64,000 nucleotides of DNA from Fibrella aestuarina BUZ 2 (lineage in GTDB: Bacteria; Bacteroidota; Bacteroidia; Cytophagales; Spirosomataceae): the NCBI RefSeq assembly GCF_000331105.1, contig NC_020054.1:4005477-4069476 (forward strand), given 5' to 3'. The position numbers were made by a program, and so were the translations under genes. The notes beneath the pieces were generated by a model. That model was not told the DNA's origin. It saw nothing but the letters and a program-made list of their open reading frames with translations, and made no database searches. Shown in pieces: positions 1 through 64,000 of the stretch (position 1 is its first letter; each line of letters starts with the position of its first letter).

Positions 1-161
1 GAGCCGTCCGCGCGAAACACGATCGTCCGCCACTCATGGCCGTAGCACTGCCGCAGTTGCCAGCCCGACCCGTCGCGGCAGGGCCGGAGCACCGGCATGA
101 TGCGCCGGTGCACCATGGCCACCAGCACCTGCAGCGCGATGTCAAACCCCTGGTCTCTCAT
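1..161 (-). CDS. partial CDS, unknown protein (C-terminus outside the window)
   Basis: An open frame runs from an ATG at 161 to the left edge of the window, giving about 53 visible residues that start MRDQGFDIALQVLVAMVHRR. The start codon overlaps the stop of the glycosyltransferase gene as ATGA (158-161), the coupling used throughout this operon, which is why I accept it. The N-terminus is helical, then basic with Cys, Trp and Arg residues. No family is recognised and the end is not visible. Confidence 0.5.
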   Translation of the reverse strand, partial: MRDQGFDIALQVLVAMVHRRIMPVLRPCRDGSGWQLRQCYGHEWRTIVFRADG

Positions 162-994
162 CGACGTGGCAAGAGTTTAAGCAGCGCCGCCGCTACATCG
201 CTGGCCGACGTGCTGGCCAGGCTGTGACACCCGTGCAGGCCGCAGGCCTCGCTGAATCCCCGGTCGACCTGCCAGCCGCAGGGCGCATACCCGCAGGCAT
301 TACTACCCACCGCCTGCACAGCTGTGTGTGAAAACACCAACCGTACCGACAGGTGCGCCATGACGGCCACCGTCGGTACGCCCAGCATGCCCGCCACGTG
401 CGTGATACCCGAATCCAGGCCGATTACCCCGGCAGCACCCAGCAGCGTATCAACCACCTCAGGCGCCGACAGCCCCCACAGTAGGTTGATGCGGCTCCCG
501 AACGTGCGCCGTAGCCGCGCCTCGTCGGTATGCAGACCCAGCACCTCGTAGCCCGCCCGGTGCAGGTGCGTGACCACGTGGGCCCAGCCCGCCTCCGTCC
601 AGTTACGCGACTCCCACAGCGAGTACGGCGCCAGCACGACGTAGGGCGGTTTGTCCTGTAGCAGCTCGGGCAACACCAGTTGCCGGCGATCGACGTGAAA
701 GCCCGCCGAGGCCTCCAGATCGACCAGGCCCGTTTGCGCCATCACCTGCTGCACGTACCAGTCTTTGCGCGAAACCGAGTCGCGCAGCTGCTCGCCGTAG
801 CCCAGGTTCATATCGAGGCTGTCGCCCGGGCGCTCGTCGTGGCGGGCGATGGTCACCCCCGGCGCCGAGATCCGCCCAAGCCAGTCGGGATGTTTGGCCC
901 AGTACGTAACCGGCGCGTGCCGGGCAATACCAGCTGCGGCATACACGCCACAGATGGTATCGCCCAGCCCGTCGGCGCTCAGATGCAGGTTCAT
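158..994 (-). CDS. glycosyltransferase family 9 (heptosyltransferase-like)
   Basis: This 278-residue protein has the GT9 (ADP-heptose:LPS heptosyltransferase-like) layout of two Rossmann lobes. Seen: an N-terminal GLGDTICGVYAA stretch like the family's nucleotide-sugar-lobe start; PPYVVLAPYSLWESRNW at about residues 117-133, where the C-terminal lobe begins; and the family signature DSGITHVAGMLGVPTVAVMA at about 195-214. GT9 enzymes transfer sugars from nucleotide-activated donors to LPS core or similar acceptors. In a phage late operon it could modify host surface glycan (receptor masking) or virion glycoproteins. ATGA overlaps link it to both neighbours. The family call is fairly firm; the substrate is unknown. 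Confidence 0.8.
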   Translation of the reverse strand: MNLHLSADGLGDTICGVYAAAGIARHAPVTYWAKHPDWLGRISAPGVTIARHDERPGDSLDMNLGYGEQLRDSVSRKDWYVQQVMAQTGLVDLEASAGFHVDRRQLVLPELLQDKPPYVVLAPYSLWESRNWTEAGWAHVVTHLHRAGYEVLGLHTDEARLRRTFGSRINLLWGLSAPEVVDTLLGAAGVIGLDSGITHVAGMLGVPTVAVMAHLSVRLVFSHTAVQAVGSNACGYAPCGWQVDRGFSEACGLHGCHSLASTSASDVAAALLKLLPRR

Positions 995-1479
995 TGATCG
1001 ATCGGCCGGGGTTTGGGGTTTACCTCGTCTTCGCGCGGTGGCGGGGCCGAGGGCATCGTCTGGGTACGTGGTCTGGTTCCACCCTCATCGGCATACGCCG
1101 GCAGCGACGCCAGCCACCCCCCAAACACGATCACGCTGCAGCCCACCACCAGCCGGGCGACAGCCGGGGTAAATGGAATGCGCGCGCGCAGCACGTGTAC
1201 CACAGGCAGCAAACTACCTGCCGGGATCACCGACAGGTAGGCGATGCGCAGCCACCGCAGTACACCCGGCAGTGGTGTACTGAAGACAATCCCGTACGCC
1301 AGGCAGGCACTGGCCAGACAAATCAGAAATAACAGGCCCACCCCTGCTTTATAACCGGGCGAGGCCTCATCGGCCAGCCCAAACAGCATTGCCAGAATCA
1401 GCATGGCACAGAGTGCGAAGCTGCTAGCCATCACCCAAAGGGTGGTCGTTGTTTCGGTTAGATTGTGAAAAGGATTCAT
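991..1479 (-). CDS. polytopic membrane protein, unknown
   Basis: A 162-residue protein starting MNPFHNLTE, with about four hydrophobic segments (roughly 15-36, 45-66, 76-98 and 110-130) and a Pro/Arg/Glu-rich soluble tail. The frame is open further upstream to 1509, but the ATG at 1479 is preferred because it shortens the overlap with the preceding gene (ending at 1424) and removes a basic non-membrane leader. It lies in a run of four small membrane or membrane-anchored genes between the fibre genes and the glycosyltransferase, where a lysis or envelope function is plausible. No family is recognised. Confidence 0.6.
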   Translation of the reverse strand: MNPFHNLTETTTTLWVMASSFALCAMLILAMLFGLADEASPGYKAGVGLLFLICLASACLAYGIVFSTPLPGVLRWLRIAYLSVIPAGSLLPVVHVLRARIPFTPAVARLVVGCSVIVFGGWLASLPAYADEGGTRPRTQTMPSAPPPREDEVNPKPRPIDQ

Positions 1480-1903
1480 TGTCGGCGGTGATCTTATCGA
1501 TCTTATCAAAATGGGTTAGTACAAAGAGTGACAGGCGTAAGAGACGAATCAGGCCGTTCTTGAGGTAGGAAAACGGGTTGCGTTTGATAGTTTCCCGCTG
1601 CCCCGTAATCCCCAGCACAAAGGCCGTTCCCCACAACCCGAACAGAAAAGAGACGAGGGTAGAAACCGTGTAGAGCGCGCACAGGTCCAGCTCGAACTTG
1701 TAATGGATGGCCAGCCCTTTTATGAAAGCCTCGCCGAGCATCTGAGCCAGAATACCGACCAGCGTTCCCATCAGCCATGACATCAGCCCCTTGAGCCGGT
1801 CGGTGTGAATTGGTTGGAACGCCCATCCGGCCGAGCCCACAGCCGACCAGAACGTGTAAAAGGCAAGTGGCATATGAGCCGCCACTTCACACCAGGATGT
1901 CAT
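1424..1903 (-). CDS. membrane protein, lysis-cluster candidate
   Basis: A 159-residue protein with three or four hydrophobic stretches (about 10-30, 38-60, 76-100 and 116-135) and a hydrophilic Asp/Asn/Lys-rich C-terminus. It overlaps the following membrane gene by 56 nt. Size and topology are compatible with a holin or antiholin but are not diagnostic. A second ATG (residue 11, MPLAFYTF) is an alternative start. No sequence family is recognised. Confidence 0.55.
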   Translation of the reverse strand: MTSWCEVAAHMPLAFYTFWSAVGSAGWAFQPIHTDRLKGLMSWLMGTLVGILAQMLGEAFIKGLAIHYKFELDLCALYTVSTLVSFLFGLWGTAFVLGITGQRETIKRNPFSYLKNGLIRLLRLSLFVLTHFDKIDKITADNESFSQSNRNNDHPLGDG

Positions 1904-1936
1904 ACAGAAACGATTGTTGGATAAAGCGTTGAGAGG

Positions 1937-2569
1937 TTAAGGAGGCGGGTGCTGGGCATGCTCCCAGACTTCCCGCACCCAGGGCGACGTCCAGCGAATC
2001 AGGGCGGGTGGCTTGCGGCGGGTGAGCTGCTTGCCTTCCTGGGCATGTTTCCGGAAAGCGCTGATCGTGTCGGCTTGCTGGCGGTTTTGTTCGCCAGCAA
2101 CCGCCAAAGCAAGGCGGCTTTGCCTGTGGCGAACCTCACAGGAGTCACACACTTCGAGCCGGGCCGCCAGCGCCTGCTGCTGCACCGGCGTGAATGTGTT
2201 GCGCGTGGTTTGACCTGTATCGCGCGCGGTCAGGTACTGCGTTCGATACAGGTCGGTAATGATCTGGCGAGTCAGGTTCAGCACATCGGCATGGTCCGCG
2301 CGGTAGAGCGCCGCCAGTCGGGTTAATGCCTGTTGCTCGTCGGTTTGCTGACCAGCCAGTTTAACGGCCGATAGCTGCTGATCCTTCATGCGCAACTGGG
2401 CATTGACCGAATCAAACTGACGGCTTAGCTGATCGACTTTTGTAGCCAGTTCATCCTCGGAGCCCTGGGCTCGCTTCAGTGCCTTGCGCGCATCTGGCAA
2501 CAGGATCACGACCGCGTAGGTCGCAATCCCGGCCAGTAGCGCAAAAAAACCTGCCTTCCACCAGTTCAT
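1937..2569 (-). CDS. spanin/Rz-like single-pass coiled-coil protein (candidate)
   Basis: A 210-residue protein with one N-terminal transmembrane helix (about 5-25, after MNWWK). A long charged heptad-rich region (about 30-95) follows, then a helical domain with a CDSC pair near residue 145 and a Pro-rich end. One membrane anchor plus a periplasmic coiled coil is the layout of inner-membrane spanins (Rz). It sits 2 nt downstream of a small polytopic holin-like gene, which fits a lysis cassette. The functional call rests on topology and context only; an outer-membrane spanin partner was not found. Confidence 0.45.
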   Translation of the reverse strand: MNWWKAGFFALLAGIATYAVVILLPDARKALKRAQGSEDELATKVDQLSRQFDSVNAQLRMKDQQLSAVKLAGQQTDEQQALTRLAALYRADHADVLNLTRQIITDLYRTQYLTARDTGQTTRNTFTPVQQQALAARLEVCDSCEVRHRQSRLALAVAGEQNRQQADTISAFRKHAQEGKQLTRRKPPALIRWTSPWVREVWEHAQHPPP

Positions 2570-2571
2570 AC

Positions 2572-2985
2572 TTAGCGGGTTTCTTTAGTGGGTACAGGTG
2601 GCAGCTGTGGATCAGAAGCGACGGCGGGCTTGGCGTCACCGATCTTCTGAACCGTGAACGGCGAATACAACTTATAGGCCGATCCTAAGAAGGCCAGTAC
2701 CGAGGCCAGCTGCGGGTAATGGACTTTTACGTAGTCCATTTCGGCCAGCGCCAACAACACGGTAAAACCAGCGGCGATCCAGACAGAAATGCTGTACACG
2801 CTGTTGTTTTGCAGTGTCTGAGTTGACACGGCGGCGATGAGCGACAGCACTGACAGGCCGAAGACGATCGACTCGGGCAGGTTGAAGTGCTCGACGGCCA
2901 GCGTAATGAGCGCGGGAATAAGAACAAGCCAGCCCGTCAGTTTGGCGATGGCGTTGTCTTGGGCAAAAAATCCTTTCAGATTCAT
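2572..2985 (-). CDS. holin-like membrane protein (candidate)
   Basis: A 137-residue protein with three to four hydrophobic helices (about 15-33, 38-56, 65-83 and 89-105) and a short charged, Pro-rich tail. Size, topology and the adjacent spanin-like gene suggest a holin. Just upstream of its ATG lies a half copy of a recurring AT-rich palindrome (TAATTATACTGT at 2988-2999), so it may head its own transcript. No holin family signature can be assigned by eye. Confidence 0.45.
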   Translation of the reverse strand: MNLKGFFAQDNAIAKLTGWLVLIPALITLAVEHFNLPESIVFGLSVLSLIAAVSTQTLQNNSVYSISVWIAAGFTVLLALAEMDYVKVHYPQLASVLAFLGSAYKLYSPFTVQKIGDAKPAVASDPQLPPVPTKETR

Positions 2986-3032
2986 GATAATTATACTGTT
3001 TTAGGTGAAAAAATTGGGTAAAGCATATGATG

Positions 3033-3410
3033 TTAGTCTACCACCGGCTGGGCGTCAGGGTCCCAGAGCGTCGGCATGGTGCCGTGACATTGCTCGACGA
3101 GCTTAGTCAGCACGTCGGGTTCTTCGTTCAGCACCAGCATGGCGATCTTGCGGCAGGTGGCGGCGCTGATGGGGATGCCAACGGCGGGCTCGCAACTGGC
3201 CACGATCACGTCGGTAGCCTTGTGGCGGTAGCAGCTCTCGATGTCGACGCGCCCTGAATAAGCCATCCAGTCGGCGGAGGCGTTGTTGATGGCGCGGGCG
3301 ACGATGTCGATCGTACCGTTGTCGATGAGCGACTGGCGCTGGGCGTCGGAAAGCAGCGGCCAGGCCGAGGCCAGTGCTTGTGGATCAGCGGTGTTGATGG
3401 TGACTTGCAT
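3033..3410 (-). CDS. unknown small protein
   Basis: A 125-residue soluble protein starting MQVTINTADPQALASAWPLL. The ATG at 3410 is chosen because the longer frame (from 3434) would run into the stop of the preceding fibre gene, whereas this start leaves an 11-nt gap. It is helical and acidic with four Cys residues. Its place between the fibre genes and the lysis-like cluster suggests a tail accessory or fibre chaperone role, but nothing in the sequence shows this. Confidence 0.55.
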   Translation of the reverse strand: MQVTINTADPQALASAWPLLSDAQRQSLIDNGTIDIVARAINNASADWMAYSGRVDIESCYRHKATDVIVASCEPAVGIPISAATCRKIAMLVLNEEPDVLTKLVEQCHGTMPTLWDPDAQPVVD

Positions 3411-3421
3411 AGTTGGATTGA

Positions 3422-5236
3422 TTAGTTGGTCCACGCCTGGATTTGCCTGCCAGCGTGTGAGAGCGGATAATAACGAAAGCTGGTGATGTAGCCGGAAAAG
3501 GTCTGTCCGGTGTTGCCGTCCATGTTTCCTAATTGAAACAGGTTGATTGCTGTAGGCAGCGAAGTTGGAATGGCTGTATTAATGGTTCCTCCATTTCTCA
3601 CCAGTTGAGAAGAGCCAACCCTGTAAGTAAATCCGTACCGATTTGACACAAATCCGTTCGTACCAATAGAGCCAGGGACAAGTTGATTGACGCCGCCAAC
3701 ACTTATATAAGGTTGGCCAGCGTTGGCACGTAAATCAATTCGGTTGTTCAGTGTGCCATCCGTAAAACCAAACATACCTTTATTGCTCAAGGCACCGATT
3801 GGTGTAACATCAACGAGTATCGTACCTTGGTATTTATTAAACCACGATACTGATGCCGTCTTTAGGTCTTCCGCGTTACGCGTAACAGCGGCCCCTGTTG
3901 CCGGAATATAGGACGTTGGAAAAGCGCCTATTTCGAGTTGACAACCTGTTACCCATACCGCTTCGCCTCCGCTGTAGGTTCTGACTTCATTGTTACCTAT
4001 ATCCGAAATAGCCAGACCTGCCAAAATATTCCCCACGTCTGTGGCTGTGATTGTATGAGTTACCCAAACCCTATACCAGCCGTTGCCCACATATTTCCAC
4101 CCCGTGGTATACCCACTTACAGGAGTTGGAAAACTCTGAGTGTCAAAGTTGAAGGCGATATTGGCATAGGTAGATGTATTCCCGGCTCGAATACCTACAT
4201 AACTCCAATTGACTTTCTTCACATAAGCAGAAAAGGTATAGGTAGTGCCTAGCGTTACAGAAAACCCTTGCCGAACATATGTATTCCCTGTGCCAGCTAC
4301 CGCCGTTAACTGAAACGTGTTGTTATCGCCGAAAGGACTTATCCCCGCAGCTTGCGTTACGACTACCTGTGCTCCCTTACCCCAAGCTCCATTTGTTAAT
4401 GCCTGAGAAAAGGTAAGCTGGTTTGTTCGCCCCTCTTCAATCAACAAGCCCAGTGGCTTTGCGTAAGTGACCATGCCTACGCTGCTTGTTGTAGTTGACC
4501 GATATGTATTGGGGAATGCTCCTGTTTCCAGTTGTGCGGCTGTCACGTATAGCCCCGATGAACCGTCGCCAGTATAACTGCCGGTTCCACTTACTAGGGA
4601 TGAAGCAAAAGCAACACCAGTGTGCGCCGCCGCGCTGTTTAATTTTGTAATACTGCACCTGTACCACCCATTAGCGATAAAGGTTATCTGTGCTGCCACG
4701 CCTGACTCATTTGTGCCGACAACACCATTCGTCAGGTCAAACCAAGCCGACCCCCCAGAGATTCCGCCGAAATACAGCCAAAGCCAATTGCGTTCACCGG
4801 CTTTAGCATACACTGACCAACAGTATATGCCTGCGGCGTTGGACGATTGAAGAACAACGTGACCGCCTGTTGCCGATGACTCTACTATCTTAGGCACACT
4901 GCCGCCGAGCGGACCTGCTATCGTAGTCGAAGAGACGACGCTTACATTTGTCTTAGCCCAATCCGATGTATTATAACTCTCGCTTTGGGTAAGTAAATTT
5001 TGAGTAGTCGAAAATGTAGTGGCGTCATATTCGATACGAGCCGTGTTGGTTGACACAGGCTCAATCACTCCCAAGTTATTAATCCTTGTAGATGGAGTCG
5101 TTCGTGTTATTGTGTAGCCCGTGCAGCAACTTGTCGTTGCTGTTAGATTCAGCACCTGCGTAGGCGTGTACGTCATGCGCGGCCCCTGCGCCCACGCGCT
5201 GCTTGCCAGTAGCCAGAAGAGAAGGATGCGCTTCAT
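3422..5236 (-). CDS. Sec-exported tail-fibre/adhesin-like protein with tandem beta modules
   Basis: A 604-residue protein with a classical signal peptide (hydrophobic LLFWLLASSAWA, cleavage before Gln17). Two repeated beta-sandwich-like units follow. Each starts with a phrase such as NLLTQSESYNTSDWAK (about residue 80) or NQLTFSQALTNGAWGK (about 270). Each ends with a phrase such as QLETGAFPNTYR or QLEIGAFPTSYIP. The C-terminal part resembles a LamG/concanavalin-like domain ending in FRYYPLSHAGRQIQAW, as in many phage fibre tips. The DNA is visibly more AT-rich than its neighbours, suggesting recent exchange of the receptor-binding gene. Role inferred: glycan binding on the host surface. Confidence 0.65.
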   Translation of the reverse strand: MKRILLFWLLASSAWAQGPRMTYTPTQVLNLTATTSCCTGYTITRTTPSTRINNLGVIEPVSTNTARIEYDATTFSTTQNLLTQSESYNTSDWAKTNVSVVSSTTIAGPLGGSVPKIVESSATGGHVVLQSSNAAGIYCWSVYAKAGERNWLWLYFGGISGGSAWFDLTNGVVGTNESGVAAQITFIANGWYRCSITKLNSAAAHTGVAFASSLVSGTGSYTGDGSSGLYVTAAQLETGAFPNTYRSTTTSSVGMVTYAKPLGLLIEEGRTNQLTFSQALTNGAWGKGAQVVVTQAAGISPFGDNNTFQLTAVAGTGNTYVRQGFSVTLGTTYTFSAYVKKVNWSYVGIRAGNTSTYANIAFNFDTQSFPTPVSGYTTGWKYVGNGWYRVWVTHTITATDVGNILAGLAISDIGNNEVRTYSGGEAVWVTGCQLEIGAFPTSYIPATGAAVTRNAEDLKTASVSWFNKYQGTILVDVTPIGALSNKGMFGFTDGTLNNRIDLRANAGQPYISVGGVNQLVPGSIGTNGFVSNRYGFTYRVGSSQLVRNGGTINTAIPTSLPTAINLFQLGNMDGNTGQTFSGYITSFRYYPLSHAGRQIQAWTN

Positions 5237-5955
5237 TAGAACTTCGTGTAGTAGCCGTCGATCTCGGTAGCGTTGGCGGCAAAGAGTGAAAAGGTGGTAA
5301 CCGAGCCAGCAGCCGTTCCCCGGTCAATAGCCGCGCCGCCGGGGAAGGTCACACTGGAGGGCAGGGTGATGGCAAACCCACCAGCGCCGCCCTGCTTCTC
5401 CCGGATGTACAGCTCGACACCCGGCGTTACATTGGTGAAGGTGAGCGTCACGTTGCCCGTCAGTGTGTAGAGCAGAATGATCTTCGACGACTGCGAGCAG
5501 TCCACGGTGATGGCGCCACTGGCGGCCGCGTTGACGATCGTGACGGTGGCGTTTTTCCGGGGTGAACTACTGACGAGTTCCAGGTTCGTGCCGGTCCAGA
5601 AATATTGAACCATACCGCCATTGGCCCAGCTTGGCACGGTGGTGCTGGACACCAGTGTACCATCGGCGTTTTGAATCAGGTTCGTCGCGCTGTTGCTGGT
5701 GACCAGTGTGATGGTGCCCGATGACAGGGCCACGTCACGCTTGATCAGCAGGGTCTGGTTGATCATCATCTTGGCCACGTCGATGGTCAGGATCACGTCA
5801 TTGGCCGCGTTACCCACCCGGTAGACGTTATACTGCGAAGCGTCCAGCGTGGCGTTGGAGGTCACGCTGGCTACGCTTTGTTGCGGCGGGACGATCGGTG
5901 TCTGCGCCCAGGCTGCCGCCCCGCTCAGCCAGAGAAGAAAAAGGAGATACCGCAT
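5236..5955 (-). CDS. Sec-exported beta-rich fibre protein
   Basis: A 239-residue protein with a signal peptide (MRYLLFLLWLSGAAAWA, then Gln18) and a mature part rich in Thr, Ser, Val and Asn. Short beta-strand repeats are typical of fibre shafts. The C-terminus has a second strand-rich unit (TLTGNVTLTFTNVTPGVELY). It overlaps the next fibre gene start by 1 nt and follows the tailspike by 2 nt, so the three are surely co-translated. The specific family is not recognised. Confidence 0.6.
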   Translation of the reverse strand: MRYLLFLLWLSGAAAWAQTPIVPPQQSVASVTSNATLDASQYNVYRVGNAANDVILTIDVAKMMINQTLLIKRDVALSSGTITLVTSNSATNLIQNADGTLVSSTTVPSWANGGMVQYFWTGTNLELVSSSPRKNATVTIVNAAASGAITVDCSQSSKIILLYTLTGNVTLTFTNVTPGVELYIREKQGGAGGFAITLPSSVTFPGGAAIDRGTAAGSVTTFSLFAANATEIDGYYTKF

Positions 5956-5957
5956 GG

Positions 5958-8114
5958 TTAAAACAGTTTGGCAAACGAGATGGTAATGGTGCCACTTAGC
6001 CCCGTCACGGAGGGGGAAGCCATGATCTTGGCCGTGTTGCTACCTGGACCATAGCGTAGCAGAAAGCCCTTGGCCGTGCCGGTATAGGTGTCGCCGTTGG
6101 CGCTCAGGTTGGTGGTTCTGGCCGCCGAGCCACTGCCGGTCAACACCGCTGGGGCAACAAACGACTGAACGATCGTTTCAATACCCGGCTGGTTATAGAG
6201 CACCTTAATGACGTAGATGTAGGGAAACTCCATGACGTTTTCGGGGATAATGTCGACGTAGGTGCCGGGCGTCCACGAGGCCGTATTATAGCTCACCGAA
6301 TAGATCGCCGTGGGTATGGCGCCATCAGTCATCATGCGTTGCCAGGCGGTCCACGGGTTGCCGGCGCTCGTTACGCCAAATTTGGTGCGGAACCAGACGG
6401 CGCTCTTGACGCCACCCGGCGTATAATCGGTGTACCGCTGGGTAATCCCGTCATTGGAAAAAAAGACTTCCAAGTTACCTGCGGTTGCCGCCAGGATCGG
6501 CGCGTTAATCGTGAGGCTCCAGGGACCGCCCGACACCTGGTAGGTACCTGCAAGGGTGAAGGAATCAAACGAAGTCGTGCCATCGGTGGCGATGTTGGGT
6601 TGAGCCATCGGCACCTTCAGGTTCAGGGCCGTTACCCGAAGACCTTCGTCGTCCGAGTACTTCAGGCTGGGCGAGTTGCCCACTTTGGTGACGGCCGTGT
6701 TGACGGGCACGTTCTGCCAAAGCCAGCGGCCCACCGCCCCCGACACGCCCGAGAAGTTGTAAGCCTTCTGGTGCTGCATCGTCGAGCGCGTGTCGATCAC
6801 CGAGTTGTCGGACACGTCATTGTAACGGGTTACTTCCCATACCTCGACCACGTCGCCCCCCAGCGTGTTGCCCGTTACCGTGCAGTCCTGGAAGCGGTTG
6901 CCACCGGTCGTCAACCCATCGATATTATAGGCGACCATCCCCAGCGCCCCCGAGCCCAGAATCGTATTGTCCTTGACGGTAACGTTGGTGCTGCGCTTCA
7001 CGCCCGACAACGAAATAACACTGGAGCCGTTGAGGCTGAGAATGGCAATCGCCCCCCGCCCCGCCGTGGCCTGGCCATTGTTGCTGTAGCTGGTGCCGTT
7101 GATGGTCACCGTGCTGTTGGTATTGGTCAGCGTGTTGCCGATGATCTCGCCGTTGATCGTGGCGGCGGGATCATCGGTTCGGAAGTTCATAAAGCTAATG
7201 CCCCCGTTGACCGTATTGATGACCGTATTGTAGCGGACCTTCACGCCTGAACCCGATACCGAGGCGATACCCTGGTAGCAGTTAGTGATGTAGTTTCGCT
7301 CGATCTCCGCGTCGGTCGACTGCGTGTAGCCGTAGCTATTGAGGATCGCCTTGTCGCTGGGTACGTAGGCCATCAGGTTGTCCTTGTCGTGGAAGCTGAT
7401 GGCGTCGTCTTTGCAGTTGTCGTACTTGTTGTCCAGGACTTTGACGCGCGCACAATAGCGGAAATAGCTGCCATCCCGAAACGTGCGCGTCACGCGGTTT
7501 TCCTTGAACTGAACATCCAGGCAGTTGGTAAAGGCAATGCCCATTTCGGGGCTGTTGTCGAACCAGGCGCCGCTGACCTTGATGCGCTGGCAGTTATCCC
7601 ACTGCATGATGTGCTGGGAGTTCCCCCCGTTGGCCGTGATGGATTGGGAGAACCCCCACTTGCCACCACTCAGGCTGACGTCGGAACAATTCTGAAACAG
7701 CCAGTTGAGCTGCGTCTTGTCGCTGGAGAGAATAATCGCCCCGTCGGCGGCGACGATACTCAGGCGCCGAACGTTGGCAATCGTCAACGTACCGGCCGCG
7801 ATGCGATAGACGCCCGTCGGAATGAACACGTTGCGGTTCGACTTCAGCAGTTTCAAAAATGCCTGGGTGTCATCGGTCGTCGAGTCGGCTTTGGCCCCGA
7901 AGTCCTGCGGCGTATAACTACGCTGCTGCATGTCGACCAGGTTGGGTTCGGCAACGACGGCCCCGCTGAAGGGGACGGTATACCGGCGGCCATTACGCCA
8001 CGCCTGCCGGGCACGCCCAGCCTTGGAGGGCCGGGTCGTGGTGTCGGCGGAAAGCTCCTGCCCCCAGGCAGTGATCTGGGTAAGCAGGAGCCAAACGAGC
8101 AGGAGCTTTTTCAT
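5958..8114 (-). CDS. tailspike-like right-handed beta-helix protein (pectate-lyase-3 fold) with C-terminal knob
   Basis: 718 residues. A signal peptide (about 1-18) is cleaved before Gln19. From about residue 70, the YTPQDFGAKADSTTDDTQAF entry motif and VFIPTGVYRI are the hallmark of pectate-lyase-superfamily phage spikes. They are followed by parallel beta-helix coils (recurring N-rich turns such as NNCKDD, NRVTRT, NTLTNT) to about residue 440. Around 500-600, YTPGGVKSAVWFRTKFG and PWTAWQRM match the knob-type domain of pyocin and phage fibres. Family knowledge: such spikes bind or cleave capsule or O-antigen. Inference: depolymerase. The Sec signal is unusual for a virion spike. Confidence 0.75.
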   Translation of the reverse strand: MKKLLLVWLLLTQITAWGQELSADTTTRPSKAGRARQAWRNGRRYTVPFSGAVVAEPNLVDMQQRSYTPQDFGAKADSTTDDTQAFLKLLKSNRNVFIPTGVYRIAAGTLTIANVRRLSIVAADGAIILSSDKTQLNWLFQNCSDVSLSGGKWGFSQSITANGGNSQHIMQWDNCQRIKVSGAWFDNSPEMGIAFTNCLDVQFKENRVTRTFRDGSYFRYCARVKVLDNKYDNCKDDAISFHDKDNLMAYVPSDKAILNSYGYTQSTDAEIERNYITNCYQGIASVSGSGVKVRYNTVINTVNGGISFMNFRTDDPAATINGEIIGNTLTNTNSTVTINGTSYSNNGQATAGRGAIAILSLNGSSVISLSGVKRSTNVTVKDNTILGSGALGMVAYNIDGLTTGGNRFQDCTVTGNTLGGDVVEVWEVTRYNDVSDNSVIDTRSTMQHQKAYNFSGVSGAVGRWLWQNVPVNTAVTKVGNSPSLKYSDDEGLRVTALNLKVPMAQPNIATDGTTSFDSFTLAGTYQVSGGPWSLTINAPILAATAGNLEVFFSNDGITQRYTDYTPGGVKSAVWFRTKFGVTSAGNPWTAWQRMMTDGAIPTAIYSVSYNTASWTPGTYVDIIPENVMEFPYIYVIKVLYNQPGIETIVQSFVAPAVLTGSGSAARTTNLSANGDTYTGTAKGFLLRYGPGSNTAKIMASPSVTGLSGTITISFAKLF

Positions 8115-8138
8115 CGCTATAAATGGGGTTGATTAGGG

Positions 8139-9068
8139 TTAGTTGGCTGTCTCGACGGTGATGGTGCCAGAGAAACTTTCACGCGTGCCGGCCCCATCAT
8201 ACGGGGAGACGAGCGTAATGGTGTTGGCGGTACCAGCCGACCACGTATAATTCATGTCGTAGAAGTTGGAGCCCGTTGGCCGAAATAGTACCGTCACCTT
8301 TGACGAGTTCAGGTTGTGGGTAATCGTACCCCCGTGGGCCAGGTTGCTTACGGTCAGCTCGACGGCCGATGACTTCAGCGCAATCGCTGTAGCGGCGGCG
8401 GTGCTGACGGGCTTGTTGGCATCCGAGGTGTTGTCGACCTGATCCAGTAATAGTGCCGTCTTGGTTTGCCCCACCGTCAGGTCGATCGCGTTGGCCGTCG
8501 CTCCCGTATTGTTACCCTTGAAGGTCATCGTGGGCATCTGGGCGAGCTTCGTATTACTCACAGCATTGGTGCTGATCGTGGTGGCGTAGGAACCACCAGC
8601 GGTCGTGACATCACCCGTGAACGTACCCAGACGCGCCGCCAGCAACGTACCTGCGTTGAGCTTGGAGGCGTCCAGACCCGCCAACCAAGTCGGGTTGTTG
8701 TAGGTCCCACCGGTTACGACGGCATCCGTAATACCGTAGCCAGCGGCCGTTGTGGGCGTGCTGGTGAGTTTGGAAAACGCCAGCGAGCTAATCCAGCTGG
8801 GGTTGGCGTAGCTACCCGACAGCTGGGCATACCGGGCATCACCCAAACCCTGGGTCAGCGTACCCACAAACAGACGATACAGCGTCGTGTTGGTGCCATT
8901 GTTGTACCGAACCGACAGCGACTGGTTATTGGGGTTGAAGAAAAGCGAACCCCGGTTGACGGGCACCGCCGACAGGGAGTCACGGGTGATCAGGAATTGG
9001 GCGTTAGCAGCCGAGACGAACGCTAGGATAAGCAGAGGAGTAAGCGCCGAGCGCAGGAACCGTTTCAT
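8139..9068 (-). CDS. Sec-exported tail-fibre protein
   Basis: A 309-residue protein. The true start is the ATG at 9068, because it opens a perfect signal peptide (KRFLRSALTPLLILAFVSAANA, cleavage before Gln). The upstream in-frame extension reads as Arg/His-rich non-coding sequence. The mature part has fibre-like repeats (YGITDAVVTGGTYNNPTWL, and a similar YANPSWIS unit about 30 residues earlier) and a C-terminal beta domain with GTITHNLNSSKVTVLF, a motif common at the ends of phage fibres. It is the first of the four contiguous fibre genes in transcription order. Confidence 0.65.
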   Translation of the reverse strand: MKRFLRSALTPLLILAFVSAANAQFLITRDSLSAVPVNRGSLFFNPNNQSLSVRYNNGTNTTLYRLFVGTLTQGLGDARYAQLSGSYANPSWISSLAFSKLTSTPTTAAGYGITDAVVTGGTYNNPTWLAGLDASKLNAGTLLAARLGTFTGDVTTAGGSYATTISTNAVSNTKLAQMPTMTFKGNNTGATANAIDLTVGQTKTALLLDQVDNTSDANKPVSTAAATAIALKSSAVELTVSNLAHGGTITHNLNSSKVTVLFRPTGSNFYDMNYTWSAGTANTITLVSPYDGAGTRESFSGTITVETAN

Positions 9069-9127
9069 TGGAGTAGTTGGGGTTGTAAGCGTGATTAAAT
9101 TTCTCGTGGCGGAGCGAAGCATACCAG

Positions 9128-9414
9128 CTATAGGGTTCCGATGAACGTGTCGTCGATGGGCATGTCGACCTCGCCGTACTGGTCTGACCAGGTGCCATCG
9201 TCTTTTGTCTGGGACGACCATTACGAGATCGTCGAGCTGACCGTCTGGCATTCGCAGGTCAATATTTAGTTGTCTGGATAGTTGAGGTTGTCTTTGATGA
9301 GGATGCGTGATTGAGGCTAACTACGTTGTCGTCAGGCGGCTCAGCTGGCGGTGAAGGCAGGCACGCCTCAAAAAAGGAGGTGTCGGAGAGCAGATCAAAC
9401 AGCGATCGATTCAT
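9128..9414 (-). pseudogene. probable frameshifted small gene (about 95 residues when stitched)
   Basis: An ATG at 9414, 6 nt after the stop of the large upstream gene, opens MNRSLFDLLSDTSFFEACLP and stops at 9259 (51 residues). Protein-like sequence then continues in other frames: LNIDLRMPDGQLDDLVMVVP in a second frame. After an AAAA run (about 9208) it continues as KDDGTWSDQYGEVDMPIDD in a third, ending at a stop at 9128. The composition (Asp, Gly, Trp, aromatics) of each piece is coding-like, while each frame outside its piece is Arg/His-rich junk. Either the gene is decayed, the sequence has indel errors, or frameshifting is used. The intact 51-residue ORF may itself be expressed. Confidence 0.45.
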
Positions 9415-9420
9415 GGTTGA

Positions 9421-12400
9421 TTAGGGCTGAGGTACGGAGTCATTAGTCATTACGATACGGACGCGCTTGGTGCCGCCTGCGGTCTTGGCGTTGTAATCAG
9501 CCTGAAGACTGCTGGTACCATTCCACCACTCCCAGCCGAAGTTGGCCAGCAGCTGACTCGTGGTAATCGTCATGGTATCGTCGTAATCGAAGCGCGGAGA
9601 GCCCGAGATGTAGCCCGTATCGCGCAGGTTGCTGTAGATCGCAGCGATGCGATCACGCGTTTGCTGAGCGATGCCGGCATCCTCACCCGAGCCTGATTTT
9701 TGTGGCCCGGCCAGTACCACCATCGACGCACCGGCGTCCAGTGCTCCCTTGTAATGGAAGAGGTTTTGTGCCAGCGTGTAGTCCTGCTGCGTACCCTGGT
9801 CTTTCCAGCAGAACACCTCATCGGCCGACCATTTGCCCCCCTGCTGCGAAATGGCCTGGATCAGGGGCAGTGGGTACCACGGCGTCGAGTTCTGCTTGCG
9901 TCCGTCGGTGAAATCGGTGACGGCCGGCAGCAGCCACGACCCGCGACCCGCGCAGTTGCGGTCGTACATTGAGCCATTTTCCGAGAACACCTGAATGTTG
10001 CTGGAGACGGCCCGAATGATATTGGCCATGGCCTTATTGAATCCGGCCAGGCTCTGGGTGCGGCTGATATAGAAGTCACGGGTGTAGGTGCTACCAAAGA
10101 CCCAGGCACCCCGCGTATCGCCACCGTCGCCCCGTGGCACAATGGGTAGCTGCACCGCGCCCCACGATCCAAACGACTGACCCCAGGCCGCATTCGCCGC
10201 CGCGATGGTGCCGTACTTGGCCTGCATGCGGGTGATGAACGCCTGCCGGGCAAACTCGCTGTAATCGAAAAGCTGATCGGTTACCGGATCGCCGTCGGCG
10301 GGCTGAGCACCCGACTGGTACTCACCTTCGTAGTAGCCATTGCCCACCACCGATACGGCGATGATGCGTCCAGCCTTCCCGCTCCCCTTGATGTGGTTCA
10401 GCAGGGCCGTGATGAACTGGCCAGCGCGGTTGGTAGCGTCGGGCGAGTCATATGAAAAGGCGACCTCGCCGTTCCAGCGACTGACGTAGCCGCGCTCGTC
10501 GCGCATCCGGTCGGCCGTCGAGAAAAACTTATCCCAGTTCTTGGCCGGCTCATTGTTGCGTTCGCCCCTGGTGACCACAAGCCGGATGGCCAGTTTGATG
10601 TTTTTGGCCTGCGCCAGATTCAGGGCGGCATCGACCGACCCCCAGTCATAGTTGCCGGGTGTGGGTTCGCAGTTGGTCCAGTGGAAGGAGGGCGCAAGCA
10701 GGTTGGCTCCGTTGTCGGCGGCGATGGTGACGATCTCCTGATCGATCGGCGAAATCCCACTACCGTAGAGGAAAATCTGGGGGCCAACGAACCGCTGACT
10801 GCGGAACGCCTGAGCGTACGAAACAAACGGATCACCCGGCGTCGTCGTCGTCGATACGACCGTCGTCGAGGTGCCACCACTACACGAAACAAGCTGAACA
10901 CTGCGCCACTGAGTACAGCCATTATACGTACCAGCGATCGTGAACGACTGGCCGACGGTAATGTTCTCCGCGTAATGATTATCGAAATTCAGCTTGCCAC
11001 TGGGTACGCTCCAGTACGTGCCGTTATCCTGCACGGTGAAGGGTACTTTGTAGGTGCCGCTACCAGTGCAGACGGGTTCGCCCAGCGACATAGCCCATGA
11101 GCAGGTAGCTGTCGAGGAGCCCCGAACGACATTGGTCGTGGAGATACGCGGGTCGGTTTCCGGGAAGCAGCTCAATGAACTACCCGAATATCCGTTGGCT
11201 AACAAATAACTTTGCGACCGGAAAACGCCCTGCGTGTTGGCCGCGTACAGCGTGACCCCATCCTGACGGTAAGCCTTGATAACCTCCGAGCCGACAGTCA
11301 GAATCGTCTGCGCCTCGGTGATGGAGCTACAGGCAACCACGTTGGTGGTTGAGCCCCCACCCGTCGTCGTCGACGTGTTCGAGCCGGTCGGCGTTACGAC
11401 GGGCGGCGGCGAGGGATTCGCCCCGGTCCACTCGACATTGTAATCGCCGGTCCACGTTATGGTACGATAACCCGATGTCGTGCCCACCGGCAAACTGCGG
11501 AACTGAATGCGGAAATCCTGGGGACGGGCGTTCTCGAAACCGGCTGGCAGCTGCCACCAATCCCAGACCGTATTCCGATCCTTCAGCATGAAGAGGTAGG
11601 AGCCGGTCTTGCGGCCATCGGGCAGCTCGATCCACACCTTGACGGGGGTGTCATGCGCCGGGTTGCCGATGTCCTGAACAAGGAAACCACCCACGAACCC
11701 TACGCCCCGACCACCGACTTCCTTCATCAGGGCTATCGTAGGCTTTTCCCAGACGTATTCTCCCGCTACATTGTTGGCTTTTCGGATGCCTCTTTTCGGC
11801 CAGATGAACTCGATCTTGTTCTGGTCCTTCAGCTCGAAGTATTTGGGAAACTGGCGCGCGCGGAAGAGCCCATTAAACGTCGCCTCCACGCCCCCGAAGT
11901 GGATCGGGGTTTTCGTAACGGTTACACCGCCCTCGACAGCCGTATAGGCTTTGGCCTGCGTGAGGTTTTTATACCCTTTATCGTCCCAGATCACGTCCAG
12001 GTCGTAGAACAGACAGCGCAGCAGGGCCGAGTATTCCTGGCTCTTGGCGTTGACCACGCGGCGGTTGGACTCGGGCTCACCGATGTCCTCGCGCTGTCCA
12101 GTTGCCTTGTTTTCCTGCGTCCCCGCCTCCGTGTCGGTGGGCCGGAGGAAATGCCCTACGCGGATTTTCTCAAAGCCAGGCCTGCGCGCGACGGGTCCCC
12201 TCCCGTACGGGATATTGCCCGGCACATCATTGCCATCATAGGCACTGGGTTCGGCCGGCGTATCACTCAGCCAACGCACGTTGGCCTGAATGGCGTCCAG
12301 CTCATAATACACCTTTTGCGCCCAGTACTCGGCCTCGTCGCTATAGACGCGGGCCGTGGTGCCAAAGTTGGTGACGGTGGCGGTGGGGAAATTCGAACGC

Positions 12401-13359
12401 AGAAACAAGGCTTTGCCAGCCCCATCGGTCTTAATGGACCCATCGCCATTTTTCTGCCAGACCGTACCATTACCCCACGTCACCCGCCAGTAGCGATCTT
12501 CGCACAGGTAGGTGATTTGGTTGCGGCGCATTAGCCGAACCATCTCGTTGGCCGACGTGTCTACCCATTTGCCGTTGCCCGCCCAGTCGCCGTTGGTGGC
12601 GCGAAACATGACGTCGTTCTGATACAAGTTGGCCAAATAGCCGCCCGGAGGCGCCAGCGAGCCAATGCCATAGGTGACCAGCCGGGTGCGATGCCCACGA
12701 GCGTCGCGCTCCAACAGCCAGCCCGCCGTCCAGCCCAATTTGAACTCGCGCTGCACCGCGTGGTTCAGCGAGTCGTTGCCCGTATCCTGAAAGGTCTCGA
12801 TGTCGGCCCCGCCGAGTGGCAGGTTCGAGTTGAAATGCTGCGCGTACGAATATCGGCCCAGGGCGACCCACAGGTTATAGAAACCAGGCAATACGTTTCG
12901 GGGCAGCAGGCGCTGCTCACGGGGCGTACTGGCATTACCGGCGCCACCGTAAGCCTCCAGGGCCGTGTACTCAGGACTGCCCTGCGTGTACTGTGACCGC
13001 AGGCCGTAGGTGTCGTGGGCGATCTCCTGATCCGGGTGGAAGTACCACCGCTGGTCGTTGGTGGCGCCAACGGCTTCGGCGGGCTCGCCCTCGAAATGCG
13101 TTACCCCCAGGTTAGTGATCATCCGCTGCGCGTCGGGCGCCTTGGGGAACGACACCCCCGTCGATACGAGCACGGGGTGATTGGGGTATACGGTCCAGTT
13201 TTTCTTGAACCGGCGGACGTTGATGGTGTTGACCGCGGTTTGTTCGGGGAACGAATACCAGTTGCCCTGCTCCCGAGGGGCCGAACGGGGTTGCGCTAGG
13301 CTGGCCATCGACATCCCCAGCAAGCCCAGCAGTACGAGTAGTTGATTAAAGCGTTTCAT
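9421..13359 (-). CDS. large exported protein with GH42-like TIM-barrel region
   Basis: 1312 residues from the ATG at 13359 (signal peptide MKRFNQLLVLLGLLGMSMASLA, then Gln). A beta-rich N-terminal half has no recognised family and is followed by a Pro/Thr/Ser linker (about 660-690). From about 860 to 1200 a TIM-barrel-like region shows WTNCEPTPGNYDWGSVDAAL, the barrel-entry pattern of glycoside hydrolase family 42 and related enzymes. Later it has VVGNGYYEGEY and FSENGSMYD, possible sites of the catalytic acids. An 18-bp palindrome lies 11 nt upstream of the start. Inference: a virion-associated or exported glycosidase that degrades surface polysaccharide; catalytic residues are not certain. 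Confidence 0.6.
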   Translation of the reverse strand: MKRFNQLLVLLGLLGMSMASLAQPRSAPREQGNWYSFPEQTAVNTINVRRFKKNWTVYPNHPVLVSTGVSFPKAPDAQRMITNLGVTHFEGEPAEAVGATNDQRWYFHPDQEIAHDTYGLRSQYTQGSPEYTALEAYGGAGNASTPREQRLLPRNVLPGFYNLWVALGRYSYAQHFNSNLPLGGADIETFQDTGNDSLNHAVQREFKLGWTAGWLLERDARGHRTRLVTYGIGSLAPPGGYLANLYQNDVMFRATNGDWAGNGKWVDTSANEMVRLMRRNQITYLCEDRYWRVTWGNGTVWQKNGDGSIKTDGAGKALFLRSNFPTATVTNFGTTARVYSDEAEYWAQKVYYELDAIQANVRWLSDTPAEPSAYDGNDVPGNIPYGRGPVARRPGFEKIRVGHFLRPTDTEAGTQENKATGQREDIGEPESNRRVVNAKSQEYSALLRCLFYDLDVIWDDKGYKNLTQAKAYTAVEGGVTVTKTPIHFGGVEATFNGLFRARQFPKYFELKDQNKIEFIWPKRGIRKANNVAGEYVWEKPTIALMKEVGGRGVGFVGGFLVQDIGNPAHDTPVKVWIELPDGRKTGSYLFMLKDRNTVWDWWQLPAGFENARPQDFRIQFRSLPVGTTSGYRTITWTGDYNVEWTGANPSPPPVVTPTGSNTSTTTGGGSTTNVVACSSITEAQTILTVGSEVIKAYRQDGVTLYAANTQGVFRSQSYLLANGYSGSSLSCFPETDPRISTTNVVRGSSTATCSWAMSLGEPVCTGSGTYKVPFTVQDNGTYWSVPSGKLNFDNHYAENITVGQSFTIAGTYNGCTQWRSVQLVSCSGGTSTTVVSTTTTPGDPFVSYAQAFRSQRFVGPQIFLYGSGISPIDQEIVTIAADNGANLLAPSFHWTNCEPTPGNYDWGSVDAALNLAQAKNIKLAIRLVVTRGERNNEPAKNWDKFFSTADRMRDERGYVSRWNGEVAFSYDSPDATNRAGQFITALLNHIKGSGKAGRIIAVSVVGNGYYEGEYQSGAQPADGDPVTDQLFDYSEFARQAFITRMQAKYGTIAAANAAWGQSFGSWGAVQLPIVPRGDGGDTRGAWVFGSTYTRDFYISRTQSLAGFNKAMANIIRAVSSNIQVFSENGSMYDRNCAGRGSWLLPAVTDFTDGRKQNSTPWYPLPLIQAISQQGGKWSADEVFCWKDQGTQQDYTLAQNLFHYKGALDAGASMVVLAGPQKSGSGEDAGIAQQTRDRIAAIYSNLRDTGYISGSPRFDYDDTMTITTSQLLANFGWEWWNGTSSLQADYNAKTAGGTKRVRIVMTNDSVPQP

Positions 13360-13369
13360 AGTGATCAAT

Positions 13370-13387
13370 AAAGTATAATTATACTTT
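13370..13387. promoter_or_regulatory. perfect 18-bp palindrome AAAGTATAATTATACTTT
   Basis: A perfect inverted repeat sits 11 nt upstream of the start codon of the 1312-residue exported protein. Variants of the same site lie near the starts of other operons in this window (2988, 25684, 33591, 34942 and 35320). Likely an operator, or a phage-specific promoter element. Confidence 0.55.
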
Positions 13388-13401
13388 TATCAATAAAAGA
13401 G

Positions 13402-13842
13402 TTAGGGATTCCGGGGCGTCTGGCTTCCTTCAACGGGCTTGCCTAGGTAGTCCGCCGTTACGTCGAGAGGATCATCATCGATACCCAGCGTCATACCTTC
13501 GGCCACGTAGTCAGCTTCGGAACCAGGCGTGCCTGTGCCTGCTCCATCGGGCGCCTGACCAGAGCCGGTTCCCGATCCTGAGCCGGTGCCCGAACCCGTA
13601 CCCGTGCCCGAACCCGTCCCTGTTCCTGAACCCGAACCGCTCCCTGTTCCTGCCGGGCCAGGTACGAGCGTAAACGTACCCGGCGCCCAGACTGTCGCGG
13701 CGCTGGGGTTGGCCAGAAAGCGTTGCAACGCCAGCGCTGGCGACTCAACGATACCGGCGGTTTGCACCCGCACGATCGCTGAGCAGTTGGCCAGCGTCGG
13801 CGAGATGGTGCCAGTGGGATAAATGAGCGCAATGGGTTCCAT
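13402..13842 (-). CDS. virion protein with Gly-Ser-Thr linker
   Basis: A 146-residue protein. The ATG at 13842 is chosen because it follows the upstream stop (13844-13846) by one base. A folded N-terminal part (MEPIALIYPTGTISPTLANC, Val/Ala-rich) is joined by about 35 residues of GSGTGTGS repeats to an acidic C-terminal tail. The same linker type occurs in the 619-residue protein two genes upstream, suggesting parts of one structure. Function unknown; probably tail or baseplate. Confidence 0.55.
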   Translation of the reverse strand: MEPIALIYPTGTISPTLANCSAIVRVQTAGIVESPALALQRFLANPSAATVWAPGTFTLVPGPAGTGSGSGSGTGTGSGTGTGSGTGSGSGTGSGQAPDGAGTGTPGSEADYVAEGMTLGIDDDPLDVTADYLGKPVEGSQTPRNP

Positions 13843-13843
13843 C

Positions 13844-14434
13844 TTAAATTTCGCGTTGGGGTAAAAAAGGGTCAATCCAGATCATACCCACAAAAACTTC
13901 ACCGTCTGGATAAATCAATTGGGCGCGGTCCGGGTCGACCATGGGCAGGTCTTCAGCATCCATAAGCTGATGGCCATTGTCGTCGAGCATGGGTAAGGGT
14001 TGAACCTTGGCTAGTTCGTCAATTGTCACGCCGTCGCTCCGATATGCGACCCAGTTCAGCGCCACACTACCCCGACCATGCAGCAGGATCGTTCCGTTGA
14101 CGCCAGGCTGATGAGCCGGAAAGGTGAACCACGTCTGCCGTTTAGAGACCGAATCACCCTCGTCGCCTTTATCGCCCTTATCCCCTTTGGGCCCTTTAAG
14201 CCAATTGAGAAAATCGAGGGGTGTACCGACGTGGCCCGCCTTGATCCATTCCTCGTAGGCGCTCAGGCCATCGCGCGCTACCACGATCGGCCCGGTGAGG
14301 CAATCGCCTTCCTCCTGCTCGTGGCGCACCAGGGGGCCGTAGTCGATATTGCAGGGGCGTGTTTCGCGCCAGGCGATATCCAAATCTGCCAGTAGATCGT
14401 CCGGCGGTGTTTGTATGATGGGTGAGCGATACAT
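13844..14434 (-). CDS. tail protein with short collagen-like stretch
   Basis: A 196-residue protein. Around residues 80-95 it has four Gly-X-Y triplets (GPKGDKGDKGDEGD), the mini-collagen motif common in phage fibre and neck proteins. A beta-rich C-terminal domain follows, with VNGTILLHGRGSVALNWVAY and an acidic end. It overlaps the upstream gene by 1 nt. Probably a trimeric tail appendage part; the family is not recognised. Confidence 0.6.
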   Translation of the reverse strand: MYRSPIIQTPPDDLLADLDIAWRETRPCNIDYGPLVRHEQEEGDCLTGPIVVARDGLSAYEEWIKAGHVGTPLDFLNWLKGPKGDKGDKGDEGDSVSKRQTWFTFPAHQPGVNGTILLHGRGSVALNWVAYRSDGVTIDELAKVQPLPMLDDNGHQLMDAEDLPMVDPDRAQLIYPDGEVFVGMIWIDPFLPQREI

Positions 14435-16293
14435 TAAACGGACAGGGTGAAGACGGTGATGGTCGTATAAGCAGCCGAATACAACAGGCCGGACCGCGAC
14501 CGTATCCGGTAGCGATACTGGGTACCCGGTTGTACGTTCAGCGTATCGGTTAGGGTGATATCGACGAACTGACTGGCAATCGACTCCCAGGTTGATTCCC
14601 CCACCAGCTGCCGGTCGATGTCGTAGCTACCCGCCCCGGAAGCCGCGTTCCAGAACAGCGTAACGCTATCGGTACCCGGCGTGGCGGAGAAGCTGCCCGG
14701 CGGCATTAGGCCGTTACCTGATCCGGAACCCAGCCCCGTACCCGACCCACTCCCACTGGCCAACGGAATGACCACGGGTTCGCTCAGGTGATCACCAGCC
14801 GCAACGCGCAGCGGGAAATTGAAGACGGCGTAGGGAGGCGCCAGATCTTTGAGCTGAACCAAATAATCTGTCAGCGCCAACACGCCACCCACACCAGCCA
14901 CCGCCGGGTTCATTTCGCAGCGCGCGTTGTAGTTCACAAACGGTGAGCTGACCGTATTGCCCGGCGTAGGCCAGCCAGCACCAGCGATCGGCTGCCCATT
15001 GGGGAGCGCAATGCGGTATTGTACGGCCCGCGAGACGTTGAGGTGAATGGACCCTTGACGCGACGAGGCCTGATACGTGTAGGCGGGGTCGGCCAGCAGG
15101 AAGTCGGGCCGAACGGTGGTACCACCCGGCCACAGAATACTACCTGAGCCCAGCAATACCCCGTAGTTGTCCTCGGCATTGTATAATTGCCAGGCGGCTC
15201 CTGAACCCGAGCCACTACCCGAGCCCGTGCCAGTACCTGTACCTGTCAGCACAAAGGCGATTTCGTTGGACGTGGCCAGTACCTGACCATTTTGCGTAGC
15301 CTTCAGAACGGCGTAGTACCGCTTGGTATTGATGCCAACAAACCCGGTCACCTCGTAGGTCGACTGGATCGAGCGTGGCGAGGCGTTGTTGGTGATGATA
15401 TCCCGTTCGAACCACTGCGTAAGCAGACCCGCGGCGTTGGTGGTACTGCTGGTCAACGTGATCGACTCACCCACACCAATCGACTGCGGCGAGGTGGCAC
15501 CGGCCACCGCGATCTGAGGCGACACCGTTCCGCTACCAGACCCTGAACCGCTACCAGACCCTGAACCGCTACCAGAGCCTGAGCCGCTACCTGTGCCTGA
15601 GCCGCTACCAGAGCCTGAGCCGCTACCGGTGCCTGAGCCGCTACCCGTGCCGCTACCCGTGCCGCTACCCGTGCCGGAGCCGCTACCGGAGCCGCTACCC
15701 GTGCCGGAGCCACTGCCACCTGCTGAATACGCCGTGCACAAAGGGTCGAGGGTAAAGCCCGCCGCCAGCGCCGTCGTTTCATCAAAGCAATCCCCTATAC
15801 TGCCTTCCCAGCCAGCCGGTGCGATATAACAGTGGTCCGTTGTCGTTTTGATTACGTGCTGAACGATCTCCTGGATCTGCACACCACAGGCCATTAGCGA
15901 GGCCGACACCCGAACCGTAAATTCGACATCTGGCTGGCCAGTTAACCGGCCGTATAGAAGCAGATCGGCCAAAGGAACCGGCAGGGTGATCACCGGGCCA
16001 GCCTGATAATGCAGCCGGTCAGTGCTCCACTCCGCCGCACCTGAGCTGCCAACCACCCCGAGCCGCAGAATCATCGTGCCGCTCAATCGACGCAGCGAGA
16101 GCAGCCGTCCTAACACCCGAATAGGCCCGGTACCACTACCCGGCGGGCAGGCGCACACCCCGGCCAAAAACCAGTCAAGCCAGTTTCCGTACGGTAAGGT
16201 TACCGGTGCCCAGGGCACGCCATACCCGGTACCCGGCCGGGTAACGCCGGGGCAATTTGATCGGGTGCAGTGGGTTTTATTACACGGGCACAT
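14434..16293 (-). CDS. large virion protein with Gly-Ser linkers and C-terminal fibronectin III domain
   Basis: 619 residues: a Cys-rich N-terminus ([13 protein letters not shown]), a domain to about 185, and a roughly 65-residue (GSGTGS)n linker. An Ig-like unit follows ([21 protein letters not shown] pattern, about 265-345), then a second short GS linker, another beta domain, and a third linker. The C-terminal fibronectin type III domain spans about 530-619 ([20 protein letters not shown] and [13 protein letters not shown]). Modular beta domains on flexible linkers are typical of phage adhesins displayed on the tail or capsid. Linker DNA is repetitive and may vary in length. Confidence 0.6.
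15531..15722. repeat. short tandem repeat array encoding (Gly-Ser/Thr)n
   Basis: About 190 bp of degenerate 6- to 18-bp units (variants of GAGCCGCTACCAGAGCCT) encode the long Gly-Ser linker of the 619-residue virion protein. A shorter related tract lies at about 13561-13660 in another gene. Such arrays expand and contract by slippage and recombination. Confidence 0.8.
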
Positions 16294-16522
16294 AAGCGGG
16301 GGTGGTTTGACTCGTCAGTGTATAAAGAGTTTGGCTTACTTGACCCGGCGAGGCCCACTGGGCTGCTTCGCGCAGCAGCAGTAGCCGGTATAGTTCGGCA
16401 TCGATTGCCGCCGTGGGCTCCGCTACCTGCATGGCCGCCCCCAGCTGGGCGGCTTTGGCGCGCGCCAACTCATCAATTCGCTCGACGAGTTTGGCCGTGG
16501 TGTACGGCTTCAGTGTGGCCAT
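16280..16522 (-). CDS. small helical unknown protein
   Basis: An 80-residue protein, MATLKPYTTAKLVERIDELA and onwards, mostly alpha-helical with Ala/Leu/Glu heptads (about 10-60). It overlaps the upstream gene by 13 nt and the downstream gene by 14 nt, typical of coupled structural genes here. Possibly a tail assembly or connector piece; no family recognised. Confidence 0.55.
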   Translation of the reverse strand: MATLKPYTTAKLVERIDELARAKAAQLGAAMQVAEPTAAIDAELYRLLLLREAAQWASPGQVSQTLYTLTSQTTPAYVPV

Positions 16523-17352
16523 GCGAGCAGTTCGTGTTGAATACGCGTGAGCAGTAACGTGGCCGTTTGGACATCAGCGACCTGAGTGCAATTCGTTGTT
16601 TCCAACAGTCGCAGCAGGCTACCGATATAGCCCAGCCGCCCGACTGGTTCACCCAGCGGGCCGGGCTGACGGGGTTGATTCGGCAAAACGATCGATTGCT
16701 CCTGGGGGCCGGCCAGCGTGTTCAAACACAGGTCCGCCCACTGGCGCCGTTCGTTGGCGAACAGCATCAGCGTCGTTTCAACGTACCCAATGGGCTCTTG
16801 GCTTGTCACGGCAACCGCCGTTTCATTGGCGATTTCGGCCATCACCTGCCCACCATCGACCCGCTGACCGTGCAGCAGCAGCTGCCACTCGGTATAGGGG
16901 GCTTCCACATTGTCGAGTTTGACCCACATAGAGCCGCTTCCTGTCGACGACGGGCTTACGTCCTGCCAGCGCGCACCTTCGCCCTGACGGACCTGCAACT
17001 GCATGGCCGAGGTGGTCGCATAGGGAATAAACACGGTATAGTGCGTCGGCTTCCGATTGGTCATCAGTGACCCGATTGCCGTCAATGAGACGTGCAACGG
17101 ACCTGATTTGAACGCCAGCGAATTCATCCCGGCGCGCGCGGCCAGATCCGCGGCATGGATCACCAGGCCATCGCCACGCAGTTCACCCATCGGGGAGGCG
17201 TTCTTTTCCCAGTACATCTCCACCCCACCCGCGTAACGCAGGCGGAGTTGATAGCGGGTGAGGTTGGTTTGCCCCGACCAGGTGGGGGTAACATCCCGCA
17301 GCCGCAGCGTATTGATGCTGTCGAGTTTGGCGTCGAGCTGGAGTTGCTGCAT
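16510..17352 (-). CDS. unknown virion-module protein
   Basis: A 280-residue beta-rich protein with conserved-looking phrases PTWSGQTNLTRYQLRLRYAG and WVKLDNVEAPYTEWQLLLHG, and a helical C-terminus (ETTNCTQVADVQTATLLLTR). It lies between the terminase and adhesin genes with short overlaps. A structural role is inferred from position alone. Confidence 0.55.
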   Translation of the reverse strand: MQQLQLDAKLDSINTLRLRDVTPTWSGQTNLTRYQLRLRYAGGVEMYWEKNASPMGELRGDGLVIHAADLAARAGMNSLAFKSGPLHVSLTAIGSLMTNRKPTHYTVFIPYATTSAMQLQVRQGEGARWQDVSPSSTGSGSMWVKLDNVEAPYTEWQLLLHGQRVDGGQVMAEIANETAVAVTSQEPIGYVETTLMLFANERRQWADLCLNTLAGPQEQSIVLPNQPRQPGPLGEPVGRLGYIGSLLRLLETTNCTQVADVQTATLLLTRIQHELLAWPH

Positions 17353-17353
17353 A

Positions 17354-17677
17354 CTAGTCGAGAGTTAACAGACCTTTGAGTTCGATACTGTGCTGGGTCA
17401 AATCCGCCAGTTCAATCGTGACGTACTGGACAACCGGGCATTGTCGCTCGTTTTGCAGCCGCACCCATTCGGGCAACTGACCCGGTGCTTGGTAGGCGAG
17501 GTGCAACGTGTCACCCTCGATCCGACTGGATGAGCAGGCGCAGGTCGTACTCACATCCCGAAAGGCAGGGCCTTGCGCGCGCGTCAGGGTGGTGCTGAAG
17601 CGTGCGCCCAACCGAAGTCTGCCCATGTCAAGGCTGTCTGGCAGGTTGGTGCTAGTTGTAGTAGTCACTGGTTCCAT
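17354..17677 (-). CDS. unknown small virion-module protein
   Basis: A 107-residue protein from the ATG at 17677 (MEPVTTTTSTNLPDSLDMGR); the longer frame to 17707 would overlap the terminase more deeply. It overlaps the terminase end by 26 nt. It contains a CAC motif near the middle and a beta-rich C-terminus. It may be a head-completion protein, by analogy with small genes after terminases, but nothing specific is visible. Confidence 0.5.
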   Translation of the reverse strand: MEPVTTTTSTNLPDSLDMGRLRLGARFSTTLTRAQGPAFRDVSTTCACSSSRIEGDTLHLAYQAPGQLPEWVRLQNERQCPVVQYVTIELADLTQHSIELKGLLTLD

Positions 17678-19766
17678 AGGTTCGTGGGGTGCCCGGCTGA
17701 AGACCAAGGCGAATGAATGAGTTGTTGTCAGCCTGCCGCGCGTACCCTGGCCGCGCGCCGAGCTGAATTACATTGGTGTCCGTAGGCTGAGTGCTGCCCG
17801 TTAGAAGGGCCGTTACTTCATCGTCGTCGAGTGCTTTGTCGCGCAGGGCATGCAGCAGGTGCAGCACGCAGTGAAAAGCCGAACCGATGTCGTTGTTTTC
17901 GTCACTGCCCCAGTTGAGTAGACTGTACAGCAAGGGCAACAGCGTAATACGTTGATAGCGGTCATTGGCCATGTACTGATGCCCCAGCGCGGTTACTTCC
18001 TGCTTGACGTTGCCCTTGATTTCAATACCCGGCTGAGTGCCGATATAATAGAGCCGATGGCCCTGCTGGCGGTCGTTAAGCCAATCGACGAAGGCATCCG
18101 TGTTGTATTCGTAGAGGGTCTTTTTTACCGAGTAAAACAGCATCCCTTTCATGAACTCTTCGTAGGTGGCCGGCATCGACGGCAGCTTGTCGATGTACAG
18201 CGCCACGGGCATGTCCTGATTGATCGCCTGCGTGGTGGGCTTGCGATAGATGATCATGCAGTTGCGTGAATCCCGTTTCTTGAGCTTCTGCCCCGGGCGC
18301 AGCTTTTTATAGCAGTCATCAATACCCGCCACGTGCAGGCCCGACAGGCCCGCCTGGGGTACGCCCTCCAGGTTAATCAGCCACGGCCCGCGCTGTTTTT
18401 CGGGCGTATTCGCCGGGTCCTGCACGAAAATAACGCGACCCGTTTTGCGGCCAAAGGCATCGTTTTCGTACTTCAGATGACCCGACACCCACGCCAAATC
18501 AAGCCCGTGGCTTTTGACATGCTCGATCTGCGCCAGCAGCATAGCGCTGTCGTAGGCCAGGCTGGTGGCAGGCTCGAAGGCCTCGATTTCGTTGAGCGGG
18601 TTTTCAACCTTTTCCTTCTGCAGCAGCGAGGCGTTGTGCTCGATACTCTTTCGGTAATTCTGAATTTCCTTTTCGGCCTGCTCGACCAGGTCTTCCCCCG
18701 TGTGCAGGTCGATGAAACGCAGATAGCCGCGCGTTTTAGGCGTGAAATGGGCTTTGGCTTCGTAGTCGAGCGGATTGAAAAACATCCGCTTGTAATTCTC
18801 TGATGGGTTGATGAACGCGTTGGATGTGCCCCCTACCACGAACATGCCCCACTGCCCATCACCACTACCCAGACAGTCTTTGTTTTCCGCGTAGAAGTTA
18901 TCCAGCGTGTCGCCTTTCCACAGGCCTGCCTCGACGACGGTAATCTTCGTGTAGCGCTGCCCTTTGAAGGGGCCCGCATCTTTTTCGGACGAGATGAGCC
19001 GGTACTGCACCCAGTTGTGTTTGATACCAACTTTGCTGCTACCCTTGCCAACCCAGCGACCAACGGCGAAATTCTCGTTGTTGTCCTCGATAATATCGAG
19101 CACCTGCCCGTTCCAGGTTTTAAAGAACGGGTGAATGTGTTCAGCCCACAGCGAGCGAAAGGCGTTTACCTCGCCCTTCATGTGCTTTTCGGTGGGGTAA
19201 CCCCGCCCGATCCAGCGATCACGACCCGTGCAGAACAGGAAATGATACATATCCACGCCCAGAAACTCCATCTGCGTCCAGCCGATGGTGCGGGGCTTGG
19301 CTTTGATCAAATTGCTGGCGCGGTAGGTGCGGCCGTTGATGGTGCGCTGCCGGAGATTCCACAGCACCCGCATGATTTCCTCGTCGTTTTGCCGGAACAG
19401 CGGCGCGTCCCAACCGGTAATCGTGTCGGTCTCCGCATCCTGACGGGGAATCTTGATGAAGTTTAAATAGAAATAATGATACCCATTGATGTAGTGATTA
19501 TTGTAGGGGCATACCCAACCGAACTTGATGCGGTGCAGCTGCTCGCTCCACCATTTCCAGGCGGAGTCGCCGCGCGCTTTGGGACTATCGGGAATCCGAT
19601 CAGCCAGCACGGGCCGGTACAGATCCTGTACGCTGGGGCCTCTGGGGTCAGTCGACGTCGTCTCTACGACCGGAGCAGGCGCGGCTACCGGCGGGGGATC
19701 GGTGGCCATCACCGACAGGGCAACGCCCAGCACGCCCGCCTTGATGAGTTTACCGACCTTATCCAT
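17652..19766 (-). CDS. terL: terminase large subunit (divergent Bacteroidota-phage type)
   Basis: 704 residues from the ATG at 19766; the longer frame overlaps the upstream Cys-rich gene. Seen: an aromatic N-terminal segment (FGWVCPYNNHYINGYHYFYL); a Walker A-like KAKPRTIGWTQ (about 160), resembling the deviant R-x-x-G-W-[ST] loops of large terminases; a Walker B-like ITVVEAGLWK (about 285); and the coupling-type VVGGTSNAF (about 320). A nuclease-lobe start VAGIDDC (about 490) precedes PVALYID (about 535). Family knowledge: the ATPase drives DNA packaging and the RNase H-fold nuclease cuts concatemers. Its place just upstream of structural genes fits. The small terminase is not identified. 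Confidence 0.75.
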   Translation of the reverse strand: MDKVGKLIKAGVLGVALSVMATDPPPVAAPAPVVETTSTDPRGPSVQDLYRPVLADRIPDSPKARGDSAWKWWSEQLHRIKFGWVCPYNNHYINGYHYFYLNFIKIPRQDAETDTITGWDAPLFRQNDEEIMRVLWNLRQRTINGRTYRASNLIKAKPRTIGWTQMEFLGVDMYHFLFCTGRDRWIGRGYPTEKHMKGEVNAFRSLWAEHIHPFFKTWNGQVLDIIEDNNENFAVGRWVGKGSSKVGIKHNWVQYRLISSEKDAGPFKGQRYTKITVVEAGLWKGDTLDNFYAENKDCLGSGDGQWGMFVVGGTSNAFINPSENYKRMFFNPLDYEAKAHFTPKTRGYLRFIDLHTGEDLVEQAEKEIQNYRKSIEHNASLLQKEKVENPLNEIEAFEPATSLAYDSAMLLAQIEHVKSHGLDLAWVSGHLKYENDAFGRKTGRVIFVQDPANTPEKQRGPWLINLEGVPQAGLSGLHVAGIDDCYKKLRPGQKLKKRDSRNCMIIYRKPTTQAINQDMPVALYIDKLPSMPATYEEFMKGMLFYSVKKTLYEYNTDAFVDWLNDRQQGHRLYYIGTQPGIEIKGNVKQEVTALGHQYMANDRYQRITLLPLLYSLLNWGSDENNDIGSAFHCVLHLLHALRDKALDDDEVTALLTGSTQPTDTNVIQLGARPGYARQADNNSFIRLGLQPGTPRTYGTSDYYN

Positions 19767-19786
19767 TGTGTAGAGGAGAAAAACGA

Positions 19787-20122
19787 TTAAAAAAGCCACT
19801 GAACCAGCCGGTACAGCCAGCTGTGGCGCGGAGGATAGCAGGCCGCGCGCGGTCTGCAGCGCGGTGGTGATTGGGCCGAACCGGCGCTGCACCCCTTATC
19901 AGCCCAGAAGAGTTGTGGTGTTGGACAGCCGCAGCACATACAACTGCCGTTGGTGTAGCAGCTCCAGGCCTGCCGCTTGCGGGTCTCGACGCTTGCCTTC
20001 AGATTCCGACCCAGCAGGAACGGTGCGTACTGAAAAAGCCAGTAGCGCACCGTTCCCTGCCAGAACCAGATGGCGTCGGCCGGCTTGGCCCGCAGGTGCC
20101 TGATGGCCTCCCGCAAACCCAT
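19787..20122 (-). CDS. Cys-rich small protein beside terminase
   Basis: A 111-residue protein with a dense Cys cluster (SCYTNGSCMCCGCPTP at about 54-69, then CSAGS and further Cys), an amphipathic aromatic N-terminal region and an Arg/Pro-rich C-terminus. The Cys spacing suggests a metal-binding or disulfide-rich knuckle. It starts at the ATGA overlap with the previous gene and ends 20 nt before terL. The small terminase or a head-assembly zinc protein are possible roles; no family is recognised. Confidence 0.55.
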   Translation of the reverse strand: MGLREAIRHLRAKPADAIWFWQGTVRYWLFQYAPFLLGRNLKASVETRKRQAWSCYTNGSCMCCGCPTPQLFWADKGCSAGSAQSPPRCRPRAACYPPRHSWLYRLVQWLF

Positions 20123-21219
20123 TAGCTCAGCGCCAAGGCCGTACCCGTTCCGATCACATCCCCGGCCGTAACGACAGCGGGTTTGGCTGAAGCTGTGCGC
20201 GTGACGGTGTACAGCGACCGGCCATTGCGGTAGGCGACCCGTTGAATCGTCACCGCACTATAATCCGTCTTAGCCGTCGCCATGGCCGCCGCATCGCCCC
20301 CATCGGCGCGGTCGACGCTGAAGGGGTACACCAGAAAATCCTGGCAGGTCGGCGTTGCGCCCGTGGTGAACAGGTGCTTTTGTGCCTTGAGGATGGTCAC
20401 TGCGGCATCGTGAGCGGCCGTCGCGTTGGCATTATCGGCAAACAGAGCGACGCACCGGCGCTGGATAGGCACCATCCGCTGCGTTGTCTGCCCAAACGAC
20501 GAGGTCATCTGGCCCAGCAATTCAGCAGCCTGATACTCCATGTAGTCCAGCTCAATGGCCCGCAGACACGTACCCGCGGGCACCGCCTCACCCGGAAACA
20601 GGCTGGCGATGAGCGCCGGGGTCAGCCCCACATTTTTACCGGGAACGACGATGCTTGCCGCCGACAGGCCATCGGTACCTTTCATGTGGAAGAAATCGCC
20701 CGGTTTCAGGACTTCGATCTCCACGTATGAGGTACCGTTTTCCGTCACGGCCGTAGCGTTGCCGTACAACCCGTAGTACAGGTTGAACTGGCGCGCGGCG
20801 TCGGCGGCTTTCTGAGCAGCCGTCTCAATACGCCCCTCGTCGTAGCCCACAAAAATCGGCGTTTCCTCGTCAAGTTCTTTGGGCGCCACGCAGGTCGATA
20901 CGGGCCGCAGATGCAGCATTACCGGCTGAGTTTGGGGAGCGATGACGGCGTATCGTACCTTTTGTTTGGTAGCCGCGTTGCAGCAGCGCAGGCCTACGCC
21001 TTTCCCACCCGGCAGGATATCGATCAGCGGTACCCCCAGTTCGGGGCCATCGTTGTCAGGTACGTTGGACAGCGCCCCCTTAAACCGCAACAGGCCGTTC
21101 TCTTCGAGCGGCGTTACGTTGGTGGCCCCGGAATAATAAACAACCTGATCAAATTCGGGCTGGCAATCCGGCGTGCGAAGAATAGGCTCGTAAGCGGGAA
21201 AAACGCTTGAAATGTTCAT
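20122..21219 (-). CDS. unknown head-module protein
   Basis: A 365-residue protein of beta/alpha composition. Notable phrases are FDQVVYYSGATNVTPLEENG near the start and GDFFHMKGTDGLSAASIVVP near the middle. It lies between the terminase-side Cys-rich gene (1-nt overlap) and a connector-size gene. It could be a minor capsid, decoration or tail-tube protein. The sequence gives no family. Confidence 0.55.
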   Translation of the reverse strand: MNISSVFPAYEPILRTPDCQPEFDQVVYYSGATNVTPLEENGLLRFKGALSNVPDNDGPELGVPLIDILPGGKGVGLRCCNAATKQKVRYAVIAPQTQPVMLHLRPVSTCVAPKELDEETPIFVGYDEGRIETAAQKAADAARQFNLYYGLYGNATAVTENGTSYVEIEVLKPGDFFHMKGTDGLSAASIVVPGKNVGLTPALIASLFPGEAVPAGTCLRAIELDYMEYQAAELLGQMTSSFGQTTQRMVPIQRRCVALFADNANATAAHDAAVTILKAQKHLFTTGATPTCQDFLVYPFSVDRADGGDAAAMATAKTDYSAVTIQRVAYRNGRSLYTVTRTASAKPAVVTAGDVIGTGTALALS

Positions 21220-21232
21220 GCGACAGAGTTGG

Positions 21233-21880
21233 TTAAAGGTTTAGTTCACGCTGGGGTATCTCACTCCCAGTTAATGCGGCGTAAGCGGACGGGCCCGAAG
21301 GCCGAAGGTGCCGGGCTAGTACCCGATCCAGAATTTCACTAACCGCTTTATCTCCTTCGATCAACACCTGGGCATTGGTCGCAGTTGGTGGCGGAGGCAG
21401 CAAGGCAGGTGGCACCTGCCAGTAGCTGAGCATGGCGATGATCGGCGTCGTCTTACTCAATAGCGTCAGTTTTGTGCCTTCCTGCTGGTATTTAGGGTAC
21501 CAGTCATCGGCACGGCGGGCTGGGTTACCTTGATCGACGGCCAGCGTATCGTCTTTGGCAGGCGCACACGGCCGATCGGGCAACGGCCTGGTCAGCCCAC
21601 CGACGTTGTACGAAAACGTCAGATTCAGCGCGCGAATCGGTCCCACAGCCGGGGTAATCGTGGCCAGATCAATGACCGTACCCGGATGCTGGATGAGCTT
21701 ACGCACCACGAAGGCCGCCATCAGCTCCCGGATATAGTCGGTCTCTTTTTCGAGGGCCTTCAGTTTTTGCCACGCCGCTCGCTCAGTGGTGTAATACGCC
21801 GCAAATCGGTTCGGCGCCAAATAGGGCACATCCGATTTGCGCAGTTTTTCCCACAGAGCGAATACGTCGTAATTGGTCAT
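21233..21880 (-). CDS. unknown, possible connector/head-completion protein
   Basis: A 215-residue protein with a helical N-terminus (MTNYDVFALWEKLRKSDVPY, ELMAAFVVRKLIQHPG), a Pro-rich stretch (PPALLPPPPTAT) and a helical end. Its distance from the capsid gene and size suit a head-tail connector, but this is position-based only. Confidence 0.5.
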   Translation of the reverse strand: MTNYDVFALWEKLRKSDVPYLAPNRFAAYYTTERAAWQKLKALEKETDYIRELMAAFVVRKLIQHPGTVIDLATITPAVGPIRALNLTFSYNVGGLTRPLPDRPCAPAKDDTLAVDQGNPARRADDWYPKYQQEGTKLTLLSKTTPIIAMLSYWQVPPALLPPPPTATNAQVLIEGDKAVSEILDRVLARHLRPSGPSAYAALTGSEIPQRELNL

Positions 21881-21890
21881 TACCGTAGGG

Positions 21891-22910
21891 TTAGTAATTC
21901 ACCAGGTCATCCATCATGGTCACCTGTTGCGGGTTTTCGGCAAAAAACGTATCGACTTCCTCGCGCGACATAAACGGCTTAGGTACGTCGGCAATCGTCC
22001 AGACGCCGTCCGTTTCGACAACCAGCCCCTTTTGAATGTAGGCGTTGACCTTGTTGCTGATGGCCTTGTCGACAGTCGGAGCGGTAAGCTCCTCGGACAC
22101 TTCCTGAACCGCCTCCGCATTTTTTACCCCGACGGTGGTAGCCAGTTGCAGCAGTTCCGACTCTTCCAGTTTTAGCTCGGTTGGTCGTTTGGCGAGCCGC
22201 GGCCGACCCGCTTGCTCTTTGATGGTTTGCTGCACATAATGGCGGGCGATTGAGTTGGTCGACAACTCGTAGATAGCCCGGGCGTAGGTTTCGCCCAGCA
22301 CCTTTCCGTCGCGGCGCATGTACACCTCCCCGTCCAGATACAGGATGCCCGTTTCCAGGCCCGCGTCCAGCAGCACCTGCGTTTCGTAATCGTTATCCTC
22401 CCACAGCCAGGCACCCTCCACGGAGCGGAACGCATCGACACCCTCGCGGGCTTTGGCTTTCAGGGCAATAAACAGTGATGGTGCCGGAATGCCTGCCGTT
22501 GACCCCAGGCCCACGCGGCGGTAGAGGTTGCCCAGCGTTTCGGTATCCTGCCGGTGGTCCGACAGGTAGGTAGCCAGCTCCTGTTCCAGATCGAATTGCG
22601 CCATGGCTTTCCGGCTTTCTTCCTCGGGATCATGCAGCTGCACGCGTTCGGCGATCGTGGGGTCAAACTTGACGATGACCTTCAGCACGTCCCAGTTGTG
22701 CTTATCGTACTTGTCTTTCAGATTGAAGAGCCGGTGCGATTGAATGATCATCGGCGCGGGTTTACCCAGCCGATCGAGAAAGGTGAAGGTGTACGGTTGG
22801 CCTTTGATACTGTACTCGTGTTCGGCCTCGAGGTATTCCTCGGTTTCCGGACCCGGATCGCCTTCGCGAATGGCGTTGTTGCGAACCAGTAAAGCTTTAG
22901 CGAACTCCAT
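21891..22910 (-). CDS. unknown head-module protein
   Basis: 339 residues from the ATG at 22910 (MEFAKALLVRNNAIREGDPG). This start is chosen over the longer frame because it carries the CCTCTT pyrimidine motif directly upstream that also precedes the capsid and scaffold starts. It is acidic and helical with a C-terminal winged-helix-like stretch (VDKAISNKVNAYIQKGLVVE, WTIADVPKPFMS). Adjacent to the capsid gene; possibly a portal-side or capsid-associated protein. Family unknown. Confidence 0.55.
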   Translation of the reverse strand: MEFAKALLVRNNAIREGDPGPETEEYLEAEHEYSIKGQPYTFTFLDRLGKPAPMIIQSHRLFNLKDKYDKHNWDVLKVIVKFDPTIAERVQLHDPEEESRKAMAQFDLEQELATYLSDHRQDTETLGNLYRRVGLGSTAGIPAPSLFIALKAKAREGVDAFRSVEGAWLWEDNDYETQVLLDAGLETGILYLDGEVYMRRDGKVLGETYARAIYELSTNSIARHYVQQTIKEQAGRPRLAKRPTELKLEESELLQLATTVGVKNAEAVQEVSEELTAPTVDKAISNKVNAYIQKGLVVETDGVWTIADVPKPFMSREEVDTFFAENPQQVTMMDDLVNY

Positions 22911-22967
22911 AAGAGGAACAGAATTAAGTCGGGTGAGCCAGTGACCCACCCGACAGTAGAATTAAGG

Positions 22968-24569
22968 TTATTTCAAATCCAGAATCATGTTCTTGTCGTA
23001 CGAGGCTTTCACCGTCAGTTGCGACAAAAAGCAGATTTCATCCCCGTCGACCATCGAATCAACCCGGTTACCGTTGTTAGCCAGTGTCCGTTTGACCTGC
23101 TCGTCCGACACGTTCAGTAGCTGCTCAGGCGTCCAGCTACCGCGACCGACGTGGCCTTTGGTGACGGCCGGGTTGAGCAACCGACGGATATCGTCTTTCT
23201 CCTTGTGGTAAATCCGGACCGTGGGCTTCTTGGCGCCCGTGCGCGGATCGGTGGTCGATACCGGCATGAAGTAAATCCGGTTCGAGCGCGAGGGGTACGA
23301 CACGCCGTTGTAGCCAATGCGGTCGCTCATACTCCAGCTATCCTGGGGCTGCGAAATATCGTAGATGAGAATTTTGCCATCCGGCGTTTCCATCGTATCA
23401 ATGTCGTAGCCGACACTGCCGCCGTTGAGCTTGCCGTCGTTCACGCCCACGTGAATCTGATAATTCAGCTTCTTGGCCAGCGCGAAATAGGTGTCTTTGA
23501 GCCAGTCGCGGCCGAGGCCCTGACAGACGGCCAGCAGCGTTACTTTTTTGCCCGCAATCGCGCGCATCGATTTAAGCATCCACTCGAGCTTGGCCACCGA
23601 GGCCTCCTGCGAGGAACGCAGGTAGTGCTCGTAGCGTTTGGGCGCCAGATCCCATTGGTAATACACCCCGGCAAAAACCGGGCGCTCGGGGTAGCGGCTG
23701 TCGGCCATCGTGTTGGCGATGCGCCGATCTTTGGCCGTAAAGTTGGGTTTCCAGTGCATGACGGCATCGCTCAGTTCCTGGCAGGCCTGCCGGAATACCT
23801 GAACGGGAATATCCGACGACACGTCGATGCGTTTGCCCTGGGCATCTTCCAGGATTGCCGCCATGGCATTATCGGCTAACGCGCTACCCGTCGACACGGA
23901 GGCCGAGCGAATGATGGTCGTGACGTTGATTTCGTCGAACGATACCTCGCCGTTACCCACCATCGGCAGACCACCCAGGGAGCCCTGGCCCATCGTGTTG
24001 GCCATCTGGTAGCGGATCGGCGCATCCATCGACAGCAGCGAGCCGTCAGCCGTTTCACCCGGGATGCCTACTAACTGAGCCGTGTACTCGACTTCCTCCG
24101 TGCTGAGCGAGCGTTTGCCGACCGCCAGAATAAGCGTCTTCTCGTCGCGGAGCATAAAGATCGAGCCCGGCTCACCCATATCCCGGTTGGCCCGGAACGT
24201 AAAGTTGGTCTGGGCCGAATTGACGCCACCGGGGTTGGGCGCCACCAGCACGGCCGGCACGCGGCTGTTGTCGGTCACCCGGCCCGGAATCCGCTTTTCG
24301 ACGAACGTGCGGGTTACGTGGTACTCGGTGCTGATGCCAGCCCGTTCGACGTTGATCAGCTGTGCCTGGCCGTCTTCGTTGTTGTCGGCCGAGATAAAGC
24401 CTTTGAAGTCCGAGAACATGTTCAGCGGCGAGCTGGGCACCGCCTCGCGCAGAAACATATTGATCGATTCACGCTGGCCCACGTAGGAGTTGATGTGCTC
24501 CATATCCAGCGCTTTGCGGCGGGGAACGCGCGTGGTCCGTACTACTTTAAGCGGATTATTGACTGCCAT
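22968..24569 (-). CDS. major capsid protein (probable)
   Basis: A 533-residue protein following a scaffold-like gene. It has a basic N-terminal arm (KVVRTTRVPRRKALDMEHIN), then mixed alpha/beta sequence with a large central domain (GKKVTLLAVCQGLGRDWL, YNGVSYPSRSNRIYFMPVST). Size, order (scaffold, then capsid, then connector genes, then terminase) and absence of enzymatic motifs fit a major capsid protein, but no HK97 family signature can be confirmed by eye. The alternative is a portal-like protein. Confidence 0.55.
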   Translation of the reverse strand: MAVNNPLKVVRTTRVPRRKALDMEHINSYVGQRESINMFLREAVPSSPLNMFSDFKGFISADNNEDGQAQLINVERAGISTEYHVTRTFVEKRIPGRVTDNSRVPAVLVAPNPGGVNSAQTNFTFRANRDMGEPGSIFMLRDEKTLILAVGKRSLSTEEVEYTAQLVGIPGETADGSLLSMDAPIRYQMANTMGQGSLGGLPMVGNGEVSFDEINVTTIIRSASVSTGSALADNAMAAILEDAQGKRIDVSSDIPVQVFRQACQELSDAVMHWKPNFTAKDRRIANTMADSRYPERPVFAGVYYQWDLAPKRYEHYLRSSQEASVAKLEWMLKSMRAIAGKKVTLLAVCQGLGRDWLKDTYFALAKKLNYQIHVGVNDGKLNGGSVGYDIDTMETPDGKILIYDISQPQDSWSMSDRIGYNGVSYPSRSNRIYFMPVSTTDPRTGAKKPTVRIYHKEKDDIRRLLNPAVTKGHVGRGSWTPEQLLNVSDEQVKRTLANNGNRVDSMVDGDEICFLSQLTVKASYDKNMILDLK

Positions 24570-24641
24570 GAGAGGTAGTTGGATAAAGGATTGGGTTTAG
24601 AAATAGTGGCGTCGGGCGATCCCCGCCGTGGCCGAGGAATC

Positions 24642-25613
24642 TTAGTTGAGCTGGCTGGCCAACCGTCGGTTAGCCCCTTCTTTGGCGCCGCGTTCGTAGT
24701 GGGCTGCCAGCCAGCGCGCGCGCAGCTGGGGATTGAGCACCAGCGCCATCAACCCCTGTTCTTCCGGGGTTAGCGCGTCGTAATTGGTAAGCTTGGTCCG
24801 CAGCCCGTCCGAGTTGATAAAATCAATCAGGGCGGTGCGGTCGTCGTCGCTCAGCGGCACACCGCCGGGATTGAGCGTCTTTATCGTGTTGGCCGTTTGC
24901 TGCCGGGCGGCAGCTTGCCGGTTGGCCACGTTGGCCCCGTGCTCCCAGGCCGCCTCCTGCTGCTGCTCCAGCCATTGGTTCTTTTGCTGCCGCAGCTGAT
25001 CGACGCACTGCTGGCCTTTGGCGGTCAGGGCGCCTTCCTGGATGTAGGTGAGCATGTAGCGATCCCGATCTTCATCGTTGTCGCGCAGAATGGGCATTTG
25101 CCGGATCAGGTCTTGCTCCAGCAGGTATTGATTGTCGAGGAACCGCGCATGATCCCCGGCTTCGCCAGGCTCATAGGTGCGGCTCAGGCGCGCCTGCAGC
25201 TCAGCGTACTCAGGCACCTGCTGAATGAAGCGGCGGGCTTCTTCGAGCATCGTGAGGTTGCCCAGCACGTTTTCGGGCGTAGGCTCGATGTCGGCGGGAA
25301 TGTCTTCGCCGAAGGCCTCTTTGTACTTCGCTCCCCAGTCGATGGTTACCGGGGCCACCTCCGTCGACGCATCGGCTTTCAGATACTCCGGAATCGAGGC
25401 ATCAACAGGTGCCTTCTGGCCAGGCGCAAGCGTCTGATCCAGCGGCGGCGTGTTGGTGGTAATCTGACCCAATGCCTGCTTTTCGGTGTCATTGAGCCCG
25501 GCTTGCTCAGGCCCGCTTTCGGGTGCCTCAGCTAAGCCTTCTTCGGCTAGAATACTGTTCAGATCGAACCCGGAGGTGACGTTGAGTTGGGGACCAGAAG
25601 AGGTGTTTTCCAT
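24642..25613 (-). CDS. scaffolding-like acidic protein
   Basis: A 323-residue, strongly acidic N-terminal half (NSILAEEGLAEAPESGPEQA) with low-complexity linkers, followed by long Gln/Glu/Ala/Arg-rich helices (QLRQQKNQWLEQQQEAAWEH) and a C-terminal basic helix. Acidic, helical and immediately upstream of the capsid candidate is the usual profile of a phage scaffold. It is the first gene of the leftward late operon. Function inferred from composition and place. Confidence 0.55.
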   Translation of the reverse strand: MENTSSGPQLNVTSGFDLNSILAEEGLAEAPESGPEQAGLNDTEKQALGQITTNTPPLDQTLAPGQKAPVDASIPEYLKADASTEVAPVTIDWGAKYKEAFGEDIPADIEPTPENVLGNLTMLEEARRFIQQVPEYAELQARLSRTYEPGEAGDHARFLDNQYLLEQDLIRQMPILRDNDEDRDRYMLTYIQEGALTAKGQQCVDQLRQQKNQWLEQQQEAAWEHGANVANRQAAARQQTANTIKTLNPGGVPLSDDDRTALIDFINSDGLRTKLTNYDALTPEEQGLMALVLNPQLRARWLAAHYERGAKEGANRRLASQLN

Positions 25614-25774
25614 AAGAGGCAGCCGATGACGGCGATTGGTTGGCGCACGTGCGCTTTAGCTGCTTCAAAATTCCTCACTCTATAAGTACAATTGTAATGT
25701 TTCATGTTGTCTTTTCGGCGTCGTCTGTGTAGTTTTCCATCGTCATCGTGTATTTCCCTTCCTTTTTCCTACCT
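25614..25774. promoter_or_regulatory. divergent control region between late (leftward) and rightward genes
   Basis: About 160 bp with no gene. It contains the palindromic core TACAATTGTA (25687-25696) inside AAGTACAATTGTAATG, a relative of the window-wide AAGTA-N-AATT-N-TACTT sites. Its middle is AT-richer than the flanking genes. It must hold the promoters of both divergent operons, but no clear TAnnTTTG box is visible. Confidence 0.5.
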
Positions 25775-26443
25775 ATGAACACGGCTTTAGGGATGCCAAC
25801 GGTCCCGTCGTTTGAACTTCTGTCCGATGTAAGCCAGTACAACAACTGGCAGGACGCGTTTTCAGCCCTGTATCGGCAAATCGGGTACCAGCATCAACAA
25901 CTTAATCTGGTACACACGCGCATGGATGAGGCCGAGGGCCTGTTAGAATCCATCCTCTTCACCTATGGCCAGCACCAGCTCGACCGGCAAACGCTGGTGG
26001 GTGCCCACGTGCTGGCCGTAGCGGCCTATTTCGACGTGGCGCGCGACGATTTACTGGGCCTGACGGGTCGCGGCGGGCTGGGCATGGCGCGCACGACCCT
26101 ATCAGGCGAGTACGATCAGCGTATCCGTCGCGCGCAGGACTGGCTGTTGATGCTGCTGGTACGGGCATTTCCGGTGGTGCGCCGGGCCGACTTCAAGGGG
26201 TTTCTGCGCTTTGCCTCCGAGCGCCGCTACAATCACTGCCGGGTGGCGGGCCAGGAGATTCGCAACAACCTCAAACACCCGGATCGCCGCGACTGGGTGG
26301 CGCTCTGGCAACGTACCCTGGCCATCGCCAAACGCGGCGACGTGGATCTGCGGGAGTTCATGGCCCTGACCGAGCGCGAAATCGGCCAGTTCGTCACTCA
26401 GCTAGCGGAAACCGAGCAGCGGCAGGCAATCGACGCAAATTAA
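25775..26443 (+). CDS. possible DnaA-domain-IV-like DNA-binding protein
   Basis: 222 residues from the ATG at 25775 (MNTALGMPTVPS). The centre reads VAAYFDVARDDLLGLTGR, close to the DnaA C-terminal-domain start (VAEYY-x-IKVADLLSKRRS in E. coli). About 55 residues later RRYNHCRVAGQEIRNNL aligns with the DnaA signature RDHTTVLHACRKIEQL. An insertion of roughly 15 residues separates them from the usual spacing. Known: DnaA domain IV binds DnaA boxes. Inference: a phage origin-binding or regulatory protein, suitably encoded at the divergent strand switch. No AAA+ domain is present. A terminator follows. Confidence 0.5.
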   Translation: MNTALGMPTVPSFELLSDVSQYNNWQDAFSALYRQIGYQHQQLNLVHTRMDEAEGLLESILFTYGQHQLDRQTLVGAHVLAVAAYFDVARDDLLGLTGRGGLGMARTTLSGEYDQRIRRAQDWLLMLLVRAFPVVRRADFKGFLRFASERRYNHCRVAGQEIRNNLKHPDRRDWVALWQRTLAIAKRGDVDLREFMALTEREIGQFVTQLAETEQRQAIDAN

Positions 26444-26462
26444 CTAGCCTTACCAACCGCCT

Positions 26463-26488
26463 GCCCGGTGCGCAACCGGGCTTTTTTT
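26463..26488 (+). terminator. intrinsic terminator abutting the next start codon
   Basis: The stem GCCCGGT / ACCGGGC with loop GCGCA is followed by seven T; the ATG of the next gene is the very next base. Confidence 0.8.
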
Positions 26489-27208
26489 ATGAACCTAGCA
26501 ATTTTGTTTGCAAACCGGAAACAGCGTGATCAGATGGCCGAAACACCTGGCATTGATACGGTCATTGGCATATCTATGAAAGCCCATCAGTCGATACTCG
26601 AGGAAGAGATTCGACGGGATGAGTACAAAGCCGCAGCGGCACTTGATCCACACATCAAAGGATGGCACGATACGCTGACCAGTGTTATCGATAAAGTAAA
26701 ACGGGCAAGTCAGCGGTTAGAAGAATCCGGGCAGGCCGCAAGCAGTCAGGATATTATTGATTTGCATAAGGCTCTCGACTTTGCTACAGATGCTCAGTCA
26801 AAGATGGCCAGTCTGTGTGCCCATAGTATTCCACTGGCAGTTGCCGCGCGCGATTTGGTTTCATCGGGTATCGTGAACCCGCCTGCATCTTACCCAAGCC
26901 CTACACCCGAGCAACTTGACTCAACCGAGTTCAAAGAGCTGTGGTCGGTCATGAAAGACTGGGATATCAACGTACCTGGCTGGTACGAGGGCTATACGGG
27001 CTGCATGGGTAACCACGTCATGGCGGTACTGAATGCCTTACCCGTGTTGAAAGAGGATGAATCCGGCCACGAGTATAAGGTGCCGGCATCGATGGCGGCC
27101 GAGTTTGACCGGATCATGGAAGGTATTAACGGTACCAAATCCTACTCGGAAGAATGGAACGCCTACTGCGATGAGCTGAATGAGACGTTCGGTGATTACC
27201 GAGTATGA
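26489..27208 (+). CDS. unknown helical protein
   Basis: 239 residues if started at the ATG at 26489 directly after the terminator T-run; an ATG at 26534 (MAETPGIDTVIG) is an alternative that leaves a leader. Mostly alpha-helical (KAHQSILEEEIRRDEYKAAA, VIDKVKRASQRLEES) with an aromatic acidic C-terminal half (DWDINVPGWYEGYTGC). Ends in an ATGA overlap with the next gene. No family recognised. Confidence 0.6.
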   Translation: MNLAILFANRKQRDQMAETPGIDTVIGISMKAHQSILEEEIRRDEYKAAAALDPHIKGWHDTLTSVIDKVKRASQRLEESGQAASSQDIIDLHKALDFATDAQSKMASLCAHSIPLAVAARDLVSSGIVNPPASYPSPTPEQLDSTEFKELWSVMKDWDINVPGWYEGYTGCMGNHVMAVLNALPVLKEDESGHEYKVPASMAAEFDRIMEGINGTKSYSEEWNAYCDELNETFGDYRV

Positions 27209-27471
27209 AGAAGGGGTATTTCGCTGACGGGGGGCGGATCGTGCCGCCTACTCCGTCTCCCTGCAACCACCAGTGCGTATACGATGAATTATTCGGGGTA
27301 ATCCAACACATGTATGGCTATCACCCCGACGGCTCTACGTGGCATGGTGCAGAAATCGTTATGCGTTGCCGGGGGTGTCAAAATGTGTATCACGATTTGA
27401 TCTATAACGAAATCCGATTTTTGAAGCGGCTCGACGAGCTAAAGTATGAACAGCTATTTCAAAAGCGATAA
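27205..27471 (+). CDS. small zinc-ribbon-like protein
   Basis: An 88-residue protein with two Cys pairs (CNHQC at about 20-24 and CRGC at about 55-58), separated by about 30 residues: a plausible zinc-binding ribbon. A charged C-terminal helix follows. The ATGA overlap upstream and a 26-nt overlap downstream indicate one polycistronic unit. Function unknown. Confidence 0.55.
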   Translation: MKKGYFADGGRIVPPTPSPCNHQCVYDELFGVIQHMYGYHPDGSTWHGAEIVMRCRGCQNVYHDLIYNEIRFLKRLDELKYEQLFQKR

Positions 27472-27667
27472 CGCCATTCTCCGATTTTTTCGCTGGCTAA
27501 AATTGACGCTCTACCGCTGGTGGCTTTGTCTGTTTCAGCCTCGCAAAGTTTTCTCCATCCAGTTTAACGGTGAGCCCTACAAAGAGGGCGACGTAGTGAC
27601 GATGGCTGAGGGACAAACCAAACTGCTGTGTATCGGTAAGAGCAAATTCATTCTTCTGAATTCTTAA
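27446..27667 (+). CDS. small basic protein with hydrophobic helix
   Basis: A 73-residue protein. The N-terminal half is aromatic and hydrophobic (FFRWLKLTLYRWWLCLF) and could lie on or in a membrane. The C-terminal half forms a small beta unit (VFSIQFNGEPYKEGDVVTMA). It overlaps the preceding gene. Unknown. Confidence 0.5.
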   Translation: MNSYFKSDNAILRFFRWLKLTLYRWWLCLFQPRKVFSIQFNGEPYKEGDVVTMAEGQTKLLCIGKSKFILLNS

Positions 27668-27677
27668 AACACCTTTC

Positions 27678-28574
27678 ATGAAAACGATTAAACTATACTA
27701 CGATACCGAGTTTATCGAGGGATTTCGTACGCCACTTTTTGGCAAAAAACGTCATTTCATTGACCTCATCAGCATTGGCATGGTCGACGAAACCGGGCGG
27801 GAATTTTACCGGGTTTGCAATGAATTTGACCTGGGCTATGCCTGGGAAGATGAATGGGTACGTGAAAACGTGCTCAAGCCGCTACATGCTGAATTGTGCA
27901 GAGGTGTGTCAACCTACGGCAAGACGTATCATCACGACCTGTTCGAGTCATTTACCCGTCGCAGTCTAAAAAACCTGCTGAATTGGTACGGCAAAACGCG
28001 TGCGCAGATTGCGGGGGATTTGCGCGAATTCCTCTACGGCCCGGCTCTCGTCGACTATGATGAACTCTATGGCCGTGAGCCGGTCGATACACTGGCAAAG
28101 TTCTGGCTGGAAGAAAATCGGTATGAGCTGGTTGGGTATTATACCGATTACGACCACGTATTACTGGCTTCGCTGTTCGGTCGAATGATCGATCTGCCCA
28201 AGGGCCTGCCGATGTTTACCACGGATTTGCGGCAAAAAGAGGAGGAACTAGAAGCCAAAATTAAACAGCGGTTTATTCACGTGCTGCGCGATGGCTTATT
28301 GATACAGGAGTTATACCCGGATGTTGATGTTAATGAGCCTTTAGTTGTCGGCAAACAATACTTCCGGTACTTCTCGGTTGCCGCCAAAGCGGGCGATGAA
28401 CCTGATACGAAAAGAGCCTCAGGTTTAATCACATTTCCGATGGGTACCTACATTTCTGAGTGGGGTAATGCGCCATTGCAAACCCACCAGAATTACCCTG
28501 TCAATACGCAGGAGCATAACGCGCTGGCCGACGCCAAATGGAACCGCGCGCTCGACCAGTTTTTAAGCGTTTAA
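27678..28574 (+). CDS. DEDD-type 3'-5' exonuclease (Rv2179c-like)
   Basis: A 298-residue protein. The first DEDD motif is YYDTEFIEGF (Asp9, Glu11), continuing as DLISIGMVDE, the pattern of the Rv2179c-like exoribonuclease family. The second is YYTDYDHVLLASLFG (about 150-165) and the last is EHNALADAKWNRAL (about 277-290) with the catalytic His and Asp. About 100 residues between the last two motifs (the KEEELEAKIKQRF region) are extra compared with typical members of about 180 residues. Role inferred: trimming RNA or DNA 3' ends during infection. Confidence 0.75.
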   Translation: MKTIKLYYDTEFIEGFRTPLFGKKRHFIDLISIGMVDETGREFYRVCNEFDLGYAWEDEWVRENVLKPLHAELCRGVSTYGKTYHHDLFESFTRRSLKNLLNWYGKTRAQIAGDLREFLYGPALVDYDELYGREPVDTLAKFWLEENRYELVGYYTDYDHVLLASLFGRMIDLPKGLPMFTTDLRQKEEELEAKIKQRFIHVLRDGLLIQELYPDVDVNEPLVVGKQYFRYFSVAAKAGDEPDTKRASGLITFPMGTYISEWGNAPLQTHQNYPVNTQEHNALADAKWNRALDQFLSV

Positions 28575-28587
28575 CCCTGCTGGACAA

Positions 28588-29139
28588 TTGAAGCCGACCC
28601 CTCAAAAAACTGACTTCGCTAGCCAGCTCGAAAAACACCGGCGGCACCTGTTTGCGCAGGCCTTGAACCTGGTGAAACATAATGAGGCCGACGCGGAAGA
28701 TCTGGTACAGGACACGATGATACGCGCGTGGCTGAAGCAGGATTATTTTGAAGAGGGTACCAACCTGCGGGCCTGGCTCTCGCGGCTGCTCAAAAACCTG
28801 TTCATTAACGATTACCGCGACCGTAAAGGGATTTTGCTGATCAGCATCGACGCCGAGGTTGGCGATGATTTTACCCGGTACGACTTTCTGCCTATCGCTG
28901 TGCACAGCGAAAACGATGGCCCGGCCAATGTCTTCGCCCAGCAGGTTGATTTGACAATCAGCAACCTGAGCGAGAATCAACAGCTAGTTATTCGCTATTG
29001 GATGGCAGGCTATCAGTACGATGAAATAGCCGATATAATGAAGCTGCCGATCGGTACAATTCGCTCCCGTCTTTTTTCGGCTCGCTGCAAAATGGAAGGC
29101 TCCAACCGCGACGCCGGCCGTAGGCCCAAACACGTTTAA
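28588..29139 (+). CDS. ECF-type RNA polymerase sigma factor
   Basis: 183 residues, TTG start. Region 2: FAQALNLVKHNEADAEDLVQ (about 23-42) with the DLVQDT signature, then RAWLSRLLKNLFINDYRD. Region 4: NLSENQQLVIRYWMAGYQYD (about 126-145) and EIADIMKLPIGTIRSRLF, a clear helix-turn-helix. No anti-sigma gene is adjacent. Known: ECF sigmas redirect RNA polymerase to -35/-10 pairs distinct from housekeeping promoters. Inference: a phage middle or late transcription switch, possibly linked to the repeated AT-rich palindromes in this window. Confidence 0.85.
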   Translation: MKPTPQKTDFASQLEKHRRHLFAQALNLVKHNEADAEDLVQDTMIRAWLKQDYFEEGTNLRAWLSRLLKNLFINDYRDRKGILLISIDAEVGDDFTRYDFLPIAVHSENDGPANVFAQQVDLTISNLSENQQLVIRYWMAGYQYDEIADIMKLPIGTIRSRLFSARCKMEGSNRDAGRRPKHV

Positions 29140-29164
29140 CTTTTCACTCTTACACTTCTTTATA

Positions 29165-29830
29165 ATGTCTCTCGAATTGGCGCTTTTGATTGGATTCCTA
29201 TTCCATCTAATTGGCGATTACGTCACGCAAAACGACTGGCTAGCCCAGAATAAAACGAAGGATTGGAATGTAGCCTTCATACATGCTTGTATTTATTCTG
29301 TACCATTCGCATGGCTGGTCAGCGGCAATGTTTATTGTGGATATCAATTGTTTATTATTATGATTACACACGCTCTGATCGATCATTACAGACTGGCGGT
29401 GTATTGGATCAAGCTGGTCAACTGGAATTGGAGCAGCACCAACTACGGCTTTTCAGATAAAACACCGGCTTGGCTCAGTACGTGGCTGTTGATCATCGTC
29501 GATAACATCTTTCACATTATCATTAATTCGGCCTGTATCGTCTGGAGTTTTCAATATCATCCCTCGCCATCTGTTAAACAAGCTGGTGTTTTTAGTTGGG
29601 ATCAGATACCCGTTAAAATTGAGGCAGGCTACTGTTATTTTTTGACGACTAAGACGAATAGCCCCTTTCCCGAAGTCTTCTCCGTTGTTCGCATAATTGA
29701 TGTTCGATCTGGTTTCGCGCGCTATGATTATGTATCAGGTCACTTCAGGGGGCTCGACGATCAGATAGACACGCTCTCTTATTTTTCTGCTCGTCGCGCG
29801 CGTCCGTGTGATTGTCCAGACAAGCCATGA
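29165..29830 (+). CDS. DUF3307 membrane protein
   Basis: A 221-residue protein. The N-terminal segment LIGFLFHLIGDYVTQNDWLA is the DUF3307 hallmark. Further hydrophobic helices lie at about 36-75 and 105-135, with HALIDHYRLAVYWIK between them. A soluble beta-rich C-terminal extension (about 140-221) is additional. The DNA is clearly AT-richer than its neighbours, suggesting separate acquisition. DUF3307 proteins occur in many phages; their role is unknown. Confidence 0.75.
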   Translation: MSLELALLIGFLFHLIGDYVTQNDWLAQNKTKDWNVAFIHACIYSVPFAWLVSGNVYCGYQLFIIMITHALIDHYRLAVYWIKLVNWNWSSTNYGFSDKTPAWLSTWLLIIVDNIFHIIINSACIVWSFQYHPSPSVKQAGVFSWDQIPVKIEAGYCYFLTTKTNSPFPEVFSVVRIIDVRSGFARYDYVSGHFRGLDDQIDTLSYFSARRARPCDCPDKP

Positions 29831-30228
29831 TCAACCTAATCACAACGATTCCTGCCAGCAACTTCAAAACGTGGGAACTGGCCGAGCGTGTGCTTCGTCG
29901 ATGCGATGGCACAACCGACTGGGATGAAGTCGACCGGGAAGGCACCAACCAGGGCAAAGAATGGCTGTGGTTTATCCGCTGTCATCGCTTGCCCAAAAAG
30001 CCGTTGACTGACTCGGTCTGCTTCATGATCTACAGTGGAAGAGTTCGCGGCTATTTCCACATCGTTTCTTCCGGTAGAGCCCAGGAGTGGGTAGACAAGG
30101 GCTATTTGCTGGAAGACAAACCATCTGGGTACGTTGTGGTGATGGCCAACTGGGTAGCGATTCCTGAATCTGAGCAAACTGAATACTCCGGCTTTCAGGG
30201 CTGGCGGTATACTGAAAAACAACCTTAA
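29827..30228 (+). CDS. possible PUA/ASCH-like fold protein
   Basis: 133 residues from the ATG at 29827 (ATGA overlap with the DUF3307 stop). The centre reads SVCFMIYSGRVRGYFHIVSS and the end reads YVVVMANWVAIPESEQTEY with GFQGWRY. This strand order, with a closing GW-R/K-Y motif, resembles small PUA-like (ASCH/EVE) RNA-binding proteins of phages. The resemblance is by eye and tentative. Confidence 0.45.
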   Translation: MINLITTIPASNFKTWELAERVLRRCDGTTDWDEVDREGTNQGKEWLWFIRCHRLPKKPLTDSVCFMIYSGRVRGYFHIVSSGRAQEWVDKGYLLEDKPSGYVVVMANWVAIPESEQTEYSGFQGWRYTEKQP

Positions 30229-30271
30229 CCAACAGTATTCATTCGGCTTTAGCCGACTTAAACCCAATCCA

Positions 30272-30508
30272 ATGCAAACAATACATCAAGCCCGTCCTAT
30301 GACTGGCGTAAAACCGTTTTTGATTGCTGTACTGGCCGCGACGGCGATCACAATCACTCTTCATGTTCCGACTGGTACAACAGTCGCTGACATTACAGTT
30401 TCAGTCGCTGAACCATCGTCTACGACGATCACAATGCCACAGGCTACTACGGTCGCAACCCCACCAATCAATACCACAACTTCTACTCCCAGAACCTTGT
30501 CAAACTGA
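30272..30508 (+). CDS. small protein with one transmembrane helix and Thr-rich tail
   Basis: A 78-residue protein: a short N-terminus, one hydrophobic helix (PFLIAVLAATAITITLHV), then about 45 residues rich in Thr, Ser and Pro. It may be a membrane-anchored or exported peptide. No family; coding status is supported only by position and the ATG. Confidence 0.4.
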   Translation: MQTIHQARPMTGVKPFLIAVLAATAITITLHVPTGTTVADITVSVAEPSSTTITMPQATTVATPPINTTTSTPRTLSN

Positions 30509-30536
30509 ACGCTACGCTTTAAGTCAACTTAAGACT

Positions 30537-30914
30537 ATGTCAGAACAAGACCTTATCAATAAGATCAACCAAGCCAACGAAAATATCGAACGCTTGAACT
30601 CGCAACACAAGGCCAATATGGCTCCTTTCAAAAACGAGGTTGCGGAATTAACTCGGGAGTATAGCCAGGCATACTCACCTCTGAAAGTAGGCACTGTGAT
30701 TGAACATAAACCCTACGGAGCCAAACACACAGGTATAGTTAAAATATTGAGTGCGACCTGCCTGGTTATACCAGATAGATGGTCTTATGAGGCTCAGATA
30801 TTGTCTGTAGGTGATAACGCTGGTGAATCCGATAAAAAGCTTATTGGACGAAATACGATTGTGCTCCTGAATCGGAGTGAGACGCCCAAAATAATAACTG
30901 AAATCTCCGCTTAA
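30537..30914 (+). CDS. unknown protein with N-terminal coiled coil
   Basis: 125 residues from the ATG at 30537; the open frame extends upstream but reads as Arg/Gln/Ser junk overlapping the previous gene. Residues 1-45 form a coiled coil (LINKINQANENIERLNSQHK). The rest is a small beta barrel-like unit (LKVGTVIEHKPYGAKHTGIV, SATCLVIPDRWSYEAQIL). Moderately AT-rich. Unknown. Confidence 0.55.
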   Translation: MSEQDLINKINQANENIERLNSQHKANMAPFKNEVAELTREYSQAYSPLKVGTVIEHKPYGAKHTGIVKILSATCLVIPDRWSYEAQILSVGDNAGESDKKLIGRNTIVLLNRSETPKIITEISA

Positions 30915-30949
30915 TACGTGGGGTTTTCGCTTCCCCAATTCAATAGGTA

Positions 30950-31351
30950 GTGAAGTTTTACCATCAAACGCGGCTGCACCAGCCCGATCTGGGCATCAAC
31001 GGCAATTGCTTTCCGACGGCGCTGGCCTGTCTGCTCGACCTCGATAGTCCCGAGGCCGCCCCGCAGTTTCAGGAGTTGTTTGACGACCCAGATCAGAACT
31101 GGTTTGCTATGATGCAAGACTGGTTATATGAGTTAGGCTGGGAGTTTATCACCGTGTACAAGCACCGCTCAAACGGCCAGCCGTACCTGGTATCTGGCGA
31201 CACCGAGCGCGGCACGTACCACGTCTGTATTTATCAGGATGGTAAGCTGCTGCATGATCCCCACCCCAGCGGCGCCGGGCTGATCAACGTGAAAGAAATT
31301 CAGATGTTAATACCTGTAAGCAATGAAACGAACGACCCTGTTCAAGTTTGA
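30950..31351 (+). CDS. papain-fold (NlpC/P60 or C39-like) cysteine-protease-like protein
   Basis: 133 residues, GTG start. It shows a papain-like triad order: Cys20 in GINGNCFPTALACLL at the start of a helix, His91 in GTYHVCIYQDGKLLHDPHPS on a strand, and Asp103 shortly after. Small phage proteins of this fold may be peptidases, amidases or inactive. Being in an early-type cassette rather than the lysis cluster, it may act on a host protein; that is inference. A lysis function is not excluded. Confidence 0.55.
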   Translation: MKFYHQTRLHQPDLGINGNCFPTALACLLDLDSPEAAPQFQELFDDPDQNWFAMMQDWLYELGWEFITVYKHRSNGQPYLVSGDTERGTYHVCIYQDGKLLHDPHPSGAGLINVKEIQMLIPVSNETNDPVQV

Positions 31352-31784
31352 AGACGAGTTCATCACGATCGTTCACGAACCATTTTTTGACGGGTTGGCA
31401 GCACCGTTTTCGGGTATTGCCCACGTACCTGCGCTGGTGGCCTGGGTCGATCGGCACACGTTTGAGTTATTCACTAATCAACGTGTGCCTATTCAGCGGC
31501 AAAAGCGCGTCTATGGTGCGCTGCTTAAATCGCGCTGGTACACTGATACAACAAGCGTATTACTTGTTAAGACGGCCAGAGGCGATTTGTCGCTGAATCC
31601 GCGCGAAGTCTACGGCTCAGTAACTCCTGATCGAGTTGTGCGGGCTTATTGGAAACAATCGATGGCCCATTATAGGGAGGGAGCCACGCTGTCTGATGGC
31701 TCACGAATAAGTGGGCAACAGTTTTACCAAATGGCCACCACAAGCGGATTACCCCTTGAAATAAACCATGTCTATGAAATTTGA
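31323..31784 (+). CDS. unknown protein
   Basis: A 153-residue protein, mixed alpha/beta (ITIVHEPFFDGLAAPFSGIA, PREVYGSVTPDRVVRAYWKQ). It overlaps the papain-fold gene by 29 nt and the DUF5662 gene by 17 nt, so expression is coupled. No motif recognised. Confidence 0.5.
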   Translation: MKRTTLFKFEDEFITIVHEPFFDGLAAPFSGIAHVPALVAWVDRHTFELFTNQRVPIQRQKRVYGALLKSRWYTDTTSVLLVKTARGDLSLNPREVYGSVTPDRVVRAYWKQSMAHYREGATLSDGSRISGQQFYQMATTSGLPLEINHVYEI

Positions 31785-32424
31785 CCCTTCAACCAACCGC
31801 ATTTACCGCGACCAAGACGATTTTCAGGTGCAGAACCGCGCGCTTCTGGAAGCCGAGGTAGGTGAAGCCGCCTGGGACGACTCACACTATTGGCCTCACG
31901 TCGCCCAGCGCTATGATGCCTTGGTCGACGTGACCATGAGTTACGACGGCGGCTTTGATACGCTCCGCCATATACGTCGTGTGCAACAGCTACTCAACCT
32001 GGCAGCGATCGAGCTTTTGAGGCGCGCGAACGTGCACGACGACAGTAAGTTTGATGTCAAAGAGAAGTTCTACTTTGACCGAGAAACGCCGCTGCTGGCC
32101 GGGCTGACGTACGGCTCGGACGAATACAAGGCTTCGTTGGAACGGTTGGGCCCAGCGCTACAGCATCACTACGCCAACAATAGTCATCACCCGGAGCACT
32201 TCGGGAATGGCGTCGACGGTATGACGCTGTATGACGTGCTGGAAATGCTGCTCGGCTGGAAAGCGGCCGGCGAGCGCCACCGCGACGGCGATATCTTCAA
32301 ATCGATCGAGATCAACAAACAGCGGTTCGGCTTATCCGAGCAGCTATGCCAGATCCTGATCAACACCGCCAAAACGATCGGGCAGGAAACGTCGCCGGTA
32401 GCCTGGCTTAAACCGCACCGGTAA
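31768..32424 (+). CDS. DUF5662 family protein
   Basis: A 218-residue protein with the DUF5662 pattern: HIRRVQQLLNLAAIELLRRA then NVHDDSKFDVKEK (about 85-98), a later AlQHHYANNSHHPEHFGNGV-type His-rich stretch (about 130-150), and DVLEMLLGWKAAGERH. The His/Asp arrangement looks like an HD-like metal site. Known only as a recurrent phage family with no established activity; a phosphohydrolase is a possible guess. It ends the rightward operon before a terminator. Confidence 0.75.
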   Translation: MSMKFDPSTNRIYRDQDDFQVQNRALLEAEVGEAAWDDSHYWPHVAQRYDALVDVTMSYDGGFDTLRHIRRVQQLLNLAAIELLRRANVHDDSKFDVKEKFYFDRETPLLAGLTYGSDEYKASLERLGPALQHHYANNSHHPEHFGNGVDGMTLYDVLEMLLGWKAAGERHRDGDIFKSIEINKQRFGLSEQLCQILINTAKTIGQETSPVAWLKPHR

Positions 32425-32425
32425 A

Positions 32426-32458
32426 CAAAACAGCCTGTCTCCAGAGGAAACAGGCTGT
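32426..32458 (-). terminator. terminator for the leftward tRNA transcript
   Basis: The stem ACAGCCTGT / ACAGGCTGT extends across TCC/GGA with one mismatch. On the minus strand it is followed by TTTTGTTTAC; the plus side lacks a T-run, so it mainly serves leftward transcription of the tRNAs. Confidence 0.65.
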
Positions 32459-32556
32459 ACATACCCACCGTAACTTATACTTAATCGTAATCTGTCTGGT
32501 AGCAGCCAGACCAGCCCCTAAACCGACCTAACTTCTGACGCTGGCCACCACCAGAC

Positions 32557-32632
32557 TGGGACAAAAGAGCGGATTCGAACCGCTGACCTCCGGAAATGGC
32601 AATCCGGTATTCTACCACTGAACTACAATCGT
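32557..32632 (-). tRNA. tRNA-Gly(GCC)-like gene with 8-nt anticodon loop
   Basis: The D arm (GTTC / GAAT with AGTGGTA loop), T arm (AGCGG TTCGAAT CCGCT) and an encoded CCA end are clear. The anticodon stem CCGGA/TCCGG closes a loop of eight bases, TTGCCATT, one more than normal; U33-GCC is the best anticodon reading. The acceptor stem (ACGATTG / CTTTTGT) has two T-T mismatches. It could be a +1 frameshift-type tRNA, a nuclease-resistant decoy, or a decaying gene. Confidence 0.75.
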
Positions 32633-32707
32633 CATCCACCTCCCGTTTCGCGGAGTCGTCTCGCGCTTCGTTCGCCCATCGACTGGGCTTCTCGTTCTAA
32701 AAATGTG

Positions 32708-32794
32708 CGGGCGATGAAGGGCTCGAACCTCCGACCTCACGTTTGGGGTGGCTGACTTCCCAAACATGCGCTCTACCATCTGAGCTAAACTCCC
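32708..32794 (-). tRNA. tRNA-like gene with 21-nt anticodon loop
   Basis: A canonical D arm (GCTC AGATGGTA GAGC) and T arm (GGAGG TTCGAGC CCTTC) flank an anticodon stem CATGT / ACGTG. The loop is 21 nt instead of 7, and its ends (TTGGG...CCCAA) can extend the stem. If the first seven bases, TTGGGAA, are read as the loop, the anticodon would be GGG (Pro). The acceptor (GGGAGTT / ATCGCCC) has two mismatches and CCA is not encoded. Unusual; possibly non-decoding. Confidence 0.6.
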
Positions 32795-33069
32795 AGTTTG
32801 CCAGCCCACCAGCAGAGCTATCCCTACCGGGTCTGGCTCCAGAAGCTACAGGCTCTGCGAACAGATCTGCACTACTGCCGGGCGTCTGGCTCGCCCCCCT
32901 TTCGGGCACGGGTTATCGTTTTCGCATAAACAGTAGGGGCCAGAGTCCAGCCCCGTGTTCGAGTATGCTTTATACAAAAATGAAAAGGCTAGGTTTGGCT
33001 GTCGAACAAGTGTGTCTTTGCCTTTTCCTCGTGCTTCAGTTTCCGCTCCGGATCGACAACCAAACTTTG

Positions 33070-33142
33070 TAGCGGGAGCGTGACTCGAACACGCGACCTC
33101 TGGGTTATGAGCCCAGCGAGCTACCGACTGCTCCATCCCGCC
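33070..33142 (-). tRNA. initiator-type tRNA-Met (CAT)
   Basis: A full cloverleaf: acceptor GGCGGGA / TCCCGCT with only a G-T wobble at 1-72, D stem GAGC/GCTC with the A11-T24 pair, and anticodon stem CTGGG/CCCAG closing CTCATAA. The three consecutive G-C pairs next to the anticodon, the purine-11/pyrimidine-24 pair and the weak 1-72 pair are initiator (fMet) features. CCA is not encoded. A phage-borne initiator tRNA is uncommon. Confidence 0.85.
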
Positions 33143-33152
33143 ATACCGTCAA

Positions 33153-33192
33153 AAATGTGGCTAACGTATAAGGGTATGCGTTAGCCACATTT
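33153..33192. terminator. bidirectional terminator hairpin
   Basis: A perfect 14-bp inverted repeat (AAATGTGGCTAACG / CGTTAGCCACATTT) with a 12-nt loop and A/T-rich ends separates the tRNA genes from the upstream leftward genes. Confidence 0.7.
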
Positions 33193-33214
33193 CATTGTCA
33201 ATTCTGGAAGTCAT

Positions 33215-33589
33215 TTACCCATGCAATAGCCCGCGGCCAAAGAGGGTAGTCATCAGGATTTGTCGGATACTGAAGAGCGCCGTCTGTACGATGGATCGGG
33301 CTAACTGCCGGTACCTGGCCACGAACAGCGCGAAGGCATGCACGTAGAGAATCAGGAAATCAAAGACACTGTAGCTTGAATCGGTCAGCTTAGGGGCTTC
33401 AGTAAACAGAGCCATGTCTTGCATGAGCCTATCTGACTGATCAGGCCAATCATCAAACGGTTCGACGGTAATTGGCGGCGAGGAAGCGGCCAGTAGTAGG
33501 ATTGCCCCCGCGACGGCGGCCGATCCAATGATGAGAATAAGCATGATCGTAGAAAGGTAAGCGGTTGAATCGGTGGCAATTATACCCAT
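33215..33589 (-). CDS. small membrane protein
   Basis: 124 residues (or 109 from the ATG at 33544, MLILIIGSAAVAG). One strong N-terminal transmembrane helix (about 15-36), an acidic Pro-rich middle (PFDDWPDQSDRLMQ), and a second hydrophobic helix (FDFLILYVHAFALFVARYRQ). The start at 33589 is 1 nt from an AT-rich palindrome, so the inner start may be right. It follows the winged-helix gene. Unknown. Confidence 0.5.
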   Translation of the reverse strand: MGIIATDSTAYLSTIMLILIIGSAAVAGAILLLAASSPPITVEPFDDWPDQSDRLMQDMALFTEAPKLTDSSYSVFDFLILYVHAFALFVARYRQLARSIVQTALFSIRQILMTTLFGRGLLHG

Positions 33590-33590
33590 A

Positions 33591-33608
33591 AAAGTATAAT
33601 TCTACTAT
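33591..33608. promoter_or_regulatory. palindromic site AAAGTATAATTCTACTAT
   Basis: An imperfect copy of the window-wide AAAGTA-N-AATT-N-TACTTT palindrome, lying between the winged-helix gene and the membrane-protein gene and overlapping the winged-helix gene's end. Confidence 0.5.
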
Positions 33609-33952
33609 TCCGGGTCGCTTTTTTTACGCCGCCGCCCCCCGGTATCCTCGCCATAACTGATCCACTCCGGGTTAACCAGGTACGTTCCCTTCTGCCCTTT
33701 ATTTAGTAAGCCTTCCCGCTTGAGCATCCCCAGGTAGCGATAGATCGTAGACTCTTCCAGATCGTATAACTGCTTCAATGCTGTTCTCGCTGGACCGGTG
33801 TTGCTCCACTCCCCTGTGGCCCGGTTGAAGGTGGCAATGATGTAGCTGTAGAGGTGCGTCTGGCCCATGTGTTTGCACTTGCTAACCCAGGTCGTCGTGC
33901 CTCCGTAGACCTTCATTTTTACCCAGTAACGTAGTTCGGTTTTCTCTTGCAT
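33605..33952 (-). CDS. winged-helix DNA-binding protein (RepL-like)
   Basis: A 115-residue protein. The winged-helix core is ATGEWSNTGPARTALKQLYD then STIYRYLGMLKREGLLNKGQ, ending with a wing KGTYLVNPEWISYG. The ending resembles the Y-x-INPEY of plasmid replication/maintenance protein RepL and similar MarR-fold proteins. It ends in a basic tail (GGRRRKKSDPE). An array of TGAGAGT sites lies just upstream, suggesting it binds them, either to autoregulate or to start replication. A paralogue is encoded 400 bp upstream. Confidence 0.6.
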   Translation of the reverse strand: MQEKTELRYWVKMKVYGGTTTWVSKCKHMGQTHLYSYIIATFNRATGEWSNTGPARTALKQLYDLEESTIYRYLGMLKREGLLNKGQKGTYLVNPEWISYGEDTGGRRRKKSDPE

Positions 33953-33981
33953 TACGTGGCAAGATAATGCGCGTTCTGGAA

Positions 33982-34049
33982 ACTATATGAGAGTTTATCT
34001 CTCACTATTGGTGAGAGTTTGAAAACACTATATGAGAGTAGACTACTCA
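33982..34049. promoter_or_regulatory. operator/iteron array with TGAGAGT repeats
   Basis: Two copies of ACTATATGAGAGT (33982-33994 and 34027-34039, 45 bp apart) flank a perfect inverted repeat CTCTCAC-TATTG-GTGAGAG (33999-34017), and a further CTACTCAC follows. It lies 30-97 bp upstream of the winged-helix gene start: an autoregulatory operator or replication iterons. Confidence 0.65.
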
Positions 34050-34359
34050 CCAGTCAGGCAGTTACGCGTTTTTTAGCAATACACAATTCGTCTATAGCGT
34101 CCCCCTGTCTGGATTGGGTAGTGTATACTGCGTCAACGACACACCCCGCCGCGCGCCGTTTCATTCGAATGGGTTTGTCAAAAAAGTGGATCTGTTTGAC
34201 ACGCTGGGACTACCGCCCACCGCCCCGCTATCGGCCCCCCGTTTTTTCCCTACCCCCCCCTTGACCCTCCCCCCCCTACTTTGGCTATTGCACACCTGTT
34301 AGCCTGTTGAGTTGGGTACTGATTTGGGTAATTTGGTGAAGCAGTTACAAACCCATTGC
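34050..34359. other. non-coding stretch with C-runs (possible quadruplex on the minus strand)
   Basis: About 310 bp between the operator array and the second winged-helix gene. From 34215 to 34277 there are six runs of 3-8 C separated by short spacers, so the minus strand has G-runs able to form quadruplexes. Nothing protein-like is convincing. Together with the operators and the AT-rich region at 34910-34985 it could be part of an origin. Confidence 0.4.
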
Positions 34360-34869
34360 TCAGGGAATGGCCAGCACCACAGGCAGGAACACATCAGGGC
34401 TGAGGTAGTATTCATCTGGATTTTGGGAACGAGCAATCAGGTTCATGCTTACCAGTCGGCTGATACTGGTGCTGACCTGCTGACTCACGCCAACGTGCTG
34501 ACGTAATACGGTCCTGGCTACGCATGAACGCCCTGTACTGTGGTCATAGTTGGCTCCTAATACCAGCAACAGCCGTATATCCGCATGACGCAACGAAGTG
34601 AGTAAAGCAAGGGTGGAGTCATTGGGTGCATAGATCGTTGCTCTACGCTCATTTGTGGGGCTCACAAACGGGTTTTGCTTGTATCTGAGTGGGTGACGGT
34701 TCGCTTGTGCCACTGTATTCACTGGATTGGGTTCTACAGCCACAGTATAATTGTGCTGATTCCCAACGAATATACAGGCTGTCTGTGCTTCATCGTGTAG
34801 GATAGGGCTGTAAACAGTGTGGTGGATAGCCCACCTTATTTTTTCACACCCTTGACAACGCCTGAACAC
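34360..34869 (-). CDS. second winged-helix protein (paralogue)
   Basis: 169 residues, GTG start (start uncertain). The N-terminal 90 residues are unremarkable. From about 92, RHADIRLLLVLGANYDHSTG, then ARTVLRQHVGVSQQVSTSIS, RLVSMNLIARSQN and DEYYLSPDVF reproduce the order seen in the 115-residue neighbour (helix, helix-turn-helix, wing ending in Tyr-x-x-Pro). Probably a related replication or transcription regulator facing the control region. AT-richer than most of the window. Confidence 0.5.
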   Translation of the reverse strand: MFRRCQGCEKIRWAIHHTVYSPILHDEAQTACIFVGNQHNYTVAVEPNPVNTVAQANRHPLRYKQNPFVSPTNERRATIYAPNDSTLALLTSLRHADIRLLLVLGANYDHSTGRSCVARTVLRQHVGVSQQVSTSISRLVSMNLIARSQNPDEYYLSPDVFLPVVLAIP

Positions 34870-34941
34870 CCTACTCGTTTTGCCAATCCTACCACCTGAT
34901 AATGGCCCACAGTTATCATGATAATTTTACTATTTTATGTT

Positions 34942-34959
34942 ATCAAATAATTATACTTT
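34942..34959. promoter_or_regulatory. half site of the AT-rich palindrome family in an AT-rich tract
   Basis: TAATTATACTTT (34948-34959) is an exact right half of the 18-bp palindrome. It lies in about 75 bp of nearly pure A/T (34910-34985) that also holds TTATCATGATAA. The easily melted tract next to regulators could be an unwinding element. Confidence 0.4.
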
Positions 34960-35013
34960 TTAAAGAATATTAGCCTTTGTAAGCCTTTTTTATTGCATCT
35001 TTCTAATAGCCTA

Positions 35014-35045
35014 TTGCTTTATGTCCCACATGGGACATACCTTTG
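35014..35045 (+). promoter_or_regulatory. Bacteroidota-type promoter overlapped by a palindromic operator
   Basis: TTG (35014-35016), a 21-bp spacer, then TACCTTTG (35038-35045) matches the Bacteroidota -33 TTG and -7 TAnnTTTG pattern. The spacer contains TATGTCCCA-CA-TGGGACATA (35020-35039), a perfect 9-bp-arm palindrome positioned to block polymerase. It would drive the whole rightward operon from about 35052. Confidence 0.6.
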
Positions 35046-35411
35046 ATGCAAGCAAACGGGGAAACGCCCTGAACGACCACAAATTAACCTTCATTCATAC
35101 AACAGCATCAGCCTAGCGTAACGGAGTGGGACCGGCACCATAAAAGCCGGAGACGTAATGCCCTGACGTGATTCAGGGGGCGGTCGGTTGAAATACCTGA
35201 CCTACGGGAGACAAACCCAGCCTTAAACGAAGCTCGCCACTGAACGGCGCATGAAAGGCAACAGCGGACATATCAACCGTTGGCGATAGCAAACCATGAG
35301 CGACTGTAATGCAGCTAGAAAAGTAGAATTCTACTTTCTCTAACGGTCTCAAGCCCGAACCAAATGCAGATGAGAAGTCAGCTTAACACACTAACCAGAG
35401 TGAGCATCCAC
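35046..35411 (+). ncRNA. candidate structured RNA / long structured leader
   Basis: About 360 bp downstream of the promoter with stops in all frames. Helices visible: CCGGC-ACCATAAAA-GCCGG (about 35132-35150), CCCTGA-CGTGAT-TCAGGG (35161-35178), CGGTTGA (35185-35191) with TCAACCG (35273-35279) closing a junction, and GCTCGCC / GGCGC inside it. The 3' end carries AAAGTAGAATTCTACTTT (35320-35337). It could be a riboswitch-like leader, an attenuator, or a free phage ncRNA; no known class is recognised. Confidence 0.45.
35320..35337. promoter_or_regulatory. perfect 18-bp palindrome AAAGTAGAATTCTACTTT
   Basis: The same family as the site at 13370 but with G/C at the variable positions. It sits 75 bp before the first plausible ATG of the rightward operon, so it could be an operator or an RNA hairpin in the leader. 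Confidence 0.55.
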
Positions 35412-35651
35412 ATGAAACAGACATTCGGACAGTGGCAGAATACGGTCGATATGGAAGTCCGTAGCCACTTAGGAACTCAGGCCTCATGCATAGGCATCTA
35501 CACCTATGGCTACAATGACGTAGCAAAACGCAATGACCTTGCCCCTCACCCGATGGGGGAGCCTGACCAAGCCCACAAAAAGGGCATTCAGGCAAAGCAA
35601 TACGCCGTTCATATCGCCACTGTACTGATAAACGCCTGTTGGTGCAACTAG
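35412..35651 (+). CDS. unknown small protein
   Basis: 79 residues from the ATG at 35412 (MKQTFGQWQNTVDMEVRSHL); an in-frame ATG at 35364 would add 16 residues. Mixed composition with IGIYTYGYNDVAKRN in the middle. First ORF after the structured leader, 2 nt before the next small gene. Unknown. Confidence 0.5.
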   Translation: MKQTFGQWQNTVDMEVRSHLGTQASCIGIYTYGYNDVAKRNDLAPHPMGEPDQAHKKGIQAKQYAVHIATVLINACWCN

Positions 35652-35653
35652 CT

Positions 35654-35800
35654 ATGACTGGAAGGCAAGCCATCGAAAAGATACAGGCTCTGACTGGCTG
35701 TATCGTCTACAACCTTCTACCCGCTGACGAAGCGGGTTTTGTGTATCTGTACACGACCAATGATTACGAAACATTCAGACTAATTGACCTAAAGCCATGA
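35654..35800 (+). CDS. unknown 48-residue protein
   Basis: Starts MTGRQAIEKIQALTGCIVYN with a beta-like end (GFVYLYTTNDYETFRLIDLK). It fills the gap exactly: the ATG is 2 nt after the previous stop and the TGA forms an ATGA overlap with the next start. That packing and a normal composition support coding. Confidence 0.55.
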   Translation: MTGRQAIEKIQALTGCIVYNLLPADEAGFVYLYTTNDYETFRLIDLKP

Positions 35801-36069
35801 TTTCAACCAACACAAACAACGTTTCTGTCACTGCTCAATGTAGCGTCTTTACCGTAGACGGTGATAGCTATTTCGGGACAGCCCACTATCTGGTAGCCGG
35901 TCAGCACATCATCGTATTAGGCCACCACGTAGAAACCAACAGCGATTGGGAAGGCGATGAAGCCAACAAGGACGAACCGCTGTTCGAGGCACTACTGAAA
36001 GAAGTAACGACCCTGAAACGCCCGATTGTGGGTGTTCTGCCAGCCAGCCGAGTGGATTTCGGCCAATAA
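35797..36069 (+). CDS. unknown small protein
   Basis: A 90-residue beta-rich protein (VSVTAQCSVFTVDGDSYFGT, HIIVLGHHVETNSDW) with an acidic helix in the second half. ATGA overlap with the preceding ORF. Unknown. Confidence 0.55.
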   Translation: MISTNTNNVSVTAQCSVFTVDGDSYFGTAHYLVAGQHIIVLGHHVETNSDWEGDEANKDEPLFEALLKEVTTLKRPIVGVLPASRVDFGQ

Positions 36070-36093
36070 GCAAAGCCTTTCTATCTATAGCCC

Positions 36094-36414
36094 ATGAGCA
36101 CAAACACAACGTTCGACCACGCTTCACATTGGAAAGAGGTCGAAGCTAAAACCACTACCCTTACCCCTCACCAGCAAAGTTGGATACAGAGCATAGTCGG
36201 CAAACTAAGCGCTGAACAGGTAAGCGCCGAAAACTACACCACAGAGCGGGCAGAATACGAGTTAAAGCCCTGCGTTGCAGGTGGTAAGCTGATAATGGTG
36301 TTACATGAACATGAAGACTTGATAAAAGCGTGCCTGATGCCGGAAGCCTACTTCGAGCAGCGTCGGCAAATGGAGGCTAACGCGCTACCTACCATCACTA
36401 TAATATCTGCCTGA
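36094..36414 (+). CDS. unknown small protein
   Basis: A 106-residue protein with alpha-helices (HQQSWIQSIVGKLSAEQVSA) and an acidic centre. A short hairpin CGCCC-GATT-GGGCG (about 36440) lies in the 79-bp gap after it. Unknown. Confidence 0.5.
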   Translation: MSTNTTFDHASHWKEVEAKTTTLTPHQQSWIQSIVGKLSAEQVSAENYTTERAEYELKPCVAGGKLIMVLHEHEDLIKACLMPEAYFEQRRQMEANALPTITIISA

Positions 36415-36493
36415 CGATGATACCCGGCACGTATCGAAACGCCCGATTGGGCGTCGCAGAAGCCAAACGTTTAACTAAAACATAACAATTATC

Positions 36494-36925
36494 ATGTTTT
36501 ACCTCAACTCGAAAGTAAAGCCCCTGAGCGGCGACGACCAAGCCCTGTACGAGAATGCTGTTGCCAATGTGGACTCTATCGCGCGCCACACGTACACAAA
36601 ACGCGAATCAAGTGCCATATCGGCGATTTACCACAAGTACGTGGACAGGGTAAAACCAGCGTTATATGCGTCCTACGTGAAGAACCAGCGGTATCTGGAT
36701 AATAAGCGGCCAACGGGCGCACAGGCAATGCACGCGCTGTTAACTGCCTATTTGTACTTCGTGAACCAAGGGAACTGCACCGATGAAGACATGAGCACCC
36801 TCCTGTGGTCTGAGTGGGAGTCTGTTGAAGAAAGGCGGGAATTGTTACGGGCGATGTACGAGTACCAACCCACGATTCACCCACTTGACCTTAGTCAAAC
36901 ACTCACCACCTGCGAACCCGTCTAG
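36494..36925 (+). CDS. unknown helical protein
   Basis: A 143-residue, largely alpha-helical protein (DQALYENAVANVDSIARHTY, AISAIYHKYVDRVKPALYAS) with an acidic C-terminal half (TDEDMSTLLWSEWESVEERR). Followed by an intrinsic terminator. Unknown. Confidence 0.55.
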   Translation: MFYLNSKVKPLSGDDQALYENAVANVDSIARHTYTKRESSAISAIYHKYVDRVKPALYASYVKNQRYLDNKRPTGAQAMHALLTAYLYFVNQGNCTDEDMSTLLWSEWESVEERRELLRAMYEYQPTIHPLDLSQTLTTCEPV

Positions 36926-36958
36926 CCTTACCCAATCCTACCCATATCTGTGCCTTAC

Positions 36959-36990
36959 GGGCCTGCTAGTCATAGCAGGCCCTTCTTTTT
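36959..36990 (+). terminator. intrinsic terminator
   Basis: The stem GGGCCTGCTA / TAGCAGGCCC with loop GTCA is followed by TTCTTTTT. Confidence 0.85.
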
Positions 36991-37014
36991 CAAGCATATC
37001 TATCAACTATCAGC

Positions 37015-37749
37015 ATGAACGTTTCAGACATCACACCGGCCCAACTGGCCCGACTCACCAGCGACTTCAACCAAATGGCTAAACAGCCGGTACAGGTTGA
37101 GATTATCTCAGAAACCGCTTACGCCTACGGCACTGAATTGGCCGTATTACGGATATGGTCTAAGTACAAAGCCAGCCCTAAAACGGCTTACGGCTATTCG
37201 ACCAACCTGAATACATGGTTCTTTTCGCTGACTCTTGGCCCTGCAACCGAAGTGAGCGTTTGGTCAGACCAAATAACCAGCATCCGTGAAGCGTCTGCAA
37301 AAGCTATCCTATCCCGATTGGAGCAGGAACAGGACTGTACGCTGTACCTACTGCCAGCGTGTGAAATTCTTCACACCGATGGGGCATTCACCTACGCTTT
37401 ACGTGGGATTGAGTCGTTAGGGGCCGAACTGGAAAGCCAGATTCAGCTGAGTTACGATGATGGCTCGTTCGATGTCGTTTGTGATTTGACCGACCTGTCA
37501 ACCGACGCCCTTGTTCACCTAGCCGAATGGATTCAGCAGCCCGTTCATCCGTCTGTTGAGGCAACGCTCGATGAAGCCCTGACCGAAGCCGTTGACACGT
37601 TCATGGACCTGTATGCCGATGTCATTGCCGCCAATGGACTGGACATTAAAGCCGTGTTCGACTGGTGGTCAGAAAATGACTACAAATGGCCCCACACCAA
37701 GTTTGAGGCGCTTAAGCAAGCAATTGCCCAACGAGTTCTAGCCGCATAG
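37015..37749 (+). CDS. unknown protein
   Basis: A 244-residue acidic protein. The N-terminal half is beta-rich (VQVEIISETAYAYGTELAVL, FFSLTLGPATEVSVW) and the C-terminal half is helical (VDTFMDLYADVIAANGLDIK). Abuts the next gene (stop 37749, ATG 37750). No family recognised. Confidence 0.55.
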   Translation: MNVSDITPAQLARLTSDFNQMAKQPVQVEIISETAYAYGTELAVLRIWSKYKASPKTAYGYSTNLNTWFFSLTLGPATEVSVWSDQITSIREASAKAILSRLEQEQDCTLYLLPACEILHTDGAFTYALRGIESLGAELESQIQLSYDDGSFDVVCDLTDLSTDALVHLAEWIQQPVHPSVEATLDEALTEAVDTFMDLYADVIAANGLDIKAVFDWWSENDYKWPHTKFEALKQAIAQRVLAA

Positions 37750-38145
37750 ATGATGAAAAAGCAGACTAAACACGTTGTCGGGTACTACCACTACCCATCC
37801 TGCATTATCGTCGCCTACAACGACGTAGTAGAAAAAGGCGATTACATGCGACTGGCCCGTATGTCCCATAATGGGCGAACCATCACCTACATCAAGAAAG
37901 ACCTGCCCCCGGAAGTCAGGGGCGAAATTGAAGCCTACGCCAAGACACTACACACGCCTGACTTGTCCATCAACCTGACCATAGAGCAGATTGATAACGC
38001 TTTGAAAGGCATGTTTTTTCTCAACACAGAAGCCGTTGCCCTTTTGGCAGAAGCCCAGCGGCGCGAGTACGTGGTCATTTTAAGCGCCACCCAAGCGCAA
38101 TGGACAGACGAGGGATTGAAGAAAGCCAGAACCGAATTAGCCTAG
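37750..38145 (+). CDS. unknown protein
   Basis: A 131-residue protein starting with two Met codons (MMKKQTKHVVGYYHYPSCII). Alpha/beta with EVRGEIEAYAKTLH and LLAEAQRREYVVILSATQAQ. Unknown. Confidence 0.5.
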   Translation: MMKKQTKHVVGYYHYPSCIIVAYNDVVEKGDYMRLARMSHNGRTITYIKKDLPPEVRGEIEAYAKTLHTPDLSINLTIEQIDNALKGMFFLNTEAVALLAEAQRREYVVILSATQAQWTDEGLKKARTELA

Positions 38146-38148
38146 CCG

Positions 38149-38382
38149 ATGGGACAGCAGACCAACGCCTTCAACGTACCCAAAAGCCGGGCCACGTTCG
38201 AGCAACACCTGTTGCAGCAGGCCATGAGCCAGAACGAGAACATTACAACCTCAGTGGCCGACCGAGCCGCCGAGCAGCGCCGCCAGAAGCTGGCCGAAAC
38301 GCGCGCGAAAAAGCCAGTCAGTAACACGCCACAGCTATTCAGCGAACCCACAACCCCAACCAATCAAACCAGCATATTCTAG
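38149..38382 (+). CDS. unknown small charged protein
   Basis: A 77-residue helical, Gln/Arg/Ala-rich middle (FEQHLLQQAMSQNENITTSV, AAEQRRQKLAETRAKKP) and a Thr/Pro/Asn-rich disordered tail. Short gaps to both neighbours (3 and 5 nt). Unknown. Confidence 0.5.
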   Translation: MGQQTNAFNVPKSRATFEQHLLQQAMSQNENITTSVADRAAEQRRQKLAETRAKKPVSNTPQLFSEPTTPTNQTSIF

Positions 38383-38387
38383 CCGTT

Positions 38388-38930
38388 ATGACCCTATTCG
38401 ATGAAGTTCTACCCGTAGCCGCCCAGCCGGTTGATTACACTGGCTACAACATGGCCACCACCTATAACACGGTTAACGACGTGTTTATCAAGAATCCGAT
38501 CAGCTACACCGAAGCCAACGGGACGATCAATTACTTTAAAATCAAATGCCCCACCAGTTTCACGGCGGCGCTGATGAATCCGAAGCAGTACGCTGAACTC
38601 TCTGGCGCACTACGTGCGGCCAACATCCGCCACTCGTCTGAGTTCTATCCGGCTGGCTACTTCGATTATAAGAGTAAGGAAGTGTGGTACAGCATCACGG
38701 TGGATGCACCAGACTTTGACTATAACCTTGACGTTCGTTTGCTACAGTTCGGTTGTAGTTATGGGAAAATCAGCATTAACGGACACGTGTTTCGTATCTC
38801 ACACGGTGGGGGCTCTGGCCAAACGGATGAAGGGCAACCTACTTGGACTGAGTACACTGGCAACTGGAATATCGTCGGTCAGCCGGTCGAACTGATTCGG
38901 CTCATTCTCGCCAGCCGCAAGCAATACTAA
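38388..38930 (+). CDS. unknown beta-rich protein
   Basis: A 180-residue protein rich in Tyr and aromatic residues (YFDYKSKEVWYSITVDAPDF, SYGKISINGHVFRISHGGGS). Followed by a terminator, so it likely ends a sub-operon. Unknown. Confidence 0.5.
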   Translation: MTLFDEVLPVAAQPVDYTGYNMATTYNTVNDVFIKNPISYTEANGTINYFKIKCPTSFTAALMNPKQYAELSGALRAANIRHSSEFYPAGYFDYKSKEVWYSITVDAPDFDYNLDVRLLQFGCSYGKISINGHVFRISHGGGSGQTDEGQPTWTEYTGNWNIVGQPVELIRLILASRKQY

Positions 38931-38952
38931 TCGGTACTTCTACCGCTAACCT

Positions 38953-38981
38953 GCCCCGGCGCTACCAACGTCGGGGCTTTT
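38953..38981 (+). terminator. intrinsic terminator
   Basis: The stem GCCCCGGCG / CGTCGGGGC (one mismatch), loop CTACCAA, then TTTT. Confidence 0.75.
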
Positions 38982-38993
38982 CATTTCCAGACC

Positions 38994-39194
38994 ATGAACA
39001 CAGCGTACCTACAAGACAAGGTGGACAGCGTTCGCCAGCAGCACAAGCAATCACCCAAGCAAATGGCTGGCCTTCGAGCGGTCATCTGTTTAACGGGGGC
39101 ACACGTTCAGATACAGTACTGGACAGCAAGCGAGATTCAGCAGCGCACTATTCGCACCCACGGTCAGACTTTCAATTACATCGAACGGCTGTAA
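38994..39194 (+). CDS. unknown small protein
   Basis: A 66-residue protein with a basic N-terminal helix (LQDKVDSVRQQHKQSPKQMA) and a beta end (VICLTGAHVQIQYW). The ATG is 13 nt after the terminator. Unknown. Confidence 0.45.
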   Translation: MNTAYLQDKVDSVRQQHKQSPKQMAGLRAVICLTGAHVQIQYWTASEIQQRTIRTHGQTFNYIERL

Positions 39195-39196
39195 CC

Positions 39197-39328
39197 ATGC
39201 ACTCAATTCTTCGCTATCGCTGGTCACTGCTACGCTGGGTGCGTCGGCACTGGCCCCTGATTGAAATCGCCCTGGCATTCGCTTCTGTGCCGGTTATCTG
39301 GCTTCTGTTTCACCTCTATTATCACTGA
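39197..39328 (+). CDS. 43-residue single-pass membrane peptide
   Basis: Basic N-terminus (MHSILRYRWSLLRWVRRHWP) followed by one hydrophobic helix (LIEIALAFASVPVIWLLFHL). It starts 2 nt after one stop and ends 2 nt before the next ATG, which supports it being real. Unknown. Confidence 0.5.
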   Translation: MHSILRYRWSLLRWVRRHWPLIEIALAFASVPVIWLLFHLYYH

Positions 39329-39330
39329 TT

Positions 39331-39552
39331 ATGAAAGCACTTAGAAATCTGTTGGAAGCCCTTCTTTGGCTGGTGCTAATTGTGGGGCTTTTCATGGGAA
39401 TGGGGTACGTGCTCCAAGGCACAGACATTAAACTTCCAGCCTCAGAAAAACGGGCATTCGTTGACCGTGGCCTTATCTGGATGTACGGGACAACAGGCGT
39501 TGTAGCCTTTTTGGCAATCTGCGGTAACTGGCTTATCAAAAAACTCGCCTAA
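39331..39552 (+). CDS. small membrane protein, two helices
   Basis: A 73-residue protein with hydrophobic helices at about 9-28 (ALLWLVLIVGLFMGMGYVL) and 50-68 (YGTTGVVAFLAICGNWLI). Overlaps the next gene by 1 nt. Unknown. Confidence 0.5.
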   Translation: MKALRNLLEALLWLVLIVGLFMGMGYVLQGTDIKLPASEKRAFVDRGLIWMYGTTGVVAFLAICGNWLIKKLA

Positions 39553-39779
39553 TGCTTATGAACTCGGCAATCAAATACGGCTATTGTCCCGGCTGCGGCC
39601 AGCCACACGCTGACATCAAACTGGAAACGACGCTGTGCGCTCCTTGTGAAGTGACACACTCCCCTGAGAATCGGATGCGTGAATACGTAACGTATTGTGA
39701 AACCTACAACACGTACCCCAACCGGGCCTTCTATGAGGAATGTAAGCAGAAGTTAAGCCAGCCTCAACCCCAAAACTAA
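39552..39779 (+). CDS. small zinc-ribbon protein
   Basis: A 75-residue protein with CPGC (12-15) and CAPC (about 29-32), a likely four-Cys zinc ribbon, then a charged helix. Unknown; followed by a terminator. Confidence 0.55.
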   Translation: MLMNSAIKYGYCPGCGQPHADIKLETTLCAPCEVTHSPENRMREYVTYCETYNTYPNRAFYEECKQKLSQPQPQN

Positions 39780-39803
39780 CCCCGGCAGTCGTCGGGGTTT
39801 TTT
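39780..39803 (+). terminator. intrinsic terminator abutting the next start
   Basis: The stem CCCCG / CGGGG with loop GCAGTCGT and six T; the next ATG begins at 39805. Confidence 0.75.
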
Positions 39804-39804
39804 C

Positions 39805-40068
39805 ATGCCCGAACTCGTCAAGAAACCGTCGCGCAGCCGCCAGATTGGCCGGTTGGCGAAGAAACTGCAAACGCAGCTCAACCGGGTGGCGCAGATGAAT
39901 CTACAGTCGGACGCGCGCGGCACCCTCTACCTGACCTACGAAGACATCCCGGCCCCGATTTGGGATGCCGCGCTGGCCAAACTGCGGCCACCCAACAACA
40001 CGCCCAGCGACCAGATTGGCCACGTATTCAGCGTGGGCCGCATTACCGTTTTCTTCTGTCTCAACTAA
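39805..40068 (+). CDS. unknown small basic protein
   Basis: An 87-residue protein with a strongly basic N-terminal helix (KKPSRSRQIGRLAKKLQTQL) and a small alpha/beta C-terminal part (GTLYLTYEDIPAPIWDAALA). Possibly nucleic-acid binding by charge. Start codon 1 nt after the terminator T-run. Unknown. Confidence 0.5.
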   Translation: MPELVKKPSRSRQIGRLAKKLQTQLNRVAQMNLQSDARGTLYLTYEDIPAPIWDAALAKLRPPNNTPSDQIGHVFSVGRITVFFCLN

Positions 40069-40073
40069 TCAAG

Positions 40074-40592
40074 ATGCTCACAACAACCAACCACGTACCC
40101 TACACGGTACAACAAACACCGAAGGGACAGTATCTGACCCTGTTCCCTATCCAACATATCCACAACGGTAAGGCACTCATTAAAGCCTCCGACGAAGTGC
40201 GCCAAATGTACCCCGATGCCCTGTTGGCCGTTGAGCCAACCGTGTGCGTGAGAACCAACGAGGCACTGATTGCACAGACCGACCGGGACGTATTTGTCTT
40301 TATGCTGAACCGCCTGCCGGAACAGCTACTGGTAACGGCCCGTATACAGGCCGTGTACGGCTCAGGCCGCGCTGTTCACATGGGTAAGTTACCCGATGCG
40401 TTCTGCCCTGAACTGACGCTTTTCCGGCGCTATGAGGAACCGATTCGCGCCGAGCAACGCGGCACCACAACGATCGGTGAAGTCTTTGACACCTACCAGT
40501 TCAGTTTCCCCCCAACGCGCTGGACGGTGTTGGGCTTCGTCGCAAGTGCTGGCATCGTGCTGGCTGCACTCTATAAATTCTATCACTCATGA
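40074..40592 (+). CDS. unknown protein with C-terminal membrane anchor
   Basis: 172 residues from the ATG at 40074; the upstream extension of the frame overlaps the previous gene and is Arg/His-rich. A soluble alpha/beta body, then a C-terminal transmembrane helix (WTVLGFVASAGIVLAALYKF), i.e. a tail anchor. ATGA overlap with the next gene. Unknown. Confidence 0.5.
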   Translation: MLTTTNHVPYTVQQTPKGQYLTLFPIQHIHNGKALIKASDEVRQMYPDALLAVEPTVCVRTNEALIAQTDRDVFVFMLNRLPEQLLVTARIQAVYGSGRAVHMGKLPDAFCPELTLFRRYEEPIRAEQRGTTTIGEVFDTYQFSFPPTRWTVLGFVASAGIVLAALYKFYHS

Positions 40593-41458
40593 TTACGACA
40601 CAAACGAAAAACACCCTGTTGGCTGGCCTGTTGGCTATGGTCAGACACCTTAGCCAGCACCCATTCATGGGGCTACCTGCCCCCGACCGGATTAGCGCCA
40701 CCAACTTGATTAACGTCAGGGAGTTGAGCAAATTGATGCTCAACGGTTGGAGTGCCGAATACGCCCTCCGCATAACGCCAGTGGTCAATGATCAGCAATA
40801 TCTGCACAGTTCATTGCACTGGACGTTTCCGCAAGCCTACTACAGCATCCTGTTCACCGCGCGCGCGCTGCTACTGATGCGGGGCTGTTCTGTCAGCAAC
40901 GACGAGTTAGTAGCCAGAAAAGTGGCCAGCATGGTAGTGAGTGGACTCTACCCGCAAGGCTTAAACTACTACCTGACGGGCACCCCCCACGATTACAACG
41001 CCAAACGGCTACAGGGCGGGGCGGCGTTGTTTTCGGTGCTGACCCAAACGCGCGACAAACAGCTTAAAAAACAAGGCAATCAGGTTCAGACCAACCCCAA
41101 AACGGCAATGCGGTCACCGCGCACCGGGGAAGTATTAGATAAGCTGGGACCGGAACACTATAAGGCACTGGCTGACCAGACCGGTCCGACGTGCTTCTTC
41201 AACGTGCTGCACCGGCTGCGTATTTCCAGCAACCAGCCGAACCCGGACGTACTGACCACCGACGAGTTGGATGTGCGCGAACTACACGCCTGTCTGGTCG
41301 AGCTGGTCAACCGAATCAATCAGGTACACGAGGCCTATCTAGCCAAGGCGCTCGGCCTTGATAACTACCAGACGCTGGTGGCGGGGTTACCGGGCTACCT
41401 GAACGAATCCTTTGTCAACGAACGACTCAACACCCTTATCCCCATTCTGGCCAAATGA
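40589..41458 (+). CDS. unknown helical protein, faintly HEPN-like
   Basis: A 289-residue protein. The segment TFPQAYYSILFTARALLLMR (about 79-98) resembles the helix that opens HEPN domains. No R-x4-6-H catalytic motif is evident, so the resemblance may be superficial. Further helices with basic loops (RDKQLKKQGNQVQTNPKTAM) follow. It is coupled by ATGA overlaps to both neighbours, the latter the Rad52-type gene, so a recombination role is possible. Confidence 0.45.
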   Translation: MITTQTKNTLLAGLLAMVRHLSQHPFMGLPAPDRISATNLINVRELSKLMLNGWSAEYALRITPVVNDQQYLHSSLHWTFPQAYYSILFTARALLLMRGCSVSNDELVARKVASMVVSGLYPQGLNYYLTGTPHDYNAKRLQGGAALFSVLTQTRDKQLKKQGNQVQTNPKTAMRSPRTGEVLDKLGPEHYKALADQTGPTCFFNVLHRLRISSNQPNPDVLTTDELDVRELHACLVELVNRINQVHEAYLAKALGLDNYQTLVAGLPGYLNESFVNERLNTLIPILAK

Positions 41459-41979
41459 ACTCAGAAACCAACACCAACACGCTCGACATTCTGACCCAGC
41501 CCATTCAACCCGAAGAAATTGAGTGGCGGGTTCAGATGCAGACCAAAACCGGCAAAATCATCGTCGTCCCCTACATCACCAACCGCTGCGTGATGGAGCG
41601 ATTCGACCGGCAGTTTGGTTGGGCCAACTGGCAGAATGAAATTACCGAGATTCAGGGCGGGTTTCTGTGCAAAGTGATTGTGACCATTCCGGCCACCGAC
41701 ACTACGCCAGCCCAAACGCTGTTCAAAATGGACGGGGCCAGCCGCACCGACATCGAACCGGTGAAAGGCGGGATTTCGGATGCTATGAAGCGGTGCGCGG
41801 TTCAGTTCGGGCTGGGCCGTTCGCTCTATAACTACCCGCGCGTGATGATTGACACGCCCGACAAGTTCATTCCTGATTGGGCCAGCCAGCAGTTAGACGT
41901 ACTGGTGAAGAAGATTAACGACGGTAGTTACCGGGGCGGTGATATGGTCGTGCTAAAAGCCTCTTATGCCAAATCATGA
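41455..41979 (+). CDS. Rad52-type single-strand annealing protein
   Basis: A 174-residue protein matching the Rad52/22 annealing core: IEWRVQMQTKTGKIIVVPYI (about 22-41), VMERFDRQFGWANWQNEITE, FLCKVIVTIPATDTT, FKMDGASRTDIEPVKGGISD and AMKRCAVQFGLGRSLYNYPR. Known: such proteins anneal complementary strands coated by SSB and support phage recombination and concatemer formation. No partner exonuclease is adjacent, although the DEDD nuclease at 27678 could serve. Confidence 0.85.
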   Translation: MNSETNTNTLDILTQPIQPEEIEWRVQMQTKTGKIIVVPYITNRCVMERFDRQFGWANWQNEITEIQGGFLCKVIVTIPATDTTPAQTLFKMDGASRTDIEPVKGGISDAMKRCAVQFGLGRSLYNYPRVMIDTPDKFIPDWASQQLDVLVKKINDGSYRGGDMVVLKASYAKS

Positions 41980-42266
41980 GCGCACCACCTGACGCGCTAG
42001 TCTCGCTCAGTATGGCCCTAAACGCCAAAGCGTGGATTCAGCACCACCTCAACCAATTGCCTCCTTTGCCGCATCAGTACGTTGGTCAGGAGGCAATTTT
42101 ATTTCAATGCCCGTTCTCCAAATCGCCCCTCGTCAGCATCCGCCCCCGTCAGGGCGGCGGCTGGATCGGCGTACTCGACAACGGCCTTCTGGCCGATCTG
42201 AACGACAACGCCTACGCCATCGCCCAGGCACTCAACTCCGGCCAGTTTAAACCTCAAGCACCATGA
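41976..42266 (+). CDS. unknown small protein
   Basis: A 96-residue protein with a helical start (MALNAKAWIQHHLNQLPPLP) and a beta part with CPFSKSPLVSIRPRQGGGWI. ATGA overlap with the Rad52-type gene, so it may be a recombination accessory. Unknown. Confidence 0.5.
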   Translation: MSAPPDALVSLSMALNAKAWIQHHLNQLPPLPHQYVGQEAILFQCPFSKSPLVSIRPRQGGGWIGVLDNGLLADLNDNAYAIAQALNSGQFKPQAP

Positions 42267-42307
42267 TGTTTTTTTCTCGTAAAAAGCGGCAACGTACCTA
42301 AACGAAA

Positions 42308-43522
42308 ATGAGCCAACTCGACTTATTCACGCCTGCCCTTACCGATGGTGAATTGCCACCCGTTGCCCTGACGCCCGAAATTGAATCGTTGCTGGCCAAG
42401 AATGCCCCCGTAGCGATTGGGGTAAGTGGTGGCAAGGATTCAGGCGCTGCGGTTTGGGCTGTGGTCAACCACCTCAACCAGATCGGCCACACCGGCCCGC
42501 GCCTGCTGATTCACGCCGATCTTGGCCGAATCGAGTGGGCGGATTCGCTGCCGATCTGTCAGCAACTGGCCGATCTGTTTGGGCTGGAACTGGTCGTTGT
42601 GCGTCGGCCTGCTGGTGGCATGGTGGAGCGGTGGATGAGTCGATGGGATGGCAATTGCACCCGTTATGCCGATCTGGCCTGCGTCAAACTGATTATGCCG
42701 TGGTCAAGCCCAGCCAATCGGTTCTGCACATCGGAGTTGAAAACGGCGATCATCAGCCGTGAACTGACCCGCCGCTTTCCCGGCCAGCGCATTGTGTCGG
42801 TGTCAGGGATTCGTCGGCAGGAAAGCAGTAAGCGCGCGCAAAAGCCCATCTGTTCCGAGCAAGCTCGACTGACAGTAAAAACGCTGGGTACGTCGGGCGT
42901 AGACTGGAATGCCATTATCGAGTGGAAGCTGGACCACGTATGGAACTGCCACAAGTGGCACAACCTGCCCATCCACGAGGCTTACAGTACCTACAATATG
43001 ACGCGGGTAAGCTGCTGCTTCTGCATCATGTCGTCCCTGCCCGATCTGCTGCGGTCAGCGGGCTGCGAAGCCAATCAGGACGTATACCGCGAACTGGTCG
43101 ATCTGGAAATTGCCTCGACCTACGCCTTCCACGAAGATACCTGGCTTGGCGACGTGGCCCCGCACCTGCTGACCGATGAACAACGAACAGCCCTGAGTGG
43201 AGCCAAATACGCCGCTCGTCGGCGTGAACTGGCCGAATCCCGCATTCCTGAACATCTACTCTTTACGGAAGGCTGGCCAACGCGGATGCCCACCTACGAC
43301 GAGGCGGTACTGCTGGCTGAGGTTCGGCAGGAAGTAGCCGACACGGTGGGCCTGACTATCGGTTTCACCGACCCGGCCTCTATCCTGCAACGCTACGCCG
43401 AATTGATGGCCGAGCGGGCTGAAAAGCAATTCTTAGCCGACTGGACCGAAGCCAAACGCGAGTTAAAAGCCCTGAACAAACGACTCAAAGAAGCTTATGA
43501 AGAAGCCAATCAAACAGTATAA
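42308..43522 (+). CDS. PAPS-reductase-family PP-loop enzyme
   Basis: A 404-residue protein. The PP-loop SGGKDSGAAVW (40-50) follows APVAIGV; LLIHADLGRIEW and SPANRFCTSELKTA match the phosphoadenosine phosphosulfate reductase (CysH/DndC-like) fold. A later CCFC cluster (about 236) could bind iron-sulfur or zinc. The C-terminal 60 residues form a charged coiled coil. Family members reduce PAPS, or activate substrates in DNA phosphorothioation (DndC) and tRNA thiolation. No other Dnd or sulfur gene is visible, so the substrate is open; DNA or tRNA modification is a reasonable guess. Confidence 0.75.
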   Translation: MSQLDLFTPALTDGELPPVALTPEIESLLAKNAPVAIGVSGGKDSGAAVWAVVNHLNQIGHTGPRLLIHADLGRIEWADSLPICQQLADLFGLELVVVRRPAGGMVERWMSRWDGNCTRYADLACVKLIMPWSSPANRFCTSELKTAIISRELTRRFPGQRIVSVSGIRRQESSKRAQKPICSEQARLTVKTLGTSGVDWNAIIEWKLDHVWNCHKWHNLPIHEAYSTYNMTRVSCCFCIMSSLPDLLRSAGCEANQDVYRELVDLEIASTYAFHEDTWLGDVAPHLLTDEQRTALSGAKYAARRRELAESRIPEHLLFTEGWPTRMPTYDEAVLLAEVRQEVADTVGLTIGFTDPASILQRYAELMAERAEKQFLADWTEAKRELKALNKRLKEAYEEANQTV

Positions 43523-44027
43523 CCTGTTTGGTGGGGTTGATCTGGTGCAACCGACTGAGCCAAAACCCAGCCCCGACCTGAAACAACTGTCAGGCTCCAG
43601 ATACGCCCAATATGGACTGGACGATATAAAGGAGCCCGCCGATAAAGGCGAAACGATTAGGCAACTATTCGACCCTTGGCTGTGCGTCGATTTTCCAATA
43701 ACGGAACCCCACATCTACCTATGCTTCGGCTCCTTCGCGCTGAGCGGTCGAACGGTGGCGGCATTCAGCCAGCAACAACCCATCGACGGAATCACCGAAA
43801 CGGAGTATTGCTTCAAATGTCGGGAAGTACGCGCGCGGCTCCACTACCATGTGAAGGGCGTTACTACTAACTATTTCGGTGAGCCCTTCGAGCCAAATCT
43901 TGGTGTATGTCCTGAATGCATCGAATGGGCGGCTGACTATCTGGCCCGACGTGCCGACGAGCAAGCGGCCAAGCTGGCCGAACCGCCACCGCCGCCACCT
44001 ACGGGCACCCAACTTAGTCTTATCTAA
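43497..44027 (+). CDS. unknown zinc-ribbon protein
   Basis: A 176-residue protein with the Cys pairs CFKC (about 104) and CPEC (about 139) separated by 35 residues containing a His-rich RLHYHVKG, and a Pro-rich end (EPPPPPPTGTQLSLI). The C-terminal LSLI could act as a short peptide motif. Its start lies inside the end of the PP-loop gene (26-nt overlap), so the two are co-translated. Unknown. Confidence 0.5.
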   Translation: MKKPIKQYNLFGGVDLVQPTEPKPSPDLKQLSGSRYAQYGLDDIKEPADKGETIRQLFDPWLCVDFPITEPHIYLCFGSFALSGRTVAAFSQQQPIDGITETEYCFKCREVRARLHYHVKGVTTNYFGEPFEPNLGVCPECIEWAADYLARRADEQAAKLAEPPPPPPTGTQLSLI

Positions 44028-44058
44028 TTTCTCACAATCAACCCCCAATTACACAGCT

Positions 44059-44280
44059 ATGGCATTGCCTATCGCAACCGCTGAACGCATCGTCAGCGAC
44101 CTCAAATCCCTGCTTCCTAATCTCTCAGCCACGATTGTTAAGGAAGATTGTCACATCAAAGGAACTGCCGATAACCTGACGCTGACCGGCACGAATCTGG
44201 TCAGGCTGGGTCAGGTTGTTGGCCCCTTCAAATTGACTATCAAACGCTCAGGGGCGAAAGTCTCGATCACTATCAAGTAA
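44059..44280 (+). CDS. unknown small protein
   Basis: 73 residues from the ATG at 44059 (MALPIATAERIVSDLKSLLP); the earlier open frame is not protein-like. A helix followed by beta strands (LTLTGTNLVRLGQVVGPFKL). It precedes the 30-bp palindrome and dnaN. Unknown. Confidence 0.5.
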   Translation: MALPIATAERIVSDLKSLLPNLSATIVKEDCHIKGTADNLTLTGTNLVRLGQVVGPFKLTIKRSGAKVSITIK

Positions 44281-44282
44281 CC

Positions 44283-44312
44283 GATGGTAAGGACATTAAT
44301 GTCCTTACCATC
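44283..44312. promoter_or_regulatory. perfect 30-bp palindrome upstream of dnaN
   Basis: GATGGTAAGGACATT and its exact reverse complement AATGTCCTTACCATC abut without a spacer, filling the gap between a stop codon (44280) and the dnaN start (44327). There is no T-run, so an operator or attenuating hairpin is likelier than a terminator. Confidence 0.65.
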
Positions 44313-44326
44313 CATCCCCTAGATAT

Positions 44327-45442
44327 ATGAAATTCATTGTCTCATCTTCGGTTCTTCTCAAGAACCTACTGAACCTAAGCGGCGTGATCGCCGCCACTCC
44401 CATCGTGCCCGTCCTCGAAAACGTCCTGCTGCGGATTGAGGATGGTCTGATTACCGTTACGGCGTCTGATTTGCAGCTAACCATGACCGTACAGGTTCCG
44501 GTGGATGCCTCCGCCGATGGCTCGGTTTGCATACCGGCCAAGTTGCTGCTCGATGTGCTCAAAAGCCTGCCTGAGCAGCCCATCACCATCCATATCAACG
44601 CTAAAACCTTTGCCACTGAAATCCTGACGGATAACGGACGTTTCAAACTATCGGGCCAGAATCCAATCGACTACCCCAAACTGCCCAAGGTGGCCGCCAT
44701 TACCACGGTTGAACTTCCATCGGGTACGCTACTGGATGCCATTACCCACACCGCCTTTGCGTGTAGTAACGACGATCTGAAAGCGGCTCAGACTGGCGTA
44801 TATGCCCTGTTCGCTCCATCAGGTACAACGTTCTACGCCACCGATGGCCACAAACTCGCGCGCTACACCCGCACCGACGTACAGGCCCTTACCGAAAGTT
44901 CGTTCATCATACCCCGAAAAGCGATGGCCCAACTAAAAACGGCCCTTAGCGAAGGGGTTCCGGTGACGCTGGAAGCCAACCAATCCCATGCTTCCTTTTC
45001 GTTTGGCTCGACGCAGCTCATTACCCGGCTGATCGACGAGGTATACCCCGGCGTTGAGGCGATGATTCCGACGACCAACACCAATGATTTAGTTATAGGC
45101 CGCGCCGATCTGGTCAACTCGTTGAAGCGAACGATGATCTGCGCCAACCGCACGACGCACCAGATCAGACTGTCGTTGAAGAAAAACACGTTGACAATCT
45201 CAGCGGAAGACCTCGACTACGCCAATGAGGCCAGTGAAGTACTGCTTTGCGAGTACGAGGGCGACGATATGGAGATTGGTTTTAACGCTAAAATTCTCAC
45301 TGATCTGGCCACTACGCTGTCAGCAAAGATGGTCACGCTGTCGATGTCCACCTCAAACCGACCCGCGCTGCTCACTCCGGTCGATAAGGACGAACACGAG
45401 GCCATTCTGATGCTCATTATGCCCTTGCAATTGAACGTGTAG
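44327..45442 (+). CDS. dnaN: DNA polymerase III beta subunit (sliding clamp)
   Basis: 371 residues, the normal clamp length, with three repeated domains. Recognisable phrases: MKFIVSSSVLLKNLLNLSGV, PIVPVLENVLLRIEDGLITV, RFKLSGQNPIDYPKLP (about 105-120), GVYALFAPSGTTFYATDGHK (about 161-180) and AILMLIMPLQLNV at the end. The clamp tethers the replicative polymerase and repair enzymes. A phage-encoded clamp without a visible polymerase suggests recruitment of host Pol III or a polymerase elsewhere in the genome. It heads a segment that continues into the PRTRC cassette after a terminator. Confidence 0.92.
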   Translation: MKFIVSSSVLLKNLLNLSGVIAATPIVPVLENVLLRIEDGLITVTASDLQLTMTVQVPVDASADGSVCIPAKLLLDVLKSLPEQPITIHINAKTFATEILTDNGRFKLSGQNPIDYPKLPKVAAITTVELPSGTLLDAITHTAFACSNDDLKAAQTGVYALFAPSGTTFYATDGHKLARYTRTDVQALTESSFIIPRKAMAQLKTALSEGVPVTLEANQSHASFSFGSTQLITRLIDEVYPGVEAMIPTTNTNDLVIGRADLVNSLKRTMICANRTTHQIRLSLKKNTLTISAEDLDYANEASEVLLCEYEGDDMEIGFNAKILTDLATTLSAKMVTLSMSTSNRPALLTPVDKDEHEAILMLIMPLQLNV

Positions 45443-45487
45443 CGCGCGCCAGTACCCAATTAATTCATTCGTTTTCTCACCCAAAGC

Positions 45488-45510
45488 AGTCCGCACGTCG
45501 GGCTTTTTTT
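45488..45510 (+). terminator. intrinsic terminator abutting the PRTRC-E start
   Basis: The stem AGTCCG / CGGGCT (one G-T pair), loop CACGT, then seven T; the PRTRC-E ATG is the next base. Confidence 0.65.
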
Positions 45511-46278
45511 ATGACGTTTTTTCAACAACTCGCCGCCCTGAATCTGGTCGGCACCCTCAATTTTTCGGTAACGAAAGTGGGCGACAAGATGACCGTATCG
45601 GTTCGGCTCGATAACCCATCCTGCGGCGATGCCGCGCGCAATCAGATTCGGCCCCTTACGTCCACTGGCACCCCTGTTGAACTTGATGCCGGTTGGTTTG
45701 ACGCGATCACCAAGCCGATGCAATCCGCATCGGGATTGATGGTCGATATGGAAACCCATCAGAAGTCACTCGACAAAGCGCGGCAGGATTCAGCGATGAA
45801 TAAGTCGAACGGCACCAAATCGACTACGCCTACCCCTGCCTCAAGTGCAGCTAGTACCCCTGCCAAACCGACCACGACGGTAATCTCCGCTGTCGATAAA
45901 AAGACGCAGGTGTACATGGATGCCATGCAGAAGGTCGATAAGCTACGGGAGGAAGGCCGGTACATGGACGCGCTGTCCGAGTTGCCCAAGAGTAAGGATT
46001 ACCCCAACAACAAGATTCTGGAAAAGCGACGTACCTGGCTGGCTAATATGGCAATGGGCGGGGTGCTGATTCCTGATCCGTGGCCGATTGATCCCGCCAC
46101 CGAGAAACCCGCTGCGGCAACAGCAACGCCCGAAACTCCGGCACCAGCACCAGCCCCCACCGTCGAGGCCGGGCCAGTGGCGACCGATAATCCGGCAGAT
46201 GCGCCTGACGAGTCAGCCGACGACGACAAAGAGCCGGAGGAAAATCTGGACTCACCCCTTGTCGAAGAAACCATTTAA
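45511..46278 (+). CDS. PRTRC system protein E
   Basis: A 255-residue protein. The N-terminal domain (MTFFQQLAALNLVGTLNFSV; PLTSTGTPVELDAGWFDAI at about 50-68) carries the PRTRC-E pattern, notably the LTGTP-x-ELD phrase. A Ser/Thr/Ala/Pro linker leads to a helical unit (YMDAMQKVDKLREEGRYMDA) and a long acidic Pro/Ala tail. PRTRC (ParB-related, ThiF-related cassette) genes occur as a set on plasmids and other mobile elements. The role of E is unknown. It is first in the cassette here, immediately after a terminator hairpin. Confidence 0.8.
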   Translation: MTFFQQLAALNLVGTLNFSVTKVGDKMTVSVRLDNPSCGDAARNQIRPLTSTGTPVELDAGWFDAITKPMQSASGLMVDMETHQKSLDKARQDSAMNKSNGTKSTTPTPASSAASTPAKPTTTVISAVDKKTQVYMDAMQKVDKLREEGRYMDALSELPKSKDYPNNKILEKRRTWLANMAMGGVLIPDPWPIDPATEKPAAATATPETPAPAPAPTVEAGPVATDNPADAPDESADDDKEPEENLDSPLVEETI

Positions 46279-46302
46279 TCACCTTTTTTTCAACGCAAAG
46301 CG

Positions 46303-46521
46303 ATGTTAGTAAACACTGATTTAGTCCGAAAATTTGAGTTCAAAAAGAACAACGAAACGATTGTAATCGACGACCCCAACCCTGATTTGAGTACCGGGGC
46401 CGTGCAGAACCATTTGGCTGGGCAATACCCCGAACTGCTCACCGCCAAGCTCAAAGGGCCGGAAATTAAGAATGACGCCTTTGTCTACACGTTTGAAACG
46501 ACAATGGGTACCAAAGGCTAA
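46303..46521 (+). CDS. PRTRC system protein C (ubiquitin-like)
   Basis: 72 residues: FEFKKNNETIVIDDPNPDLS, VQNHLAGQYPELLTAKLKGP, then VYTFETTMGTKG at the C-terminus. This matches PRTRC protein C, described in comparative genomics as a beta-grasp ubiquitin-like protein. Importantly the chain ends in a free Gly (GTKG), as needed for adenylation by the ThiF/E1 homologue in the same operon and transfer to a target. Conjugation itself is inference; targets are unknown. Confidence 0.85.
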   Translation: MLVNTDLVRKFEFKKNNETIVIDDPNPDLSTGAVQNHLAGQYPELLTAKLKGPEIKNDAFVYTFETTMGTKG

Positions 46522-46554
46522 TTGCCCCTGACTAATCAACCCTGATTGAAACCA

Positions 46555-46758
46555 ATGAAACGCAGCCAAAAAGCGGCAGCGCGGACACCCGCAGCGGGTG
46601 TCCGCGTGATTGCCCAAAAACCCGACTATACAGTATGCGCACTGCACAATCACCTCGGCGATCTACTCGCTCGGTTCAACCAACTTCAGGACGCCGCCAC
46701 CGTCAATCGCCTGCACCCCCAGTCCCAACCATTAGACCTGCTGGCCCCGCCTTTCTGA
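46555..46758 (+). CDS. small protein between PRTRC C and F
   Basis: 67 residues from the ATG at 46555 (MKRSQKAAARTPAAGVRVIA). The C-terminal half (VCALHNHLGDLLARFNQLQD) is protein-like. Its last 124 nt overlap the start of the F frame. Its coding sequence contains a perfect 12-bp inverted repeat (46580-46606). Not a known PRTRC component. Confidence 0.5.
   Translation: MKRSQKAAARTPAAGVRVIAQKPDYTVCALHNHLGDLLARFNQLQDAATVNRLHPQSQPLDLLAPPF
46580..46606. promoter_or_regulatory. strong hairpin inside the PRTRC operon
   Basis: CGCGGACACCCG, spacer CAG, and its exact complement CGGGTGTCCGCG lie within the 67-residue ORF, after PRTRC-C. This hairpin could protect or attenuate the transcript so that C is made in excess of F, B and ThiF. 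Confidence 0.5.
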
Positions 46759-47828
46759 CGCAGCCCATTTTACCTATCCAGTTCCAATCAGATCGCATTC
46801 AGGATAGTTATGGCCGGTTTTACAAGAAGTCCGGTCCAGACGATCAGGCCAAAGAGGTCGCCGAATATTATGCTTCACTGGATCATCTGGCTAGCCTATA
46901 TAACTTTCAACCGCGCAACTGTCGGGATATGGCTTACCCGATGAATATCGGATTGAGCTTTATAGCGGCTCGTCAGCAGCTAAAAGCGATCAAACCTGAC
47001 CTGACGCTAGTACTGGTGGCTCAATCTTACAAAGACGAAAAAAAGTACCGTGCCACATTGGCTACGGTGCAGGCAGAAGATACAGATATATCGCTCTACA
47101 ACGTACCGGTTCGCCCCTACCAACGCATGATCGGAGATCGGCGGCAACGTCAGCGATTGAGATTACTAGACAGCCTGTTTGCCTTTCTGTATCGCCGGGT
47201 TGCCTTCCCATATTGTGGGCCTGACGACTCAAGCTACTTTGATGACATACTAAGCTATACCATCGACGAAGATGGGATATATGCATCAGAGCGCGACGCT
47301 GAGGAAGAATACGGTGATCACTACAAAGCGGCGAAGCGTAAAGTTTTCGATATACGTCGGCTGTGTTTACAGAGCAAGAAGCGCTTCAATCATGAGTATC
47401 ACGTACAGCAACTCAGTCAACGGGTCAATTCATTCAAACCAAAATCAGAGCTTGATCAAGACCTCTTGATCGCCGCTCAGAAACTGGTGGAAGTTGAGTG
47501 TCATTTCCCGCACCATTCGTTTAAGATGGCAACTGACAACCACCATCTTGAGATTAAAGACCGGGCGGAGGGTACCATTTTCGTTGATCAAATTGCAACA
47601 TTCGTCTGGTCAGATAACGACGAATTCTATAGCCTTTACACGCAGTTTCTCGATGACGAGATGAGTAGTGGCTGTGATCAGGAACCACTGCAATCTGTAC
47701 AGGTCTTTGACTCACCGCAAGCCAAAGACATCCACGCTGACTATCAAGAATATTACCAACTACTGCTGGACGCCGTCGGCGATCTAGGTGCAGTACTATC
47801 CCGAATGGATCATGGAAAATGTGAATAA
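46635..47828 (+). CDS. PRTRC system protein F
   Basis: 397 residues from the only available ATG (46635). The first 40 residues are basic and disordered and overlap the previous ORF. The body contains VAEYYASLDHLASLYNFQPR, MAYPMNIGLSFIAARQQLKA and a helical C-terminal half (YQEYYQLLLDAVGDLGAVLS), in line with PRTRC F by size, order and position before B. Biochemical role unknown. The downstream B gene starts inside its end. Confidence 0.65.
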   Translation: MRTAQSPRRSTRSVQPTSGRRHRQSPAPPVPTIRPAGPAFLTQPILPIQFQSDRIQDSYGRFYKKSGPDDQAKEVAEYYASLDHLASLYNFQPRNCRDMAYPMNIGLSFIAARQQLKAIKPDLTLVLVAQSYKDEKKYRATLATVQAEDTDISLYNVPVRPYQRMIGDRRQRQRLRLLDSLFAFLYRRVAFPYCGPDDSSYFDDILSYTIDEDGIYASERDAEEEYGDHYKAAKRKVFDIRRLCLQSKKRFNHEYHVQQLSQRVNSFKPKSELDQDLLIAAQKLVEVECHFPHHSFKMATDNHHLEIKDRAEGTIFVDQIATFVWSDNDEFYSLYTQFLDDEMSSGCDQEPLQSVQVFDSPQAKDIHADYQEYYQLLLDAVGDLGAVLSRMDHGKCE

Positions 47829-48558
47829 ACTGTTTCTGGATTTCGCTATCCCCAAATTTATCCTGTTGTTCTACCAGCAGCCGAATAGCTACCAACAAGA
47901 TCAAGACGATGACGGATCATTCTATGTCGAATCCTGCGACATAGACCCTGTAACGGGTCTGATGAGGAATCACCACCCACTGGCTGTGGAAGAATCGCAG
48001 GCACTGGGCAAACGTCTGAACGCCTCGCATGACCGAATTACCGGCTTTCTGCTGCCCAAAGGGCTTTTGCCAGAAAACGTATTGTACCTAAACCCACGCG
48101 GGGAAGGGAAAGTAATCTGGTACACCAAACCGGGGAAACGTACCCTGTATTTTAGCGATTATCGTAAAATTAAGGATGGAACAGCCCATGTACCTGGGCT
48201 ACTTTGGTGCGCTACTGCCACCACCTTGCGTCTATTCGCCCTCAAGCCGGGTGTTGTCGAAGGCCGACCGGCCTCTAACACCCAGTTATACTACGCCCCC
48301 TTTTACAATACAAATTCGGCTGGGGAAGTGTGCCAGGGCGATGTTGACATCGACGTGACGGGGGAGTCTACGCTTGAGGATTTTATCACAGGATGGGAGC
48401 GGTTTTACTTCGATAGTCGCTTTTCCCACCTGAGTGGCAATCTACCCATTAAAGGGAATCTGGATGAACTGTGGAACAGCCTGATCGGTACAGAAACGCC
48501 ATTCCCCCACGACTTAATGATCTCGACGAAACTCACACTAAAAGACCTACTGGCATGA
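47812..48558 (+). CDS. PRTRC system protein B (E2-like)
   Basis: 248 residues from the ATG at 47812 (MENVNKLFLDFAIPKFILLF). Hallmarks: KRTLYFSDYRKIKDGTAHVP; TQLYYAPFYNTNSAGEVCQG, with a single well-placed Cys (about 174) matching the catalytic Cys region proposed for the E2-like fold of PRTRC B; and ITGWERFYFDSRFSHLSG. Known from comparative genomics: B groups with prokaryotic E2 (UBC-like) proteins. Inference: it accepts the Ub-like protein C from ThiF. ATGA overlap couples it to ThiF. Confidence 0.8.
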   Translation: MENVNKLFLDFAIPKFILLFYQQPNSYQQDQDDDGSFYVESCDIDPVTGLMRNHHPLAVEESQALGKRLNASHDRITGFLLPKGLLPENVLYLNPRGEGKVIWYTKPGKRTLYFSDYRKIKDGTAHVPGLLWCATATTLRLFALKPGVVEGRPASNTQLYYAPFYNTNSAGEVCQGDVDIDVTGESTLEDFITGWERFYFDSRFSHLSGNLPIKGNLDELWNSLIGTETPFPHDLMISTKLTLKDLLA

Positions 48559-49346
48559 CTTCGGTACATCTTACTGCTAAATACCTGATTAGCCCTCAAA
48601 ACCCCATTACAGTCAACCTTATCGGCGCTGGCGGCACCGGTAGTCAGGTGTTGACTGCACTGGCCCGAATGAATGTAGCCATGCTGGCGCTTGGCCACCC
48701 CGGTCTGTATGTATGTGTATGGGACCACGATACGGTCAGTCGCGCCAACATGGGCCGACAGTTGTTTGCTCAGTGCGAGGTTGGCCAGCACAAGGCGGTA
48801 GCTCTGATTAACCGCACAAACCGGTTTTTCGGCACCAATTGGAAAGCGATTGCTCACAAGTACGAGAAGGCTAATTTATGGCAAAGCCCCTTCGCGCATG
48901 GGTCGGCGAATGTGACCATTAGCTGCGTCGATACTGTGGCTGCCCGTTTCCAGATTGCCGATACGCTCAAAACCCTTAACGTTCATGAGGACCACCGCGA
49001 CCGCCCCTATTACTGGATGGATTTTGGGAATAGCCTCACCAGCGGGCAGGTCATGCTCTCAACTGTTGGCAAGCACAAGCAACCGGACTCCAAGAAATTC
49101 AAGACGGTAGCGCATCTTCCGTTCATCACCGACGAGTACGCCGACGCGCTGCGGAACACAGTCGAGACAAACGAACCCTCCTGCTCACTGGCCGAAGCCT
49201 TGGAGCGCCAGGATTTATTCATCAACCCGACGCTGGCGCAAATGGGCTGCAAACTGCTGTGGAACCTGTTTCGGGAAGGTATGACACCCAACCGGGGTTT
49301 CTTCCTGAATCTGGCTGACTTCCGCTCGATGCCCTTGCCGGTATGA
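48555..49346 (+). CDS. PRTRC ThiF-family E1-like adenylyltransferase
   Basis: 263 residues from the ATG at 48555. Nucleotide-binding loop NLIGAGGTGSQVLTALARM (about 15-33), then WDHDTVSRANMGRQLF (the E1/ThiF Asp and Arg motif), SCVDTVAARF, and NEPSCSLAEALERQDLFINP with a candidate catalytic Cys (about 210). Known: ThiF/E1 enzymes adenylate the C-terminal Gly of Ub-like proteins. Here the partner would be protein C. No deubiquitinase-like JAB protein (PRTRC A) and no ParB-family PRTRC protein is seen in the window. Confidence 0.88.
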   Translation: MTSVHLTAKYLISPQNPITVNLIGAGGTGSQVLTALARMNVAMLALGHPGLYVCVWDHDTVSRANMGRQLFAQCEVGQHKAVALINRTNRFFGTNWKAIAHKYEKANLWQSPFAHGSANVTISCVDTVAARFQIADTLKTLNVHEDHRDRPYYWMDFGNSLTSGQVMLSTVGKHKQPDSKKFKTVAHLPFITDEYADALRNTVETNEPSCSLAEALERQDLFINPTLAQMGCKLLWNLFREGMTPNRGFFLNLADFRSMPLPV

Positions 49347-49621
49347 CCCCACCCCTCCTATCCGATCTGCACCAGCAGACACTTAAGAAACTACTGGCCA
49401 GCCTGACGATTCCCGATAAACCGGCGTACCTCGTCGTCGGGCTGGCCGCGCGCAAAGCGGAGGTACTGGTTAAGCTGGCCATCACGGATGCCGCCTCGTC
49501 CGTCGAAGAAGATATTGCCCACACGCGCCGGGAGCAGGCCGCTATCTGCTTTCCCGACTTCGACCGTATTCTACTTTACCGTCGCAACGGCTCAGGTACG
49601 TTGGACGACATCACCAACTAG
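49343..49621 (+). CDS. unknown small protein after ThiF
   Basis: A 92-residue protein with a helical start (LSDLHQQTLKKLLASLTIPD), KPAYLVVGLAARKAEVLVKL and an acidic centre. ATGA overlap with ThiF makes it a candidate cassette member or target; its composition does not resemble a JAB peptidase. Unknown. Confidence 0.5.
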   Translation: MTPPLLSDLHQQTLKKLLASLTIPDKPAYLVVGLAARKAEVLVKLAITDAASSVEEDIAHTRREQAAICFPDFDRILLYRRNGSGTLDDITN

Positions 49622-49623
49622 CT

Positions 49624-49788
49624 ATGGACATTATACTGATTTCGGGAATAGAATTTCCAGCAAACTGGCAAGCGACAAGCTGGGCACCAGCCCATTGTGG
49701 TGGCTTTACCAGCTACTACGCCAAAAATGTGCGAGGTATGGTCTTCGAGGTTCGGGTATGGAATGACGGAACATTAACTGCGCGCTAA
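49624..49788 (+). CDS. unknown 54-residue protein
   Basis: MDIILISGIEFPANWQATSW and onwards, with CGGFTSYYAKNVRGMVFEVR and a beta-like end. It fits exactly between neighbours (2-nt and 4-nt gaps) and has a normal composition, which supports coding. Unknown. Confidence 0.55.
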   Translation: MDIILISGIEFPANWQATSWAPAHCGGFTSYYAKNVRGMVFEVRVWNDGTLTAR

Positions 49789-49792
49789 TACT

Positions 49793-50221
49793 ATGGGACC
49801 GAACACCTTTCTTGGCCTGCTGCATAACGCCCTGACGCTGGGCAGTACCGCCAGTGAGCCGGATGAACTACTATGGGCATCCGATAACGATTTCCCGGTT
49901 CATACCATCGCCCTGACCGAAACAGAGGTCAAGGGCTGGGAGGCTAAAACCGTCGATGGACGACCGGTACGCCCCGGCTCCTACATCGGCGGTCAGTTGC
50001 GGACGCTGGCCTTCGAGCCGGTGTTCCTGGATGATCTTGGCGAGGACTCGCTGACGGCCGCGCGCTGGCTGGGCCTGTTTGCGCTGTTCGGTGAGGTCAA
50101 TCTGCGACAGCAATGCATATTCCAGCGTCCCACCGATCAGCCCGACGAGTACGACTTTTACCTGCTGGCCCATATCGGCGGCGAGTGGGTAGGTCTGAAA
50201 ACGAAAGTTGTCGAAACCTAA
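49793..50221 (+). CDS. unknown acidic protein
   Basis: A 142-residue protein, alpha/beta, with TETEVKGWEAKTVDGRPVRP and SLTAARWLGLFALFGEVNLR. Pyrimidine-rich spacing to the next gene. Unknown. Confidence 0.5.
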   Translation: MGPNTFLGLLHNALTLGSTASEPDELLWASDNDFPVHTIALTETEVKGWEAKTVDGRPVRPGSYIGGQLRTLAFEPVFLDDLGEDSLTAARWLGLFALFGEVNLRQQCIFQRPTDQPDEYDFYLLAHIGGEWVGLKTKVVET

Positions 50222-50232
50222 ACCCACACACC

Positions 50233-50880
50233 ATGCAACCTTTTCCCCTCCAGTGGCCCCTTGGGTGGCCGCAGTATAGTCAACGCCCTAAATCGTGGTC
50301 AGTGGCCAAGCTGGGTACGTTAGCCTTCGAGCGCGACGCCGTGCTGAAAAAGCTGAAACTGCTGAAGGTAAACCGCTACGTACTGACCTCGAACGGGCGT
50401 ACCGACAAACGGGGTAAACTCGTCGATGGCGCCGGGCGGCTCTCTGCTCCGGGCATCGCGCTTTATTTCTACTACATCAACGGTTGGTATGTGGTCGCAG
50501 CGGATCAGTATTCGACGCTGGCGGGCAATCTGCGGGCCGTGCGCGAGGTGCTGAACTCGCTTCATACTGTCAGCCGCTACCATTCCACAACCCTGATGCA
50601 GCGGCTGCTGGGTACGTTACAGGTCGATATACAACGGCTGGTGGATCGCTCAGAACCCATCAAGGCACAACCGATACAGACACCGCCCGCCGCCAGCAAA
50701 CAGCCCGAACAACCTGCTTGGGTGAAAACGCTGGGTCTTGATGGGACCAAGAAGCTAACGTTTGCGGCGGTACGATCAGCGTATAGTAAGCTGTCGATGG
50801 ATGCCAACAGCCAGAAACGACGAGACGCACTAGTGAAAGCGTACGAGCAGGCCGCGCGGCATTTTGGCCATGCGATGTAA
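50233..50880 (+). CDS. unknown protein with degenerate J-domain-like C-terminus
   Basis: 215 residues from the ATG at 50233. A basic N-terminal unit (AVLKKLKLLKVNRYVLTSNG), a central helical region and a Pro/Gln linker. The C-terminal stretch WVKTLGLDGTKKLTFAAVRS then AYSKLSMDANSQKRRDALVK is laid out like a J domain but lacks the HPD tripeptide. It might be a co-chaperone relic or replication accessory. Tentative. Confidence 0.45.
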   Translation: MQPFPLQWPLGWPQYSQRPKSWSVAKLGTLAFERDAVLKKLKLLKVNRYVLTSNGRTDKRGKLVDGAGRLSAPGIALYFYYINGWYVVAADQYSTLAGNLRAVREVLNSLHTVSRYHSTTLMQRLLGTLQVDIQRLVDRSEPIKAQPIQTPPAASKQPEQPAWVKTLGLDGTKKLTFAAVRSAYSKLSMDANSQKRRDALVKAYEQAARHFGHAM

Positions 50881-50921
50881 CAGTGGCGCAGGAATTGGCG
50901 CGTCAACTGCACAGAATGAAC

Positions 50922-50946
50922 AATAAGTGCGACTTTTGCGCTTATT
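50922..50946. promoter_or_regulatory. palindromic operator upstream of an RHH-like gene
   Basis: AATAAGTGCG-ACTTT-TGCGCTTATT (near-perfect inverted repeat, one mismatch) sits 8 bp before the chosen ATG of a ribbon-helix-helix-like protein; probably its own operator. Confidence 0.6.
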
Positions 50947-50953
50947 CCGCTAT

Positions 50954-51343
50954 ATGAGTACCGATCTTCCCATGAGTAAAAAGCAAGCCAACCTCTACGT
51001 CCGACAGGACACCATCAACCGGATTTACCAGTTGGCTGATGAGCTAACCGATCCGATACTTCGTCTCCGCCCGTCGGACGGGCAGGTGATCGCACTAGCC
51101 ACCAATCTGTTTCAGAAACACGTAGCTGTGGCGGCAACCCTGCAACTACCAGATACGGAGGTCAGCTACAGCGATAAACGGTATCGGCTCGACACGACCA
51201 CGATTGAAAAGATCGACGCGCTGAAAGAAACGTTGAGCCTAAGTGGCCGTGGGGCGATCGTAGACCGGGCCATTTACTTCTTTAACAAACAACACGAAGC
51301 CCAGCAAGCCCGAAAAGGAACGGCGACAGCCAGTGCCCATTGA
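50954..51343 (+). CDS. ribbon-helix-helix-like regulator
   Basis: 129 residues from the ATG at 50954 (the ATG at 50972, MSKKQANLYVR, is an alternative). The upstream frame runs through the operator palindrome and is rejected. The C-terminal segment RYRLDTTTIEKIDALKETLS then LSGRGAIVDRAIYFFNKQHE has the strand-helix-helix pattern of RHH repressors. The N-terminus has a similar strand-helix start (LYVRQDTINRIYQLADEL). Probably a DNA-binding autoregulator or a partition/antitoxin-type protein; no toxin gene is adjacent. Confidence 0.55.
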   Translation: MSTDLPMSKKQANLYVRQDTINRIYQLADELTDPILRLRPSDGQVIALATNLFQKHVAVAATLQLPDTEVSYSDKRYRLDTTTIEKIDALKETLSLSGRGAIVDRAIYFFNKQHEAQQARKGTATASAH

Positions 51344-51370
51344 GTGCGTCTTACCGACTGAATGCCCACG

Positions 51371-51393
51371 CCCCGGCCCTCGCCGGGGTTTTT
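51371..51393 (+). terminator. intrinsic terminator
   Basis: The stem CCCCGGC / GCCGGGG with loop CCTC and five T, after the RHH-like gene. Confidence 0.85.
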
Positions 51394-51440
51394 CGTTTTT
51401 AGGCGAAAACGCATCGAACACATCACCAACCAATACGCCG

Positions 51441-51647
51441 ATGGCAACACAATTAAGCCCTGAGACAATGACGCCCGAGCACGAAGGGCGCGCGGTCACC
51501 TACGTACCTCGACACGCCGAGGGTGATCTGAGCCACGAAGATTGTGAGCGTGGCAAGATTATGCACTGGAACCACTGTGGGGTGATGGTCGATTACAGCC
51601 GCAACCAATGCCGGACTGATTACAAAGACCTCTATCTCGATTTCTGA
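51441..51647 (+). CDS. unknown small Cys/His-rich protein
   Basis: 68 residues from the ATG at 51441; the open upstream frame runs through the terminator. HAEGDLSHEDCERGKIMHWN, then HCGVMVDYSRNQCR: three Cys and several His, possibly metal-binding. Overlaps the next ATG by 1 nt. Unknown. Confidence 0.5.
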   Translation: MATQLSPETMTPEHEGRAVTYVPRHAEGDLSHEDCERGKIMHWNHCGVMVDYSRNQCRTDYKDLYLDF

Positions 51648-51835
51648 TGACACCCGACCAAATCACCCTGGAACACGCTCGGCTGCTCGACCAGCTCGAT
51701 CGCGCGCGCGCCCTGGCCAGCATCCTGCACATGCCGGGGTCACCTGCCTACCATGACGCCATAGCGGCGGACCAACGTACCCTGACCGATTTTGAAACTA
51801 CTCACGGTCTCACGTCGAGCCAACTTCCTTTCTGA
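51647..51835 (+). CDS. unknown small helical protein
   Basis: A 62-residue protein: LEHARLLDQLDRARALASIL then a second helix. Acidic. Short gap to the next gene. Unknown. Confidence 0.45.
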   Translation: MTPDQITLEHARLLDQLDRARALASILHMPGSPAYHDAIAADQRTLTDFETTHGLTSSQLPF

Positions 51836-51847
51836 TATTAAAACCCA

Positions 51848-52366
51848 ATGAGCTACACCGAAATTTTTGCCTTCAAGAAAACTGGCGAAATCGAATCCAT
51901 CGCAGAAATCAGGAATTCACACCGTGGCGCTGCGGCAGTATGGTCAACAGTTGAAGATCGCTATCTGCCTAAAAAGCAATACTCTCGTATAGTCCTAAGT
52001 GAAATGCAGGATATATGGGATTTATGGAAACGCGATGATGTGAGCTTGACTGATAAGATTGTGCTGTTAAGTACGTTCGATCACGTCATTGTCGAGAAAG
52101 AGCATATCCCTCGACTGATCGCGGCGTTTCGCGCTTTTGTTGGCCAAACCAGTCTCCCAGAACAGGCTGATGCTATTGCAAAAATCCAAGACGATCCCGA
52201 CCTGTGGGCTATTGGTTGGAATCAGACTTCCATAAACAGTGATGACTGGACAAACCTCGGTGGATATGATGAGGAAACGGATGAACCTATACCCTACGAT
52301 TTTAAGACGGGTGAGTTGCATTGGCGTTTGTTTAGCTTCGAAGAAAAACCCACAAAAGACCAATAA
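51848..52366 (+). CDS. unknown protein
   Basis: A 172-residue protein. It opens MSYTEIFAFKKTGEIESIAE and has an aromatic acidic centre (MQDIWDLWKRDDVSLTDKIV) and WTNLGGYDEETDEPIPYDF near the end. It looks like a compact alpha/beta enzyme-size domain but I cannot name it. AT-richer than neighbours. 3-nt gap to the next gene. Confidence 0.5.
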   Translation: MSYTEIFAFKKTGEIESIAEIRNSHRGAAAVWSTVEDRYLPKKQYSRIVLSEMQDIWDLWKRDDVSLTDKIVLLSTFDHVIVEKEHIPRLIAAFRAFVGQTSLPEQADAIAKIQDDPDLWAIGWNQTSINSDDWTNLGGYDEETDEPIPYDFKTGELHWRLFSFEEKPTKDQ

Positions 52367-52369
52367 CAT

Positions 52370-52570
52370 ATGGGACGAGAGGTAAGAAAGGTTGCCGCTG
52401 ACTGGCAGCACCCAACCGATGAAAACGGCAGACTATCGCCTGAGCAGCTTGAAAAACTGAGGAATCAGACAATGAATAATAATATGTCTGCTATGTTCTG
52501 GTCTGGCTTTTCGATAGGAATGTCTGTAGCGGTTATAGTGTTTTTACTTCTCATGCTGTTGCGTAAATGA
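52370..52570 (+). CDS. small single-pass membrane protein
   Basis: A 66-residue protein. Charged N-terminal two-thirds (REVRKVAADWQHPTDENGRL) and a C-terminal hydrophobic helix (FSIGMSVAVIVFLLLMLLRK), i.e. tail-anchored. Unknown. Confidence 0.5.
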   Translation: MGREVRKVAADWQHPTDENGRLSPEQLEKLRNQTMNNNMSAMFWSGFSIGMSVAVIVFLLLMLLRK

Positions 52571-52591
52571 TGAAGTTTTTCTTCAAGAATA

Positions 52592-52972
52592 ATGAACGAG
52601 CCACCGATTCAACCTAACGAAACTGAGCGTGTCGTGACAAGCTGGTACGTTCGCCTCACGATCACGAAAGGGCTAATTAACTGGCATTATCAGTACTGGT
52701 TTCGCAACGAAGCAGGTGAGTGGATCGACTACCCCGTTCGTGATCGGGGACGTGGTGACTGGTACATCGACCGGGCCGTTGATAAGCTGCTCACCTTGCC
52801 CGAACCTGAGCAGCAGACGCTAACCATGCAACAGGTAGGGCCACTGGCCTCAGCGATCCGGCAGCGGTATCAACGGTCAGGCGTGTACCCTAACAGCGGG
52901 GTCGGTGGGGGCAAAACACTCAAAGGGGTGATGGCATGGGCCGAGGGGGTTTTTAAGAAATACGGCCCTTGA
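52592..52972 (+). CDS. unknown protein
   Basis: A 126-residue protein with WYVRLTITKGLINWHYQYWF and ASAIRQRYQRSGVYPNSGVG. Aromatic and basic. Last gene of the rightward operon. Unknown. Confidence 0.5.
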   Translation: MNEPPIQPNETERVVTSWYVRLTITKGLINWHYQYWFRNEAGEWIDYPVRDRGRGDWYIDRAVDKLLTLPEPEQQTLTMQQVGPLASAIRQRYQRSGVYPNSGVGGGKTLKGVMAWAEGVFKKYGP

Positions 52973-53081
52973 TTGTACTGCCGACTAGACGAGTGTAGAC
53001 AAAAAAGGTACGTTTGCCCCGCCCAAAACGGGCCTTCTGAATGCATGGGGCCACTTTGTACAGATTTAAGGTACGTTTACC
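52973..53081. other. convergent intergenic region with a direct repeat
   Basis: It holds two copies of AAGGTACGTTTNCC (53005-53018 and 53068-53081; N is G or A) and a short GCCC-AAAAC-GGGC hairpin that may terminate both converging transcripts. Confidence 0.4.
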
Positions 53082-53489
53082 TCACTGCCTGACGAGGGTG
53101 AACTGGGTGGTGGTTTCCTTGCCGGTGGGTACGTAGGTGCAGTAGCCACTGCCCAGCGCGCGGCAGACGAGCGTGTTGCCAAACGTCGAGGGCAGTACGT
53201 AATTGGTGCACTCCCGGTCTTTCTGTATCGGCCCATACTGATAGACTACGCGCAACACGCCGTTCTCAACCCGGTAGGTGTAGTAATTCGGTGAGCCTGG
53301 GCCAGTGACCAACAGCGTTCCATCGGACTTGAACTCGTAGATCGAATGCCAGTTCGGATTGGTATACGCCTCCATGTATTCCCATTTACCAACCAGACTC
53401 GTGGCACTCACCGACGTGTCGGCGGGGGCGGGATCGCTGCCTTTACAGGCCAGCACCAGCGTCAGCACCAGTACATACAGGTGTCTCAT
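53082..53489 (-). CDS. exported lipoprotein with lipocalin-like body
   Basis: A 135-residue protein. A signal peptide (MRHLYVLVLTLVLA) ends in a lipobox with Cys15 followed by KGSDP, so it should be lipidated. Body: LVGKWEYMEAYTNPNWHSIY, FKSDGTLLVTGPGSPNYYTY, a beta pattern like the small lipocalin-like lipoproteins of Bacteroidota. ATGA-coupled to the upstream gene. In a phage it may be a moron (for example superinfection exclusion at the outer membrane) or a host gene captured by the element. Confidence 0.65.
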   Translation of the reverse strand: MRHLYVLVLTLVLACKGSDPAPADTSVSATSLVGKWEYMEAYTNPNWHSIYEFKSDGTLLVTGPGSPNYYTYRVENGVLRVVYQYGPIQKDRECTNYVLPSTFGNTLVCRALGSGYCTYVPTGKETTTQFTLVRQ

Positions 53490-53941
53490 GCTACTGGGTC
53501 CGGATTGGTCCAGAGCGGCTTGATGATACCAATAATCTCCAGATACAGTTTAAACTCCTCTCCTGTCATAGTAGCAATCGGCTTGGTCATCAAGACGGTT
53601 TTTACTTCCGCAACTCGTTTCTCATAATGCAGGCGATAGAAACGTTTAGCGACGTCAAGCATCTGCGCACGCTTATCCTTATCTAGAAGAGTTTCATAAA
53701 ACTTTGGGAAGGCTTTTTGCTCCGTAAGCTCTATCCTTAGATCATCTGTTTTCAGATCTCTAAACAGCGCTGTGTATTGGGTATTTGTTACATCTGAAAT
53801 AAGCAACCCTATTTTAAAGGCCATAGTCGCTTCGAACTGACTAACATGGCCTCGACTTAAGCTGTCTAACCGCTGCTCGTCGGAAAGGAGGGTGATAATC
53901 TGTTCTAGATCGGGCAGGTTTTGAGGAGAAGTAACTTGCAT
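53486..53941 (-). CDS. unknown helical protein
   Basis: A 151-residue, mostly alpha-helical protein (LPDLEQIITLLSDEQRLDSL, MLDVAKRFYRLHYEKRVAEV). AT-rich compared with its surroundings. It forms a two-gene leftward unit with the lipoprotein, perhaps a self-contained moron. Unknown. Confidence 0.55.
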   Translation of the reverse strand: MQVTSPQNLPDLEQIITLLSDEQRLDSLSRGHVSQFEATMAFKIGLLISDVTNTQYTALFRDLKTDDLRIELTEQKAFPKFYETLLDKDKRAQMLDVAKRFYRLHYEKRVAEVKTVLMTKPIATMTGEEFKLYLEIIGIIKPLWTNPDPVA

Positions 53942-54077
53942 GTGGTATAGAGAGTATTTGACACCAAATCAGCACGAAGTGTAACTAATTTCCAAGCAAG
54001 TCAAACAGGCCACCCCGAAACAGCATAATTGTCATTTTACGCAGTCGCTTCTTTTACATTTCATTTATTTCGATAAA

Positions 54078-54115
54078 CGAAAAGCCCCGTTCCTGCATTG
54101 GAACGGGGCTTTTCG
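54078..54115. terminator. strong bidirectional terminator
   Basis: A perfect 16-bp stem CGAAAAGCCCCGTTCC / GGAACGGGGCTTTTCG with loop TGCATT; A and T runs within the stem give U-tracts on both strands. Ends the giant leftward gene. Confidence 0.85.
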
Positions 54116-54140
54116 TGTTTGTAGCTGTCGCTACTTCTTT

Positions 54141-57100
54141 TTAATCGTTTGTCAGCTGGCCACGGACCACGCGGGTCACTGTGCTAGGCAGGCCTACCCA
54201 CTTCGAGACAAAATCAGTCGATTTTCGCACGAACGTATCCCCCGCCTGAGCGGCTTTCTTCTCATCCTCTTCGGTCATGTACCGGCCTGCTGCCAGCACC
54301 GCATCGACGCCCTGCTGCATGTTCGACAGACTGGGCACCTCGTACAGCTGCTCATTGCCACCAACACCATCGACCTTATTGATGGCGTACTCGACGAACA
54401 ACGTACCCAGCCCGGGGAACGTACCTGACACGTTACGCAGCGAGTCGAACATCACGCGTTCGGTCAGCTTATCGGCTTCGGGCGGTTCCCCACCCGACAG
54501 CATGGCCATGATCACCGACGTACCCGCCGACACGGCGCCGACGTACACGGCGTTGGCCAGCACTCCGTAGCCCAGCGTCTGCAGGAGTTTGGCGCGCGCG
54601 GCTTTGGCCTCCGGCGTTCCCGGTGTGGCCTTCGTGTAGCCGATCATCGCCCGAATCACCAGCCCCGCAATTTTCTGCTGCTGGCTGCTGTACATGCCCA
54701 GCATTCGGGTAAAGAACTGCTCGGAGAGTTGCATCGGGGTACGTTCGGCCAGCGAATCCGTGTTATAGGTTTCGCTTACCACCCGCTCGGTCAGGTGGGC
54801 CACCCGATCCCACCACGCATCGCTGTTCTGCTGTAGCCCTTCGGCCGAGGCCTGCAGCTGCGCCGCCTGCACGTAATACAGGATGGGCGCCCGGTCAGCC
54901 CGGCGCATGGCCGACATAAGGCGTTCCCCCGCGAAACTGTCGTACTTCCTGAGCAGCTTCTGCGCGTTGCTGAGCGTCGCGCTGTTGAGGCCCAAATCGT
55001 CAAAACTGACGTCACCGACGTGCTGCTGATTGGAGTCGAGTAGCCGGTTGATTACCGCGCCGAAGCGCCGTAGCTGCTTGGCCTTGGCCGCTTCGTCCAT
55101 GCCCTGACCCAGCAACGCCTCGATGTAGGGCCGCTCGACTGTATCGCTCTCACTAATCAGCCCACCGTGAAGCCCCTGATCGGAGCCGTCGGCGCGTACC
55201 GACGCCCCTACACCCGCATCGCGGTATGCCCCGGCGGTTAGCTTGGCCAGCAGGCCCAGCGCCTGCGGATCGCGCAAATGCTGATCCTCAATAATGCCCT
55301 GCCCCATCGCCGAGGCGGCCGTGCCCAGCTGTTTGGCAGGCAGGCCCAGGTTGAGCGAGAAAATCGAATTCGTGAACCGGCGCATACCCCGCTCGACGCT
55401 CGTCAGGCCGGGGTTGTCCTGCCGAACCCGCATCATGCGCTCCCGGTAGCCACGCAGTACTTCGTATTCGCGCGTCAGGTAGCCCACCAGTCGCGCTTTC
55501 TGCGGCCCCTGGTACTTGTTTTCGATGGCGTCGCGCAGGTGCATGACGTTTTCCGACAACCGACCGTATTCCAGCAGATCAGCGACCTCCTGTTCGTAGC
55601 GGATCATCGTTTGCAGCGGGTTGCCCAGCACGATGCCCTTCGCTTCACGCGACCGCGCAATCAACCGGCCCGACTTATCGTAGAGCTTCATGCGGCCCTG
55701 CGCCTCAGCGCGCGCGTTGGCATCCCCGCCCGTCACCCGAATGGGGTAATAGAACGTCTGGCGGGGCCGGTTTGCCGCCCGTCTGGCCCGGTTCTCGTCG
55801 CGCCGGTCGCGGGCTTCCGCCAGCCACTCCTGCGCGCCGGGCGCCAACGCCGGGTCGATGCCGGCACCCGCTTCGGCAGGCTCGATGAGTCGAGGTGATT
55901 TACCACCGGTACGTTCGCCTACCCGCTCGAAGGGTTCGCCCGGTTTGAGCGCATTGTTTTCTTCTTCGAGCAGATCCGCTACCTCGTTGACGTTGAAAAA
56001 CGAAATCAGCGCCTCGTAGCCTTCCACCTCCCCGGTTTTGGCGTCGTTACCCTCCACAAAGCGCGACAGCAGGCGATTGTATTCCGCCCGGGGTAACATC
56101 AACGTGTCGAGCCGATCGCGCGCGGCATCGTAATACTGGCCACCGTGGTCGAGTTTTTTCGACAACGTACCATCGGCATCGCGCTCGTAGAGTTCATTGG
56201 GACGCGGCTCAGCGTCGAACACGTGAGTTATGCCACCCGTGGGTGACGACCCCTGCTGGGTTTCAGCCAACGCAACCGCTTCCATCACCGTCAGGAGCGG
56301 CACCTGCTTTTCGACCAGCACCACCTCACCCGTATTGGGATTGAAGTCATACGACTGCACCCCGATCAGCTGCTCCTCGAAGGGAGCCAGTAGCCGGGCG
56401 GCCGTAGAAAGCCGGTCCTGCAGGTACGTTTTCGCCGTACCCGCGCGACGTGATCCTTCGAGCTGCGGTTCATGGATCAGGCGTTTGATGCTGCCCTTCG
56501 TGTCGTCGATCAGATCGGCGAACGTAATCAGGTTGGTCCACGACTTGAGCCAGTCTGAGACAAAGTTGGTCAGCCGACCAACGTACCCAGTATCATCACT
56601 GCGCTGGCCAAAGCCTGTACTCACTGCATTGGCCAGCGTTGCCTGATCAAGCGTCAGCACCTGCCCGTTCGCCAGATGGTAATGCGTCTGCGGATGGGTA
56701 TAGGTGAGCTTTTGGGGTGAGGTCAACTCAAAGCCCGTCTGCTCGGCGATCTGTTTGATGTACGACTTATCGGCGTCGGTGTAGTTGACGGGGGACATTT
56801 CCCATAAATCGCGCGAAACAGCCGGTTGCTTCAGCCCCTGCACGGTGAGTTGCGTATTGGTCACCGGCGGGTTGCGCAGCTGCTGCTCGGCCACCGATAG
56901 CAGGTTGGCCAGCGTCGTGGGTTCGGCCCCCAGCACACTGTTGGCAGACGGGGCGGTCGGCTCAAGGGTCGAGGGGGCCGGATCAGGCGCCAACTGGAAT
57001 TGGGGTACGTTGCTGGGGGGCGCAGGCTGAGCGCGATTACCCGGCCCTTCCATCAACCCCAACACCTGCCCGGCCCAACGCGCCAGCTTCGCATCGGCTA

Positions 57101-60100
57101 GTTTCTCATTCGAGGTCCAGCCGATCGCTTTTCCAATTTTGGCAAACAGTTCGTCGAGCCACAGCCGGAACGCCGATTTACGGCCCGACACTTTAAACTG
57201 TTCGCCCTTGTCGCCGATCGCCGTTTCGAGCGCTTCGATTTCCAGTTCGGGAGTGGACAGCGTTTTGTAATAGCTGTCGGTACGCAACCGGGCGAAGTAG
57301 CCTGAATCGCGCACCAGCGCCACGCCTTTGGTGTACAGATCGGGAAACTTGGTTCGCGCCGCTTCGGCCCACAGGCCGCCGAACTCGTGAAAGACGGAAT
57401 TCAGGTTTGCCTCGGGCGAGAAATACACCTTGCCCTGCCAGCGGAAGGCGAGCGGTCGACGAGTGGCAAGGCGAGCCCTGTCTGCTGGCTGCAGTCGGCT
57501 CAGGCTTTCCTGCAAGGCCTGCCCGTACGCGGCCGGATCGGTGATGGCGTCCACGCCGAAGGCCTGCGCCAGTCGCGCGACAGCCTGCCCAATGGGGGCA
57601 GTTGACCGGGCAGGTACGTTCCCCTGCTCGGGAGCCAGTTGGAAAAACGGGCTATCCGGCTCGGCAAACGGGTTGGAGGTATCGCCCAGCGAGTCCATCA
57701 TGCTAGCCAGCCCGGCATCTTCCTGCGTGGCCGACGTACCTGGCGCGGTCAGGCCCGTAACCTGCTGGTAAAACTGCGCGGCTTTTTCGGCGGTCTGGAA
57801 CTGGAAACCGGGGATGGCTCCTGATCCCTGAAACCGCGAGTAGTAGCCGCCCAGCGACTTGGCCTTATCCAGCGCGGCGTTGTACTGCTCAGTACTGAGC
57901 CGCCCGTTAATGGGCACCACGAACGTGTCCCGTTGATTTTTGGCGTGAAACCCTTTGACGGGTTCTTTCAACGGTGCGTTTTCCGCTGTAACAGAGGAAG
58001 CCGCAGCGGTCTGCGGTGCAACAACCGGGACGGCAGCAGCAGCCTGAGCTGCTGGCTGGGCGACTGGCTGCGCTGGCAGTACCGACGAGCGCGTTGATAA
58101 ATCCACCCGCCCAGCATTTACCCGCTGTACGTCGGCTGAGGTGATCGTTGGCCGTTCAGGCACCTCGATCGTTTCCAACTCATCAAACAGTTCATTGATG
58201 TCTTTGACGTCGCGCAGATCAATTTCTTCCACCGACCCCGGATTGGCATCAGGCTGCAATTTATCAAGCACCAGCACCTGCGTGTTGACTGCCGTACCCG
58301 CCCGCCCGAACGTACTGCCGGGCAACAATATGCGCGCTGTCAAATGAACACTACTGGTAAGACGCCCCAGTTTTGGGGGCGTATTCACTTCCTCCAACCA
58401 CTTGTCAAACTTAGTATTGAAGGCGCCGACTGGTACCAGTGCCACCACCCGGCTACCGACGACCGAGTGTTGCTCAATCGCCTTTTTGACGTGCTCCAGT
58501 GCCGTTTTACCGGCCTGCCCATACGGCGGGTTCATGACCGTGACCTGGTACTTGTTCACCGGGTTATGATCCTCGTAAGCCTCGTTGAGCTTACGGCCAT
58601 CGGTCACCAGCGATACTTTACTGAACAGTTCCGACGACGGTTCAATGACCGTTAGACTGGCATCTTCCGGCACCCAGCGGGCAATGGCACCGTGGCCAGC
58701 CGAAGGCTCGTTTACGCGGTCGCCTGTTTTGATGTTACCCCACTCGACCATCTTCATGCCCAGCGGTTCAGGCGTGGCAAAGTAATCGACGCCTTCGTAG
58801 GCTTTGGTTTTGGCGGTACGTTTGAGTTGTGCGAAGTAGTAGGTTTTTGCCTGATCCCACGGCGAAATCGGCTTGGTGAAACTGCGGTCAAATGCCTTAC
58901 CGCCCGTACCATCCTTCTCAGAGGGTACGTACTCGGTGGTTGCCTCGAAGCCTTCAATGAACGCCTGCTTCAACCCACGGGCCATTTCACCCATGCCCAA
59001 ATTCTCAGCGGTACCGGCCCGGCCAGCAATCGTATCAGCAAAAGCCCGACGCTCCCAGTTGGTGCCCGTATTGAAATACACGAACATACTGTTGGAGTCG
59101 GGATGCTGGCCAGTCCGGTAAATGCGCCCTTCCTGTTGAATCGAGCGGGTCGGTTGCGTGGGCAGGCCTAGGTTCACCAGCACGCGCGGATGCCTACCCG
59201 TCGTATCGTGGCCCGACCAACCCGCGTTGGCCGCCGCATTGACCAGAATGATGTTGGCCTCGGGCTTGGTGTCGTCGTTGAAGTTTTTGACGGTGGCGGT
59301 TTTAGCCGTTTTGCTCATGCCTCCCTTTAGGCGAGCCGCCTGCGGGAAGGCTTCGCCCAACGTGTCAAGGGGTGCCCCGTAATCAGCGGCGTTGATCGCG
59401 TAGAGGTCCGGTCGACGTTCGTAGAACTCCCGAATCAGCGTGCGAATCGAAATCGATTTTTGGCTACCATACGGGCCAGTCATTACGTTGCCTTCGGGCA
59501 AATCGCCGTTTTCATTTTCGAAATGGAACGGCGCAAAGCCGCCCCCTTCCGTGTAATCGTAGAACACGACGACTTTCTTACCCTGATCCAGCCACTGTTG
59601 GATGTACGGTATGGCTTCCTTGGCCTTAATGGCTTCCAGTAACCGCTGGCGCTGAAGGTAATTGAACCGCTTTTCCAGCAGATCGATTAGCCCCGTATAC
59701 CGCTTGTTATCGCCTTCCCGAACGAAGGCCAAACCCTCGTCGATCAACGTACCCACAGCTGACGGGGTGAGCGCAAACAAACGCTGATAGTCTGAATCAA
59801 TATCCAGTACGCGGGCGCTGGCCACGCCTTCTTTTTGAAGCCAACCGTTGAAATTGCGCTCCATCAGCGACACGTCGACCGACACATCGGGCTGCGTCAG
59901 GCGGTTATACCGCATCCGGTAGCCGAAATGCTGCACCATGAAGGCCTCATAGCCCGAGGGTACGTTGTAGGCGGTACTGTCGGATTTTCCGTAGCTGAAC
60001 AAATAGCCATTGGCCCACTGGATTGTTTCGCGGTAGGCAAAGGGCGTGGCCGATAGAAACACCGCGCGCGGACGGACGGCGCCCTGATTTTCTTTAATCA

Positions 60101-63100
60101 GGGCTTCATTCGCCTCCAGGTAGTTGTCCCACTCCCGTTCTTTCAGCGATCGTTCCTCGGAGAGTGCATCCAGTTCGGGTTTTAACAGTTCCCGTTGATA
60201 AGCCGTATCCCGGCTTCTGAACTGGTCGTCAATCTCTCTGATGCGGGCCCGAATTTCGGAGAGCCGGGCAAACAACTCTTCGTGCTCCACCATCGTCCGA
60301 TTCCAGGCCGAATCAGGGTGATAGGTATGCACCTGAAACGCTTTTAGGGCACCGGTCACGTCGGCCGACGACGACTGCATGAGGTTGTGCGCTTCATCGG
60401 CCAGCAGCAGATCAAACCTACGGGTAGCCAGCGCGTTATTACCGGCAAAATTGGCGTAGGTCGTTACATTGATCCCCGACCCGGCATCTTTCATGTCGTC
60501 GAGCGCGCGAATGGTCAGCCCCAGCGCAGGTGCTGACATGACCCACTCGTTCATTACGCTGACATTGGGCACGATCACCAGTGCGCTGGTTTTACCCTGC
60601 TTGGCAAAGCGTTTGATGATGCCCAGCCCCAAGAAGGTCTTGCCGGTGCCGGTGCCGTTGGTAAACAGCACTCCGTACCCGTCGGGCTTGGACAATCGCG
60701 CTTCGGCAAACTGCACATCTTCGCGCTGGCCATCCATCAGGTAGGGCAACGTGGCGTCAATGTTTGCGCGGTTGCCAACGACAACCTCAATGGATTCGGC
60801 CTGCTGCTGAAGGGCTAGCTTTTCTGCACGAGTAAGTGAACGGCCTTCCTGAGCAGCTGCGATAGCTCGCTGCTCTCCGAGTCGGTCAGGCTGAATTCCT
60901 GCGTCGCCAAGCGCAGGGCTTCCGCTACGGTCGTCACTTCGGGCAGTGCTGTCCGCAGGGAATAAGCTTCCGAACTCGTTATAAATTGGGTTAGCGCGTG
61001 ATGTTCTACCAGTAGCGGCAGGATCTGCTGATACGCGCTGATCACCCGGGCGCTGTGTCCCTGACTCGTCAACCAGTCGGATTCCTTCGCCAACGCCTGG
61101 CTCAAGGCTTCCGGCGTCGGCTGGTTGAACATCGTTAGTGCCCACTGGCTGAGTAGTGGTTGTTCGTGGGCTATCTGGTTCCACACGGTTAGCGGTACCT
61201 GCGTCATTGGGTTGTGTATTTACATCATCAAGGGTAACGGCCCGCACCGTGCGACCGTCATCCATTTTATCAAACGTATCGTCGTCGACGGTGTTCTGGT
61301 AGGCACCGTAAACAGATTTCAGCGCCGCCAAGTCGTTTTCGGTCACCGGGCCCTGCAGTTTCACAAAGTCCCGAACCACCGCCGTAAACTTGTGTACACC
61401 CTGCTGAAATTTCACCGACAGGTATTCGGCACCGAGGGCCAGAAGCTCGGGGTCGGCAAACGGATTGCTCGACAGATTGCCCCGCATCTGACGCAGCTTT
61501 TCCTTTAACCGGGCGGCCAGATCAGCCTCACGCTGGGCCAGTTCGTCGAGTTTATTGACGGGGGCTGGCGTGTCGGTTTGAGCCGGAAGTGAGTCAGTAG
61601 TCGCGTTTTGTGGGACAGAATTGCCATTTACTGCGACAGTTGACCCGTTTTCTGCAACAGATGACCCAAACAGCGCGGTTTGTTGCGTGCTGGCGGCAAC
61701 GGCCTGCTCGATCGCGCGCAGCTTATTGGCCTGGGCGGTTTTCTGCCGCTCGACGAGTGCTGCGCGCTGCTGTTTGGCCCGATCAATCGCCTGACGGGCG
61801 GCAGCTTCCGCCTCCAGTCCGGTGGTGTTACCAGCAAACAGATCAGATTGGGTCGCAGCTTTGGGATCGGCCGCAAACAGATCACCCGTCTGCAGCCGGT
61901 TGCGGTTTTCGCGTTCAAGCCGGGCAATGGTGCGGTCGGCTGCATCGATCTCGCGTTGCAGGTTCGCCAGTTCAATGTCGAAGGGAGCCGTGGCCTCGGC
62001 CGTGCGCGGATCAACTACCGCCTCAGCCGCAATGGCTTCGTCAATTTCTTGGAGCAACGTGGCCGCCTGTAACCCGATGTCGGCGAGTTGTTCCTGCTGA
62101 TCAGCCGGGCTTTCGTTCCTCGATTCCTGCGCACTAAGGGGCAGATACGAGGCAGTAGCGATCCGGCGATTACCCGCTTGGTCTGTGTATGCATACGAAA
62201 AGCCAGGAAGGTTCTTAGCTGAATACGCCGTAGCTACTTTACTACCCGGACTATCTTCCTTAATCTCATAGAAACCGGCCGCTTCCCAATTACCATCAAC
62301 CAGTATTTCGGAAACAATACCAACGACACGCCCAGTCTTGCGTGTTTTTACACTACTGACAACGTACCGCTGTTCCTCATCAACTTGAAATAGATCGCCT
62401 TTCTGAACCGTGGCTAGCAACCAATTAGCAATAGTTGGCCCATCATTGGTTGCAACGACGTCCTCATAACTGCTTTGTGTTGTTACTGTCGGCTGATCAC
62501 TTGGCGCGACCGAGTTAGTTTCGTTAACTAGGGTGTCTGTTCCGGCGCTTGGTTGTCCGACGGCTTCGGCAGCATTTTCGAGGTCCGCGACCGCAGACTC
62601 AAGAGCGACGAGAGTTTGTCCGACGGTGGTACCGCCCCCGGCCCCTGACTCAGTCGGGCTGTTAGTAAGGCCTCCGTCAGCTGCTGGCGCGGGCTTTTGT
62701 TGTTGGATGGCTTCATAGATGGGAAGAACACCGGCATGGCCAACGGCCAGATCGGATAAGAAACGGTTAAGTAAAACTAAACGTTCGGGCGTGTAACCCA
62801 TTAATCCTGAGTTCACGAATGAGTAAACGGCAGAAAACTCATCCAGCAACGGGGCTAGATCGTAGCCCGCCTGCGAGTCCCAGTAACCCAGCGTGCGCAT
62901 TTCTTTGAGCAGCGCCTCGACTTCCTCATCGGAATAGCCGTTGACCAGGTCGAGTACGTCGCGGGTTTCGGCGGCCAGCAGATCGGGGTTTTCCTGCCAT
63001 TGGGCCGCTACCTCGGGGTCGAGTTCAGCCAGCACGTCGGCCTGCATCTGGGCCGCCGCCTCATCGGCCGCGCCTTCGTCGGCATACTCCCGCAGTTGCT

Positions 63101-64000
63101 TACTCGGGGTGTTATCGCCCTGAAAGCTTACCACCATATCAATCAACTGCTGCTCCAACTCGTCGGGGCGAGTGTCCAGATCACGGCCAGCGGCCTCCCA
63201 CAGCGAGGTGGCAATTTGATCGATACCCGGTTGCCGGTTGCTTTGATCGATGTAGTTGATATAGACGTTACCTCCTTTGGGCCCAAGGCGCGCATTCTCA
63301 CCAGCCATGCGGTCGAAATCGTTCCGGTTGATCTTGCCGCGCTGGGCAAAAAACTGCAATACCGCCCCCCGAAAATCGGTGGGTACGAATGTTTTGGCAA
63401 TGGACTGTTTGGGGCGTTTTAGCCGTTTTGCCGCGATGGCGCCACGGACTGCACCAGCAACACCCGGGTTAGCGGGTTGTTGTCCATCTGCTCCCTCATT
63501 CGCTGCAAGATCAGCTCCCGCTGCTGCACGCTCTCGCTCAAGCGCTTCGAGTAATCGCTCGTCGGGTCCTGCTGCGAGAGCAGCTGCTGCAAGGTCCGCT
63601 GCGTGTTGTGCATCGTCCTGTAGTTGCTCACCCGCCTGCGCGCGTTGTTGTAATCCAAGCGTTGATTGTACTGCGTCAACGTATTGAGTAGCTGGGTCTG
63701 ATGCGACCGGGTTAGCCGCCGGTACTGACCCGGTGGCTGCAGGTTGGGAAGTCGATACGACATTGATTAGTTGTCCGTTAGAATCGGTGAACTGAAGGGT
63801 TGCTTTACGCTCGATTTTCCATTTATCGCCCTGCCGAACGAGCGTTCCCGGCTGGGTCGTTACCAAACCCGCCGCGCGGTCCATGCCAGCCAGCGGGTAG
63901 GTGGCTCCATCCTGCAAATAGCTGTAGGGGTCGCTCAGGGCAAGCGCCGCCGCTTCTGGACGTACCTGGTACTCCGCCCTGTCTGCACCCGTTGGCGTGA
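54141..64000 (-). CDS. giant polyvalent protein: SF2 helicase + adenine methyltransferase + zincin remnant (5' end outside window)
   Basis: More than 3,285 residues; the frame stays open to the right edge, so the N-terminus is missing (numbers here count from 63917). An Ala/Gln-rich N-terminal part comes first. The SF2 helicase has Walker A NGTGTGKTFLGLG (about 1086), ADEAHN (about 1172), LSATPF (about 1288) and QQEGRIYRTGQ (about 1597). The N6-adenine methyltransferase has NEPSAGHGAIARW (about 1741) and NPPYGQ (about 1797). Next come a small GGYYS-type domain (about 1990) and HEFGGLW (about 2180), a zincin helix lacking its second His. A 1,000-residue helical tail has a hydrophobic segment near the end. 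It resembles DarB/polyvalent proteins that are ejected with phage DNA to counter restriction. Confidence 0.85.
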   Translation of the reverse strand, partial: TPTGADRAEYQVRPEAAALALSDPYSYLQDGATYPLAGMDRAAGLVTTQPGTLVRQGDKWKIERKATLQFTDSNGQLINVVSTSQPAATGSVPAANPVASDPATQYVDAVQSTLGLQQRAQAGEQLQDDAQHAADLAAAALAAGPDERLLEALERERAAAGADLAANEGADGQQPANPGVAGAVRGAIAAKRLKRPKQSIAKTFVPTDFRGAVLQFFAQRGKINRNDFDRMAGENARLGPKGGNVYINYIDQSNRQPGIDQIATSLWEAAGRDLDTRPDELEQQLIDMVVSFQGDNTPSKQLREYADEGAADEAAAQMQADVLAELDPEVAAQWQENPDLLAAETRDVLDLVNGYSDEEVEALLKEMRTLGYWDSQAGYDLAPLLDEFSAVYSFVNSGLMGYTPERLVLLNRFLSDLAVGHAGVLPIYEAIQQQKPAPAADGGLTNSPTESGAGGGTTVGQTLVALESAVADLENAAEAVGQPSAGTDTLVNETNSVAPSDQPTVTTQSSYEDVVATNDGPTIANWLLATVQKGDLFQVDEEQRYVVSSVKTRKTGRVVGIVSEILVDGNWEAAGFYEIKEDSPGSKVATAYSAKNLPGFSYAYTDQAGNRRIATASYLPLSAQESRNESPADQQEQLADIGLQAATLLQEIDEAIAAEAVVDPRTAEATAPFDIELANLQREIDAADRTIARLERENRNRLQTGDLFAADPKAATQSDLFAGNTTGLEAEAAARQAIDRAKQQRAALVERQKTAQANKLRAIEQAVAASTQQTALFGSSVAENGSTVAVNGNSVPQNATTDSLPAQTDTPAPVNKLDELAQREADLAARLKEKLRQMRGNLSSNPFADPELLALGAEYLSVKFQQGVHKFTAVVRDFVKLQGPVTENDLAALKSVYGAYQNTVDDDTFDKMDDGRTVRAVTLDDVNTQPNDAGTANRVEPDSPRTTTTQPVGTNDVQPADAGSLEPGVGEGIRLVDESGTQRPGDQRVSADPAATGRTSRANPIYNEFGSLFPADSTARSDDRSGSPALGDAGIQPDRLGEQRAIAAAQEGRSLTRAEKLALQQQAESIEVVVGNRANIDATLPYLMDGQREDVQFAEARLSKPDGYGVLFTNGTGTGKTFLGLGIIKRFAKQGKTSALVIVPNVSVMNEWVMSAPALGLTIRALDDMKDAGSGINVTTYANFAGNNALATRRFDLLLADEAHNLMQSSSADVTGALKAFQVHTYHPDSAWNRTMVEHEELFARLSEIRARIREIDDQFRSRDTAYQRELLKPELDALSEERSLKEREWDNYLEANEALIKENQGAVRPRAVFLSATPFAYRETIQWANGYLFSYGKSDSTAYNVPSGYEAFMVQHFGYRMRYNRLTQPDVSVDVSLMERNFNGWLQKEGVASARVLDIDSDYQRLFALTPSAVGTLIDEGLAFVREGDNKRYTGLIDLLEKRFNYLQRQRLLEAIKAKEAIPYIQQWLDQGKKVVVFYDYTEGGGFAPFHFENENGDLPEGNVMTGPYGSQKSISIRTLIREFYERRPDLYAINAADYGAPLDTLGEAFPQAARLKGGMSKTAKTATVKNFNDDTKPEANIILVNAAANAGWSGHDTTGRHPRVLVNLGLPTQPTRSIQQEGRIYRTGQHPDSNSMFVYFNTGTNWERRAFADTIAGRAGTAENLGMGEMARGLKQAFIEGFEATTEYVPSEKDGTGGKAFDRSFTKPISPWDQAKTYYFAQLKRTAKTKAYEGVDYFATPEPLGMKMVEWGNIKTGDRVNEPSAGHGAIARWVPEDASLTVIEPSSELFSKVSLVTDGRKLNEAYEDHNPVNKYQVTVMNPPYGQAGKTALEHVKKAIEQHSVVGSRVVALVPVGAFNTKFDKWLEEVNTPPKLGRLTSSVHLTARILLPGSTFGRAGTAVNTQVLVLDKLQPDANPGSVEEIDLRDVKDINELFDELETIEVPERPTITSADVQRVNAGRVDLSTRSSVLPAQPVAQPAAQAAAAVPVVAPQTAAASSVTAENAPLKEPVKGFHAKNQRDTFVVPINGRLSTEQYNAALDKAKSLGGYYSRFQGSGAIPGFQFQTAEKAAQFYQQVTGLTAPGTSATQEDAGLASMMDSLGDTSNPFAEPDSPFFQLAPEQGNVPARSTAPIGQAVARLAQAFGVDAITDPAAYGQALQESLSRLQPADRARLATRRPLAFRWQGKVYFSPEANLNSVFHEFGGLWAEAARTKFPDLYTKGVALVRDSGYFARLRTDSYYKTLSTPELEIEALETAIGDKGEQFKVSGRKSAFRLWLDELFAKIGKAIGWTSNEKLADAKLARWAGQVLGLMEGPGNRAQPAPPSNVPQFQLAPDPAPSTLEPTAPSANSVLGAEPTTLANLLSVAEQQLRNPPVTNTQLTVQGLKQPAVSRDLWEMSPVNYTDADKSYIKQIAEQTGFELTSPQKLTYTHPQTHYHLANGQVLTLDQATLANAVSTGFGQRSDDTGYVGRLTNFVSDWLKSWTNLITFADLIDDTKGSIKRLIHEPQLEGSRRAGTAKTYLQDRLSTAARLLAPFEEQLIGVQSYDFNPNTGEVVLVEKQVPLLTVMEAVALAETQQGSSPTGGITHVFDAEPRPNELYERDADGTLSKKLDHGGQYYDAARDRLDTLMLPRAEYNRLLSRFVEGNDAKTGEVEGYEALISFFNVNEVADLLEEENNALKPGEPFERVGERTGGKSPRLIEPAEAGAGIDPALAPGAQEWLAEARDRRDENRARRAANRPRQTFYYPIRVTGGDANARAEAQGRMKLYDKSGRLIARSREAKGIVLGNPLQTMIRYEQEVADLLEYGRLSENVMHLRDAIENKYQGPQKARLVGYLTREYEVLRGYRERMMRVRQDNPGLTSVERGMRRFTNSIFSLNLGLPAKQLGTAASAMGQGIIEDQHLRDPQALGLLAKLTAGAYRDAGVGASVRADGSDQGLHGGLISESDTVERPYIEALLGQGMDEAAKAKQLRRFGAVINRLLDSNQQHVGDVSFDDLGLNSATLSNAQKLLRKYDSFAGERLMSAMRRADRAPILYYVQAAQLQASAEGLQQNSDAWWDRVAHLTERVVSETYNTDSLAERTPMQLSEQFFTRMLGMYSSQQQKIAGLVIRAMIGYTKATPGTPEAKAARAKLLQTLGYGVLANAVYVGAVSAGTSVIMAMLSGGEPPEADKLTERVMFDSLRNVSGTFPGLGTLFVEYAINKVDGVGGNEQLYEVPSLSNMQQGVDAVLAAGRYMTEEDEKKAAQAGDTFVRKSTDFVSKWVGLPSTVTRVVRGQLTND
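60815..61207 (-). CDS. nested ORF (130 aa) in an alternate frame of the giant gene
   Basis: ATG to TAG, same strand, shifted frame. The product (MTQVPLTVWNQIAHEQPLLS, then EALSQALAKESDWLTSQGHS and LRLATQEFSLTDSESSELSQ) has a normal helical, Leu-rich composition with Trp and His. The giant frame there is disordered, Pro/Thr/Asp/Arg-rich filler between its N-terminal region and the helicase. That contrast suggests a genuine overlapping gene. Function unknown. Confidence 0.5.
   Translation of the reverse strand: MTQVPLTVWNQIAHEQPLLSQWALTMFNQPTPEALSQALAKESDWLTSQGHSARVISAYQQILPLLVEHHALTQFITSSEAYSLRTALPEVTTVAEALRLATQEFSLTDSESSELSQLLRKAVHLLVQKS
63419..63763 (-). CDS. nested ORF (114 aa) in an alternate frame of the giant gene
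   Basis: ATG to TAA, same strand. The product (MSYRLPNLQPPGQYRRLTRS, TQYNQRLDYNNARRRVSNYR, SVQQRELILQRMREQMDNNP) is a basic, Gln/Arg-rich coiled coil, while the giant frame here is Ala-rich low complexity. It is a second candidate for dual coding in this gene. Function unknown. Confidence 0.45.
   Translation of the reverse strand: MSYRLPNLQPPGQYRRLTRSHQTQLLNTLTQYNQRLDYNNARRRVSNYRTMHNTQRTLQQLLSQQDPTSDYSKRLSESVQQRELILQRMREQMDNNPLTRVLLVQSVAPSRQNG

Follow-up and report, generated by a model that had tools for sequence, protein, structure and literature searches.

The prophage studied here encodes a probable ubiquitin-like conjugation cassette of the PRTRC type which lacks the JAB protein A and lies directly behind a sliding clamp gene. 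As a phage variant of the known PRTRC kind, without a JAB and linked to a clamp, the cassette falls short of a complete PRTRC set. Its gene content, conserved catalytic positions and predicted folds, the rule connecting tails of protein C with protein A, and the linkage to the clamp were observed directly. Most likely, the cassette attaches C to other proteins, and we consider this explanation as a whole to be moderately probable. The features of the cassette are given below, with positions in the window, which is the whole stretch of 64,000 nucleotides analyzed.

45511..46278, forward strand: PRTRC protein E, 255 aa; N-terminal part conserved, tail of low complexity (TIGR03741, PF19556)
46303..46521, forward strand: PRTRC protein C, ubiquitin-like, 72 aa, ending in ...GTKG without a tail (PF14454, AlphaFold)
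46516..46518, forward strand: Gly72 codon of C, expected attachment end (Gly in 152/152 aligned rows)
46555..46758, forward strand: small ORF between C and F, 67 aa from ATG, candidate extra component (70-locus cluster)
46635..47828, forward strand: PRTRC F by position, listed at 397 aa; overlaps the small ORF, start therefore unsure (position)
47812..48558, forward strand: PRTRC protein B, E2-like, 248 aa (PF14460, 8e-29; model pLDDT 87.8)
48331..48333, forward strand: Cys174 of B, candidate E2 active site (Cys in 163/163 aligned rows)
48555..49346, forward strand: PRTRC ThiF, E1-like, 263 aa (TIGR03736, 247.5 bits, cut-off 144.75)
49182..49184, forward strand: Cys210 of ThiF, PSC motif, candidate E1 cysteine (164/164 aligned rows)

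In the proposed mechanism, ThiF would adenylate the C-terminal glycine of C and then load C onto a cysteine, after which B would receive C on Cys174 and pass it to a lysine. Since the C gene encodes a product that already ends in glycine, A, the presumed trimming JAB protease of other PRTRC sets, would be dispensable. The remaining parts, E, F and the small ORF, may be accessory or select the target. As the target itself, or as a meeting place, the sliding clamp or a replication protein bound to it would be most likely. Both this conjugation chemistry and the action of A as a trimming protease are what we infer.

Proteins of the cassette

The order E-C-F-B-ThiF (45511-49346), read in the initial annotation, was recovered with all five ORFs in place; E, C, B and ThiF were upheld, and F is assigned by position only. 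Profile searches, which had been suggested as a check on the PRTRC families, recovered C, E and ThiF, B by Pfam only, and not F. E matched TIGR03741 with 45.1 bits (cut-off 37.95) and PF19556 with 5e-43, and C matched TIGR03738 with 57.5 bits (cut-off 45.95) and PF14454 Prok_Ub with 3e-25. B reached 101 bits with PF14460 Prok-E2_D (cut-off 25), and its 102.5 bits with TIGR03737 (E=2e-29) fell short of the cut-off of 131.45. With regard to F, TIGR03742 (E=0.05, 12.5 bits, cut-off 58.4) and PF14456 (E=0.03) both remained below cut-off. An iterated profile for F matched in 106 loci, window copies included, and a profile comparison with F of the phage BgVeeders33 (hhalign) was negative, with a probability of 0.5%. 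A chance run of ORFs was excluded by the family-model matches.

The AlphaFold model of C exhibits a beta-grasp (pLDDT 82), and the sequence ends in ...GTKG followed by the stop codon TAA at 46519-46521, which leaves the terminal glycine free, as first noted. This predicted fold together with the C-terminal glycine characterizes C as ubiquitin-like. The initial annotation had staked its reading on the beta-grasp and on conservation of the glycine, and both were present. A protein homologue search with C returned the window's own copy only, and a PDB sequence search with C gave no match.

When the predicted structure of B was compared with known structures, the 28 top rows all named an E2. With Foldseek alone, B had no match at E≤0.001, and the top entries included no E2; PDB sequence searches gave weak, unrelated matches only for B and A. 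The predicted E2 fold and the cysteine in the candidate active-site position place B in the E2 (UBC) superfamily; a cysteine where an E2 would need one had been pointed out at the outset, and Cys174 is invariant. The GxGGxG nucleotide loop of ThiF, read earlier together with a candidate cysteine, was confirmed in the alignment. The candidate E1 cysteine given here is Cys210, and Cys124 is likewise invariant (165/165 rows). Against PDB profiles, the best match of ThiF was yeast E1 (2.6e-6). The last 17 nt of F overlap B, whose ATG is at 47812, and the B stop and ThiF start overlap at 48555-48558, which is the ATGA coupling described at the outset.

The small ORF, which as listed opens at TTG 46546, belongs to a cluster whose mean identity is 0.41 when the ORF's own frame is compared and 0.24 for the F frame. 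It matched no Pfam or NCBIfam family above cut-off. It is an undescribed candidate component of the system.

Protein A, ParB and the tails of C

No PRTRC A (TIGR03735) was found in the host genome at E≤0.001; the control genomes were also all negative, and the model does match in L007, L118 and L119. Prok-JAB was likewise without a match in the genome at E≤0.01, while 9 of the 14 control genomes matched. A JAB supplied from elsewhere in the genome was therefore rejected, none having been found. For PRTRC ParB (TIGR03734), the only match, with 126.7 bits (cut-off 278.6), was to a 313-aa frame that lies outside the prophage, at C2:3681314. The absence of A and ParB remarked on in the initial annotation thus extends to the whole genome for A, and for ParB leaves this one match below cut-off. 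A was also missing from 35/35 A-less viral records and from 10/15 plasmids. Because these A-less plasmids and records include several annotated PRTRC sets, A is not universal.

It is improbable that the PRTRC proteins instead aid partition or maintenance, helping the element to replicate or segregate, with ParB where present, by binding and not by covalent tagging. Of the 20 plasmid regions fetched, 13 carry an annotated ParB-family gene upstream, DnaB precedes the set in L107, and genes that we take to be SSB-like and DUF932-like precede E in chromosomal loci, all of which would suit such a role. Nevertheless, this prophage has no PRTRC ParB, and strict conservation of the E1 and E2 cysteines and of the free glycine would be needless for binding alone.

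Across 169 loci, C extended beyond its conserved terminal glycine only where A was present: 117 loci had neither A nor a tail, 48 had both, 4 had A with a tail-free C, and none had a tail without A. The 117 A-less, tail-free loci include, among others, Bacteroidota, Deinococcus and gammaproteobacterial plasmid sets. This table leaves out L001 and L004, which are window copies, and loci without a recognized C; it contains both L035 and L091, which are the same 39,074-bp contig. For chromosomal loci, A was searched in flanks of up to 10 kb a side. Five loci were set by hand: L174 and L177, where the alignment ended early and C ends in KTKG and KTNG; L179, whose tail was kept; L169, where A spans the record start and C, ending in GTKA, was scored as tail-free; and L021, where an in-frame stop inside C is followed by GTKG and a stop, also scored as tail-free. 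Outside the table, L178, read by hand, has a C ending in KSKG and no A on its plasmid, and 18/18 further C loci of the same family (flanks of about 1.5 kb) end in GTKG without a tail.

Probably, A matures C, and A-less sets encode C already mature. The occurrence of a tail only alongside A is a natural experiment for JAB trimming of the tag. It was previously suggested that the tag may act without needing removal; this is one of two possible consequences of the missing A, and the data favor a tag without need of maturation. The association could also reflect ancestry only, A being purely deconjugating and tails having arisen by chance in lineages with A. The tree offers only 2-5 independent contrasts, and the four tail-free loci with A fit such a history. 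We nevertheless regard it as unlikely, since tails occur in 0/117 A-less loci across several groups and since, behind an end that stays constant, their shared 3-mers sort them into 14 groups, of which three comprise tails of ≤5 residues. In addition, the accessible part of the Bil literature reports that the JAB protein BilC trims BilA.

The prophage and its sliding clamp

The cassette is enclosed by a prophage of about 99.9 kb with a 37-bp tRNA-Leu repeat at both bounds. Its relevant neighbors in the window are as follows.

17652..19892, reverse strand: terminase large subunit of the same prophage (phrog_6681, 8e-30)
41455..41979, forward strand: Erf-like single-strand annealing protein (phrog_1097, 1e-38)
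42308..43522, forward strand: PAPS-reductase/DndC-like protein; clamp-binding-like motif QLDLF at the N-terminus (PF01507, 3e-8; motif scan)
43497..44027, forward strand: protein with C-terminal QLSLI, a clamp-binding-like motif (motif scan)
44327..45442, forward strand: phage-encoded sliding clamp (DnaN), directly 5' of the cassette (TIGR00663, 248.8 bits, cut-off 137.65)

A plasmid or conjugative element was rejected, as terminase, endolysin, integrase, repressor and the tRNA att repeat identify a phage. PHROGs gave no family for the putative major capsid (22968-24569) or for a putative portal (L167:14868-17324), and the protein at 43497..44027 matched no Pfam family at E≤0.01. The cassette had been placed in a phage replication operon; the phage part of this stands, and the surroundings resemble a recombination and clamp block more than a full replication operon. 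A DnaC-like loader lies in the left flank. The view of PRTRC in a phage as exceptional was overstated, given that 90 viral-contig stretches encode ThiF relatives and that the isolated phage BgVeeders33 has E-C-F-B-A-ThiF. Related sets were also seen on plasmids and chromosomes.

A conserved PAPS-reductase or Erf partner was rejected, each being near a set in one other locus only (phmmer); an annotated PAPS-reductase-family gene was additionally seen at L181. ThiF and C could resemble ThiF/ThiS and transfer sulfur to a small molecule, a nucleotide or DNA with involvement of the upstream PAPS-reductase/DndC-like gene. This gene at 42308, its relative near the set in L171, the annotated gene behind the set in L181 and a weak match of thiamine ThiF models to ThiF are consistent with such a role. 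However, no such partner was seen beyond L171 and L181, the set has retained an E2-like protein whose cysteine is invariant, and JAB/E2 operons are set apart from sulfur operons in the accessible part of Iyer et al. (2006), which together make sulfur transfer very improbable.

As initially described, the cassette directly follows the clamp, the ring that keeps DNA polymerase on DNA; the clamp stop at 45442 lies 68 bp before E. The clamp-then-E order occurs in ten records, several of them unrelated, with gaps of 2-108 bp, and pairwise identities of the clamps lie mostly at 12-37%; these ten records name a candidate target. Most cassette relatives have no linked clamp. Clamp-binding motifs in the PRTRC proteins were rejected as a link, as none was found in E, C, B, A, ThiF or window-type F; the motif scan found QLSLI in two F proteins, those of L007 and L162. 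Host or virion proteins, named as targets in the initial annotation, received no support; the genes around the cassette rather suggest the sliding clamp or proteins of replication. That the clamp itself is conjugated is a tentative suggestion.

Comparison with described systems

PRTRC-like operons have been described since 2006 as type 6d, comprising a Ub-like protein, a helical protein, an E2-like protein, JAB-N+JAB and an E1-like protein, in the accessible part of Iyer et al. (2006); the equation of type 6d with PRTRC is our own reading. The cassette resembles these sets in C, E and ThiF by NCBIfam, in B by Pfam and in the order E-C-F-B-(A)-ThiF, as well as in the C-terminal glycine and E2 cysteine described in that part of the report. 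It differs in having no ParB, in its prophage site behind a clamp, in the extra small ORF and in an F that barely fits the family model. According to the same text, JAB is always adjacent when not fused, whereas the cassette lacks JAB (A). The tailed Burkholderia phage BgVeeders33 (OK665841) shares the gene order of E, C, F, B and ThiF, but its A lies between B and ThiF and its C runs 62 residues past GTKG; no clamp was matched in its record.

The accessible accounts of Bil (BilABCD) describe the same logic of Ub-like protein, E1 and E2, together with a JAB that exposes the C-terminal glycine. BilA has two Ub-like domains, whereas C has one, and the cassette has no JAB and no evidence of defense. 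CBASS Cap2/Cap3 shares bacterial E1- and E2-type chemistry, and the structural rows for B include bacterial CdnG-E2 entries. In contrast, Cap2 is described, in the accessible text, as an E1-E2 fusion, while here the proteins are separate and have their own Ub-like protein. The cassette could still be prophage cargo which defends the lysogen by tagging incoming phage proteins, like the Ub-like systems of Bil and type II CBASS. Such use of Ub-like/E1/E2 sets by antiphage systems (Cap2, Bil), as far as the accessible accounts go, the presence of related sets on plasmids and chromosomes, and the weak, partial similarity of ThiF to PADLOC E1-E2 models (best E=1.8e-6) point in this direction. Yet E, C, F and B were without a PADLOC match at E≤0.01, and no described system was recognized, the partial ThiF matches to E1-E2 models being the only ones; no effector or nuclease was recognized beside the cassette, and the position behind the clamp in ten records is not a cargo position. 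Defense thus appears decidedly unlikely, and we retain attachment of C to other proteins as the preferred explanation.

Eukaryotes ubiquitinate and SUMOylate PCNA. If the clamp reading is true, the cassette would similarly bring together a sliding clamp and a ubiquitin-like modifier, the likeness here being one of gene linkage only, and phages that tag a clamp in this way would provide a bacterial parallel to PCNA modification. Speculatively, phages and related elements might run a counterpart of this modification, in which a dedicated E1/E2 pair conjugates a self-mature Ub-like protein to their own clamp or to clamp-riding proteins and so controls polymerase, repair or host access in replication; the undescribed small C-F component would belong to this system. 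Since the last two residues of C are Lys-Gly, a modified lysine should retain a single glycine after digestion with trypsin, and conjugates are therefore directly searchable by this remnant.

An incomplete PRTRC set in a temperate phage

This analysis revealed that the PRTRC-type ubiquitin-like cassette, which the initial annotation had placed in a phage, is real and was named correctly in outline. Among the family models, those of NCBIfam recognized E, C (ubiquitin-like) and ThiF (E1-like) above their cut-offs; B (E2-like) passed the Pfam cut-off and did not reach that of NCBIfam, and F, assigned by position, fell under both. Because A (the JAB protease) and ParB are missing and F falls below its model, the cassette is an incomplete PRTRC set. 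It represents a phage-borne form, lacking the JAB, of an already known type of ubiquitin-like operon, and a conjugation cascade is likely. Reading of the sequence showed a 17-nt overlap of F and B and an ATGA common to the stop of B and the start of ThiF. Another ATGA joins ThiF to a 92-aa ORF; it matched no family, and the fetched loci (L numbers) contained no relative.

Features of the window
28588-29139, sigma-70-family factor
32557-33142 (-), three predicted tRNA genes (tRNA-Pro, tRNA-Met and a third whose anticodon is odd)
42308-43522, PAPS-reductase-like protein with QLDLF at its N-terminus
43497-44027, protein ending in QLSLI
44327-45442 (+), sliding clamp
45511-49346, E-C-F-B-ThiF cassette
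46546-46758, small ORF between C and F
49343-49621, 92-aa ORF
50230-50880, downstream protein
54141-63917 (-), 3258-aa ORF

In the host genome (6.94 Mb, two contigs; window at G000:C2:4005477-4069476), a 37-bp perfect direct repeat was found once both flanks had been fetched (L166:3779-3815 and L167:19625-19661). The first copy is the 3' end of a tRNA-Leu(gag) gene, and this att repeat bounds an element of about 99.85 kb. PHROGs identified an integrase (phrog_1), a repressor, a DnaC-like loader, an endolysin, an Erf-like annealing protein and a large terminase (phrog_6681, E=8e-30), and gave no match for the proteins read as capsid and portal. As these genes lie between the repeats, the window covers the central part of a temperate phage. 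The prophage also carries the sigma factor and the tRNA genes listed. The 3258-aa ORF looks like a polyvalent phage protein, with ResIII above the cut-off and Helicase_C and strawberry-notch-type matches below it.

Searched with a ThiF alignment, bacterial genome contigs gave 368 stretches with relatives (the best 80 of 368 all Bacteroidota-named) and viral contigs gave 90 (of which the best 80 were kept); matches also came from 2 of 50,697 named phage records. One of the latter is the isolated Burkholderia phage BgVeeders33, in which E, C, F, B, A and ThiF all exceed the cut-offs and are annotated as 'hypothetical' or 'dinucleotide-utilizing enzyme'. PRTRC sets in phages are therefore recurrent. 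In Bacteroidota chromosomal loci (e.g. L017, L014), the genes upstream of E are presumably SSB-like and DUF932-like. Behind the set of L005, a metagenomic phage contig, L005:8767-13459 contains an octopine-dehydrogenase-like gene, one for an Amidoligase_2/DAM-like/GNAT-like protein, another whose ParB_N match stays under the cut-off, and an ATP-grasp gene. According to two reports, Pseudomonas plasmids carry PRTRC genes (PMC7466150), and those of B. thetaiotaomicron appear in iron-stimulon tables (PMC10434189).

The C tail and protein A

C stops at GTKG in the window, whereas that of BgVeeders33 continues past it. Across 169 loci with B, C and ThiF (window included; some rows set by hand), 117 had neither A nor a tail, 48 had both, four had A without a tail and none had a tail without A. 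The 48 tails, of 1-100 residues, sort by shared 3-mers into 14 groups, three of which comprise tails of at most 5 residues; thus it is the junction that stays constant, and not the tail. The final Gly was lost in only one of 165 full-length C domains, that of L169 (Pelobacter pPRO1), which ends in GTKA despite the presence of A.

A was missing from the entire deposited records of all 35 A-less viral contigs, some of which may be fragments, in a search that detected all three A-positive control records; it was also missing from 10 of 15 plasmids. The general Prok-JAB model, applied to 39 records, recovered the three A genes and gave partial, below-cut-off matches in the records of L103 (E=0.0014) and L164 (E=0.003). 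The L103 candidate lies at about L103:4859-4975; its frame closely precedes the clamp in a locus whose set lacks A.

In Iyer et al. 2006, the operon JAB is predicted both to process and to remove the ubiquitin-like protein, and an unfused JAB is described as always adjacent in such operons. Our data agree with the processing half of this prediction, and JAB-less sets exist which encode an already trimmed C. In a tree built from 81 less redundant rows, the state of A changes at least five times, two of these changes being forced by supported branches, and a sign test cannot attain significance. That A matures C is well supported, although on a thin phylogenetic basis.

The sliding clamp beside the cassette

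The link to a sliding clamp is a new lead, which puts the open question of the PRTRC role within reach of testing. In L111, a 339-aa frame matching no Pfam family takes the place of E directly after the clamp.

Distance from clamp end to E (first ATG in L loci), bp
Window, 68
L091, 2
L093, 11
L094, 10
L095, 19
L103, 108
L104, 26
L113, 19
L121, 3
L207, 16

Nine clamps, compared pairwise as stop-to-stop frames with L207 left out, share 12-37% identity, except L093 and L094 (90%). Six were re-tested against TIGR00663: all gave E<=3e-13, only L095 passed the cut-off, and the L103 match is confined to residues 207-451 of 464.

With a profile built from window-like clamps, which may miss others, an adjacent clamp was found in 8 of the 28 A-less viral loci that have 5.5 kb or more ahead of B, plus the window, in none of 44 A-positive viral loci and in one of 63 chromosomal loci, on the same contig as L091. 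Whole-record searches of 50 records outside the group with an adjacent clamp, only four of them A-positive viral or phage records, found clamps in six: 8 kb downstream of the set in L109 and L110, far from it in L090, and on Deinococcus P2, Shewanella and Pseudoalteromonas plasmids, the last below the cut-off and beside a PRTRC ParB. No clamp was found in the whole record of L089, the nearest viral relative. Within the host's own family, C occurs in 15 of 200 genomes at 18 places, three of which (the window, the L091 contig and L207) have a clamp within the roughly 1.5 kb fetched upstream of C. The linkage is thus recurrent across distant lineages and far from universal. Terminases accompany it in the window, L091 and L095, and integrases in L104 and L121; the phage status of the other clamp-linked records comes from the IMG/VR label, which L207 lacks.

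The products of two genes just upstream of the window clamp carry, at a terminus, QLDLF and QLSLI, which we take to be a clamp-binding-like motif. A third such pentapeptide, QLGLF, belongs to L166:9406-10041. A motif scan found none in PRTRC proteins, except F of L007 and L162. When 14 window proteins besides the clamp were sought in the fetched loci, the most widespread was the downstream protein, with relatives in four: those of L089 and L090 lie close to the PRTRC genes, those of L132 and L160 at a greater distance. Each of the remaining proteins, Erf and the PAPS-reductase-like one among them, had relatives in 0-2 loci.

A small ORF between C and F

Of 170 loci, one of them a skipped copy of the window, 156 had some candidate small ORF between C and F. 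No Pfam or NCBIfam family lay above the cut-off for the members tested. Similarity grouped 116 of these ORFs into clusters of 70 (including the window), 29 (including BgVeeders33, whose annotated copy is UEW68559.1) and 17 (including L005). Over the same bases, conservation in the ORF's own frame versus that of F was 0.41 vs 0.24, 0.45 vs 0.32 and 0.34 vs 0.22, F always being in frame +2. Most copies end in a hydrophobic group (MVF, VLP, LLF), that of the window in PPF. The conserved ORF, about 46-70 aa long, is a candidate overlooked component of PRTRC sets, and the listed N-terminus of F, with which it overlaps, may be wrong.
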